This document shows positions 1-64,000 of a DNA stretch of 64,000 nt, piece after piece. The translations under genes and the position numbers were made by a program. The first letter of the stretch is position 1. The number at the start of each line of letters is the position of its first letter. The notes under the pieces were generated by a model. The model was not told where the DNA came from. It saw only the letters and a list, made by a program, of their open reading frames with translations, and searched no databases. Source of the stretch: Selaginella tamariscina (taxonomy: Eukaryota; Streptophyta; Lycopodiopsida; Selaginellales; Selaginellaceae); NCBI GenBank assembly GCA_003024785.1, contig PUQB01000263.1:221331-285330 (forward strand). Reading direction: 5' to 3'.

Positions 1-299
1 GGAAAGAGGTACAGGGAAGTGGCTAGTGGGAAGCGTCAGGAGAGTACCAGTAAGGTGATGAAGACACCACCGGGGAAAAACAAAAGATATCACGGGTGAT
101 GCCTATGCGGAAGTCCGTGCGGAAGGGAAAGACGAAGCCCGCGGCGGAGAGCATCCATTTGGATGATGAGTATTCGACAGGAACAGGGGAAGAGGAGGAG
201 GAAGAACTTGGAACAGGTTTTGAGGGTGAAGCCGCTGAAAACTAGAGAGCCATAGAAGGTGGGGCAGCATCTGGAGAAGAAGACGTTGGAGGGAGTGGT

Positions 300-1412
300 A
301 TAGATGGAGCTAGAGAAGCCACATGAACAAGTACCAACGACTCAGACAAAGCCAGTAAAGGATAAGCCGAAAGAGCAGTTGCAGGATAGGATGTCTGGAG
401 TACACAATAAGAAAGAGAAGTCGCCTGAGTTGCAGGAGATGATGAAGGAGGAGCTACCAACAAGGGAGACAGGGAAATCGGTGGAGCAATCACCGAAGCA
501 GTTAGGGAATAAGGGAAAGGAGATTCTCGAGGATATTCCAGGAACAGTTGAGGAGGCAATTGCAGTTTTGTTGCAGTTACCAACAGGGCAAGCTCAATCA
601 CCAAGTGAAGTCATGGGACGTGTTCCAATGACACGGCAGCCATGGTTCAACCGTGGAGTGGCAGGGCATTCCCCAAGAGGCAAAGTATGTTTGCACGAGG
701 AGGGTATCCTATGCATCACGCAGGTGGGGGAATGACTCATTGCTACGAAGCTGTGGCTGAAGAAATGGCAACGGAGTTTATGGAGCCAGGGACGTTCACG
801 GATGGTGGTAAGCGTCAGAAATCCTTCAGACAGGAGGAAGTGCCTATGGAGGTTGAGGTACAGCTGGCGTAGGTTCTGTCTCGTATGCAGCAGGAGATAC
901 TAGACAAATCAGCAAAGGTGAGTTCAACATTGCAGGATGTACCACAGTTGGCTTCAGCGTTGTACAACCAGTTTGTGAATATGGGGTATATAGTGAAGGA
1001 CAGAGCACGGATTCGGAGGTTGATTGCAGAAGCGGTGGAGGCAGTGATAATGCCAAAGATCAACACCATGTAGGCTACACTTAGCAGAATGGGAGCACGA
1101 CCGGTGAAGGCAAGGACTCCTAGTCTTACAGTCCTTGAGAGGAAGCCTGTGAGTGTTTCAGAACCTATGCCGATGACGCAGAAGATAATCAGGACGCAGG
1201 AAGAACTCCGATAGGGAGGAGCACTCTTGACAGTGTTGGGGGAGGAACTTCAGCGACTGTAGGTGGAGAACTAGGGTCTCCGACTGCAGGTGGCATCCAT
1301 GGCGCAAGAAATGGAGAAGATAAAGACGGAGTTTGTGAGGTACAAGGAGGAATACGAGACAGAGTATCCTAAGGAGCCGCAGGAGAATGAGGGTGCAGGA
1401 CAGGTGCAGTGA
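300..1412 (+). pseudogene. Degenerate gag-like retroelement ORF, all internal stops TAG
   Basis: A hydrophilic, Lys/Glu/Gln-rich reading frame. The stretch 642-1412 stays in one frame, interrupted by TAG codons at 870, 1071, 1212, 1260 and 1272 before a TGA at 1410. An overlapping frame (304-735) covers the more upstream part, so at least one indel is present. The part around 1230-1330 has heptad-like spacing (leucines alternating with Gln/Glu) typical of a coiled coil, and the internal TAGs fall where glutamine would fit. No nucleocapsid zinc knuckle or protease motif was seen. The chromodomain fragment downstream on the same strand suggests the 5' (gag) side of an internally deleted Ty3/gypsy element. 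That assignment is inference; the protein itself is not recognised. Confidence 0.4.
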
Positions 1413-1969
1413 GGACACTGCAAATCTTAAGGTGGGGAATAATGTTAGAGGCCAAAAATATAGCATGCATACATAGGACTTTCCTACGATGGAGGAATAA
1501 CTTGTAAGAAAGTAGTAGTAGGAAATACCCTGTGTACAAGAAAAATCCTACAGTAGCAGGATAAATCCTACAGGGTAGGAAGGATCCTACGGTTGCACGA
1601 AGCAGACAATTATGACGGTTGGAGGAGGACAGGATTCGATTAGGGCAAGCTAGGGCAAGAAGGGGAAAGAGACTATGAAGGTTATGAAGGCTATGGAGAA
1701 CAATGCATGAGAGAGAGAGTATCTTTGGGAGAGAAGTAAGTCTCCACACTTGCTATCTCTTTGTATTTCATATAGTAATGCAAGTGCATGTTTATGGTGT
1801 ATTGTGAATGCTTATACATGGCAATGGCCAAAGCAAAATCCTATCCTTGACCTTAGAGATGAGATAAGTACATATATAGAGCTCTCTATTGGACGAAATC
1901 CCCTACACTTTAACTTGCAAAGCTTTTCCTGTGCTGTGAACAGTAATTTTACACACAGGAAAGTTTTGT
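1413..1969. other. Non-coding spacer with CCTACAG-type short repeats
   Basis: No credible coding frame. Around 1475-1595 there are several copies of ATCCTACAG/CCTACGG-like words, resembling the units of the tandem array at 2385-2575. This could be what remains of repeat-containing retroelement non-coding sequence. The protease, reverse transcriptase, RNase H and integrase core expected between gag and the chromodomain are absent. Confidence 0.4.
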
Positions 1970-2354
1970 ATGTTAACAGGCCTTTACAGAATTGCGGCTG
2001 AGGTCAATTATGTAGCTTTCCGACTCAAGTTACCATCTATGATGAAACTTCATCCTGTATTTCACACCTCTTTGTTGGAGCCATATCATCCTTCTTCTCT
2101 TCCTGGTCGTGCTTCTTCTCCTCCCCCTCCTATGATCATTGACGGTGAACCTGAGTACGAAGTTGCAGCCATCCTTGATTCTCGTCTTCATCGCCACCAA
2201 TTTCAATACTTGGTGGATTGGAAAGGTTATTTGCCTACCGATTGCACTTGGGAATCTGCCATCCAACTTACTCCATGCTTTTTCCAAAGTTGCTGCTTTC
2301 CATCAGTTTTATCCTGCTAAACCAGGTCCTAAGACTCGTGGAACTCGTCCTTAG
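1970..2354 (+). pseudogene. Chromovirus (Ty3/gypsy) integrase C-terminus and chromodomain, truncated
   Basis: The 3' end of a Ty3/gypsy polyprotein. Visible in order are the integrase C-terminal block (FRLKLPSMMKLHPVFHTSLLEPY), a proline-rich linker, and a chromodomain (EYEVAAILDSR, then QYLVDWKGY and TWE). Chromodomains of this class steer integration toward heterochromatin. The frame shifts near 2270, after the TWE block; the last part (HAFSKVAAFHQF to a TAG at 2352-2354) is read in the +1 frame. The catalytic integrase core and reverse transcriptase are missing, so the copy is dead. The family assignment is secure because this block order is diagnostic of chromoviruses. Confidence 0.85.
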
Positions 2355-2384
2355 GGAGGAGGTGTTGTCACGACCCGATACAAG

Positions 2385-2575
2385 ATGTAGGATACAGGAT
2401 ACGGGTTACAGGATATGCCTATAGAATATACCTATAGGATATGCATGTAGGATATTCCTACAGGATATGCTATAGGATATACCTACAGGATATGCCTGCA
2501 GGATATTCCTACAGGATATACCTATAGGATATGCCTATAGGATATACTACAGGATATGCCTAGAGGATCTATGAC
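2385..2575. repeat. Tandem minisatellite of GGATATGCCTATA-like units
   Basis: About a dozen head-to-tail 12-14 bp units (variants of CTATAGGATATGC and CTACAGGATATTC) directly downstream of the retroelement stop codon. Purine/pyrimidine alternation at fixed positions shows decay from one unit. Probably part of the element's 3' non-coding region, or expanded from it. Confidence 0.75.
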
Positions 2576-3228
2576 CAGATTAAAGCTTCGACCTAATTGT
2601 TGTACAATCAGTTATTATCAACACCAGTCTTTGTACGATCAATCTTGTCTTGTCTTGTTCTGTCTTTGCCTCCTACTCTTGTTTGTTCCTGTGTTCCTAG
2701 TTCCTGTCATGCTCCAGTTCCTATCTTGCTCCCTACTTCTGAGTCAAGCTTTCTTGTTTTTGAAATCCTGTTCACTTCCTTATTCCTGGATCGTGGCTTG
2801 ACAATGCCATGTTATCAAATGATTCTTTTCTTCTCCACCTCAGAGTCTCCTCTCAATGAGTACAACTCAATTCTCATATTCTCAAGGTCTACTTTGTTGT
2901 TGATCAACATTTCCAGCTTGGTGAAAAAGTTTCGCATGAACGCCATTACTGAGAACACCTTCAATGTGTTCGTTCTTGAACTCCTGACTTCATGCTATTA
3001 ATTTATTGCTTCATCTCAACTACCTGTCTAAAGAAGTGTCCACGCCTTCGTCTTTTTCTTAGGAAAACTTGAAGAAACCAACAAAGAAGCTCACCAAATT
3101 TGCCTTAGCTTGTTGCCCCGTCTTGCTGCCAAGTTTCATAATTTAGGACTTGGTTGTGTGATGTAGTTTCTATAAAGCTTTCCAAGGCCTTTACCGATGA
3201 GGCCAAGAGCCTTGAAATCCTTATCTTT
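2576..3228. other. Unassigned sequence between retroelement and transposon
   Basis: Moderately AT-rich. Open stretches exist on both strands, but none has recognisable domains. It forms the left genomic flank of the nested transposon and ends in the CCTT at 3229-3232. Confidence 0.4.
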
Positions 3229-3232
3229 CCTT
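3229..3232. other. Candidate left 4-bp target duplication (CCTT), outer transposon
   Basis: CCTT lies immediately outside the ATGCAC terminus at 3233. The same CCTT lies immediately outside the opposite terminus at 30362-30365. A 4-bp match alone is weak, but the inner copy shows the same arrangement with a different tetranucleotide. Confidence 0.55.
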
Positions 3233-3260
3233 ATGCACGTGTTTAACTAAAGTGGGCATG
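3233..3260 (+). repeat. Terminal inverted repeat, outer copy, left (gene-2 end)
   Basis: Begins ATGCAC and ends TAACTAAAGTGGGCATG. It shares this core with the other three element termini (11701-11727, 24529-24555, 30335-30361). Confidence 0.75.
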
Positions 3261-3531
3261 ATACGTGAAAATGGGAATATAAAATAAATTATTAATTAAT
3301 ACTTAAGTTTTAATTATTAATTAATCATTTAATTAATATGTAATTAAGCCTTAAATATTAATTAATTAATTAATTAATCCTTCAATAACCTTACTTAGTA
3401 AGGAATATTCCTAAAATATCTTAGAATATTCATATTATTCTAAAAATAGTTTACAATAATGAAGAAATACTATCAAACATAATTACAATGAAATCATTTT
3501 CTTATCAACATGTTAATTTTTTTATAAATAC

Positions 3532-6500
3532 TTTCTTCCTATCATACAAAGAAATCTTCTTATTTTGTCTAAATCATCACTCTCCGGATTAATCAAATCA
3601 TTTTGGTCAATATCTTGATGTTGTTGCCACCACTTAACACTCTCACGAATGCAATTGGGAGTTGCCATCCTTGTTAATACATAAGATATGATAAGAGAAG
3701 GTCTGCATAAAGGCTCATCTAAAAAACTGACGTTCCTTAAGAATAATATTATAAAGCACCCGGTTGCTATCCTTCATTTTATAAAATTCAATATCACGAG
3801 AAAGAAAAGCTTCAGGAAATGTATGATACGGTGGATACTGCTCACAAAAATTTTCGAGATTCTTCTTTCTGAGGCACGTATCCAAGTAGTTCACTAGCTC
3901 ATCCATGATATCGGTATCAGAATATGGATCGAAAGTGATTGGATGAATACAAGCAATGTTTTGGTTGAGCATAGCCTTCTGAGGAGAGTCGTCTACTACT
4001 AACATCTGTGCGTTCTTCATTATCCTTAAGCGACTGATCTCCCCATGAGTCCCAATTATTCTTTCATTCTTGAAGAAGTACGGCTTGCTTTCCTTTCTTA
4101 TATTGTGAAATTCGAGAGGTTTATAACATATTCGCTGGTCAAAAATCCAATCTTTACGAATCACCTCTTCTGCAACACTACAATGTTTCTTAAGTAAATT
4201 CAACAGCAGTGTTAAGTTATGAATCTGCATGCATGACCAAATCCCCATAAGCGCACCCATCTCCTTAAGCTTTGAAAGAGACGATCCAACCCTGGACGAA
4301 AAAAATATCATATCGAAATTTACCATGACAAGGAATGAAATCTCCTTGTTTGATTCTTTTTTCTATCCTGGGCCTTTGTCGATGAAGCAGAACACCATTG
4401 ACATCCAACAACACAATATAGCCATGAGTAACATGAGATAGCGTTGCCCTTGAATACTTTGCAAATCACTTGTTTGCTCCCTTTCACATTTATCCGTTGC
4501 CACTATCTCGTTGCCTATCCCTTCATCATTTAATTGTACATCATCCTTACAAGATTCAGATATTGCATGCGCTGAAGCAATTGATTTCGGAATGAAGCCA
4601 ATAAAATGATGATGAAAAAATGAAGTGGCCCCATGGTAACGATGTTTGAGCTGCATTATTATCTATTTCCTGCATGAACTCTGTCATTCTGACATGTGGC
4701 ACAAGAAATTGTCGCCAAACCCCTCTCTTACCTCATGGCAATGCTGAAAATCCATGTTCTCAATGTTCATTACATCTGCAAAATGATAATTAGCTGACCT
4801 TAAAATTATTCAAGGTATATTATTTACCTTGTTAATGTGTGACCCATGTTTGAACTAAAAGCTTCATTAATCCTGAGAATTTATTTTCTGTACAAATATA
4901 AAGAAATATACAAAAATGCCTTATGTTACACTCATTTACAACTATTCCTCACTCTATCAATTCATTAACAATTCTTCTTCGCTATTACCTTCTGAGTGAG
5001 GCGAAGAAGGTTTAAGCCGCTTGTGAGATGGTTCAAGATCTTCTGCATCTTCTATTGATGTTTCCATGGGTAATGGAGTGTGCGAATGTTCTGTACTCCT
5101 CGAGAAACTTCCGGTCTAATATCTGATTGAAGTTCGTTCTCAGACTCCGAGATTGAACCAGATTCACCTTCAGAGCTATCGCACTTATCTGGAGGGAACT
5201 TTCTCAAATACGCCTTTATGGATTCGTTGGGGTACTCAGTTGAGACCCAATCTATCCACTTGTTCAGGTCCTCAACCATGGTCTTATCCTTTTCAATGGC
5301 AACACACATGTATGCCGAAGGTAACACTCCTTCAAGACGGACCCCCTAGTGCAGTAGTCAAAAACCCACGCATCACTGTGAGGACCCCTAATCAAGTTGA
5401 CGATGCTCCGTGCCGCTTGACTTGTAATGTTGGATAACGTACATTGCCGAATACGTCACTCCCACCTATCGGTGTATCGGATGGAGGTTCAGGGCCGTTG
5501 GAGTGCAAACAGATGCCTGGCCAGTCATTTGGAAGCTTGAAATTGTTTGGCGCATTCCTAACAACCAAGTGAACAACGGTATCAATGCACTTGGATTAGC
5601 ATCGTTCATATAAAATCCTGTCCAACGATGTCTATTCTTCTTGGCGAAGGCGAAGGCAAAAGTATCGGTGACATGAGCAGAATCAAGAAATAAATACCTG
5701 AAAAAGTAGGTATCAGTGAAGAGCGCAAGCATGAATTCAATAATAAATACCTTCTATGTATATGCTTGCACGGCTAAGTTTCTCCACCAGATCCTCTAGT
5801 GCCCTATCTGTCGAAAGATTTTTTGACACCCGCCGATCCATCACGAACAATTGAAACGGTTTCCTACAAGCAGTGATGTTACCCCAAAGTCTCCGAATAA
5901 CAACAAACATCTGTAGGGCTTGTCGTGATTCGTAGCATCCTCCTTTATAAGGTTCAATTCGGTTCTTCCTCTGCTGCTGAAGGACTGCCATAAGAGAAGG
6001 CGTCATCCCAATGTTCTCCTTTTTGGCGTTGGCGTGCAATAGATTCTTGCCTAGATCTTCCGATTGTTCACCCATTCGACAAGCATATCATCGTTCGTCA
6101 CATGCAAATATTTGCTGACCTCTTCATATGTTGAGGTCGAGGTCCAACCCAGTTTGTGGCAGTGTATTCCCAACCACTCCTTGAAATGCCTGACCGTCTT
6201 CAACTCCATTGCCTTGAGATGAAAAGGAGAGGTTGGGCTGCTGTTATTAATTTGTAGTTTGCCATCGATCACCAAATCAGCCAAGACTTCCATCTCCTCC
6301 ATCGTTGTTCCATTTAAAGGCTTCAACCATGTGAGCTTGAAATCGTTGTCTACATCCTTTGTAGATTGAACAGACTTAGCCTTCGGCGTCTTACTGGGTT
6401 TTTTTGCAGACTTTTCTGAGGGCTCCACTTCACTTGTCTGCTTCTTCTTCAGTGTTCCTTTTGAAAAGGATTCCATAATCCCCAACCTCTGAGAAAAAGA

Positions 6501-7751
6501 CAGATTAATATACCGGCAAGATAAATCCCGCCCAGACAATTTGCTTACCCGGTAGTTCGCAGATTGTGTATTTCCTGCAGTAACTCTTTGTGGTCGCTCA
6601 AGAGATTCCCAACACGGATCGCGTGTGTTTAAACTTCTCCCATATTTTGCTGTTGTAGTGGTTGTGTCGGCAGCGGTCCCATTCGCCGATAACTTATGGT
6701 ACTGCTCGATTGTGAGATTCGGCTTCGCTAAAAATGCCGATCTTTTGTCAGCTTCTCACGGGTATGCTCGGAAAGTTTTGTTGCCATCGTTCCTTTGTTG
6801 TGTTCCTCGAGAAGTCGTTGGGCTGCCGTTATTGTGTGCTGGCCACTAATGATGTAGTACTTGATAGATTTTTATTCTTCGTCTGAATCTTCATGAGTTG
6901 TTCTAGTGTTGTGATCCAGACTTTGTCAGCGCCCTTCCTTCTTTCATAGTATAGACACAAAACAGCATTATGTGGAACGGTATAAGAATTGTCGTCCTTC
7001 ATCTTCTCCATGAGCTCAGCTACACATTCCTGTTGAGTGGCCTGTAATTGAAGTTTGGGTTGACGCTGCAATATTTAACCCTACAAGGATAAATCTTTTC
7101 ATCCAACATCATTTCCTTGTGACTTATTGCAGCATGAGATGCCACAGGTGCAGCTGACAAAACGATTGATGATTTTCTTTTGCGATCCGAATGAACATGT
7201 GTGATCCCCGACTGCAGCTGTTCTAGTGTTCTCGGCACACTCTTCCAGCTCCCGAAGCTTCCTAAGCAAATTGAACGTGATCTGTAGAGAACCTGAGACC
7301 GAGCCACCTTCTCAATCTCCCTTATGATGTCGCTGTGTTCTTCTTCAATGTGAAGAGGGAAGATTGCTCCACTTGCTGATTTTCTGTATTGTGAAGCAAT
7401 ATCTCCTGACAATACACCTACTCAATGAGTCTGAAGATCTTCGAAGTAGACATCCAGATGGATCCCCTCCATAGATGGGCTTTCGTTGAGTTGAAGAAGA
7501 ACTCCAAGGTCAACATCATTAGTGAACACGTGAACGTCATTATCCACAAGTCGACAAAACCACCCGAAATTAATGTTGTAACTGACGACCTCTGGATCCG
7601 AGAACGTGACATTGGATGGAACAAGGCATATCTGTCGAGAATCGTCCAATCTGGGTTCGCAACCTGCTTTTGGGTGCTTGACTAGCGAATCTACTTTCCA
7701 TTGTTTTGCTTGTCCATGAGATGTGACAGAGGTTAATTTGACAGCAACCAT
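3532..7751 (-). pseudogene. Transposon gene 2, outer copy: multi-exon protein with C-terminal FCP1/NIF-like HAD domain
   Basis: Read on the minus strand. The most upstream exons (7751-7422, 7412-7020, 7071-6829) encode unrecognised sequence. A second block starts at the ATG at 6476 with a Lys/Ser/Pro-rich tail, followed by KTVRHFKEWLGIHCHKLGW and LFVMDRRVSKNL regions that I also do not recognise. The 3' exons (4656-3532) encode an FCP1/NIF-type HAD fold: GIWSCMQIHNL, DWIFDQR, SKPYFFKNE and the Asp-rich VVDDSPQKA motif with a downstream IHPITF. Members of this fold remove phosphate from proteins such as the RNA polymerase II tail. The equivalent of motif I reads LLDVNG in the inner copy (Asn at the second aspartate position), as in a known plant subclass, so catalysis is uncertain. 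Several frame breaks occur, including six Ts at about 3725-3730 against five in the inner copy. Exons upstream of 6735 have no counterpart in the inner copy. Confidence 0.6.
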
Positions 7752-8279
7752 GGTTGCTCCAATGCGCTTCCCATTTATCTTAAATTATGGCCAAGTTGAT
7801 TCCAGAATCCCCTACCCATCTCTTCTCCTGCTCTTGTCTTTAATGTCACCTCAATTCCACATCTGAATACAAAAATGATTAGTTCAAGTATCCGAGTATA
7901 ACAGATTTTATTTAATTCTTACCCAGAATTTGACGACGACTCCATACTAATGACTCGATCTCCTTGTTTGATAAATCGTCCTTCTGCAAAATAATACACT
8001 ATGAATACAAATCATATAAAAACGCACACACACTTGTATAAACCCGAATATACAAAAATAATACACAGAGAGAAGTAGACGTAATTAACTGTCCGAAGCT
8101 CACATTTGTGCTAGTGCAAAAGAAAGATAACATTTCGTTTTAAACCACCACAAATGTGAGCTCTGGACAGTTTTACATAGATTCCTAGCTTTTACTCGAA
8201 ATATTATGATAAGATGATAAAAGTAAATAAAATGAGATATGCAACTTATATATACTAATACACATATATATTCACATGG
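7752..8279. other. Upstream region of transposon gene 2 (outer copy)
   Basis: AT-rich sequence with possible small upstream exons or a leader (an acceptor-like pyrimidine stretch, then sequence around 7860-7990). It includes a short inverted repeat around the words CACATTTGTG/CACAAATGTG (about 8100-8160). No complete coding unit is visible. It lies between the gene and the palindrome array, so promoter sequence is likely here. Confidence 0.35.
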
Positions 8280-9765
8280 AAGGTGCGGCGGGATTAATCT
8301 CGCCACCCCTTCAATGCCTCATGAAAGAGTGGGCGGGATTAATCTCGCCACCTTTCTGGAGGCCTTGAACGGGAGTGTGGAATTAATCTTGCCACCCTTC
8401 TCGGTCTCAGAGAGAACTGGGCAGGATTTATTTCTCACACCCCTTCAGTGACTCCAGAAAGGAGGCGGGATTAATCTCGCCCACCATGTAAGGGATGGTT
8501 AAATGAATCTCGCCACCCTTCCCAGTCCCCTCCATTGGTATGTTGTAAACCTTCTACGTCTTTATACAGAAACGTTTGGGATTGGTCCAACTCACCAATG
8601 GAGGAAAAAGGGAAGGGTGGCGAGATTCATTCTCCAACAGGCATTGAAGACTCGGCGGGATTAATCCCGCCGCCCAGGGCCTTCACTCGATCCCTATGCG
8701 GTGGGATTAATTCCGCCGGACGGCAATTCCCTGCGCGGAATCGGGCGGATTAATCCCGCCGCCTAGGCACTTCAGACAGGCCAATGGCGGCGGGATAAAT
8801 CCCGCCCGATTCTGCGCAGGGCATGCGTACGCGGCGGGATTAATCCCGCCTCCCAGGCCCTTCACTCGGGCCTTAGTCAGCGGATTAATCCCGCCGAACG
8901 CCAATGCCCTGTGCAAAATCTTGCGGGATTAATCCCGCCGCCTAGGCCCTTCAGGCAGGCCAATGGCGGCGGGATAAATCCCGCCCGATTCCGTGCAGGG
9001 CATGCGTACGCGGCGGGATTAATCCGGCTCACCATGTAAGGGATGGTGAAATTAATCCCACCACCCTTCTCAGTTCCCTCCATTGGTATATTGTAAACCT
9101 TCTCCGTCTCAGATAGCATTAGTTGGGATTGATTCAACATACCAATGGAGGAAAAAAGGGTGGCGGATTAATCCCGCCACCGGGCAATGAAGGTTCGGAG
9201 AGATTAATCCCGCCGCCCTCTCGTAAATCATGCGCTCACACATATATATTGTCTGCGGCATTTTGAACAGGGATGGGTGGGGCGGGATTAATCCCGCCGC
9301 TTATATCCTGCGGAAGTGCCTGAGCGGCGGATTAATCTTGCCGCCCTCCGCGAAGGGCATGAGCGTGGGGCGGGATTAATCCCGCCGTTCATGTCCTGCG
9401 TGAATTCCCTGGGCGGTGGATTAATCCCGCCGCCTTACGCGCAGGACATGTCATGCAGGCTCTTCGGTTAGGATCTTTCATGCAGGCTCTTCGGTTAGCC
9501 TCATGAGCGGCGGGATTAATCCCGCCGCCCATCCCGTGTAAATGCCCTGCACGGAATCCACCGGGATTAATCCCGCCCATTAGGGCCTTCACACAGGCCA
9601 TTGCCGGCGAGAAAATCCTGCCGCATTCCGCGCAGGGCATGGGTGAGTGGCGGGATTAATCCCGCCGTCGAGGCCCCAACCATATAGCGGCAGGATTAAT
9701 CCCGCCGCCGAGGCCATAAACCTATAGCGGCGGGATTAATCCCGCCGCTCAAGGGGCTTAGCGTG
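8280..9765. repeat. Palindrome array 1 (outer copy): GGCGGGATTAATCCCGCC with spacers
   Basis: Dozens of perfect or one-to-two-base-variant copies of the 18-bp palindrome GGCGGGATTAATCCCGCC, one every 35-60 bp, in an otherwise AT-rich element. Spacers are mostly unique but occur in inverted pairs: words such as CCTGCGCGGAATCGG recur as their reverse complement across a central palindrome. At the gene-proximal end (8280-8520) the units are more decayed and pair with GCC-ACC edges. The array sits 5' of gene 2. Every unit is two GGCGGGA/TCCCGCC half-sites around TTAA, so each could bind a dimeric protein or extrude a small cruciform. Confidence 0.95.
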
Positions 9766-9835
9766 TGTGCGAGAGAAAAAAATAATAAATAAAAAAATTA
9801 TACAGAAAAAACACACACATATATATATATGTGTG

Positions 9836-9878
<43 letters not shown>

Positions 9879-10637
9879 AGGAGTGTACGTGTGCGTGCAA
9901 GAGATAGATAAATAAATAAAATTATACAGTACTGGTACAATATATGTGTGTACATAGGTATATATATGTATATCGTGTGTATGCGTGTGAGCGAAACAAA
10001 TAAAATCATACAGATAAACAAACACACACACACACATATATATACACAGGAGTGTGCATGTGTGTGCGAAAAGTAAAACTAATAAATAAATAAAATTATA
10101 CAGATAAACACACACATATATATGTGTGTATATAGATATATAACCCATAGAGAAAAAGAGAGAGTCTGTGAATATATAAGCATATATATAAACTAGTGTT
10201 GTATACTATTTGTTAATATGCATTGATTATATATAATATATATATATATGTGTGTTGTGTGTGTGTGTGTGTGTGTGTGTAAAGCAGTGTGCGTGTGTGG
10301 AGAGATAGATCAATAAAAAAAATTATATAGATACTGGTACACATAATATATGTATGTATATATGTATATAGGTATGTATATATGTGTATATGTATATTGT
10401 GTGTATGCGTGTGTGAGCGAAACAAATAAAATCATACAGATAAACAAAACACACACACACACATATATATACATAGGAGTGTGCGTGTGTGTGCGAGAGA
10501 TAAAACTAATAAATAAATAAAATTATACAGATAAACACACACATATATATATGTGTGTATATAGATATATAACCCATATGAATATATAAGCATATATATA
10601 AACTAGTGTTGTATACTATTTCTTAATATGCATTGAT

Positions 10638-10678
<41 letters not shown>

Positions 10679-10800
10679 AAGCAGTGTGCGTGTGTGGGAG
10701 AGATAGATCAATAAAAACAAATTTATAGATACTGGTACACATAAAATTATACGCACACTCCTATACATATATACATACATACATATACACACACACACAC
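9766..10800. repeat. Microsatellite block with ~430-bp tandem repeats (outer copy)
   Basis: Dense (CA/TG)n, (TA)n and GTAT runs. A longer unit is superimposed: AATAAATAAATAAAATTATACAG followed by CACACATATATATGTGTG, AACCCAT and AAGCAGTGTGCGTG, seen near 10080 and again near 10509. Open frames here are low-complexity Tyr/Ile/His strings and not genes. Mirrored at 18650-19865 in the inner copy. Confidence 0.85.
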
Positions 10801-11690
10801 ATCTCACTTGTGTGCACAGCCGCCGCCGCCGATTTCACAGCCGCCGCCTCTTGAAACCCTAAGAATATACTTAAATCCTAAAGGAATTAAATATATATAT
10901 TAACCCTAATAGAATATTCCTTCTGAGAATATACTTAAACCCTAAAAAGAATAAAATATAGATTCGCCCTAAACGAATATTCTTTCATTATATTATTAGC
11001 GTGTGCGTGTGCGTGGGTGTATCACATACACCCCAAAATATAAATCATGCAGGGATTTAACATGTGTGTGTCCATGAGAGTGTTAAAGTTTCATGTATAT
11101 CAATACATACATATACATACATAGTATATGAGAGAAGAGAGACAGTACATATTATGGATCATGCATGGTGTGTATTATACACACAGACATACATACATAT
11201 TAGTACATAATATTAGAGAGACCGAGTACATATTATAGATCATGCATGGTGTGTATGTTTGAGAGAAGACAGACAGTACATATTAACATGGATCATGCAT
11301 GGTGTGTATGTATGAGAGAAGACAGAAAGTACACATATATACATACAGAGTACATATATATACATACACACGTGTATACACACAGACATACATACATATT
11401 ACATGAGTAAATTCATTGTGTTACATATTAGGGTTAGGGTTTAGGGTTTAGGATGGATCATGCATGGTGTGAAGAGAGAGTGTTGAAAAATTATTTTTGT
11501 ACACACATGTATACCACAGGGTTTAGGGTTTAGGGTTTAGGGTTTGTTCCCAACAAGCTTAATATAAATATTACACATGTAAATTCAATGTGTTACATAC
11601 ACACAGATTGAATACATATATCATACATGCGTTGAATATGATGTTTTCAATAAAGAAGTAACATATTTCTTCAGTTTGGTTTAGGGTTGT
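10800..11690. repeat. Telomere-like and CATGCATGGTGTGTAT repeats (outer copy)
   Basis: Contains short runs of TTTAGGG (11428-11453 and 11518-11546) and several copies of a diverged unit containing GATCATGCATGGTGTG with GAGAGAAGA-CAGTACATAT (11110-11350 and 11455-11480). A GCCGCC-rich patch is at 10820-10850. The block lies at the internal junction where the inner copy inserted. Mirrored at 17611-18650. Confidence 0.85.
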
Positions 11691-11696
11691 GCATGT

Positions 11697-11700
11697 GTGT
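11697..11700. other. Candidate 4-bp target duplication (GTGT), inner transposon, left
   Basis: GTGT immediately precedes the ATGCAAG terminus at 11701, and GTGT immediately follows the opposite terminus at 24556-24559. The context is GT-rich, so chance is possible. The precise rejoining of the flanks supports it. Confidence 0.55.
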
Positions 11701-11727
11701 ATGCAAGTTGTAACTAAAATGGGCATG
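11701..11727 (+). repeat. Terminal inverted repeat, inner copy, left (transposase end)
   Basis: ATGCAAG followed by TTGTAACTAAAATGGGCATG. The same 27 bases occur as reverse complement at 30335-30361, the transposase end of the outer copy. Confidence 0.8.
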
Positions 11728-12189
11728 GCTATAGTCCCATTTCCTAATAATTAGCAATTTTAGCTATTTAATTAGCATTTTCTAATATTAAAGGAATATT
11801 CTTTAGAATATATGTTTGAAAAGAGAATATTCTTTAGAATATTCTATTTTGTATTCTCTATTCATTGAACAAAAATTAATAACATTATAAAAGTAGAAGG
11901 TATTAAATTATATAATATATTGCCTAATATAACAATTAAGGAAGAGCATAAGAGGTACATTATATAAATATTGATGTTGTTATTAAAATATTAATATTTA
12001 AATATAACATTATTAATTAAAAATTTGTAGTAGTAATAATATATATATAAAATCCTATAATAATATAGTCAATCTTCCATATCATTTTTTAAATTTATAT
12101 AGTTAAGTATACAATTTGGTACTATTATTAAAGAGTTTATAATAATTATGAATATTAAATATATGATATTTTATAATTTTGTAATTGCT
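11728..12189. other. AT-rich 3' flank of the inner transposase gene
   Basis: Very AT-rich, no coding frame. It includes a small inverted repeat of GAATATTC words (about 11790-11850). Mirrored at 29857-30334. Presumably holds the transposase 3' untranslated region and subterminal sequence. Confidence 0.5.
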
Positions 12190-15100
12190 TTAAGCTTCAG
12201 AAAACATACATTCCCTTGCAGTTTTGTTAATCGTGACTTTATCAACGCTTCTTGACATCCACCCATATCGAATGGATTTAACATTTATAAAACATGCTGG
12301 GTCTTTTTGATTGGGAGACCATGTTTTCTCTAGGCATCCATTATATCTTTCGCTCTCCTTCTCGTGTCGCCTTTTTTGTGGTTTGAACCATGCAACCTTA
12401 ACAATACTATTTTTTGTGATTACTTCAGGTGTGTCGATAATTTGACCCATCCAAATAGGCTGATTATATGACGCATCTGGAGTAATGAGAACCATCATTA
12501 GTTTTTGAAGATCCTTGCAGCAATCAAAGTATGCTTTAGGTTTTTGGTTCCTTTGTCCAACAAAGTGTGGGGTTTGCACTTCCACATCACTACTGGCTTC
12601 TATGTCGTCTATGCTCAGTGATGTCATTTCAATCTCCTCTCGCCACCTTGTTTTAGGCCAGAAAGGGTGTTGCAATTCTGTACTTGTGACAGTAGGCCCT
12701 TCCAACTCTCGAACAACAGTCTCCCAATAGTCGACCACATGCTTATATAGTTCTGAGTAACCAGTTGCCTTATCAGAATTCTTTGGCATCGATTTTTGAA
12801 CCCATGCCACATATTTTTTGATGCCATCAATAATAACCTCTTGTTCCTTGAGCTGGGCACTCAATGGAATAGGGTCTGGTTGTCCTTCTGGGAGAAGTGG
12901 CTTTCCATCCTCTCCACTTTTGAAGAGCATTAAGCCCTCTTTCGGTAACCACTCCTGCTCTGATGGCCGTAACTTGTACTGCATAATAGGTATACCATCT
13001 CGTATGGAGAAAAAGAATTGTAGCGGCACAAGGTGACCAACTAAAGAATCACTCCCTTCTTTTATATACTCCTTGAGAAATTTTTTGAAGTCTGGCACCT
13101 CAGTCACAAGCAAAGCACAACTTTTTTTGGAGATGCAATTTTCAAAAAGATTCATCATATGCGGTAAGGTAAGTGCACTTGTCCTTTTTGTAGAGTTGGA
13201 GACCTTGCTGAAGAACGCATCAATATCTTCATGAGTGTGACCAACCATAAGGAAACTGAGCGTGATTGTTTCAAACACACCTTTGGCAACAAGCATTGAC
13301 AAGTATGCTAGCACATATCTAGAAAATAAAAGTAAGTATGAGCTTGAGAAACCCTTAAGTAAAATGATTTACCTATTTTTGTTCTCGCCTGCACAATTAT
13401 CCATCTGTAAAAGCAAATGACGAGGAAGCTTATTTGATGTTGAGGACACATGTACACTATTTGAGCTAGATCCCTCCACTGAACCAGAACTCTCAACAGG
13501 GCCATCTGTTTTTTGTGCAGGCTGTTGACAATGCCTCTCATATTCCCAAGTAGCCTCAAGTGCAGACGTGTTCATGAGAGCATTATGTAAAGGTTGAAGG
13601 TGTTGTTTCTTCACTTTGAGATCACTGATAGGACTTGTCTGTGAGTGGGCTTCAAGGTTTCTGAAACACATGGCTAACGACCCAATAGTGAAATTGGAGT
13701 CGCTAGACCAATGTGGAAGTGAAAAGTGTCCATATGACTCACAACCGTGTCCATGTGTTAGCACACCTGTCAATGAAATCGGAAGTTTCATGACATTTCC
13801 AAGGCACTTTGGTGTTGCAAAGAGCTTTGGAATGCTGGTCTTTGAATGATCCATCTTGTCATGGATCAAGCACAGGTACTCTGATGGGCGTGACACAGAA
13901 AGCATGCGGTGTGCATAGTACTGAGACCGGCAAGTTTGTTGTGCAATCATGTGGGCCTCCATCTTCTTTTGAATGGTAGTGATCTCCACCAAGGTTTTTG
14001 CACAAGCCTCTGCAGCCTTCAATGATGTACAAGTGTCACACTTGGAAAAGCTAGAGTGTTTTGCAATCTCCACATCCTTAAAATGAGTATTCCATATGTT
14101 GTTGAAGGTACCAGTGCAGATTGCTTGGAGCCCCATCAAACTGAGGCACTTGTTCACATGTTCACACAGCTTCAATTGAGTGTAGATTGAAGGCAAAACC
14201 TTGAGATTTTCCCTGACCCCTGCATTTGTGGTTCGGCATTTGTGAGGCATCCTGTCTGCATTTGCTTCCACAAAAGCCTTGAGTATCTCTATGGCTGCCA
14301 TGATGTGAGAGCGGGTTTTGACCAAGCGAGTGTTCCCATGAACTGAGGTTCGCGCTCCATCTAGCCACTCATCCCTCCGACGGTAGAACGTGGTCTTTGG
14401 GATCCCGTATATACTGTACCAAGCTTTGAAGCAGATGGCCACCTTATTAAATACCATGGATGTACTCTGATAACCTGTGTCCGAGGCCATTCCATCAATA
14501 CACCCAGTTAGTGCAGCATATACAAACTCATGCCTTTGCTTTTGGGTGAGCATACGAAAGACATGTCTACATTGGGTAATTTCATTCCGGTCTGCCATCT
14601 GACAACACTTCTTCTTGCAACAGTCAATCGTGGAAATGCTCGTAACACTTTCGGAAGATGTAGGATCCATCTTTACCCTCTTGCTGAAACTTGCAGGGGA
14701 AGATCTACAACCCATGAATCGCCTTTTTCTTACAATAGGACCAATGCAAGGAACCTCTTCAAATATGAGTTGTTCTTCCGGGTTGTTATTATTGAAATCC
14801 AACCCAGAATATGTTGAACCATCTTGCCGTCTTAATTCAGATGTTCGCCACCTCACGAGGGATCCAGGATACAATGTGCCATTAGGTGAAACCTCTGTCA
14901 CAACTACACCCACGAAGTCGGACCCTAGTTTCTCTTCTGACACTGCTTCCATTGGATTTATAGCTGTGATGATGCCTCTTCCGACTTCAATCTCACGAAG
15001 AAAGAGAATCACCTCATCCATCACAGCAGGCAAGCCATCATCTGGTAAACTCGTGCTACTATTTGTTTGTGACTCTGCATATTCTGTGTCAGCCTTGACT

Positions 15101-15309
15101 TCATCCAAATTCCACAATACAGGAGAACCCTCCTCAAATTCCATTCCCAGAACCTCAACATGCTTGTAAATGGTGTTCACCCATACGTACACACAAGATC
15201 CTTGGGCAATATTGTGACATGATGCATTATTATCTCGAACTTCCACAGTTCCAGTGCCAACTATCTCGTTGTTCCGAAGAAGACATACTTTATCTCCAGT
15301 ATTAAACAT
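12190..15309 (-). CDS. Putative DDE-type transposase with DUF7869-like core (inner copy, intact, 2 exons)
   Basis: Two exons: 15309-13373 and 13318-12190, with a 54-bp GT-AG intron (13319-13372) that must be removed because it carries an in-frame stop. The product is about 1021 aa. An N-terminal module (GDKVCLLRNN onward) resembles beta-rich modules of plant transposon proteins. Next come a Cys cluster (CCKKKCC), an HTH-like segment (YGIPKTTFYRRRDEW then VHGN), and a second Cys pair (KCDTC). The core has HDKMDHSKT, GVLTHGHG, QMDNCAGENKNRYVLAYL and GHTHEDIDAFFSK. This order is characteristic of DUF7869 proteins. The spaced Asp/Asp/Glu-Asp positions would suit an RNase H-fold DDE nuclease, which is inference. 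Start: the ATG at 15309 is the first in frame. The preceding bases (TTTATGTGCAG on the coding strand) look like a splice acceptor, so an upstream leader exon is likely. Confidence 0.8.
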
Positions 15310-15456
15310 ATTGTCCTGCACATAAATAATTGTATTATTTATGATATCTGTTTATGCAATATTTCTAAGAAATCTGAATTACGGTTACTTAATAATATGC
15401 ATATGCAATAATACATAATTATGTTTAGAGATAATATCTCATGTTTGATTAATACA

Positions 15457-16180
15457 ACTGATGGGCGGGATTAATCCCGCCCACGAATCCCTCCGACGAG
15501 GAACGGTCGGCGGGATTAATCCCGCCGCCGACTCAACCCCTTCGGAGAGAGTCGGCGGGATTAATCCCGCCTTGGACTCCCTCCGACAAGGAAGAGCCGG
15601 CGGGATTAATCCCGCCGCCTCCCTCCTCGGGGAGTCCGGCGGGATTAATCCCGCCGACTCTCTCCCGGGGAGTCGGCGGGATTAATCCCGCCGACTCTCC
15701 GGAGAGAGTCGGCGGGATTAATCCCGCCGGACTCCCCCGAGGAAGGGAGCGGCGGGATTAATCCCGCCGGCTCTTCCTTGTCGGAGGGAGTCCAAGGCGG
15801 GATTAATCCCGCCCACAATTCTTACGACGGGGAATGGGTGGCGGGATTAAACCCGCACATAACTCTCTCCAAAACTATGATTTCAAAGAGATCTCGGGAT
15901 AAATCCTGTCCCCAAATCCTTAAAACAGGGATGTGGTGGCGAGATTAATCCCGCCACCCCTTCCCTGCCTCCTAAAATGGTTGGCGGGATTAATCCCGCC
16001 GACAACTCTTTCTAATAAATTCTGGTAACTCTTCATCAGTTGAGAAGGTTATCGGCGGGATTAATCCCGCCACTCTTTTTCAGTGGCGGAGAAGCATTGC
16101 CCGAGAGATGGTGGCGGGATTAATCCCGCCACCTCTTCGAAGAGGCGAAAAAGAAATGGCCGGATTAATCCCCCCCCGGT
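15457..16180. repeat. Palindrome array 2 (inner copy), with nested mirror-image spacers
   Basis: By hand count, 12 exact copies of GGCGGGATTAATCCCGCC plus several variants. Spacers from 15560 to 15800 form a higher-order palindrome centred near 15688: TTGGACTCCCTCCGACAAGG on the left recurs as its reverse complement at 15770-15795, and the central spacer is itself self-complementary (GACTCTCCGGAGAGAGTC). The array lies upstream of the transposase coding start, between it and a possible leader exon near 16345-16500. Confidence 0.95.
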
Positions 16181-16199
16181 TAACCTAGAATATTAAGTT

Positions 16200-17590
16200 A
16201 AAAGGATATTTAAACGGGATAAATCCCTAACGGAATATATTATAATCCTAATGCATTCCTAAACCCCTAAATTGTAATTTTAAGAGAGAATGTAAGAGAG
16301 TGAATCTTTATAAGTATTTTTAAATTTGTTTATAATACTTACTTGTAAACAGCACTGAAGGCGCCGTGCTTTCCTATAAAGAATAGCACCCAATTTAATC
16401 TCGCTCCTGAGATGATCACTATGAAGAAAAAAGAAGATCTAAAGAGTGAAAAATACAGAAATGAAGAAACCCTTGCCGGAGAAAGAACCAGATCTGAATT
16501 TGAGTGGGAAATTAAATGCATTTTCAAATTTACATGTCAGACCGACAATACATATGTCAGAAATTCAAATTTTTTAAAAAGAACAGAAAATAAAATTTAA
16601 GATGAGTTGACACAAATATCCGACACTCTGACATATATACTCTCCAGTTCCAATGAGTATTTTAAAATTGCATTTAATGTTATTCAAGTGATTCAAGCTG
16701 TTTAATATTACGAAATTTTAGACTATATTCTACATTCTTAGTATTCAAGTATATTTATATATATATATATAAATATATACTTATACAATAAATAAATTGA
16801 TATATTATTATGTATCATTTAAAATATATTCATAGTCTGTTTATTATTATTATTTTCTTAATTACTCGAGTATTTAGTTTTCATTTCCTCCTATCAATGG
16901 GATATTCTTATTATTTTATTAATATTTGAAGAATATTCTAATATTAAACCTGATTATCATAATTAAATTAGTCTTGTTCTTAATTATTGCAGAGTAATTA
17001 TTCTACATTTGTATATATTAATGGGATTTTCTCAATTAATTTGTTATTATTTCAAGAATATTCCTGTGTTAAACCTTATTATCAATATTAAATTAATATA
17101 TATTATTAAAACTATATATGACTATATATTAGATAAAATGATGTATTATTATGTATAATTTAAAATATGTTCATAGTGTTATATTAATATCATTTCCTTA
17201 ATTACTTGAGTAATTAATCTTCTTTATATTAATGGGATATTCTTTATTATTTTCTTATTATTCCAAGAATATTCCAATATTAAACATGATTATGATAATT
17301 AATTTAGTTAATTATTTGAGTACTTAATTTACATTTGGGATTTTCTCAATTAATTTCTTATTATTTCAAGAATATTTCAATGTTAAACCTTTTTATCAAT
17401 ATTAAATTTATATATTATTAAAACTATATATGGCTATATATTAGATAAAATCATATATTATATGTATAATTTAAAATATGTTCATAGTGTGTTTATTAAA
17501 TTATTTTCTTAATTATTCGATGTTTGTTTTGCACACATATATAAACACAATCATAAATTTACACACGCATTACAAGAACTTACAAAAACA
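16200..17590. repeat. AT-rich region with ~300-bp tandem repeats (inner copy)
   Basis: About 80% AT by eye. From 16790 to 17530 a unit of roughly 300 bp recurs two to three times (words AATTTAAAATATGTTCATAGTGT, then AATGGGATATTC and TCAAGAATATTCC). Near 16343-16510 is a CT-rich/AG-rich stretch that, on the minus strand, ends in a GTAAGT donor (TTTACAA then GTAAGT). This may be a non-coding leader exon of the transposase gene. Short frames there (62 aa on both strands) are not convincing genes. Confidence 0.65.
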
Positions 17591-18645
17591 CATATGCATA
17601 CACATGCACAACCCTAAACCAAACTGAAGAAATATGTTGCTTCTTTATTGAAAACATCATGTTCAACACATGTATGATATATGTACTCAATCTGTGTGTA
17701 TGTAACACATTGAATTTACATGTGTAATATTTATATTAAGCTTGTTGGGAGCAAACCCTAAACCCTAAACCCTAAACCCTGTGTATACATGTGTGTACAA
17801 AAATAATTTTTCAACACTCTCTCTTCACACCATGCATGATCCATCCTAAACCCTAAACCCTAAACCCTAATATGTAACACAATGAATTTACTCATGTAAT
17901 ATGTATGTATGTCTGTTGTATACACGTGTTATGTATATATGTGTACTCTGTATGTATATATGTACTTTCTGTCTTCTCTCATACATACACACCATGCATG
18001 ATCCATGTTAATATGTACTGTGTCTCTTCTCTCAAACATACACACCATGCATGATCTATAATATGTACTCGGTTCTCAAATAATGTTTAATATGTATGTA
18101 TGTCTGTGTGTATAATACACACCATGCATGATCCATAATATGTACTGTCTCTCTTCTCTCATATACTATGTATGTATATCTGTGTATAATATGTGTAAGT
18201 ATATATGTACTAATATATGCAATGTGTACAAAAATAATTTTTAACACTCTCTCTTCTCTCATACATACACACCATGCATGATCCATCCTAAATCCAAAAC
18301 CCTAAACCCTAAACCATGTAATATATGTATGTCTGTGTATACACGTGTGTATGTATATATTATGTGTATTAATATATGCAATGTGTATGTATGTATTGAT
18401 ACACATGAAACTTTAACACTCATGGACACACACATGTTAAATCCCTGCATGATTTATATTTTTGGGGTGTATGTGATACACCACGCACACGCACGCGCTA
18501 ATAATATAATAAAAGAATATTCGTTTAGGGCGAATCTATATTTTATTCTTTTTAGGGTTTAAGTATATTCTCAAAAGGAATATTCTATTAGGGTTAATAT
18601 ATATATTTAATTCCTTTAGGGTTTAGGTATATTCTTAGGTTTCAA
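17591..18645. repeat. Telomere-like and ATGCATGATCCAT repeats (inner copy)
   Basis: Reverse-complement counterpart of 10800-11690: CCCTAAA runs at 17755-17780, 17845-17870 and 18298-18315, and repeated CACACCATGCATGATC units. The intact inner junction between the two halves of the element lies at about 17591-17620. Confidence 0.85.
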
Positions 18646-19005
18646 GAGGCGGTGGCTGTGAAATCGGCGGCGGCGGCTGTGCACACAGGTGAGATCTGTG
18701 TGTGTGTGTTGTGTGTGTGTATGTATGTAGTATATATGTATAGGAGTGTGCGTATAATTTTATTTATTAGTTTTATCTCTGCACACACACGCACACTCCT
18801 GTGTATGTATATGTGTGTTGTGTGTGTTTGTTTATCTGTATGATTTATTTGTTTCGCTCACACACGCATACACACGATATATATAAACATATATATATAT
18901 ACCTATATACATATATACATACATATATTATGTGTACCAGTATCTATAAAAAAAATTTTATTGATCTATCTCTCCCACACACACGCACACTGCTTTACAC
19001 ACACA

Positions 19006-19045
<40 letters not shown>

Positions 19046-19866
19046 CAATGCATATTAAGAAATAGTATACAACACTAGTTTATATATATGCTTATATATT
19101 CATATGGGTTATATATATACACACATATATATATGTGTGTTTATCTTATATTTTATTTATTTATTAGTTTTATCTCTCGCACACACACGCACACTCCTGT
19201 GTATATATATGTGTGTGTGTGTGTTTTTATCTGTATGATTTTATTTTTTCGCTCACACACATACACACAATATATATACAAATATATATATATACATATA
19301 TACATACATATATTATGTGTACCAGTATCTATATAATTTTTTTTATTGATCTATCTCTCCCACACACACGCACACTGCTTTACATATATATATATATATA
19401 TATATAATATAATCAATGCATATTAACAAATAGTATACAACACTAGTTTATATATATGCTTATATATTCACAGACTCTCTATATCTTATACACACATATA
19501 TATGTGTGGTTTATCTGTATAATTTTATTTATTTATTAGTTTTATCTTTCGCACACACATGCACACTCCTGTGTATATATGTGTGTGTGTGTGTGTTTTC
19601 TGTATGATTTTATTTGTTTCGCTCACACGCATACACACGATATACATATACACACATAATATACCTATGTACACACATATATTATGTGTACCAGTACTGT
19701 ATATTTTATTTATTTATTTATCTCTTGCACACACACGTACACTCCTATACAACATACATACATACATTACATATATATATATATATATATACACACACAT
19801 ATATATATGTGTGTTTTTATATGTATAATTTTTTTATTTATTAATTTTATCTCTCGCACACACGCT
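18646..19866. repeat. Microsatellite block with ~300-430-bp tandem repeats (inner copy)
   Basis: Mirror of 9766-10800 with an additional repeat unit: TATTTATTAGTTTTATCT units flanked by (CA)n, (TA)n and CACTGCTTTACA recur near 18760, 19165 and 19525. No gene. Confidence 0.85.
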
Positions 19867-21090
19867 AAGCCCCTCGAGCGGCGGGATTAATCCCGCCGCT
19901 ATAGGTTATGGCCATGGGGCGGGATTAATCCGCCGCGAGGCCTCACGCAGGTATGGGCGCGGGATTAATCCCGCCCTCAGGCAATCGAAGAGCGGCGGGA
20001 TTAATCCCGCCGCTCTAGGACAAATCGAAGAGCGGCGAGATTAATCCCGCCGCCCATGGCCTGCGTGAGGGGCCTCGGCGGCGGGATTAATCCCGCCGCT
20101 CACCCATGCCCTGCGCGGAATGCGGCGGGATTTATCTCGCCGGCAATGGCCTGTGTGAAGGCCCTAATGGCCAGGATTAATCCCGGCGGATTCCGCGCAG
20201 GGCATTTACAGGGGATGGGCGGCGGGATTAATCCCGCCGCTCATGAGGCTAACCGAAGAGCCTGCATGAAAGATCCTGCACGGAAGGCTAACCGAAGAGC
20301 CTGCATGACATGTCCTACGTGTAAGGCGGCGGGATTAATCCCGCCGACCAGGGAATTCACGCAGGACATGAACGGCGGGATTAATCCCCCCACGCTCATG
20401 CCCTTCGCAGAGGGCGGCGGGATTAATCCCGCCGCTCAGGCACTTCCGCAGGATATAAGCGGCGGGATTAATCCCGCCCCCACCCATCCCTATTCAAAAT
20501 GCCGCAGCCAATATATATGTGTAAGCGCATGATTTACGAAAGGGCGGGATTAGTCTCTCCGAACCTTCATTGCCCGGTGGCGGGATTAATCCCGCCACCC
20601 TTCTTTTTTCCTTCATTGGTATGTTGAATCAATCCCGACTAACTCTGTCTGAGACGGAGAAGGTTTACAAAATACCAATGGAGGGAACTGAGAAGGGTGG
20701 TGGGATTAATTTCACCATCCCTTACATGGTGGGCGGGATTAATCCCGCTGCGTACGCATGCCCTGCGCGGAATCGGGCGGGATTTATCCCGCCGCCATTG
20801 GCCTGCCTGAAGGCCTAGGCGGCGGGATTAATCCCGCAAGATTTTGCACAGGGCATTGGCGTTCGACGGGATTAATCCCGCCGACTAAGGCCGAGTGAAG
20901 GGCCTGGGAGCGGGATTAATCCCGCCGGACGCCAATTCCTTGCGCGGAATCGGGATTTATCCGCCGCCATTAGCCTGTCTGAAGTGCCTAGCGGCGGATT
21001 AATCCCGCCGATTCCGCGCAGGGAATGGCGTTCAGCGGGATTAATCCCGCCGACTAAGGCCCGAGTGAAGGCCTGGGAGATTTTAGCGAA
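19867..21090. repeat. Palindrome array 1 (inner copy)
   Basis: Mirror of outer array 1. Contains many GGCGGGATTAATCCCGCC copies with inverted-pair spacers such as CCTGCGCGGAAT/ATTCCGCGCAGG and GCTAACCGAAGAGCCTGCAT direct repeats (20230-20310). It ends abruptly at about 21090 against gene 2 sequence, where the outer copy has about 2.1 kb more. Confidence 0.95.
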
Positions 21091-21099
21091 GCCGAATCT

Positions 21100-24000
21100 C
21101 ACAATCGAAGTACCATAAGTTATCGGCGGAATGGGACGCTGCCGACACCAACCACTACAACAGCAAAAATATGGAGAAGTTTAAACACACGCGATCCGTG
21201 TTGGGAATCTCTTGAGCGACCACAAAGAGTTACTGCAGGAAATACACAATCTGCGAACTACCGGGTAAGCAAATTGTCTGGGCGGGATTTATCTTGCCGG
21301 TATATTAATCTGTTTTTTCTCAGAGGTTGGGATTATGGAATCCTTTCAAAGGAACACTGAAGAAGAAGCAGACAAGTGAAGTGGAGCCCTCAGAAAAGTC
21401 TGCAAAAAAAACCCAGTAAGACGCCGAAGGCTAAGTCTGTTCAATCTACAAAGGATGTAGATAACGATTTCAAGCTCACATGGTTGAAGCCTTTAAATGG
21501 AACAACGATGGAGAGAGAAAGTCTTGGCTGATTTGGTGACGATGGCAAACTACAAATTAATAACAGCAGCCCACCTCTCCTTTCATCTCAAGGCAATGGA
21601 GTTGAAGACGGTCAGGCATTTCAAGGAGTGGTTGGGAATACACTGCCACAAACTGGGTTGGACCTCGACTCAACATATGAAGAGGTCAGCAAAATATATT
21701 GCATGTGACGAACGATGATATGTTGTCGAATGGGTGAACCAATCGGAAGATCTAGGCAAGAATCTATTGCACGCCAACGCCAAAAAGGAGAACATTGGGA
21801 TGACGCCTTCTCTTATGGCAGTCCTTCAGCAGAGAGAAATTATTATGAGGATGCTACGAATCACGACAAGCCCTACAGATGTTTGTTGTTAGATTCGGAG
21901 ACTTTATGGGGTAACATCACTGCTTGTAAACCGTTTCAATTGTTCGTGATGGATCGGCGGGTGTCAAAAAATCTTTCGACAGATAGGGCACTAGAGGATC
22001 TGGTGGAGAAACTTAGCCGTGCAAGCATATACATAGAAGGTATTTATTATTGAATTCATGCTTGCGCTCTTCACTGATACCTACTTTTCAGGTATTTATT
22101 TCTTGATTCTTGCTCATGTCACCGATACTTTTGCCTTCGCCTTCGCCAAGAAGAATAGACATCGTTGGACAGGATTTTATATGAACGATGCTAATCCCAA
22201 GTGCATTGATACCATTGTTCACTTGGTTGTTAGGAATGCGCCAAACAATTTCAAGCTTCCAAATGACTGGCCAGGCATCTGTTTGCACTCCAACGGCCCT
22301 GAACCTCCATCCGATACACCGATAGGTATGAGTGACGTATTCGGCAATGTACTTATCCAAACATTACAAGTCAAGCGGCACGGAGCATTGTCAACTTGAT
22401 CAGGGGTCCTGACAGTGATGCGTGGGTTTTTGACTACTGCACTAGGGGTCCGTCTTGAAGGAGTGTTACCTTCGGCATACATGTGTGTTTGCCGTTGAAA
22501 AGGATAAGACCATGGTTGAGGACCTGAACAAGTGGATAGATTGGGTCTCAACTGAGTACCCCAACGAATCCATAAAGGCGTATTTGAGAAAGTTCCCTCC
22601 AGATAAGTGCGATAGCTCTGAAGGTGAATCTGGTTCAATCTCGGAGTCTGAGAACGAACTTCAATCAGATATTAGACCGGAAGTTATCTCGAGAGTACAG
22701 AACATTCACACACTCCAGGACCCATGGAAACATCAATAGAAGATGCAAAAGATCTTGAACCATCTCACAAGCGGCTTAGACCTTCTTCGCCTCACTCAGA
22801 AGGTAATAACGAAGAAGAATTGATAATGAATTGATAGAGTGATGAATAGTTGTAAATGAGTGTAACATAAGGCATTTTTGTATATTTCTTTTATATTTGT
22901 ACAGAAAATAAATTCTCAAGGATTAATGAAGCTTTTAGTTCAAACATGGGTCACACATTAACAAGGTAAATAATATACCTTGATAATTTTAAGGTCAGCT
23001 AATTATCATTTTGCAGATGTAATGAAATAATTGAGAACATGGATTTTCAGCATTGGCATGAGGTAAGAGAGGGGTTTGGCGACAATTTCTTGTGCCACAT
23101 GTCAGAATGACAGAGTTCATGCAGGAAATGGATAATAATGCAGCTCAAAACATCGTTACCATGGGGCCACTTCATCATCATTTTTATTGGCTTCAGTTCC
23201 GAAATCAATTTCTTCAGCGCATGCAATATCTGAATCTTGTAAGGATGATGTACAATTAAATGATGAAGGGATAGGCAACGAGATAGTGGCAACGGATAAA
23301 TGTGAAAGGGAGCAAACAAGTGATTTGCAAAGTATTCAAGAGGCAACGCCATCTCATGTTACTCATGGCCATATTGTGTTGTTGGATGTCAATGGTGTTC
23401 TGCTTCATCGACAAAGGCCCCAGGATAGAAAAAACAGAAATCAAACAAGGAGATTTCATTCCTTGTCATGATAAATTTCATATGATATTATTTTTCGTCC
23501 AGGGTTGGATCGTCTCTTTCAAAAGCTTAAGGAGATGGGTGCGCTTGTGGGGATTTGGTCATGCATGCAGATTCATAACTTAACACCGCTGTTGAATTTA
23601 CTTAAGAAACATTGTAGTGTTGCAGAAGAGGTGATTCGTAAAGATTGGATTTTTGACCAGCGAATGTGTCATAAACCTCTCGAATTTCAGAATATAAGAA
23701 AGGAAAGCAAGCCATACTTCTTCAAGAATGAAAGAATAATTGGGACTCATGGGGAGATCAGTCGCTTAAGGATAACGAAGAATGCACATATCTTAGTAGT
23801 AGATGACTCTCCTCAGAAGGCTATGCTCAACCAAAACATTGCTTGTATTCATCCAATCACTTTCGATCCATATTCTGATACCGATATCATGGATGAGCTA
23901 GTGAACTACTTGGATACGTGCCTCATAAAAGAATCTCGAAAATTTTTGTGAGCAGTATCCACCGTATCATACATTTCCTGAAGCTTTTCTTTCTCGTGAT

Positions 24001-24267
24001 ATTGAATTTTATAAAATGAAGGATAGCAACCGGGCGCTTTATAATATTATTCTTAAGGAACGTCAGTTTTTAGATGAGCCTTTATGCAGACCTTCTCTTA
24101 TCACATCTTATGTATTAACAAGGATGGCAACTCCCAATTGCATTCGTGAGAGTGTTAAGTGGTGGCAACAACATCAAGATATTGACCAAAATGATTTGAT
24201 TAATCCGGAGAGTGATGATTTAGACAAAATGAAAAGATTTCTTTGTATGATAGAAAAAATTTTATAA
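21100..24267 (+). pseudogene. Transposon gene 2, inner copy: FCP1/NIF-like HAD protein, 5'-truncated
   Basis: Inverted homologue of the outer gene 2. A likely 5' exon ends with a GTAAGC donor at about 21267. The next exon follows the acceptor TTTTTTCTCAG at 21322, with an ATG at 21335. Later blocks match the outer copy (KTVRHFKEWLGIHCHKLGW near 21610, LFVMDRRVSKNL near 21940). The HAD part starts near 23360 with IVLLDVNGVLLHR (motif I equivalent), then GIWSCMQIHNL, DWIFDQR, VVDDSPQKA, and continues past a frame break near 23930 to a TAA at 24265. The C-terminal extension (CIRESVKWWQQHQDIDQNDL) is open here. At least five frame breaks relative to the outer copy prevent a continuous frame. Function as a phosphatase is unproven. 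Confidence 0.6.
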
Positions 24268-24528
24268 AAAATTAACATGTTGATAAGAAAATGATTTCAT
24301 TTGTAATTATGTTTGATAGTATTTCTTCATTATTGTAAACTATTTTTAGAATAATATGAATATTCTAAGATATTTTAGGAATATTCCTTACTAAGTAAGG
24401 TTATTGAAGGATTAATTAATTAATTAATTAATATTTAAGGCTTAATTACATATTAATTAAATGATTAATTAATAATTAAAACTTAAGTATTAATTAGTAA
24501 TTTATTTTATATTCCCATTTTCACGTAT

Positions 24529-24555
24529 CATGCCCACTTTAGTTACAATGTGCAT
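24529..24555 (-). repeat. Terminal inverted repeat, inner copy, right (gene-2 end)
   Basis: Reverse complement reads ATGCACA then TTGTAACTAAAGTGGGCATG, pairing with 11701-11727. GTGT follows at 24556-24559. Confidence 0.8.
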
Positions 24556-24559
24556 GTGT

Positions 24560-25975
24560 GCATATGTGTTTTGTTTCTTGTAATGCGTGTGTAAATTTAT
24601 GATTGTGTTATATATGTGTGCAAAACAAACATTGAATAATTAAGAAAATAATATTAATAAACACACTATGAACATATTTTAAATTTACATAATATATTGA
24701 TTTTATCTAATATATAGCCATATATAGTTTTAATAATATATATTAATTTAATATTGATAAAAAGGTTAACATTGAAATATTCTTGAAATAATAAGAAATT
24801 AATTGAGAAAATCCCATTAATATATACAAATGTAAATTAAGTACTCAAATAATTAACTAAATTAATTATCATAATCATGTTTAATATTGAATATTCTTGG
24901 AATAATAAGAAAATAATAAAGAATATCCCATTAATATAAAGAAGATTAATTACTCAAGTAATTAAGGAAATGATATTAATATACACACTATGAACATATT
25001 TTAAATTATACATAATAATACATCATTTATCTAATATATAGTCATATATATTTAATAATATATATAATTAATATTGATAATAAGGTTTAACACATGAATA
25101 TTCTTGAAATAATAACAAATTAATTGAGAAAATCCCATTAATATATACAAATGTAGAATAATTACTGCAATAATTAAGAACAAGACTAATTTAATTATGA
25201 TAATCAGGTTTAATATTAGAATATTCTTCAAATATTAATAAAATAATAAAGAATATCCCATTGATACTAGGAAATGAAAACTAAATACTCGAGTAATTAA
25301 GAAAATAATAATAATAAACAGACTATGAATATATTTTAAATGATACATAATAATATATCAATTTATTTATTGTATAAGTATATATTTATATATATAATAT
25401 AAATATACTTGAATACTAAGAATGTAGAATATAGTCTAAAATTTCGTAATATTAAACAGCTTGAATCACTTGAATAACATTAAATGCAATTTTAAAATAC
25501 TCATTGGAACTGGAGAGTATATATGTCAGAGTGTCGGATATTTGTGTCAACTCATCTTAAATTTTATTTTCTGTTCTTTTTAAAAAATTTGAATTTCTGA
25601 CATATGTATTGTCGGTCTGACATGTAAATTTGAAAATGCATTTAATTTCCCACTCAAATTCAGATCTGGTTCTTTCTCCGGCAAGGGTTTCTTCATTTCT
25701 GTATTTTTCACTCTTTAGATCTTCTTTTTTCTTCATAGTGATCATCTCAGGAGCGAGATTAAATTGGGTGCTATTCTTTATAGGAAAGCACGGCGCCTTC
25801 AGTGCTGTTTACAAGTAAGTATTATAAACAAATTTAAAAATACTTATAAAGATTCACTCTCTTACATTCTCTCTTAAAATTACAATTTAGGGGTTTAGGA
25901 ATGCATTAGGATTATAATATATTCCGTTAGGGATTTATCCCGTTTAAATATCCTTTTAACTTAATATTCTAGGTT
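24560..25975. repeat. AT-rich tandem-repeat region (outer copy, right part)
   Basis: Reverse-complement counterpart of 16200-17590, with the same ~300-bp repeats between 24640 and 25390. A possible non-coding leader exon of the transposase gene ends at 25814 (CTGTTTACAA followed by GTAAGT). A splice from there to the acceptor TTTATGTGCAG at 26734 would place palindrome array 2 inside intron 1. Confidence 0.6.
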
Positions 25976-25977
25976 AA

Positions 25978-26592
25978 CCGGGGCGGCGGGATTAATCCGG
26001 CCATTTCTTTTTCGCCTCTTCGAAGAGGTGGCGGGATTAATCCCGCCACCATCTCTCGGGCAATGCTTCTCCGCCACTGAAAAAGAGTGGCGGGATTAAT
26101 CCCGCCGATAACCTTCTCAACTGATGAAGAGTTACCAGAATTTATTAGAAAGAGTTGTCGGCGGGATTAATCCCGCCAACCATTTTAGGAGGCAGGGAAG
26201 GGGTGGCGGGATTAATCTCGCCACCACATCCCTGTTTTAAGGATTTGGGGACAGGATTTATCCCGAGATCTCTTTGAAATCATAGTTTTGGAGAGAGTTA
26301 TGTGCGGGTTTAATCCCGCCACCCATTCCCCGTCGTAAGAATTGTGGGCGGGATTAATCCCGCCTTGGACTCCCTCCGACAAGGAAGAGCCGGCGGGATT
26401 AATCCCGCCGCCTCTTCCTCCTCGGGGGAGGTCGGCGGGATTAATCCCGCCGGCTCTTCCTTGTCGGAGGGAGTCCAAGGCGGGATTAATCCCGCCGACT
26501 CTCTCCGAAGGGGTTGAGTCGGCGGCGGGATTAATCCCGCCGACCGTTCCTCGTCGGAGGGATTCGTGGGCGGGATTAATCCCGCCCATCAG
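25978..26592. repeat. Palindrome array 2 (outer copy)
   Basis: By hand count, 9 exact GGCGGGATTAATCCCGCC units plus variants. Spacers again mirror each other (GGACTCCCTCCGACAAGGAA at 26368 and its complement near 26457). It is shorter than the inner copy's array, consistent with loss of inner units from a nested palindrome. Confidence 0.95.
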
Positions 26593-26740
26593 TTGTATTA
26601 ATCAAACATGAGATATTATCTCTAAACATAATTATGTATTATTGCATATGCATATTATTAAGTAACCGTAATTCAGATTTCTTAGAAATATTGCATAAAC
26701 AGATATCATAAATAATACAATTATTTATGTGCAGGACAAT

Positions 26741-29700
26741 ATGTTTAATACTGGAGATAAAGTATGTCTTCTTCGGAACAACGAGATAGTTGGCACTGGA
26801 ACTGTGGAAGTTCGAGATAATAATGCATCATGTCACAATATTGCCCAAGGATCTTGTGTGTACGTATGGGTGAACACCATTTACAAGCATGTTGAGGTTC
26901 TGGGAATGGAATTTGAGGAGGGTTCTCCTGTATTGTGGAATTTGGATGAAGTCAAGGCTGACACAGAATATGCAGAGTCACAAACAAATAGTAGCACGAG
27001 TTTACCAGATGATGGCTTGCCTGCTGTGATGGATGAGGTGATTCTCTTTCTTCGTGAGATTGAAGTCGGAAGAGGCATCATCACAGCTATAAATCCAATG
27101 GAAGCAGTGTCAGAAGAGAAACTAGGGTCCGACTTCGTGGGTGTAGTTGTGACAGAGGTTTCACCTAATGGCACATTGTATCCTGGATCCCTCGTGAGGT
27201 GGCGAACATCTGAATTAAGACGGCAAGATGGTTCAACATATTCTGGGTTGGATTTCAATAATAACAACCCGGAAGAACAACTCATATTTGAAGAGGTTCC
27301 TTGCATTGGTCCTATTGTAAGAAAAAGGCGATTCATGGGTTGTAGATCTTCCCCTGCAAGTTTCAGCAAGAGGGTAAAGATGGATCCTACATCTTCCGAA
27401 AGTGTTACGAGCATTTCCACGATTGACTGTTGCAAGAAGAAGTGTTGTCAGATGGCAGACCGGAATGAAATTACCCAATGTAGACATGTCTTTCGTATGC
27501 TCACCCAAAAGCAAAGGCATGAGTTTGTATATGCTGCACTAACTGGGTGTATTGATGGAATGGCCTCGGACACAGGTTATCAGAGTACATCCATGGTATT
27601 TAATAAGGTGGCCATCTGCTTCAAAGCTTGGTACAGTATATACGGGATCCCAAAGACCACGTTCTACCGTCGGAGGGATGAGTGGCTAGATGGAGCGCGA
27701 ACCTCAGTTCATGGGAACACTCGCTTGGTCAAAACCCGCTCTCACATCATGGCAGCCATAGAGATACTCAAGGCTTTTGTGGAAGCAAATGCAGACAGGA
27801 TGCCTCACAAATGCCGAACCACAAATGCAGGGGTCAGGGAAAATCTCAAGGTTTTGCCTTCAATCTACACTCAATTGAAGCTGTGTGAACATGTGAACAA
27901 GTGCCTCAGTTTGATGGGGCTCCAAGCAATCTGCACTGGTACCTTCAACAACATATGGAATACTCATTTTAAGGATGTGGAGATTGCAAAACACTCTAGC
28001 TTTTCCAAGTGTGACACTTGTACATCATTGAAGGCTGCAGAGGCTTGTGCAAAAACCTTGGTGGAGATCACTACCATTCAAAAGAAGATGGAGGCCCACA
28101 TGATTGCACAACAAACTTGCCGGTCTCAGTACTATGCACACCGCATGCTTTCTGTGTCACGCCCATCAGAGTACCTGTGCTTGATCCATGACAAGATGGA
28201 TCATTCAAAGACCAGCATTCCAAAGCTCTTTGCAACACCAAAGTGCCTTGGAAATGTCATGAAACTTCCGATTTCATTGACAGGTGTGCTAACACATGGA
28301 CACGGTTGTGAGTCATATGGACACTTTTCACTTCCACATTGGTCTAGCGACTCCAATTTCACTATTGGGTCGTTAGCCATGTGTTTCAGAAACCTTGAAG
28401 CCCACTCACAGACAAGTCCTATCAGTGATCTCAAAGTGAAGAAACAACACCTTCAACCTTTACATAATGCTCTCATGAACACGTCTGCACTTGAGGCTAC
28501 TTGGGAATATGAGAGGCATTGTCAACAGCCTGCACAAAAAACAGATGGCCCTGTTGAGAGTTCTGGTTCAGTGGAGGGATCTAGCTCAAATAGTGTACAT
28601 GTGTCCTCAACATCAAATAAGCTTCCTCGTCATTTGCTTTTACAGATGGATAATTGTGCAGGCGAGAACAAAAATAGGTAAATCATTTTACTTAAGGGTT
28701 TCTCAAGCTCATACTTACTTTTATTTTCTAGATATGTGCTAGCATACTTGTCAATGCTTGTTGCCAAAGGTGTGTTTGAAACAATCACGCTCAGTTTCCT
28801 TATGGTTGGTCACACTCATGAAGATATTGATGCGTTCTTCAGCAAGGTCTCCAACCTACAAAAAGGACAAGTGCACTTACCTTACCGCATATGATGAATC
28901 TTTTTGAAAATTGCATCTCCAAAAAAAGTTGTGCTTTGCTTGTGACTGAGGTGCCAGACTTCAAAAAATTTCTCAAGGAGTATATAAAAGAAGGGAGTGA
29001 TTCTTTAGTTGGTCACCTTGTGCCGCTACAATTCTTTTTCTCCATACGAGATGGTATACCTATTATGCAGTACAAGTTACGGCCATCAGAGCAGGAGTGG
29101 TTACCGAAAGAGGGCTTAATGCTCTTCAAAAGTGGAGAGGATGGAAAGCCACTTCTCCCAGAAGGACAACCAGACCCTATTCCATTGAGTGCCCAGCTCA
29201 AGGAACAAGAGGTTATTATTGATGGCATCAAAAAATATGTGGCATGGGTTCAAAAATCGATGCCAAAGAATTCTGATAAGGCAACTGGTTACTCAGAACT
29301 ATATAAGCATGTGGTCACTATTGGGAGACTGTTGTTCGAGAGTTGGAAGGGCCTACTGTCACAAGTACAGAATTGCAACACCCTTTTGGCCTAAAACAAG
29401 GTGGCGAGAGGAGATTGAAATGACATCACTGAGCCAGACGACATAGAAGCCAGTAGTGATGTGGAAGTGCAAACCCCACACTTTGTTGGACAAAGGAACC
29501 AAAAACCTAAAGCATACTTTGATTGCTGCAAGGATCTTCAAAAACTAATGATGGTTCTCATTACTCCAGATGCGTCATATAATCAGCCTATTTGGATGGG
29601 TCAAATTATCGACACACCTGAAGTAATCACAAAAAATAGTATTGTTAAGGTTGCATGGTTCAAACCACAAAAAAGGCGACACGAGAAGGAGAGCGAAAGA

Positions 29701-29856
29701 TATAATGGATGCCTAGAGAAAACATGGTCTCCCAATCAAAAAGACCCAGCATGTTTTATAAATGTTAAATCCATTCGATATGGGTGGATGTCAAGAAGCG
29801 TTGATAAAGTCACGATTAACAAAACTGCAAGGGAATGTATGTTTTCTGAAGCTTAA
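26741..29856 (+). pseudogene. DUF7869-like transposase gene, outer copy, frameshifted in exon 2
   Basis: Exon 1 (26741-28677) gives the same 646-aa translation as the inner copy. The 54-bp intron is 28678-28731. Exon 2 starts intact (TATGTGCTAGCATAC) but loses one base near 28857 (CAACCTAC here, CAACTCTAC in the inner copy). It carries further small lesions near 29320 and 29430 relative to the inner gene, ending at the same TAA (29854-29856). The core HDKMDHSKT, MDNCAGENKNR and GHTHEDIDAFFSK motifs precede the first lesion. As read, this copy would make a truncated protein. The single-base nature of the lesions leaves room for consensus error. Confidence 0.75.
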
Positions 29857-30334
29857 AGCAATTACAAAATTATAAAATATCATATATTTAATATTCATAA
29901 TTATTATAAACTCTTTAATAATAGTACCAAATTGTATACTTAACTATATAAATTTAAAAAATGATATGGAAGATTGACTATATTATTATAGGATTTTATA
30001 TATATATTATTACTACTACAAATTTTTAATTAATAATGTTATATTTAAATATTAATATTTTAATAACAACATCAATATTTATATAATGTACCTCTTATGC
30101 TCTTCCTTAATTGTTATATTAGGCAATATATTATATAATTTAATACCTTCTACTTTTATAATGTTATTAATTTTTTTCAATGAATGCTATAATTTATTAA
30201 AGGGTAGAATACAAAATAGAATATTCTAAAGAATATTCTTTTTCAAACATATATTCTAAAGAATATTCCTTTAATATTAGAAAATGCTAATTAAATAGCT
30301 AAAATTGCTAATTATTAGGAAATGGGACTATAGC

Positions 30335-30361
30335 CATGCCCATTTTAGTTACAACTTGCAT
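30335..30361 (-). repeat. Terminal inverted repeat, outer copy, right (transposase end)
   Basis: Reverse complement is ATGCAAG then TTGTAACTAAAATGGGCATG, identical to 11701-11727. It is followed by CCTT at 30362-30365, matching CCTT at 3229-3232. Confidence 0.8.
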
Positions 30362-30365
30362 CCTT

Positions 30366-31841
30366 CTTTGAATGTACCAAAGACGATTACCCAAAGGCCC
30401 TTCTCCATGAAGAGGAACTCCATCTACTTCTGCCATCCATTCATGGGACCCTTTTCATCTTACACTTCAATTTGTGCTTTCATTATAAAGACTGTCATTC
30501 TTATTGACTAGAACTATTGACCATACACTCACATACCCAATTGCACACATCAAAGGACTTTTGAATGAAAAAAAATGATGTATAAGGGAAAGAGCAAAGC
30601 TAGTTTTGTGGAAAAAGAGGTCGAACAAAAGAAGAAGTATAGACTTAAATATTCATTTATTTGAAAAGAATATGAAAAGATTGAAAGTGCAAATCTTTAC
30701 AAAAAGAAAATTTATGCAAAATAAATATCATACAAGAAATGTATGATGATAATAAATAATTCTGATTAATTGTCATAATAAAGTTAACATGTAAAATAAA
30801 GTATTGCAATTGATGTTATAATATACACATGTTAGCATCAAAATGGGATTTGTTATATATAAATCCTAGTAGGTTTGATATTAGCACAATAACTAGACAT
30901 AACAACGATTAAACGGTCTTCATCATAACCTCTGTGGGTGGTATTATTTTTGAGTGAACAAGATTAATTACACATAATTAATATTAAAGATGTGTTATTT
31001 AAAATATTTAATTTGCAATCTTAAACCTTAGTATACCAATACATATTCCAATATTATTTATAATTAATCAAAAATTATAATAAAAAAAGACACACATGTG
31101 TATGCACATATGAATACACACATTCTTGCATGTTATTATGATTTAAGAATTATTATAATTTTAATGTTATACTTAATAAATTCAAAAACATTTTAAAAAT
31201 TTTACACATTGCAAATTAAAAAGCATTTTTTATTTATTAATTTTAAAATTAAAAAAATTAAATTAATAAACTTACAATCCACTTAAATTTGAAAAGAAAA
31301 ATATGTGCACTCTTTCTTTTTCTTTATACTCTAATTCTTTTTTCATACTTAATATAATATTATAACATATCATATTGTAAACCACAACAACACATACAAA
31401 CAAGGAAATCTTTATATTATCTTAAAATTTGCAAATATAGCTTTATAAACCTTATTTAAAAAAGCTATTTGAAATTTATAGAAGCAACTCAAAACTTAAT
31501 TAGTGACTTTCTAACCAAATTATGAATTAAAGTTAGAAATTAAACTTGTGAATATATATATATATATATATATATTATTTGGATTATGATTAAATATTTA
31601 AATGAACAAATATAAGTCATGAAAAAGTTATCATTTTAAATTTTGAGCAAAAGAAGTTAACAAATTAAAATTAACAAGAGTGAAGTGCAATTAGTTATTC
31701 TTGTTAAGGAGCAATGAAATAATTATGTTAAAGTAGTAACGAAATAAATTAAAGAAGCAAAAGAGTGAAATTGTAACTATATAAATAAGATTTCACAAAA
31801 ATGTAAGAAATTCTTTGACTAAATAAAAGACATAATCACAC
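30366..31841. other. AT-rich intergenic sequence
   Basis: Right flank of the transposon. 30366-30510 is slightly less AT-rich and could be a decayed coding scrap, but it is not recognised. The rest is AT-rich with a (TA)n run near 31555-31575. No gene seen. Confidence 0.5.
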
Positions 31842-33545
31842 TTTTTAAAGATAAAAACTAAATTTACTATATAATTCAATTGCAAAAGGTGATTAAAGAA
31901 CTTGGTGCTAAGGAGTAGAATAAACTTATGATTTTTCTTATTATAATATAAAAAATATTAAATATTACTTAAGATGGAGATTTATTAAAACATTTTTAGG
32001 GTCTTGAGTGGTTTTTACTTTCTTAGTCATTCGAGTACTCACATGTACAATTTAATTGTTATTTTAGAATCATCACAAAACAATGTTTTTTACACTTTAC
32101 ACTTAATAAAATTTTCTTTGTTCTTCGACATTGATTACCTTATTCAATGAGGACAAAGTTAACAACATAAAAAAAGTAAAAGAGAAACAATGTGTATAGT
32201 TTTGAGTTTAAAATGGTTGTGTTAAGAATTTATAATGCATTCCTGAAACATTAAAATAAGCTTTAATTGAGTTTGCCATAGACCCATAAAAGTTTGTTCT
32301 ACATAAATGAGAAACAATAGAATAATTAATTCACATTAACGTTGACTAACGTTGACTCACCTTGTCAATATCATATATATATATATATATATGATGACTA
32401 TGATGATTACAATTTAGTACAATGAAGCATAATAAATGTTGTATTAAATATTTTAAATATAGTTAATTAAATCTAATTATGAGAAGCTCCATTTGCATTA
32501 TAAACATATAATAGCATGCTTCTTACTCATCTTTTGCATTGCCTTTTTTTTTTCCTTCATTTAATAATAATAATAATGTTTTTATTTAATGTTCAACCAT
32601 AGAAAATTAATATTCGCTATACAGTGAAAACTAACTCTTAGCATATTTTAAATTTATAAATACTATATATTTTATGTGGCTCATAACATTAGTAATAAGT
32701 GATACAAAAATTGGCATATATTAACTTATGAATAAAATCTTTCATCCTGACACGCGTCAGATTGTGATTGCACGACACCATGCGATGACGTGGTGCAAGT
32801 AACCGTTGGGTTAGGGTTCTACAGAGATGTCTCGCGAGGAAGGAAGCTCTGTTTGCAAGACCTGGGTAGGCCTGATCGATGCTTGCAGGTTGGGATCGTC
32901 TTACTCTGGCCAAGGATTTCCCGGTCCTGCCCATGTGTAGAATCGAAAATTCAAGCAAAGTGCACAGATTTGGAAAGAAATCACGCGAGAACAGGAATAA
33001 TTCAGAAGAACAGGTGATACTTCAGGAGATTGCAAGAAATAGGGAATTCGAACTCATAAACAAGAACAATTCACATTTCGAGCAGAGATTTCAAGATATT
33101 TCCAAGGAAAATGAAGACCCAGTTGAGAATTCGTACAGATTTGGGCAATTGATCACGAATTCACACAAGAGAAATGTCAGAGTTGTGCAGAATTGGAACA
33201 TCAACAGTGCGTGGAGCTGGAAGAGCCTCTTGATTAGCAGCAGCAGTAAGCCTAGGATTAGTTATAAACGTTCTAGAGTCCCTCTGTGGCAGCGCAGGCA
33301 TATGCCTCAGCCGCGGCCCCTGTTTGTGTGATTTCACTTTGTTATAAATGTATTTCTATATACACGTGTGCGTGTGCGCGTGTGTGTGAGTGTGTGTATA
33401 TAAAGGTAAAATGTGGTCTTTGGTTCCACGTTCAAAATTACATTTCAATTGAGAGGCAGCCTACAAAAGAATATCATGTATGCATATAGATGTGTACATG
33501 GGTATATAACGTATATACGTGTATATTGTGTAACGTGTATGCGTA
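31842..33545 (+). repeat. Segmental duplication Q, copy 1
   Basis: Direct duplicate of 42116-43720, about 10.2 kb apart. The shared block starts at AGATAAAAACTAAATTTACT and runs through the unknown basic-protein gene to GTGTAACGTGTATGCGT. Copies differ by small indels and scattered substitutions, including a 21-base in-frame difference inside the gene (present at 43305-43326, absent near 33146). Confidence 0.85.
32827..33331 (+). pseudogene. Unrecognised small basic protein gene, copy 1 (frame-broken)
   Basis: ATG at 32827 (MSREEGSS) opens a frame that, in this copy, stops after GSSYSGQGFPGPAHV because of one extra T near 32924. The continuing frame (CRIENSSKVHRFGKK to PRPLFV, stop at 33329) is open and matches copy 2. 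The polypeptide would be about 180 aa, basic, Asn/Ser/Arg-rich, with no signal peptide, membrane segment or known domain. The promoter side carries GATGACGTGG and a telo-box-like GGGTTAGGGTT just before the ATG, a typical plant 5' arrangement, so it looks like a real or recent gene rather than random sequence. No function assigned. Confidence 0.45.
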
Positions 33546-34498
33546 CATAGATGTGTATAGTGTAACTATGTTTTATGTATAGCATATAAAACATACTTAA
33601 ATACACAGATATATTCATATTAAAGCTTCAAATAAACAACACAGTTTAATTCTATTTTATTTCCATTTTAGTTACACACGCATTATAAAATATACTTTCT
33701 TTATCTTAAACATGAGTATATTATAATTTTTAATTAAAAGTTTAATTAAATAAAATCTAAACCATTCAATCTTATATTTCATTAAAATATACCAGAATAT
33801 TCTTGGCAAAACCTTAAAATTACTTTTAACTCTTAACATATATCTATTTAAACTCTTTTATACGATTTTAATATATAAAGTGTAAATGACAGCAATTTTG
33901 TTAACATCTTATATAAAATTTTAAAATATAATTAAATTTAACCTTATTAGTTCTTAGGACAAATTAAAATCAGTAAATAGATATAATATAATATAATATT
34001 ATATTGTATATAAAATATAAAATCTATTTATTAATAATAGGTCAAGTATGGCAAACAGAATTCAAAGTCCACATTGTGTTTTGTACATGATTTTGAAATA
34101 TTAAACAATCTGTATTTATTAATCTTTAGAGGGTTTATTTTTTAAATGCAATTTATTGATTTCAAAATATTAAGATATTTTATGAATTAAAAACACAACA
34201 TATATATACATATTTGCAAAAATTTCACAATATAACAAAGTTTGCTATCATACGTCCCAACGTTATTAAATTCACACGCATATATACAGAACGCGCACAC
34301 ACACGCCTCATTATAGAATTAATGCATAATAAAATTAATATATAATGTAATATTCATACTTAAGTAAAAATAATGCATTTAATTTAAACTTTTATTTATT
34401 TAAAATATTACTCAAACTTCAATATTCAGCGTGTGTGTGTGTGTGTCTCTATAATATATAATACTGTTACTTGCCGAACAGTAACTTTTTCCATATAA
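33546..34498. other. AT-rich intergenic sequence, no gene seen
   Basis: Follows the end of duplication Q. Homogeneously AT-rich with short TATA and ATTTA runs; all frames are short. Confidence 0.5.
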
Positions 34499-34722
34499 CA
34501 CATGTATTGCAAGCCGTGCGTTATCATAGTATACAAACAAGTGTAGTCATGCAACACGTACATGTATATGCATAAACAGGTATAAACATCTGTATACAAA
34601 CAAAAGATAACGTTTGTACATGTATATACCTATGTACGGCCGATGTATACACACGTCCACCTACATACATATAGATATATGTGTGCAATGTACGTATAGA
34701 TATATCTGATTGTTTGAGATTA
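34499..34722 (+). repeat. Dispersed ~225-bp repeat, copy 1
   Basis: Shares a diverged but clearly alignable sequence with 58482-58704 inside a FAB1 intron: ATTGCAAG..GTGCGTTATCATAG, GTGTAGTCATGCAACAC, ACAAACAAAAGATA, CGATGTATACACAC and AGATATATCTGA in the same order and orientation. No coding capacity. Confidence 0.75.
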
Positions 34723-35191
34723 AATGTTAGCATAATATCTCTATATACATGTGTATAACACACACATTATATTACTATTCCAAGGGGTTAGGAAAATCCT
34801 GATGGGTAATTTTAATCTAATGTAAGGTAACCATATATTTATATATACAATGAAAAGGCATATTCTTTACTATATTTAAATTAAAATTATTTTTTTATAT
34901 ATACTTACACTTACTAAGGTAACCACCGTAATTACATTACAAATCATAATAAAATAATTATATTTCTTGCATAATTTAATATTAATTAATTAATTCTATT
35001 GTTAATTACAGATAAAGCGACTTATTACAGTAAAAAATATATTTTAAATTTTATTTAAAATAAAATTATCCATCAGGCTTACAATACTTCATATTAAAAC
35101 AAGTTATACAGTGTTGTTTATCCTGTTGAGCATCGGATAATAAATGAAGTCTTAACAGAATCAATACCGCACTTGGATTGGTCGCCCTGGA
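34723..35191. other. AT-rich intergenic sequence, no gene seen
   Basis: Short AT-rich stretch between the dispersed repeat and the secreted-protein gene. It probably includes that gene's 3' end. Confidence 0.45.
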
Positions 35192-35431
35192 CTACTTGAG
35201 GGGTACCCTCACAATTGGGAAGAAGATAAAGAAGAAGATCATGAGAACCATCGTGTTAAACGCATATCCGGTACCAGTGGGCAAAGTTAAGCACCGCCCA
35301 CAGCTTCCTTGATCAAAGTGAAATCCCAGAGTGTTGCACGTAGGATCTACAAAGATGTCCAAGGAGCTGCTCGAGGCCATCGCAACGAAATAGAGTGTGA
35401 GAATAAATACTGCAGACTTTCCAAAAGACAT
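35192..35431 (-). CDS. Small secreted cysteine-containing protein (79 aa)
   Basis: ATG at 35431, stop at 35192-35194. The first ~22 residues are a clear signal peptide (MSFGKSAVFILTLYFVAMASSS). A short mature part follows with Cys at DPTC, SCGRC and a GTGYAFN tail, then a hydrophobic C-terminus (MVLMIFFFIFF). The paralogue at 35781 has the same MASSSS, C..C-G-x-C and GYxF layout, but its tail is hydrophilic. The hydrophobic end here may therefore be read out of frame after an indel near 35250. Likely extracellular; function unknown. Confidence 0.6.
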   Translation of the reverse strand: MSFGKSAVFILTLYFVAMASSSSLDIFVDPTCNTLGFHFDQGSCGRCLTLPTGTGYAFNTMVLMIFFFIFFPIVRVPLK

Positions 35432-35780
35432 GTTTAGTGATAACTTTGGAATACTTGCATTTTATACTAGTAGAGTTAGTAAAACATGTCATCGACTTCC
35501 CAATTAAGTTTCCAAAGCGTGCCACACATGGTGTATATAATAATAAATATAAAATTTTAATTTCTAACTAAACGTATAGACCTATTATATTTTACTATCA
35601 ACTTGTCAGATTTCACTCGTTGTGGCATGTTCTTACTCGTGCTGCATGAGGTATATATATTAATGTATAAATCTTTTAATAACAAATTGTATCTCTAGTG
35701 CTCGATTCAATTTGTGCAGGTTGTTGATTAATAATTAAATTGCAGTATAAATGTAAGTACCATTTGGCAAAGGCCATAAA
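35432..35780. promoter_or_regulatory. Shared intergenic region between divergent secreted-protein genes
   Basis: 350 bp between the two divergently arranged paralogues. Contains TATA-like words on both strands (TATATAATAATAAATATAA near 35533 and GAGGTATATATATTAATG near 35648). Related sequence blocks (CAACTTGTCAGATTTCACTC, TGTGCAGGTTGTTGATTAATA) do not show further symmetry. A bidirectional promoter is inferred only from the layout. Confidence 0.4.
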
Positions 35781-36003
35781 ATGTCTCGCTCTTCGTTTGC
35801 TTTTGTTCTTTTCTATCTCTTAGTGATGGCGTCGAGCAGTTCTATTGATACCTTCATAGATACAGGATGTACAATTTTTTATACACTACGATCAAAATTG
35901 TGGCACTTGCATACAAACCACTACTCTATCTGGGTATAAGTTCACTTATGATGGACAACATAGGCTCCTACAACAAGCCGGATTGTCAAGGTACCCCTGT
36001 TAA
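35781..36003 (+). pseudogene. Paralogous small secreted cysteine protein, frameshifted
   Basis: ATG at 35781 starts a signal peptide (MSRSSFAFVLFYLLVMASSSS) and an IDTFIDTGC segment. After a run of six Ts (35874-35879) the first frame goes off and stops. One fewer T restores HYDQNCGTCIQTTTLSGYKF and continues to a TAA at 36001-36003. The protein would then be about 73 aa and clearly paralogous to the gene at 35192-35431 on the opposite strand. The lesion is in a homopolymer, so it may be a base-call error. Confidence 0.55.
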
Positions 36004-37904
36004 ATTTGTCACAAAACACAACTGAGTGTATCAATGCATTCTATGCTTCTTTCAAAATTACATGCTAAGATGTAAATCTTAAGTGGCTACATTATTTCAT
36101 GCTAAATGTTTTACTTTTTCAATAAATATGCAGTGTTATTTTTAATAATATATCAGCACTTAAAGAATGTATGTGTATATATATTTACACGTGTTTATCA
36201 TATGTAGATATACGTCTATGTGTATAACGTACGCTGTTGACTTGTACGATGTATAGGCTGTACATTTGAGCAAATGATTGAAAAGAATATGGTGGTTACC
36301 CATATTGGGGCATGCTCAATACTGGCTTTACATCTACATGCTCAAAACTTGTATGTATGGTATGCTCATATATCCCAGAATGAGGGAAACACACACACAC
36401 ACACACACACACCAGTTGAAAACCGGCTCTTCTTCTTTTTCTCCTTCTGGTGATATTCACATGAACACATTGTTTTATGTTCAAGAAGATATTACAGCCA
36501 ACCTGTAAATAATTTACTATTTAAATCAATTAATTTGACATATACACGATGATCCTATTAAAATTTAATATACCTTTAAATCAGATATATTACCTATAAA
36601 ATATGAATACTACGTTATTAAACTCAGATTTTACAAGTGTTAGAATTCTACGCAATTAAACTAGAATTTACAAGTGCTAATTTTATTGTTTAGGGTGTAG
36701 GTGTGCGTTTGTCTTGTTTTCATTACTATATGATGCACGCTCCATGGCGCGCGTGTGTGTATAGACATGTAATGCATGTATAGATGGGCTACATTCAACC
36801 CCAAAAAATCCCATTGGTAACCATGAACTGTAGTCACCTTTGCAGCCCTAAACACATATATTTAAATTAAAACAGCAATAATTCTGGTTTTATAATCATT
36901 ACTATAATACAAGTTTAGTTTAATGCACTTTATATATAGTACATAAATACACATTATTCAAAATTTAAATTATTTTTGATTTTAAATGGAGAAAAAATAA
37001 ATAGAATTAATTTTTTCTGAATTTTAAAAATATTTATATACTTAAATACGTTTATATAATATATATATATATATATTACACACACACACACACACTGGAA
37101 TATATATTTAATATTTAATTTGTTTATAATAAATATAGTTGTAGTTTAAAATTTGCATTTTACAATAGTATATCCTGAGGATAACCTATGGTATTAAAAT
37201 TTATTTCATTTCAATTATGAGCAACTTTTCTTTTTAATATATGTATATGAATATTCATTTTTAAGCAAAGTTATTTTGTTGTATCTAATGACTTATAATA
37301 ATTTTAAGATAACCCCTATAATTGTATATGATCTACATCTTTGTGTTACAATATATAATAGAAAAATGTATTTCATTAAAAAAAATAAAAATCATTTAAA
37401 CATGCTACATTTATTAAACTATTCCTTGAGCATTTAGCAACTGTACATGAGTTAAATATGGTCGATAAATATAACAAACTCATCAAATACACAGAGTAAA
37501 GATGTTTCTAGCCACATAGATCTTATTTTTAGTTAACCTTCGTAAATCTTCATAACTACACGTTGGTATTTGCCCAACCTTTATGGTGTAAAAATAATTA
37601 TCTAATAGGATTAGATCTTGTACATCCGAGATATCCCACATACATTTTCTATTATCTCAACATTGATTATTATTTTGTTTATGTTAAAGGCTAAAGCCTA
37701 AAACAAAATTAAATTCTTCTAAATTAAAAAGAAAAAAACAATGAGAATTGCCTCACAACTCCCTTTTTAAATATCCCTTTTTGCTTGAAATACTATTTAA
37801 CATCTAATGTTTTAAAATATTTTATAAAATATTCAATGTTCGAATAAAATTGAAAAATATCCTAGTGATTTATGACATATCTCCTTATTCAATTCAACAG
37901 TGAG
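36004..37904. other. AT-rich intergenic sequence with microsatellites
   Basis: No gene recognised. Contains (CA)n at about 36390-36411 and (TA)n then (CA)n at 37056-37094. Several short frames are low-complexity. Confidence 0.5.
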
Positions 37905-38345
37905 TTCCACGAGCCGCACCATGATCTTGGCAAGGCTTGTCGAGGTACTGACAATAAAAAACAACTTCTTTTAGAGTATGAGTAAGGTTTTTCGCAAGCT
38001 CCAAGTACAATCGTTAGAAGAGTAACCAACCTAATTCATCATATACTAAAGCTTACCTTGAATTTGCTTTAAATATAAGATAATAAACTATCTCATACTC
38101 TGACGTACCATCAAGTTCCACAAGTGGTGTTGGTGGTATGCAATGAGGAATGTATTAGTGACATAAGACTTTAAAATAAACACATGGAAAACCGAATAAA
38201 TCTTTATGGAGCTTGGAAGTTGAAACTGAAAAGTGACTTCATTAATCTTATTGATAATAGTAAAAGGACTAAGATGTTGGTATTTAAGTTTATTACAAGG
38301 TTGAGTGGTTCATAAGTTGTGTCTAATAAGAAGTCATACCCAATC
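37905..38345 (-). pseudogene. Second chromovirus remnant: integrase C-terminus and chromodomain tail
   Basis: On the minus strand, frames give LKYQHLSPFTIINKINEVTFQFQLP, VFHVFILKSYVTNTF, then PTPLVELDG and, after a break, TWELAKNLTH with YCQYLDKPCQDHGAARG. This is the typical 3' end of a Ty3/gypsy polyprotein (integrase C-terminal region, chromodomain, tail). Multiple stops and indels; heavily decayed. It is a different lineage from the copy at 1970-2354, judged by the tail sequence. Confidence 0.75.
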
Positions 38346-38399
38346 TCGAACTTGAAAAGTAAGAATAAAATTATAATGATGATGTGTTGCTACCTTCTT

Positions 38400-38770
38400 G
38401 AATATAAAATAAATTATTAATTAATATTTAAGCTTTAATTATTAATTAATTATTTAATAAATATATAATTAAGCCTTAATTATTAATTAATTAACAAATT
38501 AATCCTTCATTAACCTTATTTAGTAAAGAATATTTCTAAAATATCTTGAATATTTATAATATTCTTCATTATAAAAATATTTTATAATAATAAAAAATAT
38601 TATCAAACATTATTATAAATTTCTTTATTAACCCTATTTGTAATTAATTTCTCCTTAATCATATGAAGAATCTCCTCATTTTATATAAGTCATCACTCTC
38701 CGAATTAATCAAATCATTTGATCAATATCTCTATTCAAATAATCAATCATTTTGTCAATATCTCTATGTT
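38400..38770 (+). mobile_element. Third fragment of the large transposon (gene-2 terminal region)
   Basis: Aligns with 3278-3640: GAATATAAAATAAATTATTAATTAATA, TAATTAAGCCTTAA, AATCCTTCATTAACCTTA, AAAATATCTT and TCATCACTCTCCGAATTAATCAAATCATTT occur in the same order. The last words are the 3' end of the HAD-like gene 2. The terminal repeat TAACTAAAGTGGGCATG is missing at the left edge, and divergence is far greater than between inner and outer copies. This is an old truncated copy lying next to a chromovirus scrap. Confidence 0.8.
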
Positions 38771-40395
38771 CAAGGTGTGATAAAATGTAAATTAAATGTA
38801 ATATTTTTAATTAAAGTCAAAGGGGTAAATTGAATTTAATACTTTTAATTAAAGTTAATGGGTGACACTTGTTTTGACATGAAAGACAAGGGAATGTACT
38901 TAGGGTTTGTGGCCAAAGTTTTAGTTAGATTATTTTCATTGTAGTTTTTATAAATTCCTTTTAATAGATGAAAGACGCTTAACCTCCTAAATAAAACTAT
39001 ACTCACTTGTGTGAGTGTTTGTATTTAAAAGTTGATTTCAAAACATACATACACACACCTAAATCCATTTAAAAAGTGTAATGAACTTTAAAACTCACTG
39101 GTGAACTTAGCATAACATCTATTTAAGATTAATCAAACCGAAAAAGTATGGAATATATTACTCCTATCACAAAGCTCTTCAATTGTTCCTTATAGTTGGG
39201 TTATCATGTCCCAATACTCAACTTTGCTCATGTAATGATTTGGTTCTCATTTTTAACATGTGCAATTATATTTTCTATTTGTTTTTATAATATTTTTGTT
39301 CACTTTGATTTTTCTTGCTAAAATATAAATGATTCTTGCAATTGATATTTCACTTCCTCAAACCTTTTTTATTAAATTAATTTATAAAAATCTTGATGAA
39401 TGTTGCATTTAATTTTTTTTTAATAAGAGTTGCATTAATTCTTACAAGTTCAATGTGTTATAAATGATCACCCTCATGGGTATAGTTTTGCAATACAATT
39501 TTGTAATGTTTTAAGCACTTAAAATTAAACCCCCTATGTGTAACTTGTTAAATAAGGGAGTTTATTATTCAATACTAGACCACACATATAAATCGAAAAT
39601 GGTGAGAAGGGAGGGAAATATATATGGTTCTATCACTTAAATAATATGGTATAATGGTGTGAGAAAAAACATAGAAGAGGTTTGACATGATGCTCTAGTT
39701 CCTCCATAGACAACCTAACTCGTATCATTAAGATATGTTTGTGTGTTGTTTATGTTTCTCATGTTCACACCCCCTAAAGTTAGTTTACCATTATTACGTA
39801 TTAGTGTGAAAGCATGGATAAAATATTTTAATTCAATGCTTGATGATGTTCTTCTTAAGGTATAACTCGTAAAAATGTGTTTTATGTTGTTTATTTAAAT
39901 ATGTTATTAAAGGAGGTGCTTATTGCTAACACTCACCAAGTGTTGTTTTAGCATGTTTAATAAACATGAGTCATCCAATCTTAAGAACATGGTGTGTGTA
40001 GATGGTGAGTATATGTTGACGCTGGTCATTATGGTGTGGAAGCTAATGCTACCCCCACGAAATAATTCCAAGTGTTTATAATTAAATGTGACAAGATGCA
40101 TGGACACATGATGTTAATGCTAGTGAAAATGGTGTGGAGGCTAGGTATTTATAATTAATTATGACAAAACATATAAGAGTTAGTTTGGTATAGATTATGA
40201 TGCATCTCTTGTTTACAAATATATTAAGGAGTCACATATTGAGTTTTAATGTTTAATTTGTTTAGAGTTTTTGTAAAGGTCATGATTAAAATTCATTATG
40301 TTTGTTTTGTAATTATTTCGGATTTCTTAGTTTAATTTTATCATTTATTCTCCCTTTTTAATTTTTAATATGAATCCCAAACTATAACTTTGTAT
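38771..40395. other. AT-rich intergenic sequence, no gene seen
   Basis: Contains a short direct repeat (AGTGTTGT.. and GGTGTGGAGGCTA..TTATAATTAAWTATGACAA at about 40030-40160). Open frames are short and unrecognised. Confidence 0.45.
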
Positions 40396-40399
40396 TAGT

Positions 40400-41412
40400 T
40401 TAGTGAATAATTTAGTATATATCTTTAAAATTTATCATATTTATATATATACCTTTAGAATTTTAAATTTACATATATACCCTTGTGAAAATTTTAAATT
40501 TACATTTATACCTTTTAAAAAACTTGAATCTTTGTATTTTAATTTTTAAAATAATACTTAACAAAAATTATGTAATTAACTTATGTTTTCTTGAATTTTA
40601 AAAATATAATCTTTTATTTAATATATAAATGTAAACTAAATATACTAAAATATATACTATAATTTTTTTTATATTCAAGAAAACTTTATGATTAATTTAT
40701 TTTTTATTATTTGGTTTTAAAATGCATATATTTGCAGTATAATATAATAATTTTAAAATTATGTTATTTCTTAACATTTGTTATTATGTTTAATAATTAA
40801 TGCTCGTAGAAATAATTTTCTTAAAACAACTTTAAATTAATAATGATAATAAAATAATTATGTAAATTAATAAAATATTTATTATGTAATAATTAGTAAA
40901 TATTATTAAATAACATTTTATTTTATTTATAATATATTATAACTATTATTATGTTTATTAAATAATAATTATTATATTTATAATTATTAATAATGCTAAA
41001 AATATTAATTTTTAAAAATATTAATTTAATTTTAAATATATTATTTAATACATTCAATATTTAATAAATATTTAATTATTAAATAACATTTTAATTTAAT
41101 ATATTTATATTATTTATTTAAAATTATGTAAAATGTTAATAAAATATTATTTTATTTTATTTTAACTATGCTATAAGTTAAGTACATAATTTTTAGTAAG
41201 TATTATGATTTAAAAATTAAAATATAAGTTCAAGAATATAAATGTAAACTTAAATACATAATTTTTAAAGTAGTATGATTTAAAAATTAAAACATAAGAA
41301 TTGAACATTTTAAAGAGTATAAATAAATTTAAATTTTCACAAGGGTATATGTAATTTTAGGGTATATATGCAAATATGATAAATTTAGAGTATATATATG
41401 TAAGTTTCCTTT
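40400..41412. mobile_element. AT-rich foldback/MITE-like element with ~180-bp terminal inverted repeats
   Basis: 40415-40610 (AATTTATCATATTTATATATATACC, CCCTTGTGAAAATTTTAAATTTA, CTTATGTTTTCTTGAATTTT) reappears as reverse complement at 41215-41410. The interior is almost pure AT with ATTATTAATA words and no coding capacity. The termini are diverged, so the target duplication could not be fixed. Confidence 0.65.
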
Positions 41413-41579
41413 TTATTATTTGATGGTTGAATTTTAGATGTCTTAACAAAGTATAAACTAGGTCCTTAATAATGTGGTAACAAGAATATGCTTGAGATCA
41501 TGAAGAAGTATATTCCATATCTATGTTAATGTGTACTGCATATACCTAATTAATATATCTAAACACTTGTTTAAATATT

Positions 41580-41862
41580 TAATATTTCTAAATTATGCTA
41601 AAAACATTTTGTGAATAAAATTATCAATTTAGCAATAAAGTAATATTTTGAAATATTATTTACAATATTATCAGGGTAATATGAAAGTTAATCAACTTCA
41701 TTATGATATATAAATATAATAAAAGTGTATTAATTAATGTAATTAATACAATGTATTTAGAATTAATTAATAATATGAAAAACCAAGGAGGGCATGTGTA
41801 TATTTTATTCATATATTCATTAAATATGGCAACTGAATATGTGTGTGTGTGTAGGCTATGAA

Positions 41863-41906
<44 letters not shown>

Positions 41907-42115
41907 TATGTCTGTAAATATGTAGAAAAATATAAAAGCTGCGAATATTCCGTTAAGCACGCACTTTCCGTTTTCTCGCCTTGTAAAATCCAACGGTTAT
42001 CAAATCGACACGTGGTTACGTGATAACCGTTTACTTACAACATTAGGGTTCTTCGGAGGTTCTCCTGAAATGGAAGTAGATTCGTAATTCGCTAGATTCA
42101 CCCTGGCGATATCCT
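41580..42115 (+). repeat. Duplicated copy of the J-domain gene's 5' region
   Basis: Aligns with 43855-44665. Shared words include AAATTATGCTAAAAACAT, TTATCAATTTAGCAATAAAGTAATATT, the inverted-repeat/G-box block (41991-42031), ACATTAGGGTTCTTCGGAG and GTAGATTCGTAATTCGCTAGATTCACCCTGGCGATATCCT. The copy stops at 42115, before any J-gene exon, and abuts duplication Q copy 2 directly. Confidence 0.85.
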
Positions 42116-43720
42116 ACAGATAAAAACTAAATTTACTATATGGTTCAATTGCAAAAGATGATTAAAGAACTCTTATTATAATATGAAAAATATTAAGTAT
42201 TACTTAAAGATAGAGATTTATTAAAACATTTTTAGGGTCTTTAGATAAACGAGTGGTTTTTACTTTCTTAGTCATTGAAGTACTCACATGTACAATTTAA
42301 TTGTTATTTTAGAATCATCACAGAACAATGTTTTTTACATTTTACACTTAATAAAATTTTCTTTGTTCTTCGACATTGATTACCTTACTCAATGAGGACA
42401 AAAGTTAAACAACATAAAAAAATAAAAGAGAAACAATGTGTATGGTTTTAAATTTAAAATGGTTGTGTTAAGAATTTATAATGCACTCTGAAACATTAAA
42501 ATAAGCTTCAATTGAGTTTGCCATAAACTCATAAAAGTTTGTTCTACATAAACAATGGAATAATTAACTTACATTAACGTTGACTCACCTTGTCAATATC
42601 ATATATAATTATCTATATATATATGATGATGATGATGACATGATGATGTACAATGAAGCATGGGCACAATAATCTCATAATTAGATTTAATTAACTATAT
42701 TTAAAATATTTAATACAAATAAAACTATATGTACCAAGCATTTATTAATAATAATATAATGTTTTTATTTAATGTTCAACCATAGAAAATTAATATTCGC
42801 TATACAGTGAAAACTAACTGCATATTTTAAATTTATTATATTTTATGTGGCTCATAACATTAGTAATAACTGATACAAAAATTGGCATATATTTACTTAT
42901 GAATAAAATCATCCTGACACGCGTCAGATTGTGATTGCACGACACCATGCGATGACGTGGTGCAAGTAACCGTTGGGTTAGGGTTCTACAGAGATGTCTC
43001 GCGAGGAAGGAAGCTCTGAAGACCTGGGTAGGCCTGATCGATGCTTGCAGGTTGGGATCGTCTTACTCTGGCCAAGGATTTCCCGGCCTGCCCATGTGTA
43101 GAATCGAAAATTCAAGCAAAGTGCACAGATTTGGAAAGAAATCACGCAGGAACAGGAATAATTCAGAAGAACAGGTGATACTTCAGGAGATTGCAAGAAA
43201 TAGGGAATTCGAACTCACAAACAAGAACAATTCACATTTCGAGCAGAGATTTCAAGATATTTCCAAGGAAAATGAAGACCCAGTTGAGAATTCGTACAGA
43301 TTTGAGCAGAATCCACTCAAGAACAGGCAATTGATCACGAATTCACACAAGAGAAATGTCAGAGTTGTGCAGAATTGGGACATTAACAGTGCGTGGAGCT
43401 GGAAAAGCCTCTTGATTAGCAGCAGCGGTAAGCCTAGGATTAGTTATAAACGTTCTAGAGTCCCTCTGTGGCAGCGCAGGCATATGCCTCAGCCGCGGCC
43501 CCTGTTTGTGTGATTTTTCTTTGTTGTGCGTGTGCGTGTGTGTGAGTGTGTGTATATAAAGGTAAAATGTGGTCTTTGGTTCCACGTTCAAAATTGCATT
43601 TCATATGATTTTCACCATTGAGAGGCAGCCTACAAAAGAATATCATGTATGCATATAGATGTGTATATGGGTATATAACGTATATACGTGTATAATGTGT
43701 AACGTGTATGCGTATATAGA
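42116..43720 (+). repeat. Segmental duplication Q, copy 2
   Basis: Direct duplicate of 31842-33545. Its left breakpoint is fused to the duplicated promoter block: CCTACAGATAAAAAC joins the promoter copy and Q at a short AGA/AAA microhomology. Confidence 0.85.
42994..43513 (+). pseudogene. Unrecognised small basic protein gene, copy 2
   Basis: ATG at 42994 (MSREEGSS). Here seven bases present in copy 1 (GTTTGCA region near 32848) are missing, so the first frame is lost. From 43052 a continuous frame runs GSSYSGQGFPGLPMCRIENSS to PRPLFV with a stop at 43511-43513 (153 aa). It contains seven residues (around QNPLKN) that copy 1 lacks. Neither copy is intact from its ATG, but the lesions differ, so the ancestral frame probably joined both parts. 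Basic, no known domain; placed downstream of a copied host promoter block. Confidence 0.45.
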
Positions 43721-43854
43721 TGTGTATGGTGTATGTGTATGTGTATGTACTATATGTGCGCGTGTATAAATATATTGAAGTTGTTTATTTATGCTCGCCA
43801 AAAAAGATATGGCAAAGAGAAACCTGGACACTTCAGTATTAACCATTATTTATA

Positions 43855-44902
43855 ATTTAAATTATGCTAAAAACATATTTTGTGAATAAAATTATCAATT
43901 TAGCAATAAAGTAATATTTGAAAATATTATTTACAATATTATCAAGCTAATATGAAAGTTAATCATAATTTATTTTTATTTGCCAGCTTAATTATGATAT
44001 ATAAATATACTATAATATGATAAAAGTGTATTATGCTTAATTAATGTAATTAATACAATGTATTTATAATTAATTAATAATATGAAAAACCAAGGACATA
44101 GATCTCTAAATGATAATCTGTATACAAAATTAATTTAAAATGTTAAAACAAAGCTAATATATTTATTATATATTCATATTTTATTAATTATTTTCTGACA
44201 GTGCATGATGAATTTAAACATTTATAAGTATATATTGTATAAGATAGAGGAAAAAACACTAAACATAATATTTTAATTGATCCTATTAAAAATTAATTTT
44301 AAAATATTCAAATGGCTAACAACATTGATATGCATGTGCATTATATGAGTAAGCATGATAAAAGCATGCGTGTGTATATTTTATTCATATATTCATTAAA
44401 TATGTGTGTGTTGTGTGTGTGTGTGGTTGTTTTATATGCATGTCTGAAATATTGACATACATGTAGAAATATATAAAACCGCTGCGAATATTCTGTTAAG
44501 CAACACCTTGTAAAATCCAACGGTTATCGAATCGACACGTGGTTACGTGATAACCGTTCTACTTTCTACATCAGACGGCTAATACAACATTAGGGTTCTT
44601 CGGAGCAAGGTGAAATGGGAGTAGATTCGTAATTCGCTAGATTCACCCTGGCGATATCCTGCAGAAAATAGGTAATGTGTGTATGCGTGCGTGTGTATGT
44701 ATATGTGTGTGTTGTTTGCAGATTTTGTGAAGAAAACTGAAGAAAATCGGTATTTTTTATTTTGTGTAAATTTGTAAGTAAAATGGTATAGAATGAGCTA
44801 CATTTGCTGAAAGAAGATCAGATTCATACTACATTTCCACAAATTCAGTGCTAGATTTAGTGAAGACATTGCTCAGGTTCTTCACAAGATCGCGCATTTA
44901 CA
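43855..44902 (+). promoter_or_regulatory. 5' region and leader of the J-domain gene
   Basis: Includes the palindromic G-box block (44519-44558), a telo-box-like ACATTAGGGTTC at about 44587 and a probable leader exon ending CCTGCAGAAAATAG with a GTAATG donor near 44672. The AT-rich upstream part is also present at 41580. The ATG at 44903 follows a CT-poor leader with an acceptor-like TTGCTCAG at about 44877. Confidence 0.55.
44519..44558. promoter_or_regulatory. Inverted AACGGTTATC repeat around a CACGTG G-box
   Basis: AACGGTTATC at 44519-44528 and GATAACCGTT at 44549-44558 form an inverted repeat enclosing CACGTG (44536-44541) and TTACGTGA. AACGGTTA resembles MYB core sites, and CACGTG is the bZIP/bHLH G-box. 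The same arrangement is conserved in the duplicate at 41992-42031, although the flanking sequence has changed. Confidence 0.6.
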
Positions 44903-47844
<2,942 letters not shown>

Positions 47845-48082
47845 GATCTTAATTAATCTTATCGTAATTACTTATTTTTTATATTCTTTTTATACTTGTG
47901 AGAACACATTTTATTGTATTTTTAATACAAGACAAGATTTTGTACGTAATTTGTGACTACACTGTGTGTATGTGTGTGTGTGTGTGTGTGTTGGAATGGA
48001 AACATCAACATTTGAGATTAATCGATTAGGCTTTTAGGCTTTTGTATATGGATAGTCGAAAGTTATTATTTTACATAAATGT

Positions 48083-48113
<31 letters not shown>

Positions 48114-49978
48114 TTGAAAGTTTTGTTGTTTTTAATGATATAATTCAGAACGCAATCCCTGGCTCTAAAGGATATTTAACCTTGACTTTTAGTGATTTTT
48201 TAATATTCAAAATGTGAGTTAGTTTAAACATCTAAATATTTCAAATCCCAGTTAATTGATTTATTAAAAGAAAATAAGATATCAGCACTTTTATAAGGAT
48301 AGTATATGGTGGTTAACATATTCATACAGTATTTAATATTAGATAAGACAATTCTTGGTTAATTTTATTTGGAATATTCCTGTTAGCAGCTCTTAAACGT
48401 TCATAGATTAAGGTATAAACGTGAATAATATAGTTCCAATAACTTAATTAAGCCAAAATCTGATACTGTAGTGTATTAATCATTAATTAATATACTTTAT
48501 ATACATGTATAATTAAATTTTTAATGTGGCATATGTGTTTTAGCGCGGGCATTTATAAGAGATCAAGTATATCTGTATAAATAATCACTTTTATTTATGT
48601 TATATTTAATAAAAGTTTTTCACTTTTATAAAAGAATGTGGAACGGAAATTTTAAATAAATATTATATGAATTTTGGTTTATATATGTATATATATATGT
48701 AGGTATATACATATATGTATGTATGTGTGTGTGTACACACACATATTTATAGTATATCCACACATACATAGCTTTATTGAGTAAATACATGTCTATTAAA
48801 GAGTTGATTTCATAGGTCGTAATTTCGCTTCGTATATACATTAGATATCTATATGTAAGAATAAAGCAACACAGTATATTATTGACACATTTTGATTTCT
48901 TATAATTACCATTTCTTAAATAAAATTAAGATTAAAATAAAATTCAAACTATCCAATTAAAATATATTTTCCAATTGAAAACTACTCTTACGACATATTA
49001 TCAATAGATTTTAGTTTTATACTAATATTATTTCATAAAGAAATTAAATATATCCTGAGGATAAATTGTTTAGCATATTATTATGATATTCTGATGTTTT
49101 ATTGATTACTATTTTAAATAAAAATTAAGTTTAAAAAAAAACATCTTATATTATTATACTATTTTATATTAAATTAACAAAAGTATTAAATATCTTATTA
49201 AAACACAGCATGTTATTAATATAATTAATTTTATAAGTTTAAATTTAAATAATATTAAGACCATCCTACTAAAATATCATATAATGTATAGATATATGTA
49301 CTATATACTAATTACTAAAATCTGAAGTTGAATAATAATAATAATCATTTCTTATACAATAAAAATAAGCTGAATATAATAATAATAAATTTAAAGTTGA
49401 TGTTATCGTGGGCTTGGCGAGTATTATAATAATAATAATATAATAATAATGTAAATGATATAGGACGTAGTTAAACACCAGAGTTAAATAGCGAGCTATA
49501 TTAAATTTTTAGTTAAAAAACTTTATTTTATTTTATCATTAAACATTTAAAATCAAGTTAACATAAAATTTAAATTATTTAGGATATATTCTTAAAATAT
49601 ATTATTCCTTTATTATATTTTAATTATTTATAATTAAATTCTTTTAAACAAATTTTAATATTAAAGTCAAAATCTGTGTGTTGTAAACTATACATGTTAA
49701 AGAATATCACACATTGGCACATGTATGTATGTATGTGAGATATAAATTAAATGCATAATATGCATTTAATTTTAATAAATAATTATTTTAACAATAATCA
49801 TTTTAGAAAAATATTTAATTTTGTTAATTCTTAATAATATATAATATTCAGGCATAACTACAATAATCTAATAATATCATTTTGAGGGTGAACCTTTAAA
49901 GTTTTTTATGATAATATTCTTGTGTAGAAGATTAACAGGTTAAAATTCTCTATACTCATACACACACACACACACACC

Positions 49979-50016
<38 letters not shown>

Positions 50017-50460
50017 TCTCTCTCTCTCTCTCATAACACACATGGTGTACTTAAATAAGAATCGATAAGAAAATGGGAAACGCTCTATGTATAATCGGAC
50101 CAGGTAAAATGAATGAATACAACGGGAAGAATATACCCCTTAAACAGACCCAAAATTTGTAGCCCTCTACATGAATAACATGCTCATTTTGCTAGTAAGC
50201 ATACATACCGGAGAATCGCTAACTCGATCCCTTCCGTTAATCGCTGTTCCAAAATCTCTACATATTTCCTACAACCAAAGACTTCATTACATCATCTCTC
50301 TCTCTCTCTCACAGATTACCTACACATGCGGGGGTGTTTGTATGACACGCATCTTGTTTCTCTTTGCTTTCTTTAACTCGCTTGTGACAATAGAAAGAGA
50401 GAGAAGAGAGAAGCCAAAACACGTATATATACATACACACGCGCACGCATGCATATATAT
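47845..50460. other. AT-rich intergenic region between convergent J-domain and FAB1 genes
   Basis: No gene recognised. Contains (GT)n near 47965-47990, (TA)n near 48092-48112, AATAAT runs at 49335-49350 and 49420-49450, and CA/GA/TC microsatellites at 49960-50035. The two flanking genes end facing each other here. Confidence 0.55.
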
Positions 50461-50468
50461 GGTTACCT

Positions 50469-52105
50469 CTACACAGTGAAGCTGTCTGCATAATCATCCT
50501 GCAAATTGCTGCTACTCTCATTGGCAGCGGGATGAGCACTAATAACCGAGGGAGGAATCCAATGATCGGGGACAGTCACAAAGTAAGTAGACATAGCCTT
50601 CCGAAACCTCTTCTTATACTGCTTGGGGCTGATCACTGTTGGTGCAGCGTTCTTGGGTCCCCCGAGAATCCCAGATGCCTTTACCCAAGTTTCTAAGTGC
50701 TTATCCCATGTGTACTGTCTCATGAAGTCTATTATCCCCAACACTAGCTCTCCCCGTTCCTCGTCTATCCCGACTAGTAATGAATAATCCATCACGTCGA
50801 TGTTCTAAAAAACATACAACTGTCAGTAATATACACATACGCACTAGTGGTGTGTGTGTACATACATTACATGATACTTTGTACACTATATGATACATGA
50901 TACACCAATATATCACTTCTAAAGATACGACAATTAATATCATTGTAGTTAAATACTAAAATGTATCATTTTAATACATCCGCCTATATACAACATAAAC
51001 ATGTTTGCCTCTCATTAACAAAAACATCATCCTAACCACATTGTAACTGAAAAATAACATATCTGTTATGTCATACTATTTACCAATGCAAGTGCATATA
51101 TATATGCACGTGCATACAAGATAAATCTATTCATGTATAACACATACATAAATCTATAAGAAACAACACACCAGACACACACGCTTACCGCTAGAAATGC
51201 AGTGTCATTCCACACAGCACGCTCAAGTAGACGCTTGGCCTTGTTCCCAACGAAGATCGGGGCTGTTGGCATAGATTCCAGAAGATTCTGATCTAACAGT
51301 ACCGTATTTTTCCGGTGGAGTCAGAGTTGTACCGGGACCTTACGGAGCCCTTGAGATCGTACAGCCGGTTGTGATGCCTTCCGTACAGGAGGTTCTCCAT
51401 GACCATCAGGTCCATCCGTACCTCCTTCCCTCCCCTGGCTTGCTTGATGATCACCTGCGTATGGAGAATTCTTATAGTTCCCGTTTATAGACGTATAAAT
51501 ATAATCACCCTATATGAACACGTACATACATATAATATAAATTTGTATACACACGCACACACACACAGACACAGCTTTGTGCTAATAAGCAGCTAGACAA
51601 AGAATAAGGTCGTAACATTGCGATATATGTAGGTACACAAATATGTATATATGTGCGAAATGAAGCTTACGAAAATACGCATGCACAGAGAGAGAGAGGA
51701 GGAGGGAGAATCATAATAATGTCAAAAGTACAAACACATGCATGCGTGTGTGACTGTGCCTGCGCCTGCGCCTGCGCCTGCGACTGTGCGTGCTTACACT
51801 GATTAGATACGTACCTGGTACATTCCAAGGATCTTGGCAAGACAAGTGGGACCGGTGTTGAGAGACTCCGACAGATATCGAAAATACTCTGGGGCAAACT
51901 CCAGAAAAGAGAGAAGCTCTGTGCGTGTGACTTGCTTCACAATGAATCTGTCATCCATCGTTTTCGCGAAGAACACATTGCTCTTACCACCTTGTGCTCC
52001 CATTTCTTACACCGGCTCAAGGACCGGATATAATCCAGGTCTCCCGAGCAGCATTTCTTCCTCAATGCATCAAAATGCTTTGCATAATACGCAGTCACTA
52101 CATAC
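50469..52105 (-). other. FAB1: PIP-kinase catalytic exons of FAB1
   Basis: Exons 52105-51815, 51454-51189 and 50804-50469 encode the kinase. Two frame breaks fall inside it. One G appears missing at 51999-52001 (plus-strand CCC), between RCKKW and GAQGG. One A is missing in the five-T run 51307-51311, between STGK and VLLDQ. Outside these two sites the residues fit the family closely, including the C-terminal [20 protein letters not shown]. Confidence 0.85.
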
Positions 52106-52192
52106 CTAAAATAACGTAGTAAAGATATGTATATAATCTGTATATGCACACCCATACAACCAACGTAGAGAATGAAGAGGATTCATTACTAT

Positions 52193-52236
<44 letters not shown>

Positions 52237-55200
52237 GTTGCATGGTATCTTCTCTGTGTGTATTTACTTACCTTAGCTTTGCATCAGGACCAGCCTCCGA
52301 GTTCTCGATCTTCAAATTGACACCTTTAGTGTTCAGCAGTGGATCGTCCTTCACGCCAGAAGAAGAAGTCTCCTTGAAGCTGTTTGCCCTGAATTTCTAA
52401 ATATATAAGTATACACACCACAAACAGTTGAACATGTATATGTATGATCAAACTTACTATAGTAGGATATGTGTGTGTGTGTGTGTACAAACAGATATTG
52501 GTGTTTCCCGACAAATATCACAACATGCGCGTGCGCGGGCGAACACACACACACACACACACACCTTTCTTTGAGAGCCGCATCATCACTTTGTGAAATA
52601 TGTGATGCTGTCTCCTCCGACATCGACGCACTTCCATTGTCTTTGTCTGCTTTGTCGGCCTGTTTCTTCTCACCCAGCATCTCTATGTGCGGCTGTGACA
52701 CCAATGCATGAGCAATAATGCTTGTTGGTTCATCTTCGTAGACAGCGATTATGATTCCATTAACACCTGGAAGTGAATACGTTTTTAGAGAGAGAGAGAG
52801 AGAGAGAGAGTTTTTTATCTAGATACTATCTACAAAGTAAGCACGTACCTGGAGGTAGAAAGAGTCTTGCTCCTCCTTCTACAGCCTTTTGTGCAGCTTT
52901 GCAATTAATCAAACTCGTGCTTGTAGGTGAGGTGCTTGACAAACCTCGTGCTCTGTACAGTGTAGAATACGGTCCATCAATCCAGTTCCCTAGCTCATCC
53001 AATTCTTTTTGCTGTGTAAGCATCTCATCCAATGCTTCACCTGTAAATTTATGACACATTATACAATCAACCATATAATTCTTAACAGTAAAAATATGTC
53101 TAAATACTACTACACAGAATGTCACATATTTCTGGCAATAGAGTTATCATATCTATTCGTATTATGTAGCTTCTAATACATCCTAGATATAGTTAGGTCC
53201 TAAACTCTTAAGTATGAGTTATAGATAAGTTTTAAATTAAAGTCTATTTGCATGTAAGTGTTATAAATTAGTACCTGAAGGAATGTCTTCTAGCTTCAAA
53301 TCGGTCACAGCCTGTTGAATTCTTTTATTTTCACTCTCGGTAGTCTCTTCAGAGCTCCTGGTGTCATTATGTTCATCTACAGCAGCGGCACTTGTTCCGG
53401 TTTCGCCACTCCAGGCGGCTTCCAATGAATGAGATAGATCAGGTAAAACGGGGCAATGACCTTCAGAGAGGGTCCTCCTAATCTCCCCATCAATACTCTC
53501 CAGGCTCTCCTCTAACGGCAAGCATGTCACAGTCACTTTGCAAGCTGTAGCAGAGTCGGACTCCGTGTCCACATTTTCCCTGTCTTTCCCGACTTTCTCC
53601 ATCTTTTCACGGTCTTTACAAGATATGTCCGTCTTTTCCTCATCTTTCCCAGGTTTCTCCGCCTTTTCCCCGTCTTTCCCAGGTTTCTCCGCCTTTAGCC
53701 CGTCTTTCCCAGTTTTCTCCGGCTTCCCCGTCTTTCCAGACTTTCTCCGGCTTCTCCCCGTCTTTCCAGACTTTCTCCGGCTTCTCCCCGTCTTTCCAGA
53801 CTTTCTCCGGCTTCTCCCCGTCTTTCCAGACTTTCTCCGGCTTCTCCCCGTCTTTCCAGACTTTCTCCGGCTTCTCACCGTTGTTTCCTACGAAATCTGG
53901 CGAGAAAGGTTGCATAATCCCGCCAACATCTGTATAAAAGAGATTTAATATTAGAGCGAGATTCTTGAGAAGTATATATTGCACGAAACACACAATGATA
54001 TGTACTCATGTACTCGGGTCATCTTGTGTGTTTGTAGTGTGTAGAGATACATACATACATATATATGCCTGTATTAGAGTATGGGTTTTAAAAGTCATCT
54101 TATGTGTGTGTGTGTGTGTGGTGTGTAGAGATACATATATATACCTGTATTAGAGTAAGTCTTGAGAATGTTTTGCTTGGAAGAGGCAACATCCTTAGTA
54201 GAAGTTGGATTTAAGTTCTGATCGAGGAGCAAGCCAGGGTCTGAACTCGCGGAGAGCTTCCTCTGCGAACAAGCTAGGAAGAAATGGAGACGCTTTTCCC
54301 ATTCAGATGCACGAACAACAAGCTCCTTACGAAGACGATTTAATTCAAGTATATCTGCAACCGGTTGTCCTGGTTCTGTGTGTTCTGGTGCTGCTTTCAG
54401 CAATGCTGCCTGTAAAAAAAACAGAGTATCGTATCTTACACTGTATATTACTTTTCTGTGTGCGTGTTTCTCGTTATATACTCGCATAATATATATGCAT
54501 CTACCTATATATTTCAACATATATACTACTATAATATTAAAGTACTTCAAAGAACAAACATACATGTACATTTTGTTATGGTTATCGAATATAAAATATA
54601 TATACGTGTGCATAATGTAACGTTAAATGATCTCGTTGCACATAAAATGTACCCAAGTGACTGTTATAGGCTCATCCATAATCATTGACTGATGCATGAT
54701 GAACTGATGTTATTATTATATCATATATCGGATATATATATATATGTGCACATACACATGCAAAATAACAGACACAAATAACTTGCCTCAAACTCAGCTT
54801 TTTCCTTTTGAAAAAGAGCCTCTAAATAGACAGCGCGCCTTTTAGCTTCAGCTATTTTTCCACTTCCTGAGAATGACCCTGATTTGGCAATGTGTTCCCC
54901 AATTACGAACAAAGTGTTTAATATCTCCGTAAATACTATCTCCCCTTGCTTGCAACCTACACAACATTCTCAGTAATTATATTGTAATATTACTTATTTA
55001 TTGCCATTACACATATACAAACTAAGTATGTCACTAAAAAAATCGTAATAAGTCCATAACATGGCATTCAGTATACTAAAATTCATAGTATATAAATTAG
55101 ATTATATACAACAAATACTGCTATGAGGTATAGAGTTATTATTACTTCGTAGTATACGTAAAAGCATATTATTAGTCTAAGGATTCAACAACTGTATATA

Positions 55201-58200
55201 GTATTAATAAATATTACCTCTTCAGCTTCGTTCTTAAGCCAATTCTGCTGACTCACACCATTGAACTCCAGCTTTGGAGGAGGAAGATGGACCGAATGCA
55301 AATGAACAGCAGCATAACGGAAGCAGGCAATCACATTGCCAAACCTGCAAAATGAAGGTCATTATAGAATACTATGCCAAAAACGAACTTCGTAGAAAAT
55401 AACAAATTGATACCCGATGGCATCCAAGACTATAACATATTTAGGCTATGGTATACAGCATTATTGCATTATTGTATACTATATTATACTACGCACGCAA
55501 CAACACACGCAATAACTTACCCGTAAAAACGTAAACAATCCCTATGAAGCTGATGACCGCACACAGCAACACGACTAGCAGCAGCGTGATTAGAGAAGCT
55601 TAACTCTAGAAATTTTCCAAATGACAGTCCCCATGCAGCATCCGACATCACTATCCTACGTGTCACAGGTGGTATATCATTTGCCCTTGGACATTTCAGA
55701 CACCTGCCAATAACTAATTAAAAAAATAACAAATAATAAATGAAATATAACAGTTAATTACCAATATTCTAGTAGTATATCACTAGGATTAACAGTATTC
55801 TAGTATAATACAAGTATACTTGTAACTTTTATAAGAGTGTACCTGTGCCACATCCAGATTTTCCTTCACTCTCGCCTGGTAAAATATGGTCATCCATACG
55901 GCGAACAGATATCGTTAAGCTGCCGAGACGATGTGTGTAACAGCGAACATGTGCATCAGGCGGCTCTTCACAGTGTGGGCAACGATTATTCTGCAGAATT
56001 ATATGTAAATAATTGTAAACAATGTAATATAATATATATTATATGGAAGATATCCTTTGAAACAATGTAATATCTAGATAATCTAATGTGAGTAGTATAC
56101 CAGTACCTAGCCATCTACATAAACACTTCGGCAAAAGATAGAAATATTAAACTATTTACATTGCTAAGACATAATTGCAAATGTCGATCTGCTGATCTAT
56201 TATCAGCATATCTATGACCAGCATTCGTGAACTAGTATTTCTTGTGCTATTTGCATAATAACCAGCATAAATTAAATACGATGTATTGGAGTATATAAAA
56301 CTTACGAGGTCGAACAGTGTATCTCGAAGAAATCTTCCTAGTGGTTTGTCCGAGTTCCCATAATATTTGATCCGAACAATGTTGGGCCGCTCACATACAG
56401 AGCCTTTTCAGTATAATAATTAGCATCGTATATAGAGTAACAACTTATATATCTAGTTTAATAGCTTTAAGTGATAAACTAGGGCCATAATACCTTTGGT
56501 TAGACACCGAGTTGATAATGAAACCAGAATACTTTGGTGATCGGACGGTGTTGGTGGAAAGTCGTCTTTGTTACCTTGTTCGTCTGCATCAACGCTCTCT
56601 GCCTCATTTTGTGCACTTGGCATATTCTCTTCCTGTCATGTAACAGCATTAGAACACAATCACAATGTACCAAAAAATCAAGTCATGATATCATAACCGC
56701 ACAAGTCCATTTATGCAATAGCATACATTTATGGCTATCCTATACTACAAAAATGAATATCAGCTATACTTAAAAATTGTAGTGTATATACACAGCCATA
56801 CGCGTACATATAGTGTATACCTTAGGGGGCTTGTCTGCATAGAAATTCCACATATTTCCCTCTCGCATTGCCTCTTCCCCAAAGGCACTTCTTAACGAGG
56901 CAGACAACCCGGATATACCCTGCACTGTCAACTCTGACAATGACGACTGCCAATCCTTGTTGAACCCATTCATGCTTGTAAAACTAAAAATTTCTCAATG
57001 GACCACCCTGCAAGATTGGATAATTAAACTTAGCTGCATTAATAAGAAGTTTACCCAGTACATACTGGAAACGCGTCGCAGAGACTACTATACATAGATA
57101 CCAAGCATATTCCTAATCTAATTAAATATGCGAACTATCTAATATAAACTGACGAGACAATTCAATTTCTTTCTCTCTCACACATGAGGAACTAGTTATT
57201 ACCAGTTAATAACATTATGCTTTTATATAATGTTGTGAATAAGATTCACTTGAGGTATATATACTGTATGATTAAAATAGCTAATACTAGCTGTATACTG
57301 ATATATAAATATATGCTATACAGTTCGCTATATAGCATTATATATATATATAACGTACCTCTGGTCTGATTTCTCCGTCTCTAGGGACATAATGCACAAT
57401 ACGAGTGTGATTTTCTGACGACGGAATCGAGAAACCGGGAATCGGAGTGATATTCCGGTCAGAGCTGGAGTGTTTACTTGGTAGTGTTACGACAATGGGA
57501 GATCTGTGATCCGGTAAAGATGCACCTTCGTCTGCCAAGAATGATGTCTCCAGTGCCAAATGGTAGGATGCAAATACCGCTAATTGAAGTACACGCTTTA
57601 TTTTCTTCAATTCATCCCCATTCGCACCTCTCAATAAAGCCTGTAATATATAAAAAATATTAAAAATACATTAATAACATGTTTGCGTGTGTGTGTGGTG
57701 TAATGAATAGATAAATCCTAATATATGAAAACCATATAGGTAATTTATAGCGGATGATAAATTGGAATCTCTTAACTAATTGTAATCATATCAAATAAGA
57801 AAGTGTGTGTGTGTGTTGAATATGAAGAATCCTATAAAGACTGATATATGCCACTATTATGTAGCATATACTATACTATTAGTCATCTAGTGCTGTGACA
57901 ATAGGTCATGTTAATAATAACAGCTCACCAATAAATTGGGGTATACAATCATACACACACACATATCAATTTTCAGTGAGTGACAAAATATGTGCGTGTA
58001 TATATAACACACACATACACACACACAGTACGGTTACTTACCGTACAGCCAAGAGGTTTTGGGCATCCCTCAAAAAACATCAATGTCTTGGACCCTTGCT
58101 TGCCACCTTGCCCAGCACTACCATGCTCTTCTACAAATTTCTCCGTGTGAAAAAGTTCACAGTGTCCCGTCTTGGGCAGCGAAGCAGAAGGGAATTGAAG

Positions 58201-60304
58201 GATATCTGCACCTGTATATATCTTCTCATTAGCACATAAGTACAAGAGAGAGAGAGAGATGAAACAATAACTTGTCCAATATAATATATAGACACACACA
58301 CACACACACATTACACACCTACACGCATGAGATGTGTGCTTGATTCCATGATATCAAATATACATTTTTAAATATGTAATATACCTTTGTGCAGGACAAT
58401 AAAATTAATATTCTCTGTCGGTCTTATACAATAGCAAAAGGCAGAAGTATCTACAGGAACATACACTTTCCGTCTAACACATCTATTGCAAGTGCGTTAT
58501 CATAGAGTATACAGACAAGTGTAGTCATGCAACACTACACAGATACATGAGGTGCCTCTGGCTGTGTTCCCGTACACAAACAAAAGATAGAATCAGGTGA
58601 GTGTCTGTACATGTGTGCGCGCGCGTGTATATGGGCGATGTATACACACATCCACCAACATACATATATACAAACACATAATAGATATATCTGACTGTTT
58701 TGAAACAGTACAGAAGATTATGACTTGTCTTTCTTATTAAACCATAAAGTATATTCCTTTTTCTTTTTCTTCATGAGCCTATTGAAATCGCATAATGCCT
58801 ATACATATAAGTGCGTTTTCACACACCCACACACACACAGGTAATACATTTTAAGATGTATTACCTGTACATCTTGCAATCCTTTCTAGAAGTGGTCGTT
58901 TAACATTCTGCACCAAGGATATTTCCTTAGCCGCGAGGCGCTCCTGAGCAAACCGGGCCACTGCTTTCTCCACAAGTACAACGTTTGGATGACAATGCTC
59001 TATTCTTGATGTAGCCATCATTAAATAGTCTCTCTCCTAAAGTGAAAAACTTAAGTATTTAAACCTACCACGTATATATGGAGTATATGGAAATCTGCAC
59101 TATACACAGTATACTATAAACACTTTCAGTACGAGTGTACAGTATAAGGTGTATAAAACTAACTACCTATACATGTGTGCGAGAAATTTCAATATACTAC
59201 AGTGTCCATATATGTAACCGTAGATAAAGACAAGTATATTAAATGCATATAACACAGTATAATATAGATACCGTGTTATATACATTAACTTGTATATGTC
59301 CGTGTGGTGTGTTACAATATGTTATATGTTATTATGGATGTGTATAAATAAACATAGTGCATAGACTATCGGAACTATCACTTAAGAAGCACAGTTAATG
59401 CATCAGAGGTTAGACTTGATAATGAAGAAATATGTACATATGTTATCATGCATATATGCACCAGACATATCTACATGAATGTCATATCTCTTGAATTATT
59501 TACACACATACGCATACACTAGCAAAACAAACCCCGCTGATAATAGTGTGGGTTTAGACTGTGTATGCATGCGTGCGTGTGTGTCTTTTTGTGTGGGGAA
59601 ATGAACGCCTAAGTGTGTTATGTATTTATGCCTTAAGAGGCGCGCGCGCGCGCGCACACACACACACACACACGCACTCACACCTGCTGAAGCAAGGTGT
59701 CTATTGACGACAACGTGTTAGAAACTCTTTGGTACTCAAGAGCTCCACCTATGAGAAGCAACCTGGGGTTCTTAAACCGTGTGATCATCCGCTTGTGTGC
59801 GAGATTTTTTTGCAAACTATCCCTTTTATAATCATGCTGCAATAACATAACGGGAGCAAAATGCATCTAAGAATTATTATATTTATTCACACAAGTTACA
59901 CACACAGCGCACGCACGCACGCACAAGCACACACACACACACACACAAGTTACCTATCAGATCGACAACCAGAAGCAATACATTTAACTTTGACATAACC
60001 ACCAGGATCCATGCTTCCTTCTCTGCTACTATCTGGTTTAACAACACTCGCCGCTTGTAAAGCCAGCGAAGTGACAATCTCCAGCCAACTATCTTTATCA
60101 TCTTCATCTTCCACGGGTATATTTTCCCCTTTATAAAACGACGTATCATCTCATCTTCCATGTTGTGTGTGTGTGCATTCGTGAACGTATGCAAGATCCA
60201 TATACACAGACACGACATATTACACACACACACAACACAAATTAACTTGCGAAGATTGAGAATATTTCAATGTGCAGTGTGCTGTGTTACTGTGTATGTG
60301 TGTG

Positions 60305-60335
<31 letters not shown>

Positions 60336-63142
60336 TGTGTTTGTGTACTTACACATATATACATTGTGTACGTGTGTTGTATATGCATGTACATGTGAGC
60401 CTGTACATGCGTACATGCATGTATTATGAGAGCCTGATGTAACACGTGTATAACATATGCTCAATGAGTGCGTGTTGTCAGTACCTCTAAGAAGCTGGGC
60501 AACCAAAGCTCTGAAGTGACCATCAACGACAGCTCGCATTGCTTTTCTGTGTTCCTCTGATGCAGCTCTCTCTCTGCTACGGTACTCACTACTGCTCATG
60601 CTTCCAGAAGAACGTGGAAGTCCCCAGCCCCCTGAAAATATATCCTGATGTGTACGAACTTATGCACATTATATGCTTTTTCATTCAGAGCATGATAACT
60701 ACATAACGTATACACAGGAAAAAACATAGTTATACACACACACATACACACACACAAATGCACATCACATGCGTCTATAACATACAAGGTAACACACAGA
60801 TACTTATAGATAAGTATCCACAAACGTGTGTGCGCGTAGACAGCAAAAATACAAAAAGTAAATACATTGTAAGTAAACATAACAAATACGTCTCTGGAAT
60901 ACGTTATGGATATATTATACAAAAGACACTGGAATCTACATAATATGAATATAAACATAAATACAGAGTGTACAAATGATAGGCGTGATACACATCAACT
61001 TTCATAGATACGTAATATCAACTTTCATAGATATGATTGCGTGGATGTGCGCATGAAGATTATATCAAGATATGCACGGAATAAAATACATACCACCTTC
61101 GTCGTCATCATCTTCATCATCATAGCCAGGCCCATTTTCGTCGTCTTCGTCTTCAGGTGGTGGAGGAAACCACACCAACATGTTGTTCTCAAAGTCCACG
61201 GTTTGATCTACATCTCCATAAGCTGCTTCATACAGATGATTATGAAAGTTATAATCGTCCAGTCCTTCAATATCATCAGAGGATCTCCTGAACGAGGACC
61301 GTTCGCTCCCTACACAGATATCAATTGTTAATTACAGCGTATATGATAACAATAAAATAGAGCGTGCACGTTCCACACTCAGTACATAGATACATTCAAG
61401 TACACATCTTACATATAACTAATGAATAGATATTGTACACGCAAATACATGTTTAAGAAGTAAATGCATGCTGCATTACAACATTGCTTGTAGTAGTAAG
61501 TTACCATATGAAACAAGTGGAAAATGTATTTAACCTAGGTAATACATATAATGACGTGGTCAAATTATCGTATGAATAATATTCGTGAGAAAAACATGAG
61601 AACAATATTAACATAAACGTAAAACAGACAATATGGTTTCAATACATACGTTAAGTTTTGTGCATGTATATAAATACATACATATACAAAAGAATGCATA
61701 TACAGACATAGTCTTGAATTCGAAAAGTTCATGCGCATGTATATACGCTATATATATGCACATACACAGAGAGAGAGGGGGGGAGAGGGGACGGATGGAG
61801 GGAGGGAGAGGAGCATATAGTCCGTAGGATGCATATAAACATGCAAATACGTAAGCATATATACACACACATGCTACAGTGTGTGCGTGTTACAATACCT
61901 GGCCTGCTCTCCTCGAAGTGCATACTCTCTGAGCTGTGAGAGCTGTAAATACTTGATTGACTTCGGTGCTTGGCAGTTTGCGTGTCCATGTCGATTCCAT
62001 ACTCATCATCCTGATCTTTGGCATCTACACTAATCTGCTGGTCTTCCCTTGCCTCCTCCTCATCATCACTTCTTGCAAAATATGTATAAATACATAGAAG
62101 GCTATATGCACATACGATGTACTGATGCATGTCTATGCATTAGTAGATGCACGCACAGCAAAGTATAAGTATTTATACTTACCTCATGCTGATGGTTACA
62201 GGAAGATGTTTTCCATCGTCTGAGAAATTGATGTCTTCCTTCAAGTCGGTCATCAGCTTCTACACAATCAAACCAATACATAGATACAACATACAACATA
62301 AAAACACGAACACACACACCCATCTATGCGTACCTGTTTATAATCACCCCCATCATTCCATCGAGAAGATGCGTGCGGGGAAGCCATAGAGGTCGTGTTA
62401 CTAGTGCTAAAGAGACTACTCCTAGAAGAACTAGGGCTTAAACTAGTCGGGCTTGTGCTCACTTGCTGCTGTTCACCACCTTTCTCGACTTGCTGCCTGA
62501 CAAAATCATCACATGTCCGTAAGTGCGTATGTACATAAGGGTGTATAAGTACGAACGTGTGGATGGGTGAGTAAGTGTGCTTGAAGTTAAAAAGGTATAT
62601 ACTGTTTCTGTAGGTAACTGACTACCATGTTCATCAACAGCCTCAGTCCGGCATATGCTAAATATCCACTCATCCGTGTATCATTCAAAGAAATATGTAT
62701 TTATGCGATGGTTAGATAACTGTACCTGAGTTTAAAGCAGAAGTTGCAAACGCGAACACGCTCTCCATCGTCATAGCGATGGGCCTCAGGCAAAACTCCA
62801 CTAGAAGAAGCCGGAATTGTGTTGAGAGTGCACTTCCCACAGAAAAACACGGCCACAAATCCTGCAGTGATGTTTCCTGTTGAAGAGTGTGAATTGCGAT
62901 TCACATTCATAGCAAACCCTACAACTCTGATCTGGCATCCAAAACTCTCGTGACATCATCGGAGACTCAACACCTCCTGGAAAATATTTAAATATAAATG
63001 CATGCATACATCATACATACATACATGATTAAATACATGTATATTATATATCACACTATAGCATACCTCCTGCGCTTCCTCCTGGAAGCCATGTGCTCAG
63101 AGTCCCGAATACACCATGCAACAGATTCTCCACTGCATCCAT
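50469..63142 (-). CDS. FAB1: FAB1/PIKfyve-type 1-phosphatidylinositol-3-phosphate 5-kinase
   Basis: Makes PtdIns(3,5)P2 from PtdIns3P on endosomal and vacuolar membranes. Domains from the N-terminus: FYVE finger ([28 protein letters not shown]), acidic region ([21 protein letters not shown]), the chaperonin-like TCP-1/GroEL block ([55 protein letters not shown]), the conserved Cys-rich region ([37 protein letters not shown]), and the C-terminal PIP kinase with its Gly loop (GAQGGKSN), Lys in [21 protein letters not shown] and [15 protein letters not shown]. Start: the ATG at 63142 reads in frame through the first splice to FYVE; an upstream ATG at 63167 is out of frame. At least seven 1-2 base frame breaks are visible, mostly in homopolymers. 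Confidence 0.9.
53725..53885 (-). repeat. Coding minisatellite: 30-bp units encoding [10 protein letters not shown]
   Basis: Five near-identical 30-bp units inside the large FAB1 exon 53275-53929, encoding decapeptide repeats rich in Glu and Lys. They are followed by diverged units ([14 protein letters not shown]) to about 53590. At the edge (about 53725) one unit is two bases short, so the repeats and the downstream [15 protein letters not shown] part are in different frames as read. A charged, probably disordered linker. Confidence 0.85.
58482..58704 (+). repeat. Dispersed ~225-bp repeat, copy 2 (in FAB1 intron)
   Basis: Homologous to 34499-34722 in the same orientation, in the intron between exons 59036-58865 and 58211-58042. 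Flanked by CA/TA microsatellites. No terminal inverted repeats evident. Confidence 0.7.
62726..62976 (-). other. FAB1: FYVE zinc-finger exon of FAB1
   Basis: Encodes the PtdIns3P-binding FYVE domain with WMPD, RKHHCR, CGKC and RVCNFCF zinc-ligand pairs. A run of five Ts on the coding strand (plus-strand As 62843-62847) is one too many: [12 protein letters not shown] and CGKCTLN lie in different frames. Confidence 0.85.
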
Positions 63143-63960
63143 CTACTGCTACTATCTTCCCGTTCATGATGAAGCACCAGGAAACGTCCTAACTAGTTAA
63201 CACCGCTAACCTATCGAATATGAATCTTGTATTTTAGTATATATGCCGTTAATAATATGATCATATATGATGCATACCTCATCGATTTCAAATCTGAAGA
63301 TTATTAGCACAAACTTGCATCCCGACAGGATTCTGATGATCTCTTGAAGAAATCATACTGTAGCACCAGTAAACGCTGAAGATAATATAATACGATGTAA
63401 AAAATACATTAATAGTACTATAATCATAAAACAAAAAGGGGGCTTTTTAGAGATTATGTTTTCATATAGGATAACAGTAAAAAGTTCGAAAAATTTCATG
63501 CACATATTAGCGAAAAATGGGGATTTTAACAGAGTTTATAGATTATTACAGGAATTTTATGAAAATATAAAATCTGAATTTTGACGAAAATAAAGATTCT
63601 AATAATCGGAATTAAGCAAAAATTATGATTTTGATGAAAAATAAAGCAGAAAATAGGGAATTTTGATGAAAATATGATCATATATACGAAAAATCAGGAT
63701 TTGATGAAAATATGGGGTTAGTAGAATGAATACCTGTTAATCCGTTGCATTCTGTGGATTAGAACCGGATTAGAGCCGGATTGAGGCAGGATCAAGCAGA
63801 TACGCAGCATTTTACATCAAGAAATCGGAAATCTAGCAAAGAATCGAGCTGATCATGTGGCGCCAGGAAGAAATCGCACAGAATTCGAGAAAGAAACAAT
63901 GGTGCAAAAACCCTCGCCCTTCATTCCGCCCTAACCCTAAAAATTCGAGTATCCAAATTT
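63143..63960 (-). promoter_or_regulatory. FAB1: FAB1 leader exons and 5' introns
   Basis: Reading leftward from 63960: GC-richer leader with a TTAGGGTTAGGG telo-box-like word (about 63930), ending ATTAACAG then GTATTC (donor at 63731). A second non-coding exon at 63375-63278 has acceptor TATCTTCAG and donor GAG-GTATGC. The coding exon begins after TTAACTAGTTAG at 63188. Two leader introns are typical of long plant genes. The promoter proper lies at or beyond the window edge. Confidence 0.55.
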
Positions 63961-64000
63961 CTAGCGCCCTGGCATGGGCGACCTGACTTAGTTACACACT

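Follow-up and report, generated by a model that had tools for sequence, protein, structure and literature searches.

Palindrome arrays in a DUF7869 transposon of Selaginella tamariscina as candidate binding platforms for a regulatory protein

The window, that is, the whole 64-kb stretch of Selaginella tamariscina DNA analyzed here, carries arrays of an 18-bp perfect palindrome, GGCGGGATTAATCCCGCC, that are real, associated with one transposon family, and binding-site-like, and that belong to an uncharacterized kind of transposon. With a probability of about one half, we read these arrays as cis-regulatory binding platforms on which a symmetric and probably homodimeric protein controls the genes of the element and/or counters its silencing. 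A sequence-specific, two-fold symmetric protein of this sort, probably a homodimer, would bind at many copies of the palindrome ahead of each of the two divergent gene regions and, once bound, would set the transcription of both regions and/or counteract silencing of the element. In the best-studied array, a nearly constant motif stands among fast-changing spacers, a pattern that suggests docking sites for an element-controlling protein; binding by a protein, its dimeric state, and its action on expression or silencing are what we infer from this pattern. More speculatively, and given that a protein binds, it is somewhat more likely than not that the element itself encodes it.

The palindrome and the element that carries it

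When up to three mismatches to the palindrome are allowed, 72 sites are found in the window, compared with an average of 0.00 across 100 dinucleotide shuffles. All but two of these sites fall into four arrays of 21, 15, 22, and 12 sites (Table 1), and 36 of the 70 arrayed sites are exact. Genome-wide, the exact palindrome occurs 27,128 times in 300.7 Mb, while a reversed-pattern control occurs 0 times, so that the arrays described in an earlier note on this DNA are genuine. Across a wider sample of 387 sites with up to five mismatches, the spacing of sites has its mode at 44-45 bp, and core positions 7, 8, 11, and 12 of the motif are retained at 98.7-99.5%. The two lone motif-like sites, at 6515 and 21281 with three mismatches each, lie off the arrays within gene region A; a counterpart is present in five of six C1 copies, up to about 3.4 kb from the A end, the sixth copy of this comparison (c1_899k) not being cut at its end.

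Self-comparison and alignment of ends identify positions 3231-30364 of the window as one TIR-transposon copy with a second copy nested inside it. The inner copy (copy 1) measures 12.9 kb and is without part of the gene region A that is present in copy 2; four C1 copies cut at both TIRs place the full element length at 13.56-14.37 kb. From end to end the element consists of a TIR, gene region A (leftward, outwards), array A, an AT-rich core, array E, gene E (rightward, outwards), and the second TIR. The four arrays of the window therefore belong to two nested copies of one element, with two arrays per copy as the earlier note states, and in each copy they flank the AT-rich core, one before each gene region, roughly 4-5 kb inward of the element ends. 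This placement is identical in all eight copies examined. In copy 1 the nearest motif of array E stands about 155 bp upstream of the first ATG in gene E, and roughly 0.5 kb separates array A from the first ATG-led open piece of gene region A, which bears out the claim that the arrays lie upstream of both gene regions. The AT-rich core of the element also contains AAACCCT repeats of the plant-telomere type, at 11518-11545, 17753-17780, and 17845-17870.

Table 1. Coordinates of the nested element copies, their arrays and genes in the window, and of mini-elements at other loci.
Feature	Coordinates	Strand	Description
Copy 2, left part	3231..11697	+	A-end TIR, gene region A, array A, part of AT-rich core
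Copy 2, right part	24559..30364	+	Remaining core, array E, gene E, E-end TIR
Copy 1	11701..24554	-	Inserted in inverted orientation within core of copy 2; GTGT as 4-bp target duplication
AT-rich core of copy 1	16180..19879	.	Between the two arrays of copy 1
Array A of copy 2	8287..9746	.	21 sites, 7 exact
Array E of copy 1	15464..16175	.	15 sites, 12 exact
Array A of copy 1	19880..21051	.	22 sites, 8 exact
Array E of copy 2	25985..26586	.	12 sites, 9 exact
Gene E of copy 1	12190..15351	-	Two open pieces, 15351-13369 and, after a short GT-AG intron, on to 12190
Gene E of copy 2	26699..29856	+	Second exon split into two frames
Gene region A of copy 2	3715..7784	-	Multiple open pieces, interrupted by a stop and by frame breaks
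Mini-element	L035:1284-1528		TTAA at both flanks
Mini-element	L037:1490-1730		90% identical to L035, junction shared
Mini-element	L046:276-540		More distant, 76%

The ends of the element read ATGCA(A/C)GTTGTAACTAAA(A/G)TGGGCATG. An end motif, TAACTAAARTGGGCATG, occurs 1,716 + 1,705 times genome-wide (control, 0), which corresponds to about 1,700 pairs of ends. Relative to these pairs, the genome holds 15.9 exact palindromes per pair, and a count in eight copies gave 14.1, a density that fits association of the motif with one element family. Confinement to the family had been proposed as something to check, and it agrees with the 100 matches listed out of the 27,128 exact ones: all lie on contig C1, in clusters that we attribute to copies of the element family, whether full, partial, or diverged, although the assignment of one of them (C1:2071485) is weaker and relies on core-like matches of 72-88% alone. 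Among these 100 matches the motif does not appear as an unrelated satellite. When six stretches were picked by their TIRs with the motif ignored, four contained 9-15 sites; of the other two, L079 ends before the array position and L082 is part of a mini-element. The motif is also shared, in part as GGCCGGATTAATCCGGCC, by a diverged subfamily at C1:2.054-2.072 Mb, whose protein pieces are 35-78% identical. Among viral contigs the exact 18-mer is found in one contig only (L076), whose first 6,000 bases hold no motif array.

The distribution of sites bears on the possibility that they mimic those of a host transcription factor. Arrays upstream of both gene regions are what such mimicry would produce, and the motif half TAATCCCGCC may resemble an E2F-like site. 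However, no site off the element family occurs among the 100 exact matches listed, even if host sites could be degenerate, and we regard a host factor as most unlikely.

The ends also speak to mobility. An exact 4-bp target duplication flanks 10 of 20 end pairs, compared with 7 of 380 mismatched pairs; the remaining 10 pairs, copy 2 of the window included, are without one. An alternative offset for the duplication, with 13 of 20 pairs and a higher score, was set aside because the TGCA read there belongs to the TIR itself. Mini-elements of about 245 bp, built from the two element ends, carry no arrays (Table 1), and L035 alone among the three has a clean 4-bp duplication. Since these mini-elements exist without arrays, mobility probably does not depend on arrays in cis. 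We therefore weigh as very unlikely the explanation that the arrays are subterminal-type transposase sites required for excision, in the manner of the TNPA sites of CACTA elements: a weak, sub-cut-off TNP1/En/Spm domain in two relatives of the element's DUF7869 protein would accord with it, but the arrays stand kilobases from the ends, and array-less mini-elements share one junction at two loci, one of them with its clean duplication.

Conservation, spacers, and symmetry

The earlier note had argued that exact motifs are retained among diverged spacers. On the sequence evidence the palindrome is very well conserved in E arrays, and for most E-array pairs the argument stands, the motif mismatch being mostly below the spacer mismatch (for example, 0/270 versus 32/403 and 2/270 versus 22/400; one exception has 12/269 in motifs versus 18/424 in spacers). 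It does not stand for several A-array pairs, in which the motif mismatch equals or exceeds that of the spacers (for example, 37/486 versus 47/923). Pooled over array pairs with a spacer mismatch below 20%, mismatches amount to 643/9,801 (6.6%) in motifs, 1,743/16,480 (10.6%) in spacers, and 1,272/9,563 (13.3%) in flanks; the sites were collected by their similarity to the motif, which biases these figures towards conservation, and the flank value is inflated because A flanks align poorly. Across the copies compared, then, the motif is on the whole less variable than its spacers, chiefly in the E arrays.

Constancy and change meet most closely in the part of the E arrays that follows unit 6, a zone selected after its variation had been seen. 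In eight related E arrays, 57 of the 61 motifs in this zone are exact, with 6 of 1,098 motif letters off, while 28 different sequences occur among its 53 spacers; all of these spacers are short, so that none hides a decayed motif. To that extent the spacers are diverse, as claimed, but the description of them as mostly unique has to be amended, for between copies they recur in the same order, are sometimes inverted, and are dyad-symmetric. Units of the arrays have undergone duplication, inversion, and deletion with motifs as boundaries. Since any two copies of a perfect palindrome are homologous whichever way they are oriented, such events would find an explanation in the motif itself.

This behavior would also be expected if template switching, conversion, and unequal exchange kept the palindrome uniform and shuffled the spacers in the absence of any function. 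The motif-bounded rearrangements, the symmetry of the spacers, and the concentration of variability in a zone that forms a large inverted repeat all agree with such a purely mutational origin. Conversion, on the other hand, ought to homogenize the spacers as well as the motif, and neither the constant array position in 8/8 copies nor the diverged subfamily with the same motif is what it would lead one to expect; we consider this origin unlikely.

The spacers are more palindromic than their shuffles in 5/5 sets, the observed value being reached by 0/300 shuffles in each set, and two motif-spacer-motif pieces, folded as RNA, each beat 200/200 shuffles. The symmetry of the spacers and the strong folding of these pieces mark the array as a chain of symmetric units. 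Both results favor a role in structure, in which adjacent motifs would pair with the spacer as the loop end, and array transcripts would form chained hairpins that serve as a structured leader or as a source of small RNAs; alternatively, the DNA itself would extrude cruciforms. Some covariation points the same way. At motif positions 4/15, 10 symmetric double changes are observed against a maximum of 9 in 2,000 permutations, an excess that stems from a repeated unit in the old subfamily (with each distinct sequence counted once, 5 versus 4.3 expected), and in E arrays the base pair immediately outside the motif covaries (0.54 versus 0.34).

Within the motif, however, one-sided changes outnumber symmetric two-sided ones. 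For the six pairs of positions from the outside to the inside, the counts over 332 sites are 75/2, 24/1, 56/5, 64/10, 76/1, and 23/0, and base pairing is accordingly not supported as the main constraint on the motif, with positions 4/15 as the exception. Pairing alone also fails to explain why the motif letters stay constant beside changing spacers, so that a structural or small-RNA role appears doubtful. Mostly one-sided change favors recognition of letters, and hence a protein, and the symmetry of the motif suggests a dimer, as the reading of the arrays as binding platforms would have it. The conservation seen in E arrays, the motif shared by the diverged subfamily, the constant position of the arrays, and the array-less mini-elements likewise favor this reading; against it stand the A-array pairs in which motif and spacers do not differ, the symmetry of the spacers, and the covariation described above.

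Two further proposals fared no better. A predicted half-site rule, in which one good half suffices, was rejected since doubly damaged sites are not depleted in the main family (51 versus 42.3 expected), and this counts against the binding reading. Hypomethylation detected through spared CpG found no support, C-to-T-type change being 0.045 at motif CpG and 0.052 at other G/C positions.

Genes of the element and other features of the window

Both exons of gene E, whose GT-AG intron was read in copy 2, match Pfam DUF7869 (E 1.8e-12 and 1e-26; 47.7 and 94.2 bits against a Pfam cut-off of 26), and this is the only Pfam match in the window's gene E. Eight relatives of the protein were found at 28-36% identity, with HDKMD, DN..NKNR, and GHTHEDID as common blocks. 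Being the one recognizable candidate within an element that has TIRs and target duplications, the DUF7869 protein is the putative transposase. It is also a candidate binder of the motif, the one ground for this being the TNP1/En/Spm domain that two relatives show below cut-off (E 0.00066 and 0.0029) and that Pfam does not find in the window's own DUF7869 protein. No KDZ (Kyakuja-Dileera-Zisupton) model appears among the Pfam matches of gene E and six relatives, a result that depends on the library containing such a model. Relatives of DUF7869 were sought in viral contigs, where 17 stretches fit a pattern and 0 were confirmed, and a literature search for DUF7869 found no paper.

The last piece of gene region A (3715-4362, - strand) is NIF/FCP1 phosphatase-like, below cut-off in the window (E 0.003) and above the Pfam cut-off in another copy (L016:1563-2135, - strand; E 9.3e-11); this piece may represent a phosphatase gene in the transposon, either captured or the element's own. 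No homologs were found for it or for the rest of gene region A. A ParB/Srx-like stretch (GQHT..A) noticed by eye at 7100-6740 on the - strand was discarded, as Pfam, NCBIfam, PHROGs, and PDB sequences gave no ParB match; the sole match in this follow-up was to DUF1015, in gene region A of another copy (E 0.0096).

Outside the element, positions 1940-2573 hold a chromodomain and an SH3_Tf2-1 domain, a relic of Ty3/gypsy type, after which comes a tandem repeat of about 13 bp. Two direct repeats, 31936-33564 and 42171-43733, are 88-91% identical, lie about 10.2 kb apart, and are possibly the long terminal repeats of an old element. A piece of a PIP5K-family gene, presumably a plant FAB1-like gene, occupies 50469-50804 on the - strand; together with the AAACCCT repeats, it suggests a land-plant genome.

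Comparison with known systems

A constant repeat, varying spacers, and regular spacing recall CRISPR, a resemblance that the earlier note had called superficial. So it proves: the arrays lie in a eukaryotic transposon and their spacers are variants of one symmetric unit, the window has no Rfam match, and none of the 15 window pieces scanned with Pfam has a cas domain. In the EBV oriP family of repeats, a dimeric protein, EBNA1, reads arrayed palindromic sites of about 18 bp. This likeness is one of form, oriP being a viral replication and maintenance element.

CACTA elements have a TIR that begins with CACTA and a TNP2-type transposase. The TIR of the present element does not begin with CACTA, and Pfam finds no TNP2-type transposase in the window's gene E, where DUF7869 alone is matched. 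The likeness to the TNPA sites of CACTA (En/Spm) elements, as described in one report (PMC2613891), consists of a repeated motif, GC-rich and AT-rich parts, and a putative element-encoded binder in a plant transposon. In that report, the subterminal repeats of CACTA elements are cis-determinants of transposition, whereas the arrays here lie about 4-5 kb inside and are missing from mini-elements, and the target duplication of the CACTA element Tgmt* comprises three bases (PMC2613891). The duplication of about 3 bp in CACTA elements contrasts with the 4 bp found here.

In the VANDAL elements of Arabidopsis, an anti-silencing protein that the element encodes is recruited by closely packed motifs in non-coding regions (PMC5735166; PMC10398659). 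The same papers describe arrays of VANC targets that resemble those reported here in being dense, family-specific, short motifs in non-coding DNA upstream of genes, in which units are quickly gained and lost, and that differ in that the VANC21 motif is the 9-base YAGTATTAY in one orientation and not an 18-bp palindrome (PMC5735166; PMC10398659). Nor was a VANC-like or Mutator-type protein found here: Pfam reports no Mutator-type domain in gene E (DUF7869 only) or in the pieces of gene region A that were scanned, and the target duplication is of 4 bp. By the features tested, the element is neither VANDAL nor CACTA. Among the papers listed by searches on palindromes, subterminal repeats, and transposons, none deals with this element as judged by title and the opening of the abstract.

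Functionally, by analogy, the nearest systems would be the VANC arrays of VANDAL elements, followed by the TNPA sites of CACTA elements. To our knowledge, few transposon families carry site arrays of their own that are read by a dedicated protein. A tentative and more specific proposal is that a VANC-like self-regulation arose independently here, in which a dimeric protein of the DUF7869 transposon, the product of gene region A or of the N-terminal part of gene E, would recognize the roughly 15 exact palindromes of each element. With some 27,000 such sites available in a single genome, it would hold the entire family in an expressed or unsilenced state, and recombination at the palindromes would continually reshape the arrays. 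The palindrome, being exact and present in very high copy number, is well suited to a pull-down, and identification of its protein would assign a function to part of an uncharacterized transposon group. If the proposal is true, the element represents a second, unrelated case, and sequence-specific self-regulation of transposons evolves repeatedly.
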